Assembly: GCF_965363235.1 (NCBI RefSeq)
Contig: NC_134840.1
Location: 59,638,793-59,702,792 of the forward strand
Source: Mytilus galloprovincialis
Taxonomy: Eukaryota > Mollusca > Bivalvia > Mytilida > Mytilidae
Reading direction: 5' to 3'
Length of the DNA stretch: 64,000 nucleotides
A program made the translations under genes and the position numbers. The notes under the pieces were generated by a model. That model searched no databases. It worked only from the letters and a program-made list of their open reading frames with translations, and was not told the DNA's origin. This document shows, piece after piece, positions 1-64,000 of this stretch. Every line of letters starts with the position of its first letter. Within the stretch, counting starts at the first letter, position 1.

Positions 1-3
1 ACG

Positions 4-557
4 TAATATCCCGAAAACAAGATGATATATCCCAAGAAAAAGATTTTCTATGGTGTTATGTTACTTTTTATAGTGGTTTACTACTTTTGACAATATGAAA
101 GAATACTACTTATCGATATTACTCGTTTTTATTCAATAAAAATGCAATTTCAGCTTTGTTAAACATCATTCGATTAACTACGTCTCTTCGAGCATTGTAT
201 ATTTCGGGAGTCAGTCGGACGCGAAATCTAGACCGCTGCAAAACGGACATGAATACAATTGCAACTCCCCTCGAAAGGCTAGCTCCATTAAAAGTATTTA
301 AGTCCTTTTCGAAAGCAGTCTCATCAAATTGTAAATTACTGCAATCGTTTGAGCCAATTTGACATATGACAACATGAGGCGCGTAATGTACAAATAGGAC
401 TGATTCAATTTCAGTAATCAACCTTTTGATAGTAGCTCCCGGATAGCCATAAACCTTAGTCGTTGTATGCTGTTACATTAATTGAAGCAAAAAAACACCT
501 TGAACACCAATAAAAATCTTTTTCTCGGGATATATCATCTTGTTTTCGGGATATTAC
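4..557. mobile_element. Inverted-repeat-bounded element with SGNH-like fragment
   Basis: Bases 4-47 and 514-557 form a near-perfect inverted repeat of about 44 bp (left end TAATATCCCGAAAACAAGAT, right end its complement). The interior carries a minus-strand SGNH-like reading frame. The left end lies almost at the window edge, so the true boundary may extend outside. Superfamily not recognised. Confidence 0.5.
119..474 (-). pseudogene. SGNH/GDSL hydrolase-like domain fragment
   Basis: The minus-strand frame is open from about 474 down to the stop near 119. It contains a glycine block (KVYGYPGATIKRL), a hydrophobic strand and GSNDCSN, which resembles block III (GxND) of SGNH esterases. The N-terminal GDS block with the nucleophile serine and the C-terminal DxxH block are not visible, so this is a fragment rather than a working enzyme. 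SGNH-type domains occur in several metazoan retroelements as well as in host esterases. The flanking inverted repeats favour a mobile-element origin. Family assignment rests on short motifs only. Confidence 0.45.
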
Positions 558-1064
558 CTTTTTCTCGTATTTCTCGGGAAATCGTGGTATCCAGAGACAA
601 GACACTCTGCAACCCTTGAAAATACAAATCCGCACCATTGTTGGTCTTCAGAAACTTTGTGACCAAAACAAATTGCTTCTGTTTTTTTCTCTCTATTTTC
701 AAGTCATCATATTAAAATTAAGATTGCTGAGTTCACTAATAATACATGTACAACAACAAAAGCTAAAATCATGAAAATTTAACTTGACCTGCATTTAGTC
801 ACAGGAAACAACATATCTAAATTTGAAGAAAAAAAATTCTGATCGTTTTCATGTAAATGTCAAATGAATGAATATTATGTAACATATCCTCATGTCAGGT
901 TTATTGTAAAAAAATGCTATTTTAAAGTCATAATAAACGAGTGACCAGTGAAAAATAAAGTTATTCCAATTCTTGAATCAATGCATACAAACATCATAAA
1001 ACTAAGTCTTCTATGCACGATTTTATCATTTTTTTCGCATAAATTTCGTATAATCGTCATTTTT
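558..1064. other. AT-rich spacer
   Basis: I see no coding signal, tandem repeat or inverted repeat in this stretch. Confidence 0.4.
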
Positions 1065-2875
1065 AGCTCACCTGGCCCGAAGGGCCAAGTGAGCTTTTCC
1101 CATCACTTTGCGTCCGTCGTCGTCGTCTGTCGTCCGTCGTCTGTCGTCCGTCGTCGTTAACTTTTACAAAAATCTTCTCCTCTGAAACTACTAATCCAAA
1201 TTGAACCAAACTTGGCCACAATCATCATTGGGGTATCTAGTTTAAAAAATGTGTGGCGTGACCCGGTCAACCAACCAAGATGGCCGCCACGGCTAAAAAT
1301 AGAACATAGGGGTAAAATGCAGTTTTTGGCTTATAACTCAAAAGCCAAAGCATTTAGAGGAAATTTGACGGGGGTAAAAATGTTTATCAGGTCAAGATCT
1401 ATCTGCCCTGAAATTTTCAGATGAATCGGTCAACCCGTTGTTGGGTTGCTGCCCCTGAATTGGTAATTTTGAGGAAATTTTGCTGTTTTTGGTTATTATC
1501 TTGAATATTATTATAGATAGAGATAAACTGTAAACAGCAATAATGTTCGGCAAAGTTAGATTTACAAATAAGTCAACATGATTGAAATGGTCAATTGACC
1601 CCTTTAGGAGTTATTGCCCTTTATAGTCAATTTTTAACCATTTTTCATAAATCTAAGTAATCTTTTACAAAAATCTTCTCCTCTGAAACTACAGGGCCAA
1701 ATTAATCCAAACTTGGCCACAATCATCTTTGGGGTATCTAGTTAAAAAAATGTGTGGCGTGACCCAGTCAACCAACCAAGATGGCCGCCACGGCTAAAAA
1801 TAGAACATAGGGGTAAAATGCAGTTTTTGGCTTATAAATCAAAAACCAAAGCATTTAGAGGAAATCTGACGTGGTGTAAAAATGTTCATCAGGTCAAGAT
1901 CTATCTGCCCTGAAATTTTCAGATGAACCGGTCAACCTGTTGTTGGGTTGCTGCCCCTGAATTGGTAATTTTGAGGAAATTTTGCTGTTTTTGGTTATTA
2001 TCTTGAATATTATTATAGATAGAGATAAACTGTAAACAGCAATAATGTTCATCAAAGTAAGATTTACAAATAAGTCAACATGACCGAAATGGTCAGTTGA
2101 CCCCTTTAGGAGTTATTGCCCTTTATAGTCAATTTTTAACCATTTTTCGTAAATCTTAGTTATCGTTTACAAAAATCTTCTCCTCCGAAATTACTGGGCC
2201 AAATTAATTCAAACTTGGCCACAATCATCTTTGATGTACCTTGTTTGAAAAGTGTGTCCGATGACCTGGCCATCCAACCAAGATGGCCACCACGGCTAAA
2301 AATAGAACAGGGGTAAAATGTAGTTTTTTGCTTATAACTCTGAAACCAAATCATTTAGAGGAAATCTGACAAGGAGTTAAATTGTTTATCAAGTCAATAT
2401 ATATCTGCCCTGAAATATTCAAATGAATTGGACAACCAGTTGTTGGGTTGCTGCCCTCCAATTGGTAATTTTTAAAGAAATTTTGCTGTTTTTGGTTATC
2501 ATCTTGACTACTATTATAGATAGCGATAAACTGTTAACAGCGATAATGTTCATCAAAGTAAGATCTACAAATAAGTCAACATGACCTAAATGGTCAATTG
2601 ACCCCTTAAGGAGTTATTGCCCTTTATAGTCAATTTTTAACAATTTTCATTAATTTGGTAAATTTATGTAAATTTTTACCAAATATTTTTCTCTGTTACT
2701 AATGGGCAAAGTTCATTATAGATATAATTGTAAGAAGCAAGAACGTTCAGTAAAGTAAGAACTTCAAACACATCACCATCACCAAAATACAATTTTGTCA
2801 TGAATCCATTTGTGTCCTTTGCTTAATATGCACATAGACCAAGGTGAGCGACACAGGCTCTTTAGAGCCTCTAGT
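1065..2875. mobile_element. Dispersed bivalve element with three 501-bp internal repeats
   Basis: It opens with AGCTCACCTGGCCCGAAGGG and closes with AAGGTGAGCGACACAGGCTC followed by TTTAGAGCCTCTAG, so AGCTCACCT and AGGTGAGC are inverted at the two ends. A GTCGTC/CGTCCGTCGT microsatellite follows the left end. Inside are three tandem copies of a unit beginning TTTTACAAAAATCTTCTCCT, at about 1162, 1663 and 2165 (period 501-502 bp), the third more diverged. Short frames inside it do not look like genes. Confidence 0.7.
1162..2665. repeat. Tandem repeat, period about 501 bp, three units
   Basis: Three units, each with the landmarks CAAACTTGGCCACAATCATC, CAACCAAGATGGCC, GTTGTTGGGTTGCTGCCC and CCCTTTAGGAGTTATTGCCC in the same order. 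Units 1 and 2 are closest to each other. Confidence 0.75.
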
Positions 2876-3555
2876 TTTTCAATTCGTCATTGTTGTGAAA
2901 ATATTGCAGGTACAATGTAATTAAAGTTCGTGTTTTGAAGCCAAAGTTTAACGATTGTCACCTGTTTGTCAACAAACAACAAATAAGTATGGATATTGAG
3001 CACATGTTTAACATGTACAATCAGATAATAGTTTATTTTAAGGACATCCATGCATATTGCAATCACTGGATTTTTACGAGATGAGTCACACTGAGGTCAC
3101 TTTGCATATGGAAAATATGTCGGGGATTTAAAAAAAAGTAAACTTCTTCTAAATATGAACAAATTAAAGAATTTTCTTCAGAAAAAAATATATGTACATA
3201 AGTTTTATATTGAAAACTATCCATTGAGTTATAAAAAACATGCATTATTTTTTTTTAATTTGAGGTTTCTTATGACTTTAAAGTATAGTTCTATTCAAAA
3301 TTAATAATTCAATTAATTTGTACCTGAAATAATGAAGATTATTTTAACATTATCCTTGCACATTTTTTTGTCTTAATGATGACACATAAATGTATAAGTA
3401 ACAACTATCAGATCAAGTAAACAAATGCACACACATCTAAAACCAACTTAGGCTGTTCACTTTTTGAAAAATTACTTAAACTATATTTTTTATAGCAATG
3501 TAGATAATATCATGATTTCCCCAATTATTTTAGCTTTTGTAAATTGAAATTTAAC
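2876..3555. other. AT-rich spacer upstream of WDR53
   Basis: The 5' untranslated exon and promoter of WDR53 should lie here or further left, because the coding exon starts at a splice acceptor. I could not place them. Confidence 0.35.
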
Positions 3556-3562
3556 TATATAA

Positions 3563-3630
3563 AAACAAGAATATGTGGTATGGTTGCCAATGAGGCAACT
3601 TTCTATTTAAGACCAAATTAAAGAAGCAAT
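3563..3630 (+). repeat. Short dispersed repeat (ATGTGGTATGGTTGCCAATGAG type)
   Basis: Resembles the segment at 40398-40500 (AGGAAGATGTGGTGTGAGTG, then CCAATGAGACAACTCTC) and one at 51645-51790. I associate this family with mussel genomes from memory. Confidence 0.45.
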
Positions 3631-3664
3631 GTTATCAACTTCACATCTTTGCTATCTATTTCTG

Positions 3665-3671
3665 TTTTTAG
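3665..3671 (+). promoter_or_regulatory. 3' splice site before WDR53 coding exon
   Basis: The pyrimidine-rich tract TATTTCTGTTTTTAG ends two bases before the start codon. This implies an upstream untranslated exon and decides the start. Confidence 0.65.
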
Positions 3672-3672
3672 A

Positions 3673-4716
3673 ATGACAGCAACATTAACAGGAGGTCATA
3701 CTGCATCTGTTCTTTGTGTTGACATCGATAAGACGGCATCCTTTCTTGCAAGTGGTAGTGAAAATGGAGAACTTTGTATTTGGAAATCGGATGGATCACT
3801 TCTTAAAAAGATAGAACATATTGACACTGGTTGTACATCTGTATGTTTCTCTAAAGAGAAGGAGAATATTTTATATGTTTCCTTTGATGAAAAAATTAAA
3901 GTTTATGACATTAAGAACTTGGAAGACCCAGTTGATTGTTTTGAATTTAATCAGGAAGAGATTAATCAGATTGTATTGGATGAGAAAGAAAAATATTTAG
4001 CAGCATGTGATGATTCAGGGGAGATAAAAATAGTTGATTTATATGACAAAAAAGTATTCAAGACACTGCGATCAAAGCATACAAACATTTGTTCTACTGC
4101 TTGTTTCCGACCACGTAAACCATGGGAGATAATCACTGGTGGCCTAGACTCGAAATTAATCCATTGGGATTTTTCTCGCCCAAAATGTGTTGATCAGTTT
4201 AACATGCAAGAATTGCAGAGCGTCAATGCAGAAGGTGATGCTTATATGTTTAATCCTCCCCTTGTTCACAACCTTGCAGCATCATTAGATGGCCATTATT
4301 TAGCAGCAGCCTTAGAAAATGGACATGTAGCAGTTTTTGACATTTCAAGAAAAAATATTAGAGAACTGTATAGTCTTCATGCTCATTCACAAGGAACATC
4401 TCAAGTACACTTTCTGTCAAATAAAAAGTTAATTTCTGGTGGTAATGATTGTAGCATTTGCATATGGGATTTAGAAAAGGCAGATCAAGTAGAAACAGAG
4501 TCAGCTACAAATGGAGACGCAACTTCAAATGGACATACAAATGGGGAGGACGTTAGAAATGAATCTGTGTCTGAAGCAGCTAAAATAGCTGAGATTCAAC
4601 ATGTTGGAAAAATTAACTGGATGAAACCATTTGTTTTGGATGGTTCTCAGAAAATTGCCATAGCTGATCAATCTCCAAATGTTACTATTTTGAATTTTGA
4701 ACTAGAGGAAATTTAA
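3673..4716 (+). CDS. WDR53: WD repeat-containing protein 53
   Basis: 347 aa in a single coding exon. A WD40 beta-propeller protein of little-studied function; the human protein (about 358 aa) has been linked to DDB1-CUL4 ubiquitin ligase as a possible substrate receptor, which is not testable here. WD-type strand ends are visible as LCIW near residue 36, then IKIVDL, LIHWDF, VAVFDI and ICIWDL near residue 263. Features specific to WDR53 match human by recall: GGHTASVLC near the start, EEINQIV, DDSGEIKI, NICSTACFRP, FNPPLVHN and C-terminal KINW. The open frame extends up to 3649, but TTTTTAG at 3665-3671 is a splice acceptor directly before the ATG at 3673, and homology starts there, so that ATG is chosen. 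A low-complexity Asn/Gly/Glu insert sits between the last two blades. It is convergent with EIF4E2. Confidence 0.93.
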   Translation: MTATLTGGHTASVLCVDIDKTASFLASGSENGELCIWKSDGSLLKKIEHIDTGCTSVCFSKEKENILYVSFDEKIKVYDIKNLEDPVDCFEFNQEEINQIVLDEKEKYLAACDDSGEIKIVDLYDKKVFKTLRSKHTNICSTACFRPRKPWEIITGGLDSKLIHWDFSRPKCVDQFNMQELQSVNAEGDAYMFNPPLVHNLAASLDGHYLAAALENGHVAVFDISRKNIRELYSLHAHSQGTSQVHFLSNKKLISGGNDCSICIWDLEKADQVETESATNGDATSNGHTNGEDVRNESVSEAAKIAEIQHVGKINWMKPFVLDGSQKIAIADQSPNVTILNFELEEI

Positions 4717-5569
4717 TCAAGATTCTGGCAAAACTGTTTAAATTATAAATTTTGCTTTTGATTTAAAGTTGTCAGTCAGTTCTTGGAAAATAAAAAGGTT
4801 ATTTATCATGTTTATGTAGTTCCTAGATAATATTAAATATTCCTCTGATTCATCAACTAAAATTTATAAGAAAGTTGAATAGCTCCTGACAAAATAAATT
4901 TTAGTTGTATTGTGCATGAAATGAACATGATTTGATAGTCTATTTCCTGAAACCATGCAAGTTAAAATCATATATTAACATAACTATTGTCAAATTCAAA
5001 ATTAATGCATGAATTTATTATTGCAAATCTTTGACCATTTGTAAAAATGTGAAGTCTTATTAAACCATTTTTTTTTAAATTATGGAGGAAAATCACATAT
5101 GAAAATGTGATTTGTAATTATTACAAACCAGCTGATTATGTAGTATTTATTTGCATTAAAAAACATCTTAATATTATTATAATGTTTGAATCAACAGTAT
5201 ACATATGTCAGGTCTGTCAATATTACCAGTAAGACTTCTAGTTTTATCCTTATCTAGAGGAATTTAAAAAAAAAAAACTTTTTGTTTCATGTTCTTCTGT
5301 AAACTAATCTTTTTTATTCATCAAGTGTACATGTATATATATTTTGAAAACAAAAGGTACATGTACATGAAAATGTTTTATGTATGCACAATGTATATAT
5401 AATTTAAAGATTTATTTATGGAGATTTTGCTGAGTATATACTTATCTAACAAGCTGATAGAAATTGACTAATTTAGAATTGCATATTATTTTCATTAACT
5501 CGATTTTTGTTTTGATCTGACATAAAATGGTGTGCGATTGTTATATGAGTGCTATGAATTGTATCTATG

Positions 5570-5575
5570 AATAAA
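5570..5575 (+). terminator. Candidate poly(A) signal of WDR53
   Basis: AATAAA about 850 bp after the stop, followed by T-rich sequence. An earlier AATAAA near 4788 is an alternative. Confidence 0.4.
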
Positions 5576-5687
5576 CTTTTTAACTTTTTTAATTGTGCTC
5601 TAATTTCTTCTTATGATAATACTCCAAAACATATATATTGTTATTGTAATATCTCAATGAGACAGCAACCACAAACACCTTAAGGAT

Positions 5688-6078
5688 GTTTGCTTATCAT
5701 GTTTTGTAATTTTTGTCAGATTTTCGGAATCTTCTAGTTTTATCCATTTGAATGCCTTAAAAAATTTTGCCCATTGACCCCCATTTTTCTTTTTATAAAT
5801 CTTTTACATGTATAATTATAAGCCATTTGTAAAAGTCCTATAAAATCCTTGTTATTTTTTAATGATTTTTGAGCACATAAACATGTCAATGATAAAGCTA
5901 TGAAAAATCAAGAGAGAACATTTTCCCGCCAAAATTTCAAAGGTTGATAACTCAAAAACAAGCACATTGACCTATATATTTTGTTGGCTCTTTTGGTTCC
6001 TTTAATAATCCCCTATCAATATATACTAGTGTTATGAAAAGCTTGTTATTTTGAAACTGAGTAGCGAACCTCCTTAAA
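5688..6078. mobile_element. MITE with about 25-bp imperfect terminal inverted repeats
   Basis: Left end CCTTAAGGATGTTTGCTTAT; right end GAGTAGCGAACCTCCTTAAAG, whose complement starts CTTTAAGGAGGTTCGCTACT. About 390 bp with no coding content. Confidence 0.5.
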
Positions 6079-6441
6079 GCAAGCATTTAAAGGATATAAT
6101 CTTCAACAAAAGACAAGTGACTTTACTAATGGTTAAGCTCTTAATTGTAAGAAGTCTCAAAACCTTTGAACAAATTTAACATACCACCAAATATTTGCCA
6201 TCAACTTTAAATTCCCTTCTAGACAAAAAGTTTAAAATGAGAAGAAATAAACCAAAATACCCATCACCTGAACAATTGAGATTCCACACAACAACTGGGC
6301 ATGGCTTGAATAGTGTCATATTGAAATCACTACCAGTTTCACTACCAGTTAAATAATCAAGAGGCCCACAAGTGCCTATCACATTCAAACCATCATGTTT
6401 AGGTGTCATGTCATGTTAATTATTTCAATATATTTAGTTTA

Positions 6442-6622
6442 GGGCTATTCCAGAAAAAAATGTATGGGGGGGTTGGAAGGCACATTATATTAATAATACA
6501 TGGGTGATGGGTATCAGAGCAACTTTTCACACTATAATTCTCAATTACAATTGTCTGGGTGGCGGGTGCTGACAAAAACTGCCTTCCAACCCCCCCAATA
6601 CATTTTTTTTCTGGAATAGCCC
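6442..6622. mobile_element. Harbinger-like MITE, copy 1
   Basis: Terminal inverted repeats start GGGCTATTCCAGAAAAAAAT and extend about 45 bp to a GGTTGGAAGGCA block. It is flanked by TTA on both sides (6439-6441 and 6623-6625). A 3-bp TWA duplication is typical of PIF/Harbinger. Copies 2 and 3 are at 7677 and 29737. Confidence 0.75.
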
Positions 6623-6625
6623 TTA

Positions 6626-7676
6626 TACCAATCTGTTTAAGTTTTCAAGATATCTTAATATTGTGTGGCATTATTGAGTATTGGTTTGTACAATTACATA
6701 AATATCAAGTGTTTTAGCAAAGAATTCCTCTCAAGTAGGTGCTGGGAGCAATGAGGTGAGAATTTTTTTGGTTCCATATTGAAGACCTCATTGTGACTGA
6801 AATGAAGAGCAGCAATTAAGTGTTGTTCTTTTAGTTAATGCAAGTTTTGCTCTGCAGGTACTGATTTTGTCTCCTGGAAGGATACCCCATATTCTTTTGT
6901 TTTTCTATTATAAAAGCAATTTTTTTTTATTCAAGAAGACAGTTCATCTCCAAAGAATTTAAATACCCTAACTGGGTTGACACTCGTGAATGTTTTTCCT
7001 TTCACAATATAACATATTTGGAACAAGCCATTATGCATATCTTAGTTTAAGCTAAAAACAAGGGATTTGAAGAAAATATAATCATTACCACCTTCCAGAA
7101 ATGAACAAAATCATTACTAAAATAGAATATCTGGAGCTTTACCTTACTTATGACTGAGCAGCTATATTTAGTAGTAGCTGCAAAAAAGAAGAGTTGTGGG
7201 ACAGAAATCTATTTTGCTGTTCTTGTTTGAAGGTAAGACAAGTGAATTGTATTTAATGACAGTCCAATCAGTTTTATTCTAACTGAATAATAAATAAAAT
7301 AAAAAGTGTTATCCTTTTATTTAAAATAGACTATGTAAAATATCACATTTTTTATGATAATTCATAAATGTAGTCCTGTTGATTGTTATCTATACATCGC
7401 ATTTTCATGGTTTGAATTATGCTAATAATCAGCTGTCAAGAATTCACAATATGCCACTTTTAAAAGCATACTGCTAGAACAACAAATCTCAGAATATTAA
7501 GATAATGAAAAGGGAGGACGATTTACATGATGTTAGGTTTTTACAAAATTTCATAAAATGACAATTAAAAAAAACCTTGTTCTCTGCTAAAGATGGCACC
7601 AAAAATAATATGTATTAGGACAAATAAAGTCCCACATCTCTTGGAGAAAATTCAGAAAAATTTAGAAAGCCAGTTA
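6626..7676. other. Intergenic spacer between MITE copies
   Basis: AT-rich, no gene seen. It lies between WDR53 and EIF4E2, which are convergent, so unmapped 3' UTR sequence may extend here. Confidence 0.35.
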
Positions 7677-7867
7677 GGGCTATTCCAGAAAAAAAATGCA
7701 TGGGAGGGTTGGAAGGCACGTTATATTAATAATACATGGGTGATGGGTATCAGAGCAACTTGTCACATGTATAATGCACTAGGATTCTCAATTACAATTG
7801 TCTGGGTTGTGGGTGCTGTGACAAACTGCCTTCCAACCCCACCATACATTTTTTTCTGGAATAGCCC
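7677..7867. mobile_element. Harbinger-like MITE, copy 2
   Basis: Same termini and interior as the element at 6442, with TTA at 7674-7676 and 7868-7870. A 92-codon open frame running into it is not a gene. Confidence 0.75.
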
Positions 7868-7870
7868 TTA

Positions 7871-8860
7871 GGAAATTGTACATGCAAAAATCCAATATTA
7901 AAAACAAACCAACTTTTTATGCGAAGAGCTATTTTGAAAGATTTAAGTCTGTAAACTATGCTTCATACCTAAGTATCGTTTAAATTGAAATGGACCTTGC
8001 AAAAATTGCCTTCATGGAACTAAACATTTCTTAAATTCTTGGAGCTTGAATTATTTAGATACAAGCCTGAACTAGTGGATTTTAAAATTCCTATAAATCT
8101 TGAATAACAAATCTGAGAAAACATACATTCAGAAGGGCTCTTTTTTTGAATAAATTATGTGTAAACAATTTACAATGATCTATTAATTGAGACAACTATA
8201 CAAGTAACAATTGTGTCAATATCCACCTGCATGTCTGGGATCAGCCCATGTCTGCAACCATTTCCCATAATCTTATACCATGGCATATATAAAGTGTAAA
8301 GACTTAAAGCGTCATAAACTACAATTAAATTATACATGTATGCCTGAGTTCAGATCTCATACAAGTGAGATAAGATCACATACTTTTGTGCAAGGATGCA
8401 ATTTTGTTTCATAGTAAGAGACCTACAATCATATATCTTAGTTGAAAGATGCATTTTTTTCACCTCCGACTATAATAAGTCACTGATATTTTCAATCTAT
8501 TTAGCAAACAATTTTACATAATTACACAGAATACCAAATCTTTTCATCAAGCATGGATGTATAAATACTTTACTGATAACTAATACAACATAGAGTATTC
8601 TCTCAAAGTTATTTTATAATATAAATGAACACTTCTGCCTTTTTACTGTACAACTATTAGTCACAATTAACAGCTAATGCATGTATGATGAGTATTTCTC
8701 AACATATACATTATTTTATATTGTCCAAAATCCATTCTTTAACATTAACAACATAAAATTTGTATCACAAACTTCCTATGTGCCATTCTTAAAACATTTG
8801 TCACTATTCTGTTAAAATGTCTAAAATCTGTCCGTTAATTTTTTGTTAAAAAATTCACTG
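7871..8860. other. EIF4E2 3' flank / probable 3' UTR
   Basis: AT-rich sequence downstream (minus strand) of the EIF4E2 stop. No clear poly(A) signal could be assigned. Confidence 0.35.
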
Positions 8861-11800
8861 TCACCTCATGAAGATATCTGTATTTCTAAAACTGGAGTTG
8901 TCTCTGAAAAATACAAATTAAAATGCAATTTTAGATGAGGAAACATTAAGGAATATGAGTTAAAGATGTATTGAACAGTATACAGACCCTGCGAGTCATA
9001 ACACACTATAATGGTATTAATAATAAAGAAGAAAGTTGCATATCAAACAAGATTACAAAGACAAATATCTTTGATTGAACTCAATATATAAGATAAAAGA
9101 ATCGACTCCAATCATCCAGTGGACAGGTTGACAAATACACCAGATATATCTAAAGAATACAGAGTAAACTGTGTGGTCATACAAGCATATCTACAACTTT
9201 CCATCTTTGTTCAGTGCAATGACAAAAATTTCACTACCTGAATATTTTTGGGGTTCGTATAAAATCGTTGAAAATTCAACAAGTAATGTTTACAAGAAGG
9301 ACAATCAATGCAATTTTCCATATCATTTATATTATAAGGGGAATAACTCGGGTAAAAACAGTTGATCCCAATGATTATAAATTGCTTCTAAAAATTGCTG
9401 AAAATTTTGTATATTTTTATGTATTTGTATTTGGTCTGAAATCTTTCATGCAAAGATTCTACTTCATCCTCAGATGTCTACTTACTTTATGCTATCATTA
9501 TGTGTTTTATATTCCATGATTGTGTTAGGAGGTAAATTAAGTATTCGTTTTAATGTGTCTCTGATTCTCGATGTAGTTACTTGGTCACAGGCAGTCCTAT
9601 TCCATAATGCTAAAATATCTTCCTGCAAAATATAGTCATCAAAGATCAAATTAAACATAAAATTGAGAACGGAAATGGGGAATGTGTCGAAGAGACAACA
9701 ACCCGACCAAATAAAAAACAACAGCAGAGGGTCACCAACAGGTCTTCAATGTAGCGAGAAATTCCCGCACCCGGAGGCGTCCTTCAGCTGGCCCCTAAAC
9801 AAATATATACTAGTCCAGTGATAATGAACGCCATACTAATTTCCAAATTGTACACAAGAAACTAAAATTAAAATAATACAAGACTAACAAAGGCCAGAGG
9901 CTCCTGACTTGGGACAGGCGCAAAAATGCGGCAGGGTTAAACATGTTTGTGAGATCTCAACCCTCCCCCTATACCTCTAACCAATGTAGAAAAGTAAACG
10001 CATAACATTAAGCACATTAAAATTCAGTTCAAGAGAAGTCCGAGTCTGATGTCAGAAGATGTAACCAAAGAAAATAAACAAAATGACAATAATACATAAA
10101 TAACAACAGACTACTAGCAGTTAACTGACATGCCAGCTCCAGACTTCAATTAAACTGACTAAAAGATTATGATTTCATCATATGAACATCAGGCACAATC
10201 CTTCCTGTTAGGGGTTTAGTATCATACCATCATAACATATATGAGAAGAACATAACCCGTGTCATGCCAACAACTGTTTTTAGAATAAATGTGTTTAGTT
10301 CCGATGCAAAGACCTTGTCAGTGACTCAATATTAACGCCAAAATATGCAATCTTTAATGACTTGACAACAGTATCGTAATTATATCCCTTCTTAATAAGT
10401 CTATTCAAAGGTTTTGTAAGTTTCTGAGGTGAATACTGACACCTTTGTGCTTTATGAAGAATATTTCCATAAAAAATTGGATGTGAAAATAGAAATACCT
10501 GAACTTATTAGAAGTCTGCATGTCTGAACTTATTAGAAGTCTGCATGTTAAGCTATATTTACGAATGATGTCTTTATACCAATGATAAAATTTAGTAAAT
10601 GTTTTGACTAGTTTGTGATTTCGAAAACCCTGGTGTAATTATTTTTCAGTAATACATAAATTTCTCTCGTTAAAATCTAAAACATTATTACATACACGAG
10701 CGAATCGTACAAGTTGAGATATATAAACACCGTAAGATAGTGACAAGGGAACGTCACCATCTATAAATACTTCAAAATGTTTTCTTTCTGCACCTCAGAG
10801 TGTACCTGGATACTTCAGGGTGTTAAAATAACCACATCTACGGATATGAACGTAGCTAACTTATAATACTACAATGGGTAACATAATAAAGTCTAATTTA
10901 TGAAGAAATTGATTATACAAATGTAATCAAGGTATGTAAATGACTAAAAACTCAAATAATTCCTGTCTCAATCTTTTTTAGGATTAAATCAGTATTGTAA
11001 TGTGGTTTTTTTTCATAATTCTTTTGAAATTTGAGGTTATTTATCCAATAACCAACATACCAGTTAATAAAATTGTTATTTGTATATGACGCTGAAATAA
11101 CTTGTTCATTTATACAATGTTTGCTCAAGAGTTATATAGAATTCACCACTGCATCTAGTATAATACAATACCTCTCATCTAGAGAAGTTGGTTTTCAAAC
11201 ATTTTTAAAACTGTTGAGAGAGTTGCACTATTGTATTGCACTAGATACGGTGGTGTGATCCGTTTCTCTAATGATTTTTATACAGCATGTTAGCAAACTG
11301 ATCTTTTTTTAAATGGTCTGTAAAAGGATCAAGTTCTTCTTTATCTAATGCTTCTACATCATTCATGGTGGGTTTTTTTGTGAAATAATTTACAAAATCA
11401 GAAGAAAGCAAGTTAATTTGATATCATTGTTAAATTTTGAGCAAAGAAGAACTGAGATCAAGCAAACCACATGTTGATTATAATAACAAATAAATAAACC
11501 ATTCAGAGAAAGTGTGAACTGGCTTATAATTAGATAAAATGATTATTACCTTGCCTTTGATTTTCAGTAAGTGCCAGTTTCCCAGAAAAAAACAGCTTTA
11601 TAGCTTGCTATTCTGAGTGAGTCAATGCTCCGTGTTGAAAGCCATTAAGGTACTTTGACCTACATGTATAATTGTTAACTTTTTATACATTGTGATTTGG
11701 TTTGGATTTGTTTTATTGGCATTTTCGTATAACATCTTCTTATTTATAGAGATGTAGTTGCTAAATTTGTGTTTAAATTTATAATCACTTTTATCACTAC

Positions 11801-14800
11801 TTTACAAATTATCATAGAAACTAAGGGCGTACATTCAGTTGTCAAGGAAATAAACAATGTTGTTATAGGTAAAATAGCAATAAACAGATTATCATTGGTC
11901 ATCTCAACTTAATGCTTTTCCCACATTTACTGTACCAGCTCATGCAAGAAAATCAATCTCTATGAGATGACCAATGATATTCTATAATTATCTATATTCT
12001 AATTGTTATTTACCTGATATCTAATTGAGATCACTGCACCACATATTTCTTCTCCAACCATAAATTGTTCTCCTAACATGGCAAGAATTAAATTCTCCCA
12101 ACATCGGGATCCTAATCCTTTCTTTAATCTAACAATCCATTTTCCACCTTTATTATTTGCACTGTCCTAAAAAAAAATGTGTATTAAAAATATGAGCTAT
12201 CTAAATGAGAAGGGCTTATCAGCCTTAAAAACTAAAGTACTACAGACGTGGTAATATATGAATTTCTAAATTTTTTTTTAATTCACCAATATTTTTAATG
12301 GCTTTTACTACAAGCCTTTACAAAATTGTGTATTTTGACACATATTTGTGAGTAATATTAGATAAATGTATAATCAAAACATGCAAGTACCAAATAAATA
12401 TTCACATAAAAACAAACATCAAGGTAATTTTTTTGGTACTTGCATGTGCTCTCTATGAGTAGGTCCTATAACTAGTTGAACATTTACAAAAATCTATGTA
12501 TTTTTTACTACTGGTATTTATTGCAGTTTTTAAAAAAGCACCAAAATCAGCATATAAATTTAATTAATCTAAAAAAGGTTGACCTATGATTGATGTAAAA
12601 TTCTAGCTGTATGAGAAAGGTATATGTCTATAACTAAAATTTTATACTAGTACATGTATTATATTTTGAAAGAATTTTGAAACTGTTTCAAATGTCAGCA
12701 TACATTTTTTCTTTCTTTAGTCAAATCACCGGGTTATATAAATTCTTACCTCCCACATTGGTCTTATTCCTTCTTTAAAAAGATGAAAATCACAATGTCC
12801 TGTGAGATCACTGGGTCTGACGAGATGACTGTAAATACCCCAAAACTGTTCTACCTACAAACAATGTAAAGAGACAAAAAGGTTTAAACAATACAATTAT
12901 ATGCTCATTTACTTCCAAAGAACTTGAAGCTTCAAATACACTGCAGCAGTTCAAAGAAATGATAGTTATTATATCTGAAACACATTATAGACATGGCTTA
13001 TAAGGTATGATAATGCTTTATGTTATACTGTATCAGTCCTTTTTGAATCAGATGCTCAAAAACATGTTGAGCATTTGGTTTTCATTAACATAAGTGTATA
13101 TAATCATGTACATTTGTACTGTAAACTGAAAAGAAACTCTTTGTTTTGATATTAATTTTCAGTGTGAGTGCTGGTGTCAATACCAAGTTTGACACAACTG
13201 GGGATATTATTAGTTACAGGGTGTGTTAGTGACCTGATACGATATGTATGGGGTCTAACAGTAAATTCCATATGGGGTGAAATGGAAGCTTGAATCGCCA
13301 TAAGGAATTTACTGACCCCATATATATTGTATTAGGTCACAGTACACCTTAGAATGAATTTATCTTACAGACTGTCTGTCATGTGGTAAAGTTTAAACTA
13401 GCGGTATATCAAAGTGATTAATCAATTTAACATGTTTAAGAGCCTACTTCCATTTGTCAATACAAAAACTAATGCCAACAATAACAACGTGTTAGCTTTT
13501 AATTTGTTTTATGAATGTATTATAATCTTTCCTTATCAGTTTCTTCATCTGGTTAAACCTTTCTGATTTCACTTTTGTTTTGGAAAAGAAATAACTCCTT
13601 ACTAACCCAATATGGTTGCTTACCCTATATGGTAACTAACTATATATTTTTTTTAGGACATCCTATGACAAATATATATAGTTGTTGTGTACATTTTATT
13701 ATTTTGTACAGGTTATTACTTGTACAAAAACTTTGAGAAAAAGATAACAACTTGTACAACACATTATCTTTGAGTTATGTTTGTTGCCTCTTTTGATTTA
13801 AATGTTTTCTTAAAAAACTCCTATCTTTGGGTTTGTAAGTCAAGGATTTTTTTTGTCAATTGTGAGGTATTCTTTTTTCTTTCACTATTTTCTCTTATTA
13901 ATTTGTTTGTTAAATATTTGTTAAGTTTTGCATAGTAGATATTATTCAGTGTATGTATTTTTGAAATGTAAACTTCATTTTTCTTTTCTTATTTTCAGTT
14001 AAACAGCTTTTGCCACGAAATTATGAACTACTGGTTCAAAGTGACAAAGTCATTAAAAGCAAAAATAAAATAAAACCCTTCTACCATTTATTTTCAAACA
14101 TAAATCATGATAAAAAGTTGCATATGCAATATCATATATTGTAGACAAAAGTAAAGCCTAATAGATCAAATAATAAGACAAGTAAGCATGACATCTGAAA
14201 TTACACAATAAGCTCAATATTTTGCTTTTACATGTGCCTGTCTTACAGCCATCTCGATAACTGCAGTGAACATGGTCTTTGTCACCACTTTAAGATAGCA
14301 GATGTACTGATTTCATGACGTTAACCTCAGTGTTCTCTAGTATGTCCAACAATGTCAAATCCTCTATCTGAATCTTTTCTCTCTGTATCTAACGTGTGTG
14401 GATACAGAATTGTTAGAATATTTACTGTCATGCCACACGTTAATTATTTAATCATATTTTATTTTTTTCTACACTGTTTTGCATCTTTTCACCTTAGTTT
14501 GACTTTTCTGAAATTTTGCTCATATATTTGTTATGCAAAATGTCCACATATGTTGAAAGTGTATACCTTCAGGTCTTAGTCATAAGTTATTTGTATTATT
14601 TGAATAAAGGGAAACATTTTGTTGAGAACATCAAATAGGCCAAGGTAGAATAATGATTTGTACAAGTTATAATCTTTTTCTCAGTAAAAATTATACGAGT
14701 AATTACTTGTACAATTGTATTTGTACAGGTAATAACTTGTATGATAGCCTCATACAAGTAATTACTTGTATAAAATGTTTGTACAAGTAATAACCTGTAC

Positions 14801-16474
14801 AAAATAATAACATGTACACGACATAGTCATCACGTGTAGTCCTTTAACCAATCATCTCCCCATAAATCTATAGGAGGTAAGATAAATATATATGTGATCT
14901 GATGCCGCATACATTTGTACATGCATGTATATCCAGAACCCTATGTTTATTTATAAATAGAGTTCCAGAGGAACAAAATCAATTATTTATTAACGAGGGG
15001 GGGGGGGGGCAAGGGGTTTAACTGTTATGCTGTTATGGGGCAATCTAATTCTTTGTTATCTGTTATTTTGAAAATATATTTGCTGTTAGCTGTTACTGTC
15101 TTATTCTTTGTTAGCTGTTTTGGGGCTTTTAGTTTTTTTGTTATCTGTTATTGTGATAATGTATTTGCTGTTAACTGTTATTGAAAATTGGAATGTTAGC
15201 ATTTTTTTTTTTGACAATCAATAGTCGGTATAAATTGAAGATCATTGGACATTGGGGTCTACCACGACTAATATGTTTGTCCCATATTCAGAGAAGGATT
15301 CCATTAACATATACCCAACTCAGAAGTGAGGTCCAGGACAATTCAAGTATATCTTATGATTATCCTTTGTAATAAATTCCATTTTTTTTATGAATGTGTA
15401 TTTAGAATTATCTTAATTTTTTGTATGAGAATAATGTTCCTTGTTTCCCGTACGAACATGTTAAATTAAAACAAATAGGAAAACATATGGCCAGGAATAT
15501 CCGACAAGGATCTCAATTAAGGACTAGGTCCTAACAACCACTTAACTTTTTATATAACATGGTACATAGACTCAGCTCTGATTCTTTTCAAAGCAGAACC
15601 AAATGCATTGTACAGTGGAAGTTCCAACCATGTACTTGGGTCTGAAGCTGCACATAACTCATTACAAACAAATATTTATTTCGTTTCAAGCCATTGTTTC
15701 CCTACTAAACTATGTATTCTACTTACTAGTACACTTGGTACAATCAAAAACCTCAGCTGATAAAAAAAATTGTTCAAATAAGGCCTTTGAAAATAGTGGA
15801 ATAAATTGCTTTTGGAGTGTCAAAATTCGTTCGAAGTACATGTACTTGATAAATTGCATGCTTATATTTGGTGCTTTTGATTTTTCTACCCAATATACCA
15901 CTTTGCCTCATAGTCTTATTAAGTAAAATTCACACACCTCATTAAACGGTCGTTTAGAAAAAGTCAGAATATTCAAACTCTTTTAGGTCATTTTTTTTTT
16001 TATTAGCAACAAAGGGAGCTTCAGTCAATATATATAAACAATACACCAACGTTTCATGAGAACTGCTCAAAGCATTTTTGAGTTATTTTTGAAAACTAGA
16101 AAATACCACCTTTTTCTAATGAATAAAATCCCTTAACTCAATAACATAAAATCGAAAATTAATAAAAATCGAAAGGGAGTTTACAACAATAGATATAAAC
16201 ATTTCAGCAAAGTTTCATGAGAACTGCTGAAAACATTTTTTGTGTTAATGTCTGAAAACTGGAAAATCCCCCCTTATAAAACCCGTTAACTCGGAAACGT
16301 AAAATCTATAATTTATAAAAATTGAAAGTGACCTCATGTTAATAGATAATAACAATTCACCATATTCCTTGCTTTGTGAAAGCATTTTTGAGATAATTAT
16401 TATCAGAAAACTGGAAAAAAAACACCAATTTTATTGAATAAAAACCCATTACCCAGAAACTTAAAATCTAAAAT

Positions 16475-16509
<35 letters not shown>

Positions 16510-19500
16510 AGCTCACGTCAATAGATATAAAAAAAATTTCCCAAAGTTTAATGCAAATTGTTTAAAGAGTTTTTGAGTTAATGTCCGACATGTTGACAAC
16601 AGACGGACAACATTATACCATAATACGTTCCGTAAACGAGCGTATAAAAAATATTATAATATATTGAGTAGTAATTTAAACACATTCTAGATACATAAAT
16701 TAATACTAAAAACAAAGTCATAGAAAATGGAATGCATTACAAAGGATTATATCCGTAATAAGAAATACTGATTTGTCAAAGACCGAATTATTTTAATATT
16801 ACATTTACTGTTATCTGTTTTTGTCCATTTTAATTCCTTGTTATCTGTTATGAGCCAAATGAATTTGCTGTTTTGCTGTTATTGGGACCCCCCTGCCCCC
16901 CCCCCCCCCCCCCCCATTAACTATTGTTGGATGGCCAAACTGTGAATTTGATGCTATTCAATGCAATGTTGGTTTCACAACTATGACATGCCAGGGCATT
17001 TTCATAGCTTTCTACATGATATGGTGACCTATAGTTATTTACAAACTCATCCTTTGTTCCCTGGTTGATTGTTGTCTAATTGGCAATTATACCACATGTC
17101 CTTATTTTCATACTGCTGAAAATTAATCTAGGTATTTCTATTAATATGGTAATGATTATTTTATATGCTGATACTTACAATAATAGCAGTAAAATAGTGC
17201 TGCATTGTTTCAAAGATGTGAACTTACTGATGCAAATGTCCCAACTAACTTTAAATTCTGATCATAACTTGCAGAAGATTTTCCTTGCGATTTCCGAGAA
17301 AACCATATTGCGTAGTTAAACTGTAATGGGTGTTCTCCAGGCCCTGGTCTCTGAAAGAAAATCCATCATTTATAGATATTCTGCTGTTATTTTATTAAAC
17401 CAGTCAGAGTTTCCCATTCAAATTCAAATTATAAATGTCAGAACTATTCATCTTACATCAACCATGCATACATATACTTAATAAAATATACTGAAACTGG
17501 ATTAAAAAAAAAATATGACACAAATCATTTAAAAAAAAAAGTCAAAAAATTTCTTTCTGTTCAAATGATTTTTTGTTTGTTTAAAACAATTTACTTATGT
17601 TGTTTAGCTGGACATTTTTTTTTAGAAGAGACCATAGTCTGATTTGTCTCTTTTTATAAAATATAAATTTCAATCGTCATCATAAACTATCTTTTGAAGA
17701 CTTACTGGTGAAGGTCGAACTTTGAATGGAGAATCTGTTTCTTCTTGTTCATTTTTCTGTTCTGTTTGATCATCCTCACCGCTATCCTCTTGTTTTAATC
17801 TACAATAACAAATTAAGTCAAAATGGAAAGCCATCACTCATGTATCATACTTTTACTATGTATTTCAAAATCAGTTTCTAAATGCAAATGTGGCATAACT
17901 ACAATACATCTCAACAAAAGACTGTAACAAAATTGACAAAAGTGCATCCAGAAATAAATTATCCTGCTGTTGATATATATGTCTACACTCAAGCCTTTCT
18001 ACATTTGTACTTGACATGCTCAGCCTCTTTATAATGATACATGTAGTAAGTCAAAAATAAATTTGGAGTTGAAATTGTTAGTGTAAATATTCACCCACAG
18101 AAAAAAATGTAAGATTGATTAACTAGTGAAATTCCAGTAAATACAAGATTGACTCACCACATATCAATGTTAAAGTCCATAGTTGAGAATGTGATTGACC
18201 TATGTAAAATATTTATGTGGTTTTTTTTTCTTATATATTTCAACAATTTGTTTTGATGGCATATCTTTGAGTTTCTTTTTATGAATTTAATCACTGTTTA
18301 AAAAATAAAAACTTGGCATTGGGCTATTAATGCTATGGTTGATCACTGTACAGTGATTAGGTCTTGATTATTTTTGTCGCTAGGTTGCTGTCTAATTGCT
18401 ATTTACTCCTCATATCCTCTAAATTATTAGATAATAAGTTAAATTTATTTCATCATTGTTCATTAACACTTTTGCTGCACTAGGGAAATATCTTATCTTA
18501 TCTTATAGATGTCCTTTGTCGACAGACCATTCTACATGTTCTAAAGACATATGTATGCTTCATTTGTATATGACAAAGAAAGTTTTCAAGCTAACAAAAG
18601 AATTATTTCAAACTTGTACTACATGTACTTGAATAATATACTTATAGCATACATGTACATATGTATAATTAATCTGAATACAAACGATGTGTTGTCATAG
18701 TGACAGATATGACATCTCAAAATTTTTTAAATGTTTTCTAAAATATTTTGCACCACATGAAACACACAACATTAATTCTGAAATGCTCTTTATGGTGACA
18801 CAGGCATAATGATGGACGGACAGACAGAGGTAAAACAGTATACCCCCCCTTTTTTAAAGCGGGGGTATAATTAATGATACAATGTATCATGCAAAACTTG
18901 GGCTTGTTGTACATGTCTGACAAAGCACTGGATTTATCTCTGATTGAGAGGCTGTCCTACAATTTCATTCATTGTAACAGTTATGTACATGTACAGTACT
19001 AGGAAATAGTGTTGTTCCGATGATCGGAATAAGTCGGAAATCAGTTGGTTGGGCCTCACGATGTCGATAATCGATTGGGATTTTGTTCAATCGATTGTCG
19101 CTATAGTTTCCGGACTTTTTGCGTATCAACTTCCGGTCCGTTTGCGGTTTGAATTTTATTTGCTCAGTCAAACAAATTGCAACAAAAAATATCAGTGGAT
19201 GACAATAACAATGTCAAACATCCTATAATTAAAGACAAAACCATTTTTTCCCCTTTAAAACGTGACAAAAGTATTGACTATATATATACAGATTGATCTT
19301 TAAAATAAATAACTTTGTATGAAATACTCTCTCAATACCGGATACTTGTTACTTGAGAGCGTACATGAAATCCTTCAGATTTTAGACAAAATAATTTTTT
19401 TACTTCATTAGAGCGTGTCACAAATTGCCTTTTATTAATGTTTTATCCATTAGTAGCGTCAAAAGCGTCATATTCCTTCCCAAATTGCTTGTCAAACATC

Positions 19501-20619
19501 GTTTATGTTTGTAAATTTTCTGAAATTTGTCCGCCATTGAAATACATTAGAACCACGGATCGGATACGGTTCAACTATGTAATAATTCCGCATTTTTGCA
19601 ATTATAAGTTCAGACGCTCGCTTGACACAGTTGACAGAAAAATGATGATCATAAAGTGAAAAAAAGCATTCTACACGAATTAACAGACATTGGCTGGATC
19701 CTCTTTGTTTACTGCATATATTTCAATGCAAATGCATTGTTTTATTTTTTTCAGTTAATCTTAAATTTCTTAAAGTAAAATACTTTATATATATCGTTTC
19801 TTACTGTGAAACATTCAAATGTTTATACTGCTAAGTTATTGAAATTATAATGTGAGTTACACCATTGAAATTTAGAAAAGTTAGTGTCACTCTTGGTAAT
19901 TAATGTTGTAATTATGAGATAAAATATGTTCAATCTGAATCTGGATTCTAATTAATTCATTTTTATAATTGCTAAATAAAATATGAAAAGGAAACAGAAG
20001 ATCAAATATTAACATATAAAACTCTGCAATGAAATGAAATATACACATTAGACATGACCAATGAGACTAAAATGCATGATTTCATTTAAAAAAAGGGCAA
20101 AGTATTCTGATGCGATAATAACCGATAGTCGGTTGGTTGCTGTCAAACGATTGTAATAGATAATCGGTTGGTAATTTCAACCGATTATCCAACACTACTA
20201 GGAAATTTGTTTTTATCAGGATACTGCAAAGTCTAGGTCTGGTCTAAACAGCTGTTGACACATATTTTTGATTCAAAGTTGATTTTTTTTAAACATGTTA
20301 AAATACACACGAAGAAACAAAAGTACCATGGTAGGATTTTATGATAACTTAAAGAAAAATAATAATTGTAGTTTTCATTAGTTTTGCTAAAAAATGTAAC
20401 CTGTTCATCTTGGACTTGGTGACTATTCATAAGTTGCACGTGTTTGGGCAAATTGATGACGTCAAAATTATGCCTTTTGCCGAACAAAAATTGACCCTAC
20501 GGAAAAATGTGTCAATGGAATGGCTAGGTGTCATGCAATTTACTAAAAGATCTTTAAATATAATTGGTTAGTTATGAATGTATGCATGTTTTTACGTACG
20601 CATCAAATTTGTTGTTCAT
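8861..20619 (-). CDS. EIF4E2: Eukaryotic initiation factor 4E type 2 (4EHP)
   Basis: Class II eIF4E homologue. It binds the mRNA m7G cap but does not recruit eIF4G well, and in known animals it represses translation with partners such as GIGYF2 and 4E-T. Seven coding exons: 20600-20619, 17706-17799, 17228-17350, 12750-12854, 12014-12166, 9486-9622, 8861-8903. They join to 675 nt, 224 aa, all with GT/AG introns. It starts MNNKFDAL, identical to human by recall. The cap-sandwich aromatics are kept: Tyr67 (human Tyr78) in SASYDQN and Trp113 (human Trp124) in RPMWE. Other conserved blocks are VEQFW, RPSDLTGH, GGKWIVRLKKGL, SRCWENL, GEQFMVGEEICGAV and NLPPNTIMEYKTH. The last exon encodes DNSSFRNTDIFMR after the DSIK codons, unlike the vertebrate AWEEFHGLVN tail. 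Retention of the last intron would end the protein at DSIK. Confidence 0.95.
9660..10890. repeat. Old mid-repetitive element with eroded coding remnant
   Basis: Lies in EIF4E2 intron 6. The stretch from GACAACAACCCGACC to about 10890 resembles dispersed mussel sequence; a related piece (CCAAAGGCCAGAG) recurs near 51295. A worn, protein-like minus-strand segment lies around 10290-10500. Family not recognised; broken and probably old. Confidence 0.4.
10496..10549. repeat. 25-bp tandem duplication
   Basis: TGAACTTATTAGAAGTCTGC followed by ATG and one base is present twice in a row. Confidence 0.7.
11141..11515. mobile_element. Non-autonomous palindromic element, copy A
   Basis: The opening CACCACTGCATCTAGTATAA is inverted near 11230-11262 (GCACTAGATACGGTGGTG). 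It is followed by about 250 bp resembling the sequence after the palindrome at 22952. Shared landmarks are ACTGAGATCAA, AACCAC and GTTGATTATA. Confidence 0.5.
11884..11982. mobile_element. Small palindromic MITE
   Basis: GATTATCATTGGTCATCT and its near complement AGATGACCAATGATATTC lie about 60 bp apart in EIF4E2 intron 5/6 sequence. Confidence 0.4.
12377..12447. repeat. Short inverted repeat (stem-loop)
   Basis: ACATGCAAGTACCAAA and TTTGGTACTTGCATGT form a 16-bp perfect stem around a loop of about 37 bases, in EIF4E2 intron 4. Confidence 0.6.
13218..13350. mobile_element. Palindromic MITE
   Basis: GGTGTGTTAGTGACCTGATA and its diverged complement (GTATTAGGTCACAGTACACC) flank inverted GGGGTC...AGTAAATTCC / GGAATTTACTGACCCC arms. 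In EIF4E2 intron 3. Confidence 0.55.
13683..14823. mobile_element. 1.14-kb foldback element with self-palindromic subterminal repeats
   Basis: About 45-bp inverted termini: the left begins TGTTGTGTACATTTTATTAT and the right is the complement of TGTCGTGTACATGTTATTAT. The motif TTACTTGTACAA recurs in both ends, and TACAAGTAATTACTTGTA near 14755 is a perfect palindrome. TAGT is present on both flanks, a possible 4-bp target duplication. No transposase frame. Confidence 0.6.
14995..16915. mobile_element. Element bounded by G-run and C-run, copy 1
   Basis: Starts GAGGGGGG... then CAAGGGGTTTAACTGTTA; ends GCTGTTATTGGGACCCCCC followed by a C-run. Near-identical to 42956-44740 in the same orientation. 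ATTAAC flanks both ends (6-bp, perhaps 7-bp, target duplication). CTGTTA motifs cluster near both termini. It carries about 145 bp (near 15205-15350) absent from copy 2, and a long A-run near 16482. The 107-codon frame inside is identical in both copies but has no protein-like features. In EIF4E2 intron 3. Confidence 0.75.
17040..17110 (-). repeat. Short dispersed repeat
   Basis: GTTGTCTAATTGGCAATTAT followed by ACCACATGTCC is the complement of the mussel-type ATGTGGTATAATTGCCAATT motif. Related sequence lies near 18380-18420. Confidence 0.4.
17800..18960. other. EIF4E2 intron 1, distal part
   Basis: AT-rich. No gene or clear terminal repeats seen apart from a diverged short dispersed repeat near 18370-18420 and a C-run/inverted GCGGGGGTATA patch near 18840-18870. 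Confidence 0.35.
19007..20197. mobile_element. Non-autonomous hAT element (TAGTGTTG termini)
   Basis: TAGTGTTGTTCCGATGATCG at the left and CCGATTATCCAACACTA at the right. An 8-bp target duplication CTAGGAAA lies at 18999-19006 and 20198-20205, as expected of hAT. Length 1191 bp, no transposase frame. The middle (about 19330-19660) is clearly related to the middle of the 27763-28943 element although their ends differ. In EIF4E2 intron 1. Confidence 0.82.
20437..20464. promoter_or_regulatory. E-box and CRE-like palindromes near the shared promoter
   Basis: CACGTG at 20437-20442 and TGACGTCA at 20457-20464 lie within EIF4E2 intron 1, about 150 bp inside the gene. Function is inferred from motif match only. 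Confidence 0.35.
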
Positions 20620-20746
20620 GATGAGTTTGTTTTGATTTTATTGACATTCACTTCCGGTTTCCTTTTCTTGAATGTGAAAGTGTATTCGATTGGTTCATAA
20701 ATGTTTCATAATCTATCAGCATAATTTATTGGTCGAATAATTCAGC
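20620..20746. promoter_or_regulatory. Bidirectional EIF4E2/MED4 promoter
   Basis: Only 127 bp separate the EIF4E2 ATG (minus) from the MED4 ATG (plus), so both 5' UTRs and core promoters must sit here or overlap. It contains ACTTCCGGTT (20650-20659), a classic ETS/GABP-type site, and two ATTGG motifs (20689-20693 and 20728-20732), which are CCAAT boxes in reverse. There is no TATA box. This is the usual make-up of housekeeping bidirectional promoters. Confidence 0.75.
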
Positions 20747-23700
20747 ATGGCTTCCTCCATCAGCACCAAACAAAAACTTTTACAACAAATTGATGATGTT
20801 GAGTTGATATCTAAGTAATTTCACTGATAATAATACTGTCGTTTCACATATTTGAAACACCAAATGAAATGCATGGTTTAGACCATATAAAAATGTCAAC
20901 TTTAGGTTTTTTTCCTACCAAACTTGTAAAATCCTGGAAAACTGCCATGTTTTTGTTTCTTAGCCTTTATTTTACCTAAATGTATATAGTCTTAACACCC
21001 TATGTACATGTATATCATATTTATAATATACTTATATACATGTAATAAGCGTATATCTAAAAGTTCTGGAGGATTTCTTATAAATTTTTTTGTGCCTGTC
21101 TTTTCTGTCTGCACTAATTAAAACAATAAAAGTGGAGGGAAAAAAGTGAAAGGGTTACCAATTTTAACACGGATATTGCTGATCCTTATTATATATATCC
21201 TTGATTTTACCATATAGACATTTAATTATTTTATTTACCAATTATAGATGTTGTGAAGGGTGCAGGTCGTTTCGTAACCTGGTTGTTTCGTAACTAGTCG
21301 ATTTGTAACTTACAAGGTTGTTTAGTACCTGAGACGTTTTGTAACCTTATATCAATACATAATAATAATATGAGTCGTAGGTTACTTAAAAAATAATGAA
21401 AAGACCTATTGATGTACATATATATCTATATTTATTTATTAAATAATTGATTGCACATAATTTTACACTTTACAAGTACAGTTTTACACACATGCGAATA
21501 GAACAGAAGAATTTAAATTGTCCATCATCATTTAGATGTACCCCGTCCTTGTCAAGTATTTAGTCTCTGCCACGTGCTAATTGATGTCTCCAATACTTAC
21601 ACCACTCATCTTTATGTTGCTGAGTTCTTTATATTAATCTTCCTTTTTTTCTATCATAAGTTGTTTCTTTCATGTTTCTTGTTTTTTGTATACGGACCAA
21701 CTGCTGCTGCTGCTCCGGCCAACTAAGACTTTGTTCATGTTTATACCAGGAGTTTTCGGATGAAAACACTATAAACATGCAAACATAGTGATGTCTCTGA
21801 AAGAAAGAAAAAGGAATAGAGTAAGATAAGGGTTCTAAAAAAAAAAATAAAAACTTTAACTCCGTCAATGCCGGTCCCCAGCCTGGGTGAAAAAGGAGGA
21901 GGGTTATGCATTGGCATGTAAAAGTGAGAAAAAAGTAGAAAATAATTATTTTTAGGTCATGTGCCATGGTTCATGTCCCATTAATCAACTTAATCACTTT
22001 ACACCTACTATAATTATTTTTTATTAACTGTCATTAGTTGTCATAAAAACATTAAAGCTGTTACCGAGCGTACCAATTAGCCAATAATTAAAAAGATTTA
22101 AGAAAGTTTTAAATTAAAAACATTACAATATTGTTATTATTAGATGAACAATTTGATCATTTATAAATAATAACTTTAACAGTTTCATTTAATCTAATTA
22201 ATTTAAAATAACACTTTATAACCACACCAGGTACAAAACGTCTCAGTTACAAATCAATGTAGTTACGAATCGACCAGGTTCGAAATGACCAGGTTACGAA
22301 ACGACATGCATTTGTTGTGAACTTACTTATTTATAAAACAATAAACCAAAAGTCTGAGCGGGTAAAATCTTACATGGGGTTCACAACAAGTATTTGTCTC
22401 ATTAAACAATTACCACAACTTTATACGGCAGTTACGTTTTTATGCAGACAACATGTAAAAATACAATACTTTATTATCAAATATCAAAACATAATAAATA
22501 TACAACACAGTTTATTCACAAAATAATAACAAATGAACAACCAACGTTTATGTGTTTGAATTGCCGATCGCGCTATATTTAAAATGGGAAACTACGATCT
22601 ATATATAGGGCAAAGTATATATTTAGAACCTGATGCAGAGATCAGTAAAATAGTGTGTAAAATGTATGCTGTTTATAAAATATGAAACAAGTTAAACTAT
22701 TAATCTTCTTATTCTGCAATGTGTACGTAAACAGCTACCCACTTCAAAACTATAAAAACAATTGCTGGGCGGAAGTTGACGTCAACAATGAGAAAGTGAA
22801 AGTACAGGAATAAATATAACATTACATCGTGTAAATTGTACTTTTTAAAACAATAGACATAGTCATAGGCCCTTGTTCTGTTGTTTGGCAAGATACATAA
22901 ATATATATATATTTATAAATTGACGGGATTTGACACTACCTTATTAAATATAGATTCTACCACTGCATCTAGTGTAATACGATATTTATCCACTTGAGAC
23001 AGTTAAATTTTCAAATTTAAAACGCGAGGCTTGCCCGAGCCTTTTAAATATTTAAAATTTAACTGTCGAGAGTGGATAAATATCGTATTACACGAGATTT
23101 GGTGGTAGAATCTGTTTCTCTTCTTCTTTTCCAATGATCTGCAAAAAGATGTGTTCTTTCTATGTGACATCATCAGGCATGGTCGCCTTTTTTCATGCAG
23201 TAACAATAAGAATTAAGAGGAAAGCAAGAAAATTCGACGTCATAATCAGATTTTAACCAATGAAGTACTGAGATCAAACGAACCACTCGTTGATTATATT
23301 TTTTTTTTATACAATGGGTGCAGAAAGGTATAAATTGACGAAGAATTAGAGAAAGCTGATTATACAATCTTGTCTTAGTTAACAAATGACGTGTAGGTGT
23401 AATACCACCATTGATTTTCCCCTATTAGTCTTTGATAAATTTGCACTTTTCAAAAAAATGTGCAGAATTTATCTTTGTTTTAAATAAAGAAATACTTGGC
23501 ATGAGTCAAGTTTTATCCTATCCAGTTCTATAGAAAAAAAATTCACATAACATTTCATTGCATATAAGAAAATAACCATCATTGGAAGTTAACCAATCAA
23601 ATTTCTCCCCTTATTTTATCTGTGTACAAGGTTTAGTCACCATGTAACCTCAAGATTAAAAAAAATTCTATACAAATCCATAATAAAAAAAAGTGGTGTT

Positions 23701-26700
23701 TTGAAATACCCAAGACATATGTTTATGACACAGAAATGGTTTTACTGCAATAAAATGTAGGATTAATTACCTACAACTGTCAAATTCAAGGGAATATTTT
23801 TTTCGACCTACTTTCGTATACAACCGGATGTGACGTACCATGATTTGGTGGTATTACACCTGTATGGAAATGGACATGTGATATACATGTACATACTCAC
23901 ATACTATTATCTTGATCTTAATTATTTTTGATACTATCAAAAAATGTCATTCAAACTTAGTAATCAGTTTATTGAATTTGTGATCTTTCAATTCAAATTT
24001 TTCATAATTGCATTCATTCCATCACAGAAGGGTTCAAAATGCAAACAGGATGATACAAAAATGGCGCTGATGCCATTCCGTGTTACAATAACTTTCACAA
24101 ACCACTATTAAATAGTTCACATCATATAAATCATACTTGATGGCCATTTTAAATGACAAAATATATCTACTTACTATTAACGCTTCAAATAATGTGCTGA
24201 GTTCTGATCATTTTTCAGTCAGACCCTTCCAATACCCAGAAATTTCCCTTAGTCTGGGAAAGTTCAGGATTATATCAACTTTATACTGAAAAGCCTATCA
24301 GATGCATTTCCTGTTAAATAAACTGTACTTGTTTTTTTTCAAAAACAGTATTTATATGCGCTATCAAAATAATTGTTAGATTTATATTCGGGCTCTGGAG
24401 AAAGTTTAAGTAATAAATATTTGTTTCTAGATGATGGTGTACACAGCCCTTTCCAGAATCATTAATTTTATTCCAGACTATATTTTCAAGAGGGTTCTTT
24501 CCCTTGTTTTCTATTAACTTCCTACCAATAGTACTGCTCTTCACTGCAGTGAACCAATTTAAGTTTAAAATCAGATACAGGCTTTCAGAAGGCAGCTTCC
24601 AGAAAGTCCTGTAGTCCTTGCTATGCCATGATTTTGGATGATAAGTTGCTTTGAAATGTATTTATTTATGTGTGTGGCTAATTTTACAAAAATAAACTTC
24701 TCTAACTGTCAGAATATATAAATGTACAAAGATAACACACCATTCCTTTCTAAATTCCTTTTTTCAGTATCCTTAATGTCAAGAATAAAAGTGATCAAGT
24801 ACAGAAAGGGTGTGATCATCTATCAGGGTTCTCAATAAAAGATAAATTCATGAGTCATGGACACAGTGAAATGTAGTCTGGAATTCATGACAGTAATTTG
24901 TTTTGATGAGGATGAATTTAATTTAACTTTTTACAGTAAATACTTCTTTTGTCACCTTTATGATGTAAAAGAGTTCTCATTTTAGGAGAATAGACTAGCA
25001 AATAAGATTCCTAAACTTAAAATCTTATGAAATATTCTGCATTGTCTAGTTCAATGATATTCTATTCCGAATAGAAATAATCAAGTTCTCCAAGGTATAT
25101 CATATAATATGACTACATGTATTTTAAAAATCCTGGTTTATGGCACATTTTATATATGTGAAAACTTAAAACCATGTGAGTCATATAAGCCTTTGCAAAG
25201 TTTAGTTTTATACTATATTATAAAGTTCATTAATGCATTTATCTTTAAAACATATCTGGGACCATCCTGTGTTTTTCATTGGGTATACTGAATATTGCTT
25301 TTCTTTAAAAAAAAAAGAAGTATTGTGTTGAAAGTTTCTGGTAAAGACAAGTTTTTTTCCAGATTTAAAACTTCAAACTTGACTTTATTTGCAACTTTCA
25401 TTGAAATGTAATGAATGATTTTATGTATTTTACAGGGAATTATTTGAGATAATTAGCACTCCCAAAGGACAGCAAAGACCTGATGCCCCAGATACAATGA
25501 ATCTAATGGACCTACTAGTCCATAAGGATAAAGAAATTAAAGAATCATTAAAAACAGGTAGGTGAGAAAAATTGTGGAGGTATGCAAAAAGTTATTTTAT
25601 TAATGCTCAGCTGTACTCTCCCTAAAGAGATATTATTATTCCATAAATTATCAAGGGGTGGTATCATGGTATGCATGATCTTAGTTTTTCTTTTATCAAA
25701 AAACAATAACCGGTATGATGTAAAATTTTCTAAATATCATCTGATTTTAGCTAACCTGACCTCAAGCAGAAAGGGGCAACTATGCCTGATGAGGTCTCAC
25801 TGAAAGAAATCACCACTACTTTTTGAAGATCATTGTAAAAGAAAGAAATTACTTTTTCTAGATAATCATCCAAAATAATAAGGGAAACAGATTCCATCAT
25901 ATCAGAAGAAATTACTTTCTCCAGATATCCTCTAAAATAATAAGGGAAACAGATTCCATCAAATCAGAAGAAATTACTTTCTCCAGATATCCTCTAAAAT
26001 AATAAGGGAAACAGATTCCATCATTTCCTGTTGAATAGGATCTTACTCTTCTTTCAAGAGTTCAATTTGAAATATATTTAATGTTAAAACCTGCAGCAAA
26101 CTCAAGTTTTACAATTTTTGAAAGTTAAGTCTCAGATGCGAAATATCTTATCACACCGTATGTATTGGTAGAATCTCTATATATTGACTGAGAACCACTC
26201 AAGTCCATTCCATTAAAGTAAAAAATCGATGATATTAGGAATGGCATTTAAATTTTTGTTTATCGCTGAATCTAAAACAATTATATTTATTATACTTCAC
26301 TTTAAAATGCCATATTTTGATTGGTTACTAAGAGGGTGTTAATTTAATCTATCACATTGCTGAGTGGGTGACAATTTTTTTGAATGTTACCCAATTAGAA
26401 ATCGACAATTTAAATGACAATGAATTGAATTTACATCAAGTAATTAAATACAATGCTTAAATTCTATGTTTTGGCTCAGATTTTATTATATGACTGTCAA
26501 AATACAAATATTAACATCTTGCCTAACTTTTTTTTTCCTTTCTAATACCAGTAACCTTTTTATATACCTGACGTCATAGAAAAAACTTTAAAAATAAAAT
26601 TAATCTGTAAAAGACTAATGATAGGACATTCAATATAATAAATTAAATAACACATAGCTCAGAGGGTGTTAGAGCAGATTGGTACCCCTCAAAAAAGCAT

Positions 26701-29700
26701 TGTCAACCTTGACTTTGCAGCGGTTCACAATGTTTTCTCAGGGTAACAATCTGCTCTATAACCCTCTCAGCTATGTGTTATTTATATAATATCAATGCAA
26801 GTTGATTAGAATAGTATATACATTTTAGACAGATATTTAACACAGACTGATTGTGATTTTAATATTACAGCGGCAGAACAAGCAGAGATACAGAAAACAA
26901 TAGATGAATTAAAAACAGAGGTAGATAAAAGAGATGCCAATATAAAACAGTTACAGACCAGTCTAAAGGAAGCTGAAACAATCCTGGTATGACAACAGTT
27001 CTAGTGTTTACAGAAAAAGGCAATTTCTACAGAAAAAATTGAATATACACCTGAATATAATTTTCAACAAGTAAAATGCTTTTTCAAAAATCTTATAGTC
27101 GCCGTCACTTAAAATTGGCACCATGTTTTTTGTCAAAAAAAATTTAAATATCAGCCTTTACTTAAGATGATGTTTTTCATTTAGCTGAAGTAAAATCCTG
27201 TCCAAATATCCACTACTGTCTTACCTTTTATTGTGTTTGCACTGTATAATCCTGACCTTCACATTTTTCAAGATTATTTACATTGTATAACCGCCATCTT
27301 GGTTTCTATGAGGGTCCCTTATTCCATAACATTCGTTACTCTTCGGTAATATCATTGTCATTGATGATACAATTTCCCGCGCTTTTTACGTAAAGATGAC
27401 GAAAAGCTCAGAGGGACACAAGAAAATGGAGAGCACGTGGAACTCCACGGCAACACTTTCGGTAATAACAATGTCGGATTCCACCATACAAAATAATCTT
27501 GGATTATGTGAAGGTCAGGATTATACAGTGCAAAACACAATAAAAGGTAGGACAGTAGTTAATTTTTGGAATGATATTTGATTCTGCTTATTATTATTTA
27601 GTAAACACGGTTGATATTTAAGAAAATTTTGACAAAAAACATGGTGCCAATTTTACGTGACGGCGACTATAAATAGATTTGGATTTCATCAAATAAAAGC
27701 AACTAATTTACTGGATTATATAAAAGTCATTTTAATTAACTAAAAGATGCTTATAATTATAGCAGGGCTCACGCTACCAGGCGACTTGGGCGAAGAAGTC
27801 GCCTTCCCGACCGTCACTTCGCTTTCCCCGACCCCCAAAAGCGAAAACAAGTCGCCCTGTTCTTGACGACAGTCGCTTTCAGTCGCTTCCGTCATCGGAC
27901 ATTTTCAATTTTTACCAAGTTGATAAAACATCAAATTTTTCTTGATAATTAAAGAAATTCAGACATAAACGATTCATTATCTTTTGAAAAGAGGTTGAAG
28001 CATTGTCTTCGCAGTGTGTAGCAGGTTATTTGATAAAAATGCAACTTTTTATCACTTCGTGCATTTCCGCAAGTACCGGTGCTTGTTACTCGAAAACGTA
28101 CAACAACCTCAATTTCGGCGGCAAAATAAGTTTGTTACTTCATTTAAACGTGATAAAAGTTGCCTCCAGTAAATTTTAATCCATTTATTGCATTAAAAAC
28201 GTCATGTTCCTTTCCAAATAACTTGTCAAACATCGTTTATTTTTGTAAATTTTCTTGCATTCATCCGCCATTGACCGATTTCTAATCTCCGGATCTGAAC
28301 CGGACCAGCTATGACCGAAATCCGTACTTTTACAATAATTACTACGGACGCACGGATGGAACAGCTGATAGAAGAATATTGATCCCAAAGGGAAAAATTA
28401 CGCATTCCACACGCATGAAGAGACTTTTGGTTACATCTAATTGATTGGTGTATATAATTCCCTATATTTTTTATGGATTGTTTCAAACTATTGATTAAAG
28501 TTGCTTAACTCTGAGACTATTATACTAATATCAATATATTATGGCCCAGCTTAATAACTTTTATATTTTTTTTATGAGAAACACTGAATGTCATACACAA
28601 GATAATTTTTAATTAAATTGTAATTGATATATTATAATTTCTTTACATTTTTTTAAATATTTTTTATTTTTTTAGTGCTAGATATTTAGTTGGTAGTTTC
28701 TCACAAGCTTAAACAACTTTTAATTTCAAATGTTACTTTAATTGTAATTTTTTTACTCAGATATGAATTGAACAGTATAAAAAGAACATTATTTACATAT
28801 GGCCCTTTATACTATTGTAAAATCCAAACATTGTATCGCACCGCGCGAATGAGCACTTCTCTTTCAAATCTCACCACTTCTCCCTATCAGTTTCAAAAAG
28901 AGAAGTCACTTCTCCCTATAATTCTGAAGTAGTGTGAGCCCTGAATTATAGACTTGTATATAAAATAAAATTTGTAACATATCTGGCAGTGGCGTAGCTT
29001 GCATGTATGCTCAGATGCTCAAGCATCCACATCATTTTGACAAAAAATTTTTTTTAAAATAAAAATATATATATATACATGTAATTGCATATGTTGTGTC
29101 TGAATGTAAGGGTGAGGATATGTGAACATGGTCCAATCATTTCCAAAGCAGTATACGTGGTCTTTCCTTTAAGATCATTTATAGTTTATGTAAACAAGAT
29201 GAATAAATTGCAGAAAAGTGCTGTCAACTTTTTCGTAAAAAGTCTACGTCTTAGCGCATCGTCGGCAACGGCAAGCGCAGAGGATGATAATACGTAGACC
29301 TGCAAACATGTTTGGTCTGAGATTGAACCAAGCGGAGCGATGACAAAGCAAGGTTACTAGTTAACAACGAACGCATCGTTTCCTGTGACATTAAATACGA
29401 CTAGTATTTATTATGGAGTGTGGAGGGGGGGGGGGGGGGGCGGAGCTTATGTTTTAATTTGCATAAGGACAGTCTATTTGAAAATGTGTGTGCTAAGGTT
29501 GATTGCCATTATAATTGATATTGAATTCCAATCACCTGTCAGTGTCATCAAACACATATACAAAAGAACTGAGTGTATAATATGGGATGAATAACTGGAC
29601 ACTTCACTGATGAGTTTATCCCAATACTGCTGTCTATAGTGGGACTGGTCTTAAATAAGTGAACTTCTTAACCCCGCCCAGTCAAGTGAAATAACATTGG

Positions 29701-32700
29701 TAATACAAGTCTATAATTATAAGCATCTTCTAGTAAGGGCTATTCCAGAAAAAAATGTATGGGGGGGTTGGAAGGCAGTTTTTGTCAGCACCCGCCACCC
29801 AGACAATTGTAATTGAGTATTATAGTGTGAAAAGTTGCTCTGATTCCCATCACCCATGTATTATTAATATAATGTTCCTTCCAACCCCTATACATTTTTT
29901 TCTGGAATAGCCCTTACTAGAAGATGCTTATAATTATAGACTTGTATTACCAATGTTATTTCAACTGATCGGGTGGAGCTTGCGTTTTAATTTGCATACG
30001 GACAGTCTATTTGAAGATGTGTGTGATAAGGATGAGAGGCATTATAGTTATTGCTGATTTCTAATCACCTATCAGTGTCAACAAAGGAATTTATAAAAGA
30101 ATGACTGGACACTTCATTAATGGGTTTATCCTAAAACACCTTTCTATAGACGGGCTGGTTTATTATGATTGAACCGGTTAAACTCCGCCCAGTCAAGTGA
30201 AATAAATCGAGTAATATATAAATAAAATTTGTAACATTTCTATTTTCTTTTAAAAGTTTGAATAATCTCCCATTAATCTTCTCGAAAAATGTACTTATAC
30301 TAGCTATTTAATTTTCAACCTCTAAACAAATATCAGTTAATAAAATATACTGGTATGAGTATTACCCCTAACTGTCAATGACAGTGGTATGGATGAAAAT
30401 AAAGTAAGAAATAAAATTAGGTGTCTGGGATTCATTTGGATGTCCTAATTTCTAAATACAATATATTGAAGAATTTGGTTTTTATTGTAGTCAACAGCCA
30501 TATATCAAGCCAAGAAAAAACTGAATGCTATACAGCAGGCAAACAAGAAAAAGGTGTCATCTGAAGAGCTAATAAAGTTTGCTCATAGGATCAGTGCCAG
30601 TAATGCAGTTGCTTCACCTCCTACATGGGCCCCAGGTGAGAAAATCGTCATCAGATTGTAAACTGGTGTTAAAGTGATCTATTTTGTAGTATTAGAAAAT
30701 TGTTTTTGAGGTTAGATATTGATTTATTACCCCTTTTTGTTCACATTGAAGTGACTTTTAATTTAATTGAAGTTTCAGCCTGTGAGTGTGTAACGTTTTT
30801 CACCTGTATTTAGATTTAAAGACTTATCGATATGTGCATTGATTAGTTTTCAAAACTTTCAACATCCATTTAAACTCGTCATCTTCTGGACAAATTGTTT
30901 GAAGACATTGATTGAATACACCCTTGTAGCACTATTCCTTATGATAATTCAATACCTTTCTTTTAGTATTTTTCTTATTAAAACATTGGTTCTGTCATTC
31001 TTGTAAATGACTTATTTTTTGTGTTTAGTTAAGTTTTTTATTGACATAAAAATTGTCAGATTCTTGTTCACTTGTGTTAAAGCAGGTTGGAATAATTATG
31101 TTTCAACATTTGTCAGATATAGTGGTTTCCTTCAAAACTTTTTTCTAATATTTGCTTTTGTAAAGAAATGTTAATTATTCTCAATGTAGATTGCATTGTC
31201 AGGCTCTGTACCTTTTCAGTAAGTGTAGCAAATTGTGCATCACATACATTTACTTTAACAATATATATATTAATTTGCAGGTGATCCTAGAAGACCATAT
31301 CCTACAGATTTTGAAATGCGATTAGGATTTTTAGGAAAGGGAAGTGATATCCCCGCTGGAGCCCATATGTTGCAGTCACAGGGTTCATATGGAGAACCAA
31401 TGTCTAGTAATAGATCATCAGCTAATACATCAATAGGTAGGTCATCTTAACAGTTACAGAGGTCATATGGGGAACCAATGTCTAGTAATAGATCATCAGC
31501 TAATACATCAATGGGTAGGTCATCTTAACAGTTACAGGGTTCATATGGGGAACCAATGTCTAGTAATAGATCATCAGCTAATACATCAATGGGTAGGTCA
31601 TCTTAACAGTTACAGGGGTCATATGGGGAACCAATGTCTAGTAATAGATCATCAGCTAATACATCAATGAGTAGGTCATCTTAATAGTTACAGGGGTCAT
31701 ATGGAGAACCAATGTCTAGTAATAGATCATCAGCTAATACATCAATGGGTAGGTCATCTTAACAGTCACAGGGTTCATATGGGGAACCAATGTCTAGTAA
31801 TAGATCATCAGCTAATACATCAATGGGTAGGTCATCTTAACAGTTACAGGGGTCATATGGAGAACCAATGTCTAGTAATAGATCATCAGCTAATACATCA
31901 ATGGGTAGGTCATCTTAACAGTTACAGGGGTCATATGGGGAACCAATGTCTAGTAATAGATCATCAGCTAATACATCAATGGGTAGGTCATCTTAACAGT
32001 TACAGGGGTCATATGGGGAACCAATGTCTAGTAATAGTGTAATGCCGGCATTCCCCCCTTTTTATAGTAAGCCTTTGCCTGTATAGTTTCTTGAAATTAT
32101 TGAGGATAAACGATAGATGTTAGTGAGATGTCTAATGTTGCAAGTAATGTAAGACTTGTAATTTACTATTTTTACTGTTGTTTCCATGATACGACAGATT
32201 TGTGTATGTTAGTTTGTTAAGAAGTTTTATTTCACGTACTGATTCCGTATTTTCGCGGTAGTTACCTTATTATACTCTAAACTCAAATAAAACTGTTCTT
32301 ATGATCTACTAATAGATTTAAAGTCAAAACCCATCTTTATTGATGAAGATCAATCCATGTTTACAAATAATATCAACATTACGGGAATTTCCCTTGTGTG
32401 ATCCATGGTTTCCGATTGGTAAACAATATATAACAAGCTCTGCCATTGGTCAGTTGAAAGTATAAATACAAAAGCAACAACAGAATCGAGGAGTGTTGGG
32501 TTAACAATGAATGGATAGTAACACACTTAAATAGAAGCTGGAATATGTCTGAGAAATACAGACAAGCGTTGGAAATTAACTTTGTATTAATTTAAGATTG
32601 TCGGTGCCGGTGACGGTGCTATATACGGGTGCCGGTGACGGTGCTAAATACGGGTGACGGTGACAGTGACAAATACAGTCACCGGTCCCGGTGACGGTGC

Positions 32701-35700
32701 TAAGGTTGTCGGTGACGGTGTTAAGGTTGCCGGTGAGGTGCTAAGGTTGTGGCTCACGGTGCTAAAGTTGTTGGTCTCGGTACTTAATATTTTCGATGTT
32801 TTGATTATACCAAGTTGGTGTGGTATAAAGTGAAATAGGATAATAAAATCTTTATATAGGGAGATTATACAAATAGTCCAAATAAGTGACAACTTTAAGA
32901 CTTGACTGTTGAGAAATATATACTAGTGTTGTATGTCGAAGTAAAACCAATCATTACCGGGAACTCGACCAGACCAGTGACAGAACCTGCAAGACCCAGC
33001 CTCTCCAACGGAGATTATTTATTTTCGTACTAATAAAATATGAAACTTTATTTATTTAGATATTTTATTTCATAACTATAGATAAACACAAGTACATATA
33101 CGATCTCCCTTTCTTTAACGTGTTTTGGTCCGACGGTAAACAGTGGACGTCGAACCTTACACTTTATAGATTCTTTTACTCTTTTTTTTTCTTTGTGACC
33201 CTGTGTTCTCTGGTGGCCGACTCTAACACCAGGGAGGCGGCGTTACAATAGATCATCAGCTAATACATCAATGGGTAGGTCATCTTAACAGTTACAGGGG
33301 TCATATGGGGAACCAATGTCTAGTAATAGATCATCAGCTAATACATCAATGGGTAGGTCATCTTAACAGTTACAGGGATCATATGGGGAACCAATGTCTA
33401 GTAATAGATCATCAGCTAATACATCAATGGGTAGGTCATCTTAACAGTTACAGGGTTCATATGGGGAACCAATGTCTAGTAATAGATCATCAGCTAATAC
33501 ATCAATGGGTAGGTCATCTTAACAGTTACAGGGGTCATATGGGGAACCAATGTCTAGTAATAGATCATCAGCTAATACATCAATGAGTAGGTCATCTTAA
33601 CAGTTACAGGGGTCATATGGAGAACCAATGTCTAGTAATAGATCATCAGCTAATACATCAATGGGTAGGTCATCTTAACAGTCACAGGGTTCATATGGGG
33701 AACCAATGTCTAGTAATAGATCATCAGCTAATACATCAATGGGTAGGTCATCTTAACAGTTACAGGGGTCATATGGAGAACCAATGTCTAGTAATAGATC
33801 ATCAGCTAATACATCAATGGGTAGGTCATCTTAACAGTTACAGGGGTCATATGGGGAACCAATGTCTAGTAATAGATCATCAGCTAATACATCAATGGGT
33901 AGGTCATCTTAACAGTTACAGGGGTCATATGGGGAACCAATGTCTAGTAATAGATCATCAGCTAATACATCAATGGGTAGGTCATCTTAACAGTTACAGG
34001 GGTCATATGGGGAACCAATGTCTAGTAATAGATCATCAGCTAATACATCAATGGGTAGGTCATCTTAACAGTTACAGGGGTCATATGAGGAACCAATGTC
34101 TAGTAATAGATCATCAGCTAATACATCAATGGGTAGGTCATCTTAATAGTTACAGGGGTCATATGGGGAACCAATGTCTAGTAATAGATCATCAGCTAAT
34201 ACATCAATGGGTAGGTCATCAACAGTTACAGGGGTCATATGGGGAACCAATGTCTAGTAATAGATCATCAGCTAATACATCAATGGGTAGGTCATCTTAA
34301 CAGTACTTCGGTACTGGCATGAAAATACGGATTTTTCGTGTTATTAAAATTTGCTGTTACAAAATGATAGAAATTATTATAAATTAAGCAATGTATCTCC
34401 CTCATGCAAAGCTCTGATTCCTTTCACGGATTTGGCTATACTTTTTGGACCTTTTGGATTATAGATCTTCACCTTTTATATAAGCTTTGGATTTCAAATA
34501 TTTTGGCCACGAGCATCACTGAAGAGACATGTATTGTCGAAATGCGCATCTGGTGCAAGAAAATTGATAACGTTAATTTTATTAACAGTTACAGGGGTCA
34601 TATGGGGAACCAATGTCTAGTAATAGATCATCAGCTAATACATCAATGGGTAGGTCATCTTAACAGTTACAGGGGTCATATGGAGAACCAATGTCTAGTA
34701 AATTATATACATGTATATAATAGGTCATCAGCTTAAATATCAATAGGGATCATATATAACAGTCATAGGGGTCAAATTAAGACCTAGTGTTTAGTAATAA
34801 CATAAAGTGTACCACTTTTGCTGCATAAGGTAGACAATTTGACAATCAATGTTCCTTCGGTGTATTAGAGGCCAAACTATTTGAAAATTCAAAGCTTATT
34901 CAAAGGACAAAGAGCTATAAACAAAAAAGTACAAAAAAGTATAGCCAAAGCTGGGCAAGGAATAAGATTTTGCATGAGGGAGATATATTTCTTAATTTAA
35001 AATTTAATTGGTCATCAGCTAATACCCCAATAGGTAGGTAATGTGTTTATATCATATTGTTAAATGTGTTCAATCTGGAAAAAGATAATCAGATAAAACA
35101 TCATTGTATTCCTGCCATAAAGATGAATTTTATATAAACATTGATACTAGCTATTCTAAGCGATCAAGAATGATTTATTAGTCTTTATGCTGCAATTGGG
35201 TGTTCTACTATACAGATGCTATGCTGTATCTGTATACTATACAGATTTCGATTTAAAGCTCTGCCCACTGTCAGACTGAGTATTGTATGAACCCGCGTGA
35301 CCTCAGATGGTGTATTGCAATTGCATTTTAACGACGTATCAAATGCGAATTAACAATTTCTTTTATACGTTCTGTTTCTTTTCCAACGTTTCTTTAGAGC
35401 AATAAGAATCACACCAATTTTCTGATAAAATACACAAATAAACAGCAGTGTTTTCTACGATAACAATTATCGATATCAAAATTTGAATGTGTATGATTGT
35501 GTAACAAAACCAACCATGTCAATTTCAGCATGCATGTTTAGTGAATGTAGAATCTGAAGTGTAGGACAGCTCGTACACTCCTGTTTCAAATTGAACAGTG
35601 TTTTGTTATTTGTTTTTACTGCTGAAATTAGTTGTTATGTAAAAATAGATAATTATTAACTTTGAGCGATATATTATTTTGACCATTCGAGATTCTTTTT

Positions 35701-36626
35701 TTGCGAACCCGTCTTCAGCTGAATGTGTGATTACTGTACATGGTATTACTACATGACCTCAAGGGATTTCAAATCAAAAATAAATGCGAAACATGTGTTT
35801 TTGTGTCTTTCAAAACACAAATAATATACAGAATTAATTGCAGGATAAAGACAATAACTGTTTAGTGTCTTTAAATATCAGCTGTATTTGTACTCGGCTC
35901 GAAACAGGTGTAATAGCTCGCTAAAAGCTCGCATACACCTTGTTTCCTAGCTTCGTACAAATACAACTGATATTTAAAGACACTAAACAGTTATTGTCTA
36001 TGTAACACTTTGGTATTGGCCATTACCAGTACTTTTTTATGTTCAGGAAAGAGAATAACATATATATACATATATAACATGAACATGCTTTGAAAATAAT
36101 TTTAAGGGTTCATCAAATAAAGTATGAACCTGTTGTCATCCATTTTATTTTGACTTGTATTAGATTAAATCAAATCTAAAGTGTAACAGCAAAATGCATT
36201 GAGTGTTTAATAAAGGTAGGAGTAGTCTAGTCGTACAGACAGATTGATTTGGTTATTTGTTGGAGAAATCTACTCTGAAAGGAGGGGTAGTATACCTAAC
36301 CTAATAATAACTTCACAGTTCAGCTAACAAGCAGGCTAACCAAAGATTCTACCTTTTACCTACACACTCAATGCATTTTGCTGTAATGATAGGTTTCATC
36401 GCCTGGTGTTACAACTACTGACATTTATGTTGGTTTTTTTTTATTTCTAACAGACCATGGTCCAGGATCACAATCAACAACAACATGGCAGAACACATCA
36501 GAATTACATCACTCATTAAGTTCTACATCAGGAATCTTATCAGAAATCAAGGGACATAACAAAGAAAATGAAGATGTTGGATTTATGTCAAGTGACTCGT
36601 CTAGTAGTAGTTCTAGTGATGAATGA
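20747..36626 (+). CDS. MED4: Mediator complex subunit 4
   Basis: Subunit of the Mediator middle module, which links transcription factors to RNA polymerase II in the nucleus. Six coding exons: 20747-20814, 25436-25557, 26871-26986, 30491-30635, 31281-31436, 36454-36626. They join to 780 nt, 259 aa (human 270), all GT/AG. Order of parts: N-terminal helix with KELFEIIS, then [16 protein letters not shown], a coiled-coil segment (about residues 64-115, [20 protein letters not shown]), [18 protein letters not shown] (about 125-142), the family signature [18 protein letters not shown] (152-169), a Ser/Gly/Asn-rich linker, and the tail HNKENED...[12 protein letters not shown], which parallels human HNKENEDD and its serine run. 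The start context CAGCATGG is good. Intron 5 holds the 78-bp minisatellite derived from the exon 5 end. Introns also carry hAT, Mutator-like and foldback elements. Confidence 0.95.
21258..22312. mobile_element. Mutator-like non-autonomous element
   Basis: Long inverted termini of about 80 bp built from GTTTCGTAACCTGG-type units (left GGTCGTTTCGTAACCTGGTT; right AACCAGG.. counterpart CCAGGTTACGAAACGAC). A 9-bp direct repeat TGTTGTGAA flanks it at 21249-21257 and 22313-22321, fitting Mutator-type target duplications. 1055 bp, no transposase. In MED4 intron 1. Confidence 0.75.
22952..23365. mobile_element. Non-autonomous palindromic element, copy B
   Basis: Bases 22952-23112 form a palindrome with arms of about 60 bp (AGATTCTACCACTGCATCTA and its complement at the right). 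The following 250 bp resemble the region after the palindrome at 11141. In MED4 intron 1. Confidence 0.65.
23395..23861. mobile_element. MITE with AGGTGTAATACCACCA termini
   Basis: AGGTGTAATACCACCA at the left is exactly inverted at the right (TGGTGGTATTACACCT). 467 bp, interior non-coding. Confidence 0.65.
23862..25435. other. MED4 intron 1, distal part
   Basis: AT-rich. The 76-codon minus-strand frame near 24314-24544 has no recognisable features. Nothing else seen. Confidence 0.35.
25841..26024. repeat. 62-bp tandem repeat, three units
   Basis: GAAGAAATTACTTTCTCCAG followed by ATATCCTCTAAAATAATAAG and a GGGAAACAGATTCCATCA tail, repeated three times. The first unit is diverged. In MED4 intron 2. 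Confidence 0.8.
26645..26783. mobile_element. Palindromic MITE
   Basis: AAATAACACATAGCTCAGAG...GCAGATTG and its complement CAATCTGCTCTATAACCC...GTTATTT form arms of about 37 bp around a 65-bp loop. In MED4 intron 2. Confidence 0.65.
27094..27671. mobile_element. Foldback element with TATAGTCGCCG termini
   Basis: TATAGTCGCCGTCACTTAAA at the left is mirrored by CGTGACGGCGACTATA at the right. Homologous inverted sequence continues inward for well over 150 bp per side (CACTGTATAATCCTGACCTT versus AAGGTCAGGATTATACAGTG). TA dinucleotides at the ends suggest TA insertion. The overlapping frames on both strands near 27360-27580 are by-products of the palindrome. Confidence 0.7.
27763..28943. mobile_element. 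Non-autonomous hAT element (CAGGG termini)
   Basis: CAGGGCTCACGCTAC at the left versus GTAGTGTGAGCCCTG at the right. An 8-bp target duplication AATTATAG lies at 27755-27762 and 28944-28951. 1181 bp without a transposase. The core around 28070-28390 matches the core of the 19007-20197 element (landmarks CTTGTCAAACATCGTTTAT, TTTGTAAATTTTCT and TCCGCCATTGA). In MED4 intron 3. Confidence 0.85.
28986..29060. mobile_element. Possible hAT end fragment
   Basis: CAGTGGCGTAGCTTGCATG resembles the CAGTGGCGTA ends of some hAT families. No matching right end was found. Confidence 0.3.
29433..30200. mobile_element. Direct repeats flanking a 300-bp palindrome
   Basis: Direct repeats of about 240 bp, at 29433-29690 and 29972-30200, share TTTTAATTTGCAT, GGACAGTCTATTTGAA, TCACCT.TCAGTGTCA, ACTGGACACTTCA and CGCCCAGTCAAGTGAAATAA. 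Between them lies a palindrome (about 29674-29980) whose centre is a Harbinger-like MITE. Confidence 0.65.
29737..29913. mobile_element. Harbinger-like MITE, copy 3, inside a larger palindrome
   Basis: Same termini as the copies at 6442 and 7677, but flanked by TAA on the left and TTA on the right, i.e. inverted rather than direct. The inverted arms continue about 60 bp outward on each side (TCTAGTAAG / CTTACTAGA through CCAATGTTATTTCA). Confidence 0.7.
30636..31280. other. MED4 intron 4
   Basis: AT-rich intron with donor CCAG|GTGAG and acceptor TTTGCAG|GT. No repeat or gene recognised. Confidence 0.5.
31372..34308 (+). repeat. 78-bp minisatellite derived from the MED4 exon 5 donor site
   Basis: The unit equals the last 65 bases of MED4 exon 5 plus the first 13-14 of intron 5, and includes the splice donor ATGG|GTAGGT. 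About 8 units lie left of the solo LTR and about 14 right of it. Unit 0 (31372-31449) is the functional exon end and reads CAATAGG where the others read CAATGGG. Read in the MED4 frame, each unit ends in TAA shortly after the donor. A different frame is open and gives a 26-residue repeat, which is a by-product. One unit near 34220 is 3 bp short. Confidence 0.92.
32038..33247. mobile_element. Solo LTR (fossil LTR retrotransposon)
   Basis: A 1210-bp insertion splits one minisatellite unit. It starts TGTAATGCCGGC and ends GCGGCGTTACA, giving TG...CA ends with short inverted termini. ATAG is duplicated at 32034-32037 and 33248-33251. No internal retroelement genes are present, so it looks like a solo LTR. 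A GGTGACGGTG-type microsatellite lies near 32605-32770. It post-dates the array unit it splits. Family not resolved. Confidence 0.65.
34305..34581 (+). mobile_element. SINE-like element inserted in the minisatellite
   Basis: 277-bp insertion flanked by TTAACAGT at 34297-34304 and 34582-34589. It contains CACGAGCATCACTGAAGAGA and the core GTCGAAATGCGCATCTGGTG, and ends in a short T/A-rich tail. A second copy is inverted at about 45905-46187 and a worn one lies at about 34845-35010. No clear polymerase III A/B boxes seen. Confidence 0.65.
34582..34702 (+). repeat. Last minisatellite units
   Basis: One full 78-bp unit and one truncated unit resume after the SINE-like insertion. Further decayed traces (AGGTCATCAGCTTAAATATC near 34721 and GTCATCAGCTAATACCCC near 35011) mark the old array edge. 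Confidence 0.75.
34845..35010 (-). mobile_element. Worn SINE-like copy
   Basis: Inverted relative to 34305-34581. Landmarks AAAGTATAGCCAAA, GGAATAAGATTTTGCATGAG and GGGAGATATATTTCTTAAT. Confidence 0.45.
35849..35999. mobile_element. Palindromic MITE
   Basis: Arms of about 55 bp: AGACAATAACTGTTTAGTGT... and ...ACACTAAACAGTTATTGTCT, around a 35-bp loop. In MED4 intron 5. Confidence 0.7.
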
Positions 36627-37044
36627 TATTGGTAGAACTTAAATGTATTAAATATTAAGCCTTACAATGTACAGTGTCAGAGTTCTGTGTAATTGTGCTT
36701 ACTCTAATGTTGTAGAGAGTACTGCCTTTTGAAAGCACTAATTATGCTCATTTTGATGTTGTAGAGAGAACTGCCTTTTGGAAAGCACTTTTATCCTTTC
36801 AGTATGAGCAAGTCTAGGCTTTGTAACGGTACTTGAAAAGGTCAGATAAGTGTGTGGAGGTGAAAAGTAAATAGAAATGCATCTGAATTTGACAAGTATG
36901 AAAAATGAATGTATCACTGTTACTAAATGCAGCTTTTGTTGTTTGAGTGTGATATTGGATAAAACAGTGAAAGAGCTATGTGCATTATACGGTTTAAACA
37001 TGTTGTATGTGAGAATACAGTCATGTGAGAATGAAAGAATCATT
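36627..37044 (+). other. MED4 3' UTR and flank
   Basis: Immediately downstream of the MED4 stop. ATTAAA at 36647-36652 is a weak candidate poly(A) signal. A duplicated TTGTAGAGAG.ACTGCCTTTTG segment is at about 36711 and 36760. Confidence 0.4.
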
Positions 37045-40000
37045 TTTATACGACAGCAAAAATTGAAAATTTTTTGGTCGTATATTGGTAAGTTGGCATT
37101 GTCGTCGTAGTCTGAAGACATTTGGTTTTCGCACTCTAACTTAAGTATAAGTAAATAGAAATCTATGAAATTTTAAAACACAAGGTTAATGACCATGAAA
37201 GGAAGGTTGGAATTGATTTTAGGAGTTTTGGTCCCAACAGTTTAGGAATTAGGGGCCAAAAAGGTCCAAATAAGCATTTTTCTTGGTTTTAGCACTAACT
37301 TTAGTATAAGTAAACAGAAATCTATGAAATTTTAACATAAGGTTTATGACCACAAAAGGAAGGTTGGGATTGATTTTGGGAGTTTTTCTCCCAACAATTT
37401 AGGAATTAGGGGCCACAAAATGGTCCCAAATAAGTATTTTTCTTGGTTTTTGCACAATAACTTTAGTATAAGTAAAAAAGAAATCTATGAAATTTTAACA
37501 CAAGGTTTAAGACCACAAAAGGAAGGTTGGGATTAACTTTGGGAGTTTTGATCCCAACAGTTTAGGAATTAGGGGCCAAAAGGGTCCAAAATTAAACTTG
37601 GTTTGATTTTAACAAAAATTGAATTCTTGGTGTTCTTTGATAGGCTGAATCTAAACATGTACTTAGATTTTTATACGACCGCAAAATTTGAAAAATTTTT
37701 CGTCGTATATTGCTATCACGTTGGCGTCGTCGTCGTCGTCGTCGTCGTCGTCCGAATACTTTTAGTTTTCGCACTCTAACTTTAGTAAAAGTGAATGGAA
37801 ATCTATGAAATTTTAACACAAGGTTTATGACCACAAAAGGAAGGTTGGTATTGATTTTGGGAGTTTTGGTCCCAACATTTTAGGAATTAGGGGCCAAAAA
37901 GGGCCCAAATAAGCATTTTCTTGGTTTTCGCACTATAACTTTAGTATAAGTAAATAGAAATCTATGAAATTTAAACACAAGGTTTATGACCATATAAGGA
38001 AGGTTGGTATTGATTTTGGGAGTTTTGGTCCCAACAGAATAAGGGGCCCAAAGGGTCCAAAATTGAACTTTGTGTGATTTCATCAAAAATTGAATAATTG
38101 GGGTTCTTTGATATGCCGAATCTAACTATGTATGTAGATTCTTAATTTTTGGTCCCATTTTCAAATTGGTCTACATTAAGGTCCAAAGGGTCCAAAATTA
38201 AACTTAGTTTGATTTTAACAAAAATTAAATCCTTGGGGTTCTTTGATATGCTGAATCTAAAAATGTACTTATATTTTTAATTATTGGCCTAGTTTTCAAG
38301 TTAGTCCAAATTGGGGTCCAAAATTAAACTTTGTTTGTTTTCATCAAAAATTGAATAATTGGGGTTCTTTGATATGCCAAATCTAACTGTGTATGTAGAT
38401 TCTTAATTTTTGGTCCAGTTTTCAAATTGGTCTACATTAAGGTCCAAAGGGTCCTAAATTAAACTAAGTTTGATTTTAACAAAAATTAAATTCTTGGGCT
38501 TATTTGATATGCTTTATCTAAATATGTACTTTGATTTTTGATTATGGGCCCAGTTTTCAAGTTGGTCCAAATCAGGATTCCATATCAAGTATTGTGCAAT
38601 AGCAAGAAATTTTCAATTGCACAGTATTGCACAATAGCAAGAAATATCTAATTGCACAATATTGTGCAATAGCAATTAATTTTCAATTGGAGTTATCTTT
38701 CTTTGTATAGAATAGTAGTTGATAATATATGTTGGAAATTTGCCAGACATGACTATGATGTCATTTTCTATTTTTATTTGCCAATAACTTTATGTAAATA
38801 ACTTCATTGGAAATTTGCCAATAAAATGTTTTTAGATAATGTATGTTGGACATTTGCCAGACATGACTATGATGTCATTTTCTATTTTTATTTGCCAATA
38901 ACTTTATGTAAATAACTTCATTGGAAATTTGCCAATATAAAATGTTGCTGATGAAGTTTTTTTATTGTTTTATACAATAAACAATGTATATTCACTTTTA
39001 CTACCAACCAATCTTTACCATTCAGTGATAACAAACACTTTATTTTACATTTTAATATTTTATGATGTATTTAAAAGAGTAGTTATTGTTGCAAACTCCA
39101 TTAGAAATTTGAATTAATATCAGTTTTGGAAAAAGGGAAGCGGGGATGTGAAAAAAAAGGGGGGGGGGTTAACTTTTTCTCATTTCAGATTTCATAAATA
39201 AAAAGAAAATTTCTTCAAACATTTTTTTGAGAGGATTAATATTCAACAGCATAGTGAATTGCTCAAAGGCAAAAAAAAAACTTTTAAGTTCATTAGACCA
39301 CATTCATTCTGTGTCAGAAACCTATGCTGTGTCAACTGTTTAATTTTAGATTTAAAAAGTTTGAAGAAGAAATCTTTAATTGATTTGTAAAATCTTGACA
39401 TTTGTTTTGTGTAAAAAAAAACCATGTAATGTCAAAAATTTGATCACAATCCAAATTCAGAGCTGTATCACGCTTGAATGTTTTGTCCATACTTGCCCCA
39501 ACTGTTCAGGGTTCGACCTCTGCGGTCGTATAAAGCTGCGCCCTGCGGAGCACCTGGTTGATAATGGGCCCAGTTTTCAAGTTGGTCCAATCGGGGTCCA
39601 AAATTAAACTTTGTTTGATTTCAACAAAAATTGAATATATGGGGTTCTTTAATATGCTAAATCTAACCATGTATTTAGATTTTTAATATTTGGGCCAGGT
39701 TACCAATTTGGTCCACATTGAGGTCTTAAGGGTCTAAAATTGAACATTATTTGATTTCATCAAAAATTGAATTCTTGGGGTTTTATGATATGCTGAATCT
39801 AACCATGTATTTAGATTTTGGATATTGGACCATAATAGGTAAATGTCCAATTTAAAATTTTAAAAATTTTAAGTTTAAGTTCTTATACCACATTCATTCT
39901 TTGTCAGAAACCTATGTTGTGTCAACTATTTAATCACAATCCAAATTCAGAGCTGTATTAAGCTTAAATGTTGTGTCCATACTTGTCCCAACTGTTCAGG

Positions 40001-40050
40001 GTTCAACCTCTGCGGTCCTATAAAGCTGCACTCTGCAGAGCATCTGGTTG
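37045..40050. mobile_element. Nested copies of TATACGACCGCA-bounded element
   Basis: Two left ends (about 37045 and 37670, TTTTTATACGACCGCAAAAT type) and two right ends (about 39510-39560 and 40000-40050, GACCTCTGCGGTCGTATAAA type). TATACGACCGCA and TGCGGTCGTATA are exact complements. The interior is built from diverged repeats with TTTAGTATAAGTAAATAGAA, AATTAGGGGCCAAAA and GGTTCTTTGATATGC. One copy is inserted in, or duplicated onto, another. No coding content. Confidence 0.65.
38718..38945. repeat. Tandem duplication, period about 116 bp
   Basis: GATAATATATGTTGGAAATT, TTGCCAGACATGACTATGAT and AATAACTTTATGTAAATAAC each occur twice in order. It sits inside the larger repeat region. Confidence 0.75.
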
Positions 40051-40397
40051 TATTACTAAAAAGAAACGGCAATGAATGTAATAATTTTTTCATGAAAATT
40101 TGATAAGAAATTGCAAAAACAAGTCCAGAAAAAAATATGATTAGTAATTTCAAGTTTAAAAAAAAATATTACAGTAATACTTATAGGTATCAACATTTAT
40201 ACCCTTTTTGATGTTGAAGCCTTATTTTTATGGATTTTCCTTCAAAGTGCTTGTTTACATCGCTCACTACCTGTATGTATGCAGTCAATTTTATATAAAA
40301 AACATATTTCATTATGAACAATTCATACCATAGGAGATACATTAAAACAGTGTTTTAGAATATATTTTGGAGATGACTGTAAAAAAGGGGTAAATAG

Positions 40398-40500
40398 ATA
40401 TAGGAAGATGTGGTGTGAGTGCCAATGAGACAACTCTCATGTATAATAAATTAATGATGTGCTTATGAAATCAATAGCTTCGGGCATACAATCCATGATG
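40398..40500 (+). repeat. Short dispersed repeat (GGAAGATGTGGTGTGAGTGCC)
   Basis: Related to the copies at 3563 and 51645. Confidence 0.5.
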
Positions 40501-40839
40501 CAATGTTACTACGTAAATTCAAGTAGTTAGAACTAGATAATTAATAAATATATTAAAACCTGTTTAAATGTTTTGATATTTCGTTTATTTGAAGTTAATA
40601 ATTCATTGCATATAAGGTATAAATAAATGAGTTTGTTTTCCCCTGAGAAATCTAGAAAATTATGAAACACTGAAATGATGACGATAGACTTTGACTTTAA
40701 ACAACTACAGAACTGCAGTAAACCTGTTATATTATAATTGTTTATCTTCATATTTTGTTTAGAAACAAATTTTAGGCAGATTTGTTTGTTTTTATAGTGA
40801 TTAAGATTATAAGATTATGTTGGCCCCTGTAAGTGAGAG

Positions 40840-41015
40840 GTTTAGCTAGCTACAAAACCAGGTTTAAACCACAATTTTCTACATAAAGATATGCCTGTAC
40901 CATGTCAGGAATATGACAGTTGTTTTCCATTTGTTTGATGTTTTTGAGCTTTTAATATTACCATTTGATAAGTGTCCCATTTGAGTTTTCCCTGAAGTTA
41001 TGTATTTTTGTTATT
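40840..41015 (+). repeat. Dispersed repeat (CTACAAAACCAGGTTTAAAC type)
   Basis: Resembles 48425-48545: GCTAGCTACAAAACCAGGTT, TACCATGTCAGGAATATGAC, GTTTGATGTTTTTGAGCTTT. Non-coding. Confidence 0.5.
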
Positions 41016-41511
41016 ATTAAAAATAGTCTTGTTTGTCTTAGATTCTGGTACTGAGATGAGCGCTGATGTCAAATTCAAGATATAAGTCTAAAAATGAGGC
41101 GGATGAAGCTGTGTCTATTGTTTCTTCAATTTCTAGTTCTGAAGGATATATTAAATAAACCCAACCAGAAAAGTTGGAATTGTTAATGGATGGACAGCAT
41201 CAATATATCTTAAAGTGAAATTAGGTGATCTGGCTTCTTTGGTCTTGTATTTTACAAGTGTCTGAACAAACTCTGACTCATAAGAAAATGAGAAGAGGAC
41301 GGCAAATAGAGGCACAAAAATCATTCCCAAAGAAATGCCAACAATTTGTAGTAAAGTCTAAACTTCCAAATTCAAAAAATATGTGCAAGAAATTCCAGAA
41401 TACTGATCACTTGTTCCTGTGTTGCATGTTTTACCTTTTTGTTCACTATTAACAACATATGCTGTTTGGTACCCAAAGAAATAGATTTATAGCGTATGTT
41501 ACTATTTTATA

Positions 41512-41718
41512 CTGTAAATTCAGAAATTATTGCAATGTTTTTAATATTGCGAAAATTGCGACAGGGTTATAATCGCAATAATTTAAACTCGCATTTTGGA
41601 AATTTAGTATTTAACTTTAATAGGATTTTTCTCAATATCGCAAAAATAAAAATCGCATATTACTCTATAATGACAAAATCGCAATAATAAATGCACGCAA
41701 TAATTTCTGAATTTACAG
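41512..41718. mobile_element. TA-flanked MITE (mariner type)
   Basis: CTGTAAATTCAGAAATTATT at the left and the exact complement at the right, with TA on both sides (41510-41511, 41719-41720). 207 bp; interior rich in ATCGCAATAA. Confidence 0.8.
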
Positions 41719-42054
41719 TATTGAAAACCATTGTGGATAATTTCTTTTTGATAATTTTTCTATTTCACATGGGGAAATGTAGTATACAGGGTTAAATATC
41801 CGAGAAATATCGAGTTTCAAATTATCCAGAAGTTTTTAAAGAGTTTTTCAGAATACACATATGGTTAATAACAATACGACAGTTTCACAGTATTTCTGTA
41901 GACCCTCTTTCGCTGAAGTAAGATCCAATGGATAATTCGTAGAATATACAGATGAGCCAGCAATGTACTGTTGTTTGTACGGAATTTTGTGAAGCTGAGG
42001 TTTCAAATACAAACAAAGTAAGTCCTCAGAATTGCTCTTCAATGTAATGTTCAT

Positions 42055-42200
42055 TGAAACCATGAAGGACTTGTGTCACCATAAAAGGGGACGAAAGATA
42101 CCAGAGGGACAGCAAAACTCATAAATCGAAAATAAACTGACAACGCCATGGCTAAAAATGAATAGGACAAACAGACAAACAATAGTTCAATTGACACAAA
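42055..42200 (+). repeat. Dispersed repeat
   Basis: GAAAGATACCAGAGGGACAG, CTCATAAATCGAAAATAAAC and AACGCCATGGCTAAAAATGA form a block I associate with mussel repeats from memory. Confidence 0.4.
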
Positions 42201-42474
42201 ATATAAAACTAAAGAATAAACAACACGAACCCCACCAAAAACTAGGGGTGATTTCAGGTGCTCCGGAAGGGTGAACAGATCCTGCTCCACATGTGGCACC
42301 CGTCATAAACTTCTCCTTGTCAAATGATGTTTTTGTGGGATAATTTGAGTGCTCATTTATTCCGATTGTTTTTTTACAAGGCACTGCTATTAGTAAGATT
42401 AACATACAAAGACTATTTTATTTGAAGCTTTGTCAACATGAACAACAACATTTATCGCAAAGAGTTGATGGACA

Positions 42475-42592
42475 TTTTGTTTCGTTGTTTTCCTCTTTAA
42501 GTTGATGTGTTTCCCTCAGTTTTAGTGTTTAACCAGGATTAATGACTTTCGAAATAGCGGTATACTACTGTTGCCTTTATGTTTTTTTAACA
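42475..42592 (-). repeat. Dispersed repeat with GGTATACTACTGTTGCC end
   Basis: Shared with 48540-48715 (same sense) and 45835-45903, 59020-59150 and 60080-60270 (complement). Landmark GTATACTACTGTTGCCTTTA. Confidence 0.55.
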
Positions 42593-42955
42593 AAATCTGT
42601 GGCATAGCCATTTACGGTTTCCTGGCTTTAAACATCATTATTTCATGATTAAAAAAAAGATTCAGATTAAATTTTTCTATCTCAGAACATCAGCAATGAG
42701 TCAATCAAATAATTCACATATCTGGCAATGTCTAATACGGTATGAATATGACGGGATATCACTACAGGCACTTGTTAAAATGTTTTTCCTAAATACCTTT
42801 TTTTCTGAGACAAAACCATCCTGTTAATATCACTCCAAGTAGATGGGACTTTTCTGACCAATATATTTTTAACACATTCAAGATTGATTTCGATTTATTA
42901 CCGGTTTATATCATCATAGAGAAAAAAATCACATTCAATAAACATAACCATACAC

Positions 42956-44740
42956 GAGGGGGGGGGGGGGGGGCAAGGGGTTTAACTGTTATGCTGTTAT
43001 GGGGCAATCTAATTCTTTGTTATCTGTTATTTTGAAAATATATTTGCTGTTAGCTGTTACTGTCTTATTCTTTGTTAGCTGTTTTTGGGCTTTTAGTTTT
43101 TTTGTTATCTGTTATTGTGATAATGTATTTGCTGTTAACTGTTATTGAAAATTGGAATGTTAGCATTTTTTTTCAAGTATATCTTATGATTATCCTTTCC
43201 ATTTTTTTTATGAATGTGTATTTAGAATTATCTTAATTTTTTGTATGAGAATGATGTTCCTTGTTTCCCGTACGAACATGTTAAATTAAAACAATTCTTA
43301 ATATGACAAATAGGAAAACATATGGCCAGGAATATCCGACAAGGATCTCAATTAAGGACTAGGTCCTAACAACCACTTAACTTTTTATATAACATGGTAC
43401 ATAGACTCAGCTCTGATTCTTTTCAAAGCAGAACCAAATGCATTGTACAGTGGAAGTTCCAACCATGTACTTGGGTCTGAAGCTGCACATAACTCATTAC
43501 AAACAAATATTTATTTCGTTTCAAGCCATTGTTTCCCTACTAAACTATGTATTCTACTTACTAGTACACTTGGTACAATCAAAAACCTCAGCTGATAAAA
43601 AAAATTGTTCAAATAAGGCCTTTGAAAATAGTGGAATAAATTGCTTTTGGAGTGTCAAAATTCGTTCGAAGTACATGTACTTGATAAATTGCATGCTTAT
43701 ATTTGGTGCTTTTGATTTTTCTACCCAATATACCACTTTGCCTCATAGTCTTATTAAGTAAAATTCACACACCTCATTAAACGGTCGTTTAGAAAAAGTC
43801 AGAATATTCAAACTCTTTTAGGTCATTTTTTTTTATTAGCAACAAAGGGAGCTTCAGTCAATATATATAAACAATACACCAACGTTTCATGAGAACTGCT
43901 CAAAGCATTTTTGAGTTATTTTTGAAAACTAGAAAATACCACCTTTTTCTAATGAATAAAATCCCTTAACTCAATAACATAAAATCGAAAATTAATAAAA
44001 ATCGAAAGGGAGTTTACAACAATAGATATAAACATTTCAGCAAAGTTTCATGAGAAATGCTGAAAACATTTTTTGTGTTAATGTCTGAAAACTGGAAAAT
44101 CCCCCCTTATAAAACCCGTTAACTCGGAAACGTAAAATCTATAATTTATAAAAATTGAAAGTGACGTCATGTTAATAGATATAAACAATTCACCATATTC
44201 CTTGCTTTGTGAAAGCATTTTTGAGATAATTATTATCAGAAAACTGGAAAAAAAACACCAATTTTATTGAATAAAAACCCATTACCCAGAAACTTAAAAT
44301 CTAAAATTTATAAAAAAAAAAAAAAAAAAAAAAAAGGGAGCTCACGTCAATAGATATAAAAAAAATTTCCCAAAGTTTAATGCAAATTGTTTAAAGAGTT
44401 TTTGAGTTAATGTCCGACATGTTGACAACAGACGGACAACATTATACCATAATACGTTCCGTAAACGAGCGTATAAAAAATATTATAATATATTGAGTAG
44501 TAATTTAAACACATTCTAGATACATAAATTAATACTAAAAACAAAGTCATAGAAAATGGAATGCATTACAAAGGATTATATCCGTAATAAGAAATACTGA
44601 TTTGTCAAAGACCGAATTATTTTAATATTACATTTACTGTTATCTGTTTTTGTCCATTTTAATTCCTTGTTATCTGTTATGAGCCAAATGAATTTGCTGT
44701 TTTGCTGTTATTGGGACCCCCCTGCCCCTCCCCCCCCCCT
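42956..44740. mobile_element. Element bounded by G-run and C-run, copy 2
   Basis: Near-identical to 14995-16915 in the same orientation, with ends GAGGGGGG and CCCCCCTC. The 7-bp CATACAC is duplicated at 42949-42955 and 44741-44747. It lacks about 145 bp found in copy 1 and has a short AATTCTTAATATGACAAATA difference. No transposase frame. Confidence 0.8.
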
Positions 44741-45208
44741 CATACACAAAACTTAAAATAGTATTTGTTTGATTTTCGTATATTTTTGATATCTTGACAT
44801 GTTGAATTGCATGTCCAGTATTTCAGAAGAGACATATTGTATTATATGTCTCTGAAGAAAATGTGCATGAATAGTTGTGCAAATGTAATTGTTTAAATGA
44901 ATTATAAAGATCTCTCCGTATATATGTAAAAATGTATTTCCTTAAATGACCAAATTCACCGTTAAGACATTTATTGTGTAATGAAACACATTAGGTGTCA
45001 ATGTCAATGTTACCAGTTACAATGCAAAGGTTTTATTAGTCGTAGCTTCCGTTCGACATATATTTAACCGCAAGATTTCATAGCGTTTTGGTTCGTGATA
45101 CTACAACAAAGGAGATTTAAGTACTGCATCCTTATTGCTTTCTGACTACTGTGTTTAATATAGACAATGGGTGCTAATTCATATCTTTTTCAACCACGAT
45201 TAACTTTG

Positions 45209-45217
45209 TATAAAAGG
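45209..45217 (+). promoter_or_regulatory. TATA box of glycine-rich gene 1
   Basis: TATAAAAGG about 30 bp before a likely start near 45240. A short 5' untranslated exon ends TCTAGCG|GTAAGT at 45283. Confidence 0.65.
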
Positions 45218-45461
45218 AACGAGATGCTAAAACACAAACCACAAGCTAATCCATACCCATCTTGAATTGCCAAATATCTAGCGGTAAGTTATTTATATAA
45301 AAGTTTTCATGATATTGATAAAAAAAAAAATTTTGTCTCAATTTTTTAACAAATATTTAAAAAGAGAACTCAATTAATTCTTTATGAAACATATGCCAAA
45401 CATTTTTTTAAATTTACATCTTAAAATATAAGAAATGATTCTTATTCAGATTCCCACGAAA

Positions 45462-47871
45462 ATGATGAGTTTGATTGTTGTCGCTGCCCTCTTGGCTTGT
45501 ACTTCTGCTACATTCTACAAAGGTTAGTTAACAAGAATGCGTTGTCAAAATTGTGATTAGTTTATTTCAATGGAAATATAAATATATCGGTGAATTATTT
45601 TGTAGTACAAATACATGCATTGAGTTGAAAAAAATGCCTCTATGACAATTTGATTTAACTATAATTCTATTAGGAGGAAAAAAACCAGACAATACAATGA
45701 ACACAAATGAAACAATTAATTTTACATCAAATTTAATTATATCTGTACAATTATATTTCAATGAAAGGTTTTCTTCATTTGAGACCAATTTGCCATTAAT
45801 ATAAAGAATCTAAAAGTATACATTTTTAAATAAAGACAACAGTAGTATACCGCTATTCAGTAGTCATAAATCGATTGAGAGATAACAAATCCGGATTACT
45901 TAACTAATAAAATTAACGGTACCAATTTTCTTGCACCAGATGCGCATTTCGACAATACATGTCTCTTCAGTGATGCTCGTGGCCAAATAATTTGAAATCC
46001 AAAGCTTATATAAAAGATGAAGAGCTACAATCCAAAAGGTCCAAAAAGTATAGCCAAATCCGTGAAAGGAATCAGAGCTTTGCATGAGGGAGGTACATTC
46101 CTTAATTCATAATAATTTCTATCATTTTGTAACAGCAAATTTTAATAACACAAAAAAATCCGTATTTTCATGCCTAAAACCGAGGCAAACGGATCATATT
46201 TGAGCGTCACTGATGAGTTTTTTGTAGACGAAATGCGCGTCTGGCGTATATACTAAATTTAGTCCTGGTAGCTATGATTCATTTATATACACAAGAGGAA
46301 AACAAGGAAACAACAAAAACAATGGAAAATTTGATAACAACTTTACACATTCCCAGAAAACCAAATGTGATTTTGCAAAATCTTCTGCTGTTTAAGACAA
46401 CCTTTATACTATGTTTATATTGGAATTTTTACATATTCTGTAAAATTCAGCGTTAAAGGACATACGAGTTATTTTAAGGTATTCACAATTTGTTCACATA
46501 TTTAAGAATAAGCCACTGTACTATATTTAAGAACCTCACAATTCATACCGGAAGCTGTGAAGCCGTGAGCTGAAGTGAAAATCACGATACTTTTTAAAAG
46601 TGACCTTGGTGTGAAATAGATTCATAGACATTTTTCTATTTTTAATTCGAAACTTTGATTTATCTCAAAATTATTGTAACACGCACAGCTGATGTTTATA
46701 TGATTTTTTTTGTTGTGTGAAATCAGTAACTATAAACGTTCGCCCTTTTTGTTTAAGCTTGTTTCATGTACCATGATACTGTGGATTCATTATTATTCGT
46801 TAGATACGAATTTTCGTGGATTTCGTTGGGGCAGATGAACCACGAAATTAAATATTCAACAAATACCCAATTTTCTACAGGCTTGTATGCAGATTTCACC
46901 AAAGCTACGAGATTAAATACCCACGAACATGTAAGTTTTCCTCAATCCACAAAAATTGGTACCCAGGAAAATAAATAAATCCACAGTACCCAAAATTGTT
47001 TTATAATTTGTTTCGACATGTGTTGCAATATATATGTAAATTTATAACGTATACTTCAAATTGTAGGAAATTTCGGACCTCAGTCTGGATATCAGAGATT
47101 CGAAGGATATGGACCAATGAACTCCAACTTTGGCATGATGAGATATGGAAATCAGTACGACATGTTCAAAGGTGGATATCTAAATAATGACGGAGTTGGT
47201 GGATTCCAGAACCGCGGGTTAAATAGTGGATATAAGAAAGGTGGAACCGGAGGATATTTCAAAGATGGGAATGTTGGATATCAAAAAGGTGGAATGAGAG
47301 GACAATTTAATGGCGGAAATATTGGATATCAAAAAGGTGGAATGGGCGGACAAATCAATGGCGGAACTGGTGGATATATGAAAGACATGATGGATTCTGG
47401 GTTATATCCATCGGGATTTGAAGGATGGAACAGTTTTGGTTCTGGTTTAGGAATGCAAGGTTTAGGAGGATATCCAAAATTTGGAAACAATGGATTCGGA
47501 AAAATGGGAGGTTTTCTTGGTACCAATGGACTAAAAAAAGGTTTGTAATTATTCATCATTAACTTTCTATTTATTACCTTATACTAGTAGTTCAAAATTG
47601 AAATAAAACAAAATTTTTTTGTTCTTCATGATTCATATAAGATATTGTGTGTGATTAGAACAATCATTTAGTCTTTTAATTTCCAAAAATGGTAAGATTC
47701 TTCTTCCTGGAAAAATATGTTAGTTCTTTTCCTAAAAATATTGAATAATATAATCGAGATATTTATGTCCCAATAATTGAATTATATTTTACTGATGTAT
47801 ACTCATAATAGTTACATAGAGTTCATAGACGATACATTATGATTTTTTCTTATTTTGTAGGAGGTTATTAG
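45462..47871 (+). CDS. Secreted glycine-rich repeat protein 1
   Basis: Not a gene I recognise by name. Coding exons 45462-45522, 47067-47540 and 47861-47871 join through phase-1 GT/AG introns to 181 aa. The first exon is almost exactly a signal peptide (MMSLIVVAALLACTSA, cleavage likely after TSA). The mature chain begins TFYKGNFGPQSGYQRFEGYG and is rich in Gly, Tyr, Asn, Met and Lys without Cys. Three 16-residue repeats start GYKKGGTGG, GYQKGGMRG and GYQKGGMGG, followed by GYMKDMMDSGLYPSGFEGW, LGMQGLGGYPKFGNNGF and the end KKGGY. The tiny last exon holds only GY and the stop. Composition recalls molluscan shell-matrix (shematrin, KRMP) or byssal proteins, but no family is proven. A paralogue lies at 54163. 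An unspliced reading would end KKGL at 47548. Confidence 0.82.
45838..45903 (+). repeat. Dispersed repeat, interrupted by SINE-like insertions
   Basis: AACAGTAGTATACCGCTATT...CATAAATCGATTGAGAGATA. The family continues at about 46270 (AACAAGGAAACAACAAAAAC) after about 365 bp of inserted elements. In intron 2 of glycine-rich gene 1. Confidence 0.5.
45905..46275. mobile_element. SINE-like insertion (inverted) plus adjacent CGT-core repeat
   Basis: 45905-46187 is the complement of the 34305-34581 element (GCACCAGATGCGCATTTCGA, GATGCTCGTGGCC). 46200-46275 holds a second core copy in the other orientation, GAGCGTCACTGATGAG...GACGAAATGCGCGTCTGGCG. Confidence 0.6.
46779..46986. mobile_element. TA-flanked MITE (mariner type)
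   Basis: CTGTGGATTCATTATTATTC at the left, AATAAATAAATCCACAG at the right, TA on both sides (46777-46778, 46987-46988). 208 bp, just upstream of exon 3 of glycine-rich gene 1. Confidence 0.75.
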
Positions 47872-47961
47872 ATGAAACCAAGAATGAATGAAGGCACATC
47901 AAAGTTAAAGAAAACCAATTGTACGATACCATACTAATTTATTCGTGTTTATTTTTTTTAT

Positions 47962-47967
47962 AATAAA
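47962..47967 (+). terminator. Poly(A) signal of glycine-rich gene 1
   Basis: AATAAA 91 bp after the stop, in TTATAATAAATGTTC. The same TTTAT...TATAATAAAT arrangement occurs at the end of the paralogue. Confidence 0.75.
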
Positions 47968-48424
47968 TGTTCCAATCTGTTTTTAAATTTTACTTTGAAA
48001 ATGATTTACAAAAAGGGAAATATTTGACAATTTTATGAGATAAGATACCCATCATTATTGTTAGTTCTCATGCTACTAAATATTGTTGCTGAATACATCA
48101 CACACACAGAAAAAGTGCTAACAAAAACTAAACAAACTATGCAAAGGATAATTTCAGACTTCAGCATGGTCTTTATTTAGAAAACATATGATTTTCTATT
48201 AAGAAATGTGGTTGTATACGTAAACGAGACAGTGACACAACGAAATACCAAAAAAAAAAAAAATCAAACATAGATACGGTCATCAACAATAGAGTCTATA
48301 AATGTCTAGCTCTAAATTGTTAACCTTGAAAATTGGAAAAAAAAATAATAGAAAAATCTGTCATTAACATCGTTGATTCAATAAAAGACCTAATTAATAA
48401 CAAAATATAACTAAAATAATTACT

Positions 48425-48720
48425 ATGTTCACATAAAAGCTGGAGGTTTTGCTAGCCACAAAACCAGGTTCAATCCACCATCTTCTTAAAATGTCCTGAA
48501 CCAAGTCAGGATAATGGCATTTGTTATCTTATAGTTCGTTTCTGTGTTTGTTGCATTGTCTTTTGTTTTTGTTGCACTTCAGTGTTTCTGTTGTTTTGCT
48601 GTTTTTCTCTTATAGTTGATGTGTTTCCTTCCGTTTTAGTTTGTTACCCGGATTTGTTTTCTCTCAATTGATTTATGTCTTTCAAACAGTGGTATACTAC
48701 TGTTGCCTTTATTTATATAC
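48425..48720 (+). repeat. Composite dispersed repeat
   Basis: CTAGCCACAAAACCAGGTTC (as at 40840) runs into CACTTCAGTGTTTCTGTTGT and ends GTGGTATACTACTGTTGCCT (as at 42475). This suggests both pieces belong to one longer family. Confidence 0.55.
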
Positions 48721-49570
48721 TACTGTTGATTATTCTTCCTTTAGAGCGAGTATCATGTGATTGTCTTTAGGTCTCAATTTGAAAGTTTAAAGTGTTGCTT
48801 GTTAATCTTTGCACTTTTTACATTGTTCAGAATGAAATGATTTTTATTGTCAATAAGTGATTGCCATCCAATTGTATTGCATTAAATATTTAAGGTTAGT
48901 CTTGGACCATAACAAAATTTATACTATAGGCATTATTTTGTAAATCTAGTGCCAAAAATATAATATACACACACATATAATTGGTTACTTAAATTATACA
49001 TAATGCTGTTTTTAGATTGCACATTTTGCATCCTATACTTATTTTCGTACTATAAAACAGCAATGCTTAATTCTGTTATTTACGTACAAATGGTGTTTTG
49101 CCTAAAACAAAAAGCGTGAAAATTTAACGCAATAAGAAAGATAATATATATTGTTAGTAATAATTTCAAAGCTTTTCTTAATTAGACTTTCCCTGAGAAT
49201 AGGCATATAACGAAAACTTCTAAATTGAACACTCAATTTATTTTTTAAAAATGATGCAAAAAATGATTAAAACCTTGATGCATAATTCACAAATGTTAAA
49301 GGATTGTGTCAAGTTGTTTATTAAATTTGAAGTATGCTTCATTACATATAATACAACACTATCAAATATCAGCTAATTGCTCAATTTCATCCTATTCATT
49401 GGTGAACTTCCATTCTACAGCAGTTGTAAGGACCCAATTCTCTGGAGAACACGAAGCAAGATTTATATGAAAATTGATAATGTAATGGGACACTACGCAT
49501 TCTCAAAATGTATTGCATAAAATAAAGGTTACTGATGAAAAATTCATAGAAACAATATCATTTGACACCT
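48721..49570. other. AT-rich spacer
   Basis: No gene, inverted repeat or tandem repeat recognised. Confidence 0.35.
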
Positions 49571-49574
49571 ACAT

Positions 49575-49725
49575 GTATATAAAAAAAAAGTAAAATCACA
49601 ACAACAAAAAAATGAACGCCTACGAAAATTCAACACGGAAATTCCCCAATCAAATGGCAAAATCAAAAGCTCAAACACATCAAACGTCGAATGGATACCA
49701 ACTGTCATATTCGAAAATGTATTAT
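49575..49725 (+). repeat. Dispersed repeat (CAAATGGCAAAATCAAAAGC type)
   Basis: Also at 53816-53935. Shared landmarks: AAAAGTAAAATCACAA, AAATTCAACACGGAAA, CAAATGGCAA, AAGCTCAAACACATCAAA. Confidence 0.55.
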
Positions 49726-51640
49726 TCGATAGTTTCATGATTTATTATTTTAATTTTTTTTTCTTCAGTAAATGACATTTTCATTTTCTTGTATCCCACC
49801 CACCTCTTAAGCCATTACAAACATGGGTTGAGACTGGATATAAGTCAAATAAGATACTCTGGTGTTTCTTCTTGTGGTAAAATTGAAAACACACAATACC
49901 TTTTTGAAGGGTTTAAGCTAATATCAAAGATCAGACACTATAAGTCTTCTACTAAATCTAATATTTAAAAAATAAAGTAACTATAATGCCAATAATGTTG
50001 ATATCCTAAATATAGAACGAAATTCATAACAGTGTGGTCGACAGTAAAACGTTTATTAGTAATTGTACTGAAAAGTTTACCTTTCACTTGTTTGTCGTGG
50101 GCGATGATTTTATGCTCACTCAGTCTATCGGAGGCCTTCAAGTGGGGATTTAAATAATCATTTGTTACACATTTTGATACATAAAATGAAACTTTCTTTT
50201 CACATATCATTTAAGGAATTTATTTTAAATAATTGTTATACCATCACTTACAACAGTTTCACTTTTAAGAATATTAATGTCCAGAGCTGATATCAATAAA
50301 TAATAATAAAAAAAAAAGTTTATTCATGGTAAAAAAAAAACAAAAAAAAGTTAATAGGGACCCGCGTTATTTCAGAAAATATCTTCTTGATTAAGAGAAC
50401 AAAAACTTCTACGTTGTGATCATTTAAGAGTGGCCTTCTATTTATTCAATGCTAACCATGTGGGCTATGTTTTTTTATATACCATAAATCGATTCGTTCA
50501 TTCAGATATTTGTCAGTTTGTCTTGGCTCTTCAAGTCCAACACACAACTTCTCACGAAATTGGTATTTTTCTTACAAAAATTACATCCATGTGATGTATT
50601 CTTTTCATGGAGAATGAATGTTGCACCTTATTTTATTTGTTATCGGTTTTTTTTTGTGTGTATCATTGACGAATAAGACAACCTGAATCTTCTTTATTCA
50701 AATTTAAAACATACGAGATGGCAATTATGACACAAAATAACTAAATTAAACTTACAGCAGAAGAAAGATAATGAACATCGCTTTTATAGTCTCCTAAATA
50801 TCGAAGACGCGTGGTCTTTTTAAAAATGATGTAAATTTATAAAGGAAACAACAAACAAAATAGTTCGAATATTTATATTGGAAAAAGTAAACCGGTAAAA
50901 GTAACGGTGTGTAAATCATAACAATTATTTTATTTCAATGAAAATCAAACTGTTGAATTTTTTCCGCTGCGAGCAAATTTTTAATTTTGGTCGCATTTTG
51001 AAAATCAATAAATCTTGTATTCTTGTTGGAAGCTGCACTGTGTAGTTTATACCCGTTTTTTTCAATGCCACACAAATCCAACACAGACAAAAAAAATGGT
51101 AGGTTCAAGAAATAATTGATGCAAACTATACTTTATTGTAGTTTTAACATGGGTAGACATTATATTCGTGATTATTTTTGCCCGAGCGATATCGAAAAAC
51201 TATTATAAAAAGTGTCCTAGTTCAGTGAAAATGTACGTCATACTTATTTCCTAAACAAATAAATAAACAAACATTAATTAACATACAACACTACCAAAGG
51301 CCAGAGACTCCTTACTTGTATGATTTTGTAAAAAAATGCATCTTTTTAAAACAGTCGAAAACAAAATTGTCTGTCCAATGGAAAAGTCGAAGCCCAAAAA
51401 AGATGAACAGTGCATTATAGAAACATAGAAGCTGGTTGCAAAAGTTGACGACAAGATCTATTTTATAACTTGAGTATGGCCTAATACTATTAACCTGAAA
51501 TAAATATATTTATAGCAATTCCCTTGATACGAAAGATCTACATGTTGCCTTGGGCTTTTTTTTTCTTTTTTTTTTTTGCTCTTTGGTTGGGTTTTTGTCT
51601 CAATGACAATTCAATTTTCATTCTTATCATAGATATAACT
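49726..51640. other. AT-rich spacer
   Basis: No gene found. A short piece near 51295 (CCAAAGGCCAGAGACTCC) matches the mid-repetitive element at 9660. Confidence 0.35.
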
Positions 51641-51644
51641 GCAT

Positions 51645-51790
51645 GTTAAAATAAGAATATGAAGTGTGATAGGCAATCAGACACATTCTTTCCAGGGACC
51701 AACAGGCGTTATCAAGCTATAGGTCCCCGTATGGCCTTCGACCATTAGCAAAATACACACTTTATAGAATGAAAGCTCCAAGAGGTCTTG
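51645..51790 (+). repeat. Short dispersed repeat
   Basis: AATATGAAGTGTGATAGGCA, CCAACAGGCGTTATCAAGC and CCCGTATGGCCTTCGACC; related to the 3563 and 40398 families. Confidence 0.4.
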
Positions 51791-52118
51791 GGATGAAAAA
51801 AAAACAAACATAAAAGATGAGCGAGAAAAAAAATAGGGATACCGCATGGAAATTGGAAAATGGTCCGCAACATTAATTTAGTCAACTCACTTAGTTGAAA
51901 TTAAAGACCTGGCGAATTTTAGCCTTTTGCAATGGATGTGATGTATGCTTAAAAAAAATCATGGTTTGTTTGGACATTTTTATAAATCAAGTCTTGTTTT
52001 TAAATTATTTGCAAGTAAGTTTTAAGTCATGAACAAATAATCACTCACAGAAAGACGTCAAATCCATCAACAAAAGAAAAAATTTAATAGACGACCGACA
52101 ACGCACAGAATATCATCT

Positions 52119-52234
52119 ATGTGTTCCGGACCATATGAGTATTTGGACCATACGCATATATCATGACCATAAGGGTATACTAATATGGTCCAACCATACA
52201 CGTATGGTCCAAACACTCATAAGGTCCGGAACAT
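52119..52234. mobile_element. Palindromic MITE
   Basis: ATGTGTTCCGGACCATATGA...TTTGGACCATACG and CGTATGGTCCAAACACTCAT...TCCGGAACAT are inverted arms of about 36 bp. GGTCCA recurs several times. Confidence 0.65.
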
Positions 52235-52779
52235 ATTTTATTTGCGATCACAAATGCACGAAGACGTCCATTTCTATGTAAATTGGGTCGATTTTTTTAT
52301 AAAGACAAGATGAATGCGTTTCTGCATGTTGCCAAGTGTTTTTCACAAGTATAGAAGCAGTATAGCAGAACGGTTTAAGTTTCCTATATACACCAAATGA
52401 TACATTTTGCCAATACAATAACGTAAATGCATGCAAATTTCACAAGGTTTAATCCAAAAAGCTTTCTTACTATCCAATAACTTTCAAGTACGAAAAAGAC
52501 AGCCTGAGGGCAGAAGTATATTTTGTCTTTATGTTTCGTATTTGCACAACTTTTGAAAGTGGATTATGCATTCGTTCTAAAATAAAATTAGACCAGATAA
52601 AAGTTAAAAGATTACATAACTCGACAATCGCAATTGTTAAATCCGAAAAAGATAATCAATCAATACATGCATTCAGTAAGTCATTCTTTTTTCTGAAAGA
52701 ACATGGCTTTGCGATATCTTATTATGAAAATTGATTGTCGAAACATAACAAAAACACAAGTAAAGGACGTTTAATTAAT

Positions 52780-52995
52780 CAATATAAATCAAAACACAAA
52801 TTCCTGATTAGTATTTCGAATTTTTTTATATAGGCGTTGAGAACCTTTGGTGACCCCACGGTTTAAATGTTTATATTAAGGACGTCGTGAGCAATGGGCG
52901 TTATAGACGAACGTTCACCTAATCTGTCCCAGTCAATGGGATATTAAAGTGCGCCAATCAATGTCCATAGCCACACTGTTATGAATTCGATACTA
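52780..52995. mobile_element. Half copy of the 450-bp foldback element
   Basis: Matches the right half of the elements at 56351 and 58064: GTTGAGAACCTTTGGTGACC, AACGTTCACCTAA, GTCCCAGTCAATGG, CACACTGTTATGAATTC. Confidence 0.65.
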
Positions 52996-53700
52996 TGTTG
53001 TTAATCAGATAAGCTGAAGTAACACTGCAAGTCTTCAGAAATGTTGTAAAAATTATGAGATGCACAAGTATCGTTACGATGTAACAATATTGAGCCCGAT
53101 GTTTATGGTTAGAGAACATTTCCAAAACTGAAAATAAACTATTTTTTAATTAGTATATAAAACAGAATAATAAAGAAATAAATGTAAGTACGGATTAAGC
53201 AATTATTTTCGAATGTTAAGATAATCTGCTAAAGTCCATTATCGGATATAGTAGAAACATATATTTTTAACAAAAAGATAATTGTGTGGGAATATTTGAG
53301 CTAATAATGCCAATTAAAACATATGATAATAAAAAGTTAGAAAAATGAGACAGTAACCCAACGACATACAAAAAACACATCTTCAGGGCAATTTACATTA
53401 TTTATCAATGCAAAGAGTCAAGCTCAAAATAGTTTCGAATACATTTTATAGTAACACGCACTGATCTGCCATCAACACTCTAAGTAATCCTAAACATTAA
53501 GATATGGTGTTCGTATGCCTATGTTCCTCCCGTGGAACAGGTACCTGACAATAGAGCAGGTTTGAAAACTACAAGTTTTTTATCTCGTGTTTATTTTTTA
53601 GATCTATAACGCTAATCTCTTGTTAGTCAATGAGTACTATGATTCATATTATATAATTTTATGTTTTCATGCTACTGAAAATTGTTTATTACTATGATTT
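52996..53700. other. Spacer upstream of glycine-rich gene 2
   Basis: AT-rich, nothing recognised. Confidence 0.3.
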
Positions 53701-53701
53701 G

Positions 53702-53796
53702 ATAATTCAGAAGCCAAGCTTATAAGTTATTAAAATGTTTTAATAATTCAGAAGCCAAACTTATAAATTATCAAAACATTTTAATAATTACGATAT
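53702..53796. repeat. 46-bp tandem duplication
   Basis: ATAATTCAGAAGCCAAGCTT ... AAAATGTTTTA occurs twice, slightly diverged. Confidence 0.65.
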
Positions 53797-53815
53797 CAGT
53801 CGTAGTTAGCTAATT

Positions 53816-53935
53816 AGAAAAAAAAGTAAAATCACAAAATATTGAACTCCGAGGAAAATTCAAAACGGAAAGACCCTAATCAAATGGCAACATCAAAAGC
53901 TGAAACACATCAAATAGAATGCGCAATTGTTTTGC
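53816..53935 (+). repeat. Dispersed repeat, second copy of the 49575 type
   Basis: AAAAAAGTAAAATCACAAAA, GAACTCCGAGGAAAATTCAA, ATCAAATGGCAACATCAAAA; ends close to the TATA box of the next gene. Confidence 0.55.
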
Positions 53936-53950
53936 TGTTTATTGTCTGAC

Positions 53951-53960
53951 TATAAAAAGG
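53951..53960 (+). promoter_or_regulatory. TATA box of glycine-rich gene 2
   Basis: TATAAAAAGG, placed like the TATAAAAGG of gene 1. The short untranslated exon that follows probably ends at a GT near 54011 or 54017. Confidence 0.6.
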
Positions 53961-54162
53961 ATTTATTCTGTAGTTTCCACAAAGTTATTCCTGCACTGTG
54001 TACTTGAAGCGTAAAGGTTTGAATCTGTTTATAAAGATAATGATAAATTTGTGTATCTACTTCATTTTGTAGTAGTTTCAGTAGCAATTTTTTTAATTCA
54101 TCTAATTGAGTAACTTTTTTTAATTATTATTTTGCAAACAACTGTATCATTTTCTTTTTCAG

Positions 54163-57100
54163 ATGCAATTATTCGGGCGGCAGAAAATAATTGTGTATTT
54201 ATTGGGACTTTTGTGTGCATGTGTGTATGGATTAAAAATGGACTGGACCAGATTTCCAGATTATGGTGAGTCGCATACAATTTCTAGCCTGATCTTTTAG
54301 GCACAATGGGTCGGGTATAGTTTGGTGTGGTTTAAAAAAAAAACATAATTGTATGACACATTGTTTTTATACAGGTCACTACAAAAAAAGTAAATTACTT
54401 ACTTTCTTATACCTACGTGAATGGGAATAGTAATTTAAAAAAAATTCTTGTTGAACCGAACACATCCGATATATTTTGAAAATTAATTCTTTTTTCTTCT
54501 GGTTTAAAAACAAAAATTGGATTTTCTGTATATTCTTGGTGTATGGACTCTTACTTATTGCGTGAAATTCTGTTTGTTCATCAAAATATTATTTCAATAA
54601 CTTCAATGACTTTTTTCTTATTCGTTTCCCTAGAACACCATTATCATATACTAGTATTTGACACTTTCTTAACTACTTTTTGGAATTTTGGATCCTCAAT
54701 GGTCTTCAACTTTGTACTTGTTTGGCTTTATAACTATTTTGATATGAGCGTGACTGATGTAGACGAAACGCGCGTCTGACGTACTTAAATATAATCCTGG
54801 TACTTTTGATAACTATTCATAACATTTTAACAGTAGTAAGATTCTCACTGCCTCGAGTAAAATTAGTTTCGTATTGTATTTTCCTTCTTTTTATGGCTGT
54901 CATCATAAAAATTTTGCTCACCATGCATTGATTTTTCTTTGTTTCCCTTAAGCATTCTAATGTATGTTCCTCAAGAAAACCCCGTTCGAAAGCAGTACGT
55001 TTGGCATATTTTATTATAACCTACAAACATTTTGTTTTTACAAATTTGATTTTTCGTCATAAAAAGGAGATTTTTTTTTAAATATGAACGAGCTTTTATT
55101 CTTCACAAAACACAGATTTATATAGAAATGTTACCAGCGGAAAGTTAATTGATAGAAAAAAAAGATAATGTATTTTAGCATGATAAAAAGTAATATTATG
55201 ACAATAAAGCACATTTTAACACAAGATATCATTTTTCAATTAGAAAATTGGAGTAAAAATGGCAAAAGGGGAATGAGTGGACATGGCGGAAATGGTGGAT
55301 ATCTTAAAGACATGATGGATCCTGGATTTTATCCATCTGGATTTGAAGGATGGGACAATCCCGGCACAGGTTTAGGAATGGGGATGCAAGGTTTAGGAGG
55401 TTATCCAAAATTTGGAAACAACGGATTTAAAAAGGTTTGTTATATTTCATCATTATTTACATGTTAATCATTAACTAAAAAAAATACTATTAGTCAAATA
55501 GATAGTACATAAATCAGGGGGGAATCTAGGATTTTTGAAAGGGGGCGAAGTTTTCAAAATTTTAGCGAGCGTAGCGAGGCGAAAATTTTTGGGACCTTTT
55601 TTAGACTTAAAAAAACATAAAATAAGTGTAAAATGCACTTTTTAAACGGTTACTGACGTGGGGCATGTATTTTTTTTTATAGTTGCTGTTAAGTGTAAGG
55701 GTAGGACATTTTTTATGCTTTATTCTCCCTATTAATCATAAAACGATAGTATGGATTCAAAGCTATGTACTGATATATTTGATGTGAGCCTTTTCAGTGA
55801 AAAATAGACAGGGAAAATTCTCGTTTGTTGTATGTTAAGTGAGCATAACCTCGTTAGATTTCTTGTTATAAAAAAGATATACGCCGGGCTATTCAAAGAA
55901 CTTTACAATACGACCGACACGAGTTAAAACAGACGAACACGCAATTTTATTCAAATGTTTGGTTGTTATGTTTCACCAAACAAGATGAAGAGAAGTGAGG
56001 GTTTTTAAATCAACAAAAGGCTACGAATGGGTCTGAAGTGACAACGAATTTATGAACGACGGTCGATAAATGGAGACAGAAAGACCACACCCAGCAGTCA
56101 GGTTGCAGTCTGGTCTTGAGGGAAAAAAAACAATATATCAGTTCGGCGAAACAGCAGAACTGCAAACTTCCCCCCTCCCCCCAAAAAAAAAAATACGCCA
56201 GTTTTTTATTCATCATGTTCATTTAATGCTAAATTATTCTGTTGGAAATTTTCAGTTCTTATAGCAAAAAAGTGAATAGTATTGTTTTTAATCAAGATAC
56301 GGCCAGAATTTTTGTTCAAGGCAAAAATCAGAGTCAGATTTTTTTCACTCATAGTATGAAATTCAAAACAGTGTAGCTGTGGCCATTGATTGACCCATCA
56401 AAATCATCCATTGACTGGGACAATTTACGTGAACGTTTGTCTGTAACAACCACTGTTCATGACGTACCTACGATAGACATTTAAACTGTGGGGTCAACAA
56501 AGGTTTCTTAACGCCTTTAATTATACAATAATTCGAAAAAATAATCAGGAATAACCTTTGTGTTTTGATTTATATAATTGATATAAATCAAAATATCGTG
56601 TTATTTCTGATTAATTTTTCGAATTACTTTATTTAGGTGTTGAGAACCTTTGGTGACCCCATAGTTTAAGTGTCTTTAAAAAGTACATAGTGAGCATTGG
56701 TCGTTGCATACAAACGTTCACCTAAATTGTCCCAGTCAATGAATGATTTTAATGTGTCAATCAATGGCCACAGCTACACTGTTTTGAATTTCATACTATA
56801 TCTCATACTTCCCCCTCAAATCAAATGGTCGTACCTTAGACTTAAAATATATCTAGAGCTTATACTGAGTGGGGATCATTATTCAGCTACATGTATGTTA
56901 TTTTAGACCATGTGAAAACTTTCGAGTCAACCGAGTAAGATACAACGAGAGTTAATTAACTTATGTTCTTTAGAATAGAATGGGGTGTTTGGGGTTAAAC
57001 ATGCTCAATCCTGTGTTGCTTTGAAGGTGTCATGATTGTCAGTCTCAGCGTAAGCAATGTGTTACTGTATTTTGAATTTCAAAATGACTGAGTGACATTT

Positions 57101-57739
57101 TTTCGACGCACTCGTCAACTCCAGCACGGCTAAACACATGACTTTGACATGATAAGTAAATACCATCGAAAAAATATCTTAATAAGTAAAGATTTGTCGC
57201 ATAAAAATTAAAGACACGGGAAATGGCAAAGTTCACGAAGTCTAGTCTGATTAATCATTTTACAAAAAAAAAGGGGGGGCGGCGTCATCATTTAGGGTTA
57301 GTCTGTGGTTTGATTGTTTTTTTTTAGATATCAATACTTTTGTCAACTTTCCTTTAATTAAACGTGAACAGATGGGTTTTTTTTATGTTCAAAAGACCGC
57401 ATCTATGCAGAGCATAATTAGTTGTGTTTTTTCTCTTATTTCTTAATGAAAATCTATTCCATGTTTTTTTGCAGTTATCATCTAGATTCAATATCGGATT
57501 AACATTTAAAGCTTGTTCAAAACTTTATGGAATTCTATGAAGTTTAATAAAAAATAATTATTTATGAAATAGCATTTCGTCTGAATAAAAATTTTAGAGT
57601 ATATTTTTACTGTTTTGGATTAATTTTTAAAACAATGGATTATGATGAAAATAGTTCATAGAATTCTTACAATAGTTCTACAGAGTCCATCTTATTTTTA
57701 TATTCTCCTTTTGGTAAATTGTAGAAAGCTGTTAAATGA
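54163..57739 (+). CDS. Secreted glycine-rich repeat protein 2 (paralogue of 45462)
   Basis: Predicted 102 aa from coding exons 54163-54265, 55244-55434 and 57725-57739. The ATG follows directly on a TTTTTCAG acceptor, so an untranslated exon lies upstream. Exon 1 encodes a signal sequence with a basic start and hydrophobic core (MQLFGRQKIIVYLLGLLCAC, then VYGLKMDWTRFPDY). Exon 2 gives NGKRGMSGHGGNGGYLKDMMD, PGFYPSGFEGW and LGMGMQGLGGYPKFGNNGF, nearly the same as the C-terminal block of gene 1. The three 16-residue repeats of gene 1 are reduced to one partial repeat. The last exon gives KAVK and stop; it is supported by similarity of the acceptor, coding end and following sequence to the last exon of gene 1 (TTGTAG, then GTTA..ATGAAAC). 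Intron 2 contains a 450-bp palindrome. The last-exon choice is the least certain part. Confidence 0.7.
54600..54825 (+). mobile_element. SINE-like CGT-core element
   Basis: TTGGATCCTCAATGGTCTTC, TTGTTTGGCTTTATAACTAT and GAGCGTGACTGATGTAGACG followed by AAACGCGCGTCTGACGTA, ending TAATCCTGGTACTTTTGATA. In intron 1 of glycine-rich gene 2. The core matches that of the 34305 family. Confidence 0.6.
55513..55620. mobile_element. Possible hAT-type end fragment
   Basis: CAGGGGGGAATCTAGGATTT followed by TTGAAAGGGGGCG and an internal GCGAGCGTAGCGAGGCG resembles the CAGGGGCGGATC ends of some hAT families. No right end found. Confidence 0.3.
56351..56799. mobile_element. 450-bp foldback element, copy 1
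   Basis: Nearly complete palindrome: ATAGTATGAAATTCAAAACA at the left and the exact complement at the right; centre near 56575 (TTTATATAATTGATATAAAT). In intron 2 of glycine-rich gene 2. Confidence 0.8.
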
Positions 57740-57823
57740 AACACGAGAAAGGATGAAGAGACAACGGGCTGACGACAACATAGGATTCTGGAAAAAACTC
57801 AATTATTTATGTTTATTCTATAT

Positions 57824-57829
57824 AATAAA
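57824..57829 (+). terminator. Poly(A) signal of glycine-rich gene 2
   Basis: AATAAA 85 bp after the stop, in TTTATTCTATATAATAAATA, closely resembling the gene 1 signal in sequence and distance (91 bp there). Confidence 0.65.
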
Positions 57830-58063
57830 TATTTTGCTCTCATTTCAAACATTAGTTAGTAAATAATTGTAAACAAAGTAAATGGTTTCACAATTTTTGC
57901 AGATCCCCATGAAAGACTAAATGCCATGACGCCATTATAAAGTAGAAAAACGAGAATAAAATTACATCCTGCTTATACATAGGGAAATATTCAATGCTTT
58001 CCTGCATTACCACCAATCCCCCTTTTCCGCTTAATTCAAATAAAAAAAAACATTACAATGACA

Positions 58064-58513
58064 TTAGAATGAAATTCAAAACAGTGTGGCTGTGACCATT
58101 GATTGACACATTAAATTCATCCATTGACTGGGACAATTTACGTGAACGTTTGTCTGTAACGACCACTGTTTACGACGTACCTACGATAGACATTTAAACA
58201 GTGGGGTCACCAAAGGTTTCTTAACGCCTTTAATTATAAAATAATTCGAAAAATTAATCAGGAATAACCTTTATGTTTTGATTTATATAATTGATATAAA
58301 TCAAAACATCGTGTTATTTCTGATTAATTTTTCGAATTACTTTATTAAGGTGTTGAGAACCTTTGGTGACTCCATAGTTTAAGTGTCTTTAACAAGTACA
58401 TAATGAGCAGTGATCGTTACATACAAACGTTCACCTAAATTGTCCCAGTCAATGGATGAATTTAATATGTCAATCAATGGCCACAGCCACACTGTTTTGA
58501 ATTTCATTCTATA
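58064..58513. mobile_element. 450-bp foldback element, copy 2
   Basis: Same palindrome as 56351-56799 with a few differences (for example GTGGCTGTGACCATTGATTG). It lies just downstream of glycine-rich gene 2, so its last exon is bracketed by two copies. Confidence 0.8.
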
Positions 58514-59019
58514 TAAATAAAAAAGATCTAAGTAAGTAAGTTCCATAGTAAGATAATGGTTTAAAAGATGTCTTCTCTTTTTATAAAAATAGCAAAGTCT
58601 ATGTTTTGCTAGGGGTAATCCAAACATTTCTTTTCATCAAAATAGAATTAGAGGTGCAAAATGCTATACGATACCGATGATGTTTAAAAGTTCAAACATA
58701 AAAGAAACACAGTCTCAATGTAAGGAAGAGTTGCAAGCACAACGTTCGACGAACGAACGATAGAAGGAACAAACAAACTGACTTTAAAACACAACGCCCA
58801 CTGGACACAATCTCTTCAGTAAGCAGAGTATTATACGAAAGTTGAAAAGGGTGCATATATTTTATTAGTGGCCGCTGTTGATAAACTATCTATTAATAGC
58901 ACACATGTTATTTTTACAATATTGCATGATAGATGTTGCTTTTGTATTTACAAATATTAGATTTGTTGATTAATAATACTGACACATGACATAATTTGTA
59001 GAACTGTTAATAGTCTCAC

Positions 59020-59150
59020 GGTAAATAAAGGCAACAGTAGTATACCCGCAGTTCGAAAGTCATAAATCGATTGAGAGAAAACAATTTAGGGCTACAAATT
59101 AAAACCAAAGGAAACACATCAACAGCATAAACAAGGATATGCCATCTTGG
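59020..59150 (+). repeat. Dispersed repeat (AACAGTAGTATACC type)
   Basis: AAAGGCAACAGTAGTATACC, GTCATAAATCGATTGAGAGA, GGAAACACATCAACA; complement of the 48540 family. Confidence 0.55.
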
Positions 59151-59429
59151 TTCTTATAATTTGATCGTGTGTTAAAGAAAAAACGAAAAACAAAACAAAA
59201 CAAAACAAAAAAGGCTGCAAATGATATGTTCAGAACCGATAGAAATTAGTTGAAGGTAGAAACCAGGTTGTGATTTAACATCTTGGCCCAGAGGCAAAAT
59301 AAAATAAAGGGCCATTGTTATGAGGTCACTTGAAAAGACAACGTAAACAAAGTCATACTTTAAAATCAAATGCCAAGACATAAAGTTTGTGATAACTACA
59401 ATTTGTAGAATACAGATTAGGTATACATG

Positions 59430-59940
59430 TATATTGATATTGTCAGATTTATAAATTCATTGTTTACAAAACTTTTGAATTTTTGAAATACTAAGGTTTT
59501 TCTGCCTCAGGAATTGATTACCTTAGCTGTATTTGGTTTTTTTTGGAGGGGGGGAGGAATTTGGGTTCTCAATGGTCTTCAACTTCGTACTTTTTTTTTG
59601 TTTTAAGCGTCACTGTTGAGTCTTTTGTAGAAGAAATGTGCGTCCGGCGTAAATACAAAATTCAATCCTGGTATCTATACTGAGTTTATTTACAACCACT
59701 GGGTCGATGCCACTGCTGGTGGAGTTTTACTTCCCTGAGGGTATCACCAGCTCAGTAGTCAGCACTTCTGTGCTCACATGAATTATCATTGATATGGTCA
59801 TATTTATAAATTAAGTGTTTACAAAATATTTAACCTTTTTAACTTTTTTGGTTTCGAGCGTCACTTGTGAATCTTTTGTAGACGAAACGCGCGTCTGGTG
59901 TCAACTCAAAATTTAATCCTGGTATCTTTGATGTGTTTAT
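59430..59940 (+). repeat. Tandem CGT-core repeat, about 1.5 units
   Basis: Two cores, AGCGTCACTGTTGAGTCTTT...GTGCGTCCGGCG near 59610 and GAGCGTCACTTGTGAATCTT...CGCGCGTCTGG near 59860, each followed by AATCCTGGTATCT. A block between them has CCACTGGGTCGATGCCACTG and CAGCTCAGTAGTCAGCAC. Confidence 0.6.
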
Positions 59941-60079
59941 CTAAGCAATGACTGCACGTTTCGATATATGCGGGAAAGAAATTTATTAACACATTATGGC
60001 CTTTGTCCCTTTAGCACCTCATTTGGAAATGCTTTACAATCAAAATATTATATTTTGGGACATAGATTCATTTATAATA

Positions 60080-60270
60080 GAACAGTGAAACAGTAGTATA
60101 CCGCTGTTCTATAGTCATTAATTGATATAGACAAAACAAATCCGGGTTACAAACTAAAACTGATGGAAATACATTAAACATAACAGGAAAACAATGAAAC
60201 AACAGAAACACTGAAGTGCAACAAAAAACCAAACGACAATACAAGGCACACAGAAACGATCTATGAGAAA
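60080..60270 (+). repeat. Dispersed repeat (AACAGTAGTATACC type), longer copy
   Basis: GAAACAGTAGTATACCGCTG through AACAATGAAACAACAGAAAC to GTGCAACAAAAAACC; complement of 48540-48715. Confidence 0.55.
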
Positions 60271-60484
60271 ACAACATTTTCTTTGCTACAGGACATTGTA
60301 AGAAAAATGGTGGGTTGATCCTGGCTTTTTGCCTTGCCAAACCTCGCACTTTTATGGCAATGTTAAACATAACAATAACGTGACAACATTACATGACAGG
60401 ACTACAAATAAATGGAAGAACATTTAGGACAGAAATACACAAATAAATAAAACAATAGAACATTTCGACATGCTAATATTTATC

Positions 60485-60715
60485 AGGTACCAGGCTTATA
60501 ATTTAATACGCCAGACGCGTATTTCGTTTACATAAGATTCATAAGTGACGCTCATGTATCTTTGAAGAAAGCCAAACAAAGTTGATGACCAAAAATTAAT
60601 GACCAAGAAGTAATAAATGAAGAAAGCCAAACAAAGTTGATGACCAAAAATTAATGACCAAGAAGTAATAAATGAAGAAAGCCAAACAAAGTTGATGACC
60701 AAAAAAGTTGTGGCA
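60485..60715 (-). mobile_element. CGT-core element with internal 55-bp tandem repeat
   Basis: The complement carries the core ACGCGTCTGG and GAGCGTCACTTATGAATCTT. Its body segment has been tandemly amplified three times (about 60565-60707; unit begins GAAGAAAGCCAAACAAAGTT). Confidence 0.65.
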
Positions 60716-61530
60716 AATAAAGCTAAGGTTATCTGTCTAATATAAGAAAATCCTTAGTATTTAGACACATTTATACTTTTACAAACAGCAAACTTATAAA
60801 AATGAACGTATAATAGATATACATGTCAATACCAAAGACCGTACCTAACCACAGAATAAAAACGAACACGTAAAACAACCTAGGTCAGCACACAAAAACA
60901 GTACAAAAGAACCACGCATTGTCTTTCATTCGTCTTTCTATTGAACACCATACTAAGCGTAACACAGAAAAACAAGAAAATAAGTGTAATCATTCGAAAA
61001 CCAAACACAAACATTACGGATTTTAGAATTAAGGGAGGGGACTTCAACAAAAAAAATTATTCTTTCCCAAATATTCAGTGTACAAAATAAGTGCTCAAAA
61101 CACAAAATTCAAATTTGTGGTAAAAAAGCATTAGAGTACTAAATGCTTGATTTTGTGCACACATTCTATACTCCAAGTACTGAGTAAAGTGTAATAACCG
61201 TAGGTCTAGTAAATTGCTGCTTCTGATCCTGAGTAGGATAAATAGTGTGTAAGTCTGACACAGAAAAATACGAAAATAAGTGCTATTATAATAGAACAAA
61301 AAAAATATGTTGTTTTGAAAAATAGGGGAGGACCAACAAAAACTGTTTAGTCCCAAGTACCTGTGGAAATGATTGCATCGGCTTACACCAAGATCCATTA
61401 ACTTTTTAAATCCTGTACATATAATGTGCATGGCCTGGCAAAATTAATCCTTTTGTTTTGTTTTCTTTTATATTCAACCTACATGTACTTGCATTCAGAT
61501 AAAGACATGTGAAAGAAACTGATCAATAAA
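60716..61530. other. AT-rich spacer before the satellite
   Basis: The 118-codon minus-strand frame at 61075-61431 has no recognisable features. GACACAGAAAAA.A.GAAAATAAGTG occurs twice (about 60962 and 61258), a short diverged duplication. Confidence 0.35.
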
Positions 61531-61550
61531 TTTGGTTGGTATAGACAACT

Positions 61551-63325
61551 AAATACATGGCAGGTCTATTTGTACACTATTTATACACTGATAGGTATCC
61601 ACTTCTGATACATGGCAGGTCTATTTATACACTATTTATACACTGACAGGCATCCACTTCTAATACATGGCAGGTCTATTTATACACTATTTATACACTG
61701 ACAGGTATCCACTTCTAATACATGGCAGGTCTATTTATACACTATTTATACACTGACAGGCATCCACTTCTAATACATGGCAGGTCTATTTATACACTAT
61801 TTATACACTGACAGGCATCCACTTCTAATACATGGCAGGTCTATTTGTACACTATTTATACACTGACAGACATCCACTTCTAATACATGGCAGGTCTATT
61901 TGTACACTATTTATACACTGATAGGTATCCACTTCTAATACATGGCAGGTCTATTTGTACACTATTTATACACTGATAGGTATCCACTTCTAATACATGA
62001 CAGGTGTATTTATACACTATTTATACACTGACAGGTATCCACTTCTAATACATGGCAGGTCTATTTATACACTATTTATACACTGACAGGCATCCACTTC
62101 TAATACATGGCAGGTCTATTTATACACTATTTATACACTGACAGGCATCCACTTCTAATACATGGCAGGTCTATTTGTACACTATTTATACACTGACAGA
62201 CATCCACTTCTAATACATGGCAGGTCTATTTGTACACTATTTATACACTGACAGGCATCCACTTCTAATACATGGCAGGTCTATTTGTACACTATTTATA
62301 CACTGACAGGCATCCACTTCTAACACATGGCAGGTCTATCTGTACACTATTTATACACTGACAGGCATCCACTTTTATGGTTAGTATAGACAACTAAATA
62401 CATGACAGGTCTATTTATACACTATTTATACACTGACAGGTATCCACTTCTAATACATGGCAGGTCTATTTATACACTATTTATACACTGACAGGCATCC
62501 ACTTCTAATACATGGCAGGTCTATTTATACACTATTTATACACTGACAGGCATCCACTTCTAATACATGGCAGGTCTATTTGTACACTATTTATACACTG
62601 ACAGACATCCACTTCTAATACATGGCAGGTCTATTTGTACACTATTTATACACTGACAGGCATCCACTTCTAATACATGGCAGGTCTATTTGTACACTAT
62701 TTATACACTGACAGGCATCCACTTCTAACACATGGCAGGTCTATCTGTACACTATTTATACACTGACAGGCATCCACTTTTATGGTTAGTATAGACAACT
62801 AAATACATGGCAGGTCTATTTGTACACTATTTATACACTGACAGGCATCCACTTTTAATACATGACAGGTCTATTTGTACACTATCTATACACTGACAGA
62901 CATCCACTTTTAATACATGACAGGTCTATTTGTACACTATTTATACACTGACAGGTCTATTTATACACTATTTATACACTGACAGGCATCCACTTTTAAT
63001 ACATGACAGGTCTATTTATACACTATTTATACACTGACAGGCATCCACTTTTAATACATGACAGGTCTATTTGTACACTATTTATACACTGACAGGTCTA
63101 TTTATACACTATTTATACACTGACAGGCATCCACTTTTAATACATGACAGGTCTATTTGTACACTATTTATACACTGACAGACATCCACTTTTAATACAT
63201 GACAGGTCTATTTATACACTATTTATACACTGACAGGCATCCACTTCTAATACATGGCAGGTCTATTTGTACACTATTTACACACTATTTGTACACTATT
63301 TATACACTGACAGACATCCACTTTT
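61551..63325. repeat. 55-bp satellite array, about 32 units
   Basis: The unit runs AATACATGGCAGGTCTATTT, ATACACTATTTATACACTGA, CAGGCATCCACTTCT. Variants alternate in ATTTATAC/ATTTGTAC and in GGCATCC/GGTATCC/GACATCC. A 20-bp extra spacer (TGGTTAGTATAGACAACTAA) occurs near 61534, 62379 and 62784. The stretch between the last two is a seven-unit block of about 405 bp that repeats the preceding seven units. Units after 62860 lose their regularity. Confidence 0.92.
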
Positions 63326-64000
63326 ACTTCTCTTTTCATCAGAAATATTTGTGTACTTGATCTTCTTTTGAAAATTATTCCTAAAAATATACTGTATAGG
63401 GTTGGTTATTTTTGTCGTTATTTGCTGTCTTATTGAAGTATACTCATTTTTGTTCGAAAACCAAATGCAGTAATTTGCTTGGTTAATTATTGAGTCAAAG
63501 TACGATAAATCGTACTCAATATTTTGATGGAAGAACGATTATCTGCCTTATTGAAAATGATTTGTATTCTACTGTCTCCTAATATTATGATGGGAATGGT
63601 CTGGAAGATGTGGACCAAAAGGACTTTTTTAAAATTTATTCATACAAACTGGCAAATATAAACGTAAAACCTTTCAAAATAGTTTTAAGTGAAGGTCATA
63701 AACCAACAAAGATATGTAGACGATGATTTCTGATTCTCTGTTTGAAGTTTCTATGGTTTATTTTTTCTGCATCCAACGCTTCTTTAATTCGTTACTAAAA
63801 TGTAGTAATAGGATTATATTCAAATGTTCCCTGCGTATTTGTCATTAACTTACTGGAATATATTGAAAACGTACCATTTGGACTTTTGGAAATTTTCATT
63901 TGCCGACTCCCTTCTTGATTAAATAATGTGTCCACTTATCACAAACACATTGATCAACGAAACATCTCGTCTTCCAAATCGGAAGATATTGACATGTCGA
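63326..64000. other. AT-rich flank
   Basis: No gene or repeat recognised at the window end. Confidence 0.35.

Follow-up and report, generated by a model that had tools for sequence, protein, structure and literature searches.

A mussel cluster of predicted secreted glycine-rich genes with two apparent prohormone-4 leader chimeras

Mollusc secretomes are rich in lineage-restricted proteins, and the origin of the promoters and secretion signals of such genes is seldom visible. Domain shuffling in mantle secretomes has been reviewed (PMC4897951), the published Mytilus shell proteome is described as including uncharacterised G-rich proteins (PMC4517812), and a secreted protein rich in glycine is reported to be gill-specific in another mussel. 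In Schistosoma japonicum, genes are reported to share a core promoter and a signal sequence through leader capture (PMC3434034). For oyster Cragi-prohormone-4, the peptides MSVDFSRL and PYLLS are reported from mass spectrometry, and the transcripts are described as high in mantle and visceral ganglia (PMC8398477).

In the present study, a window of 64,000 nucleotides of Mytilus galloprovincialis DNA (C3:59638793-59702792) was compared with the whole genome (1,384,861,812 bases, 331 contigs). In keeping with a Mytilus-type genome, a query of six repeats of AKPSYPPTYK, the Mytilus foot-protein-1 decapeptide, was matched at 60/60 residues on C4, and 15 of the 19 matches listed fell into a single gene there (150 of 376 candidates scored). 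A preliminary description had presented two plus-strand genes in this window as a tandem pair of unrecognised secreted glycine-rich proteins with a shared C-terminal block. Both gene models held, with open frames, GT-AG introns, consistent phases and AATAAA 91 and 85 bp past the stops, and the TATA boxes, splice sites and AATAAA signals were located as that description had placed them. The term tandem pair had to be given up, as there are five genes, the second one (B1) is chimeric and one carries a nonsense codon. The best explanation, to which we assign a probability of about 0.62, is a lineage-specific family of secreted glycine-rich matrix proteins whose B branch was re-wired by capture of the leader exon of a prohormone-4 gene.

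As a query against the whole genome, the 60-aa C-terminal tail found five places with E values from 3.0e-30 to 8.1e-15 (5/5 candidates scored), all inside 45 kb of one chromosome, which showed that the shared block is real. The five genes lie on one strand in the order A1, B1, A2, B2, A3, within 47 kb of one chromosome, and the search beyond the window that had been proposed for paralogues thus added three genes. The whole exon 3 of A1, searched at E up to 10, gave seven matches among the best 20 candidates scored, all inside the five cluster genes; the search rates the best candidates only, and very distant relatives of the cluster genes could escape it. Membership of the block in a repeat family, which the preliminary description had named as grounds against its own reading, was checked, and a dispersed repeat is ruled out because the five places in the genome all belong to one cluster. 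In a self-comparison, B1-A2 and B2-A3 appeared as two copies of one unit, offset by 23-25 kb, with main blocks 95-98% identical. Judged from this comparison, the doubling is a recent tandem duplication, and growth of the family by duplication, as had been supposed, was borne out by the five clustered copies and the two tandem units. The part of the unit inside the window is as follows.

52990..64000, no strand assigned: in-window part of the unit that was duplicated in tandem (B1-A2; second copy B2-A3 to the right of it), main blocks 95-98% identical

The first coding intron is in phase 1 in all five genes, while the second is in phase 1 in A1, A2 and A3 and in phase 0 in B1 and B2. The modelled coding introns are GT-AG. 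The features of A1 are listed below.

45209..45217, plus strand: TATA box of A1, TATAAAAG, kept in A2 and A3
45239..45283, plus strand: predicted untranslated exon 1 of A1, sequence and donor (45284) conserved in A2 and A3
45450..45522, plus strand: exon 2 of A1, with the start codon at 45462 and the signal peptide MMSLIVVAALLACTSATFYKG, ending in phase 1
47067..47540, plus strand: exon 3 of A1, with the glycine-rich body and then the conserved tail block
47861..47871, plus strand: last coding part of A1 (GGY, stop), with AATAAA at 47962, 91 bp after the stop

The coding exons of A1 (45462-45522, 47067-47540 and 47861-47871) give a secreted glycine-rich protein of 181 aa. The untranslated exons of A1 and B1 were predicted from donors conserved between paralogues (the exon 1 donor reads GTAAAT in A3), and the start of A1 exon 1 at 45239 is a guess, about 30 bp past the TATA box. 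Comparison of A1 with A3 showed that the TATA box, exon 1 and the coding exons are kept, with 72% identity over 520 bp of exon 3 and 79% over 109 bp around exon 2, whereas three intron stretches were 46.5, 52.5 and 53.8% identical. The dN/dS ratio between A1 and A3 was 0.53 over 156 codons (bootstrap P(dN<dS) 0.993). Kept exons, diverged introns and this ratio together indicate that the A1 gene exceeds chance. A1 and A3 are thus predicted to encode a signal peptide, a body rich in Gly, Asn, Tyr and Met and the conserved tail block; A2 would be interrupted, its exon 3 carrying TAG in place of the Tyr codon of A1 and A3.

The properties claimed for these proteins were largely confirmed. The composition is glycine-rich in both A1 (28.7% G, 8.8% N, 7.7% Y) and B1 (21.6% G, 5.9% Y), and the signal peptides stood up to inspection and homology. 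No match to Pfam was obtained for A1, B1 or B2 and none to PDB for A1. Structure prediction of A1 exon 3 gave no fold (mean pLDDT 42.6, uninformative with only four sequences in the input), which fits a disordered protein, though from four sequences. The family may be similar to components of shell, periostracum or byssus, but only in general character, and no feature pointed specifically to shell or byssus; among published glycine-rich mussel shell and byssus proteins, seen mostly at the level of titles and abstracts, no named match was found. In the preferred reading, the proteins would act as unstructured secreted matrix components, with the tail block serving assembly or binding.

The same layout could also belong to a defensive family of mucosal or antimicrobial glycine-rich peptides, since an untranslated first exon, a separate exon for the signal peptide, a phase-1 intron and tandem clusters are likewise described for myticalins (PMC12294457). 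We consider this quite improbable, because the net charge of A1 is weak (+9 over 181 residues) and the proteins have no Arg/Pro-rich mature part and no anionic extension. In addition, the myticalin paper states that glycine-rich antimicrobial peptides are unknown in bivalves (PMC12294457), and Mytilisepta primers were unmatched in the cluster, their best sites in the 171 kb lying elsewhere with 6 and 5 mismatches (a weak cross-genus test).

The B genes differ from the A genes in their 5' half. B1 has 102 aa and B2 has 104 aa, and the features of B1 are as follows.

53620..54255, plus strand: stretch of B1 with homology to the 5' region of the prohormone-4 gene (main piece at blastn E 1.7e-40, with alignment identities)
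53951..53959, plus strand: TATA box of B1, kept in B2; the prohormone-4 gene has a weaker TAATAAG there
54163..54265, plus strand: exon 2 of B1, MQLFGRQKIIVYLLGLLCACVYGLKMDWTRFPDY, ending in phase 1
55244..55434, plus strand: exon 3 of B1, with the GKR site and then the A-type block; A homology from about 55263
57725..57739, plus strand: last coding part of B1 (KAVK, stop), with AATAAA at 57824, 85 bp after the stop

The segment 53620..54255 comprises flank, exon 1, intron 1 and the signal-peptide exon and contains an inserted repeat of about 95 bp; the probable untranslated exon ends at 54010. Homology of the 3' part of B1 to the A genes spans 57285-57834. When the B signal-peptide exon was searched at E up to 10 (3/3 candidates scored), one further relative was found in the genome, at C3:53909084, 74% identical over 31 residues (E 1.5e-9). 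This locus, C3:53909084-53920659, is a single-copy prohormone-4 (IDLSRF-like) neuropeptide gene, 5.78 Mb from the cluster on the same chromosome. Between B1 and this gene, 116 of 150 aligned bases (77%) were identical in the 5' flank, 68/89 (76%) in the TATA/exon 1 region, 120/154 (78%) in intron 1 and 78/91 (86%) in exon 2, against 67/149 (45%) beyond exon 2. Exons 3-4 of B match A3 instead, with 83% identity over 172 bp and 72% over 566 bp. B1 as a simple copy of A1 is therefore ruled out, as its 5' half matches another gene. On these alignments, B1 and B2 have a two-part ancestry, with a prohormone-4 5' half and exons 3-4 from an A gene, and the join is narrowed to about 1 kb (54255-55263).

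The identity of the donor is supported by its product, in which the signal peptide is followed by MKIDFSRL (6/8 residues as in oyster MSVDFSRL) and then by PYIE, against PYLLS in the oyster. The protein has an LDL-receptor class A domain with six cysteines, no Cys afterwards and a long C-terminus; PF00057 scored 25.5 bits on the first two coding exons (cut-off 24.1) and 22.9 bits, slightly under that cut-off, on the full protein, which had no match in NCBIfam. Neither the LDL-receptor class A domain nor the prohormone-4 C-terminus is present in B1 or B2 (no Pfam match), and the other prohormone-4 exons were found only at the C3 donor locus (E up to 0.01; 3 matches, 45 candidates scored), so that B is not a prohormone-4. 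The opposite direction, with B as source and prohormone-4 as recipient, is ruled out by the full oyster layout of the prohormone-4 protein.

We propose that a 5' fragment of the prohormone-4 gene, comprising flank, untranslated exon, intron and a signal-peptide exon with a phase-1 end, landed in front of an A gene that lacked its 5' end. In prohormone-4 as well as in A and B, the phase at the end of the first coding exon is 1, so that the join keeps the frame, and the captured leader would have been spliced in frame to the truncated gene to give the B ancestor. This chimera and a neighbouring A gene would then have been doubled by the recent tandem duplication. The B chimera is presumably transcribed, and the captured promoter would place the A-type tail under prohormone-4-like control. 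Copies of an inverted-repeat element of about 450 bp occur near both the donor locus and the cluster; a role in the fusion was discounted because this element is too frequent here.

The timing of these events was estimated from dS. Values between B and prohormone-4 (0.28-0.36) and between B and A3 in the block (0.21-0.23) were similar, as expected if both halves of B left their donors in one fusion. The dS between A1 and A3 was 0.31 over all codons and 0.48 in the block, that between A1 and B was 0.54, and those of A2-A3 and B1-B2 were 0.01-0.02. This order suggests that A1 branched first, B formed next and the unit doubled last.

The preliminary description had called the block non-repetitive and possibly the functional part. 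It is non-repetitive, and it is under constraint between A1 and B, with a block dN/dS of 0.25-0.27 (bootstrap P(dN<dS) 0.996-0.999). The block ratio between A3 and B was 0.94-0.97, which we interpret, with small counts, as change in the A3 lineage. Over 43 block codons of A1, A3 and B2, with 3 sites ambiguous, the branch counts were 1N:3S for B, 4N:7S for A1 and 11N:0S for A3, and A3 differed from B (Fisher P 0.009). With the nonsense codon of A2, these counts indicate that the block is better preserved in the chimera than in the full-length copies that arose later. The block thus appears to be kept in A1 and B and freely changed in A3, by relaxation or adaptation, of which relaxation is favoured because A2 has a stop codon. 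For the captured signal peptide, constraint is only suggestive, as dN/dS against the donor was 0.24 over 24 codons (bootstrap 0.961-0.967), and the bootstrap value for B1 over 31 codons was 0.842.

Between the young copies B1 and B2, 14 replacement and 1 silent changes were counted (dN/dS 3.55, bootstrap P(dN<dS) 0.027), so no constraint is visible between them. This ratio and the stop codon in the neighbouring A2 would fit B1 and B2 being non-functional, in which case a copied 5' piece of the prohormone-4 gene happens to adjoin a truncated A gene and the frames are open by chance. Such an origin seems unlikely, as neither copy has lost its open frames or splice signals, the first junction preserves the frame through matching phases, and few block replacements fell on the B branch. 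Against the leader-capture reading stands the acceptor of B exon 3, TCAATTAG, which looks weak.

The B1/B2 differences cluster between the signal peptide and the block, with 7 events in 90 nt; this stretch was picked post hoc, and 13/646 overlapping windows reach the same count. The region bears on another possibility, namely that B1 and B2 are young chimeric prohormones that use the captured prohormone-4 promoter and release diverged, amidated IDLSRF-like peptides, with the glycine-rich tail as by-product or carrier and the copies already diversifying (DWTRF vs DFTRW). After the signal peptide, B1 reads LKMDWTRF and B2 LKMDFTRW where prohormone-4 has MKIDFSRL, so the core motif (KMDWTRF and KMDFTRW vs KIDFSRL in the donor) is retained, and oyster MSVDFSRL is a detected peptide. 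Both B copies have GKR at residue 42, the prohormone-4 protein has Lys-Arg at 41, and no KR occurs in A1, A2 or A3. A convertase cut at Lys-Arg with amidation from Gly would give LKMDWTRFPDYENWSKN from B1 and LKMDFTRWPGYKNWNKN from B2. However, a by-product would not require the conservation of the A-type tail block seen in B, and the presumed peptide is the most divergent part between B1 and B2. The donor site that follows the peptide is also lost, the donor reading RQIRRPYIEKRNNQCS where B has just PDY or PGY before the splice. We therefore regard peptide release as doubtful, and leader capture by a matrix-protein gene remains the preferred reading.

In this case donor (prohormone-4) and product (B) both survive on one chromosome. 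If B is expressed, the locus would make it possible to test directly whether, through the capture of a neuropeptide promoter and leader, a structural protein is moved into new cells or, as the alternative outcome, a new peptide signal arises. Six sequence motifs of the cluster had no match in the open literature, and no description of a neuropeptide-leader chimera was found there, at the level of titles and abstract starts and with most subscription journals outside the scope.

Compared with the prohormone-4 precursor as described (PMC8398477), B shares the flank, untranslated exon, intron 1 and signal-peptide exon of the mussel gene, the core motif after the signal peptide and a Lys-Arg at almost the same residue, but it has a glycine-rich tail in place of the PY peptide, the LDL-receptor class A domain and the cysteine-free C-terminus. 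Like the mollusc mantle-secretome, shell-matrix and byssal proteins reported (PMC4897951, PMC4517812), the cluster proteins are short, secreted, glycine-rich, lineage-restricted, shuffled and duplicated; unlike the low-complexity proteins in these papers, they have a non-repetitive tail block, and no named member was matched. Myticalins share the gene layout and tandem clustering, but are described with an Arg-rich cationic mature peptide and an anionic extension (PMC12294457). B appears to be a new gene assembled from two unrelated ones, and promoter-plus-signal-sequence capture itself is already known from Schistosoma japonicum, where, as here, a promoter and signal-sequence exon are reported to have been duplicated onto other bodies with repeats nearby (PMC3434034). 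There the source is described as a gene of recent evolutionary origin, dispersed in many copies (PMC3434034), whereas the apparent source of B is an old neuropeptide gene, through one fusion that was later doubled.

An inverted-repeat element of ~450 bp was observed close to the B genes (chimeras of a prohormone-4-like 5' part and A-type exons) and to the prohormone-4 gene alike, at these places:

window 52770-53005, inverted-repeat element
window 56351-56799, inverted-repeat element
window 58065-58514, inverted-repeat element
C3:53890001-53930000 (prohormone-4 side), inverted-repeat element in 3 places

On its left side, the tandem duplication that copied B1-A2 as B2-A3 starts (window 52990) at the end of one copy of this element. 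Between B1 (window 54232-54265) and B2, TGG and TTT were swapped reciprocally, giving DWTRF in B1 and DFTRW in B2 after the signal peptide; each swap comprised two neighbouring base changes in sequence otherwise ~97% identical. The cluster gene A2 (C3:59705384-59707834, outside the window) carried an in-frame TAG in exon 3, at the position of a Tyr in A3, while the rest of its gene model was intact.

A 1.57 kb stretch was present twice with 97.7% identity (window 15342-16910 and 43172-44739), and the second copy lay a short way upstream of A1. Both copies shared a 114-aa frame (FFSKQNQMHC...), for which a Pfam search found no match.

Tandem repeats of a 78-bp unit (26 aa) at window 31373-32037 and 33247-34304 kept an uninterrupted frame. 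Pfam DUF4166 scored 32.0 bits (cut-off 23), with no individual stretch passing; we read the score as low-complexity chance.

Other protein-like matches in the window were as follows:

119-472, minus strand, GDSL-lipase-like fragment (PF13472, 1.2e-4, under the Pfam cut-off)
9485-9745, minus strand, eIF4E-end-like fragment (Pfam IF4E, 3.3e-5, 24.1 bits, under the cut-off of 28.7)
3622-4716, single open frame, WD40 repeat protein (Pfam WD40, 1.1e-24), presumably WDR53-like
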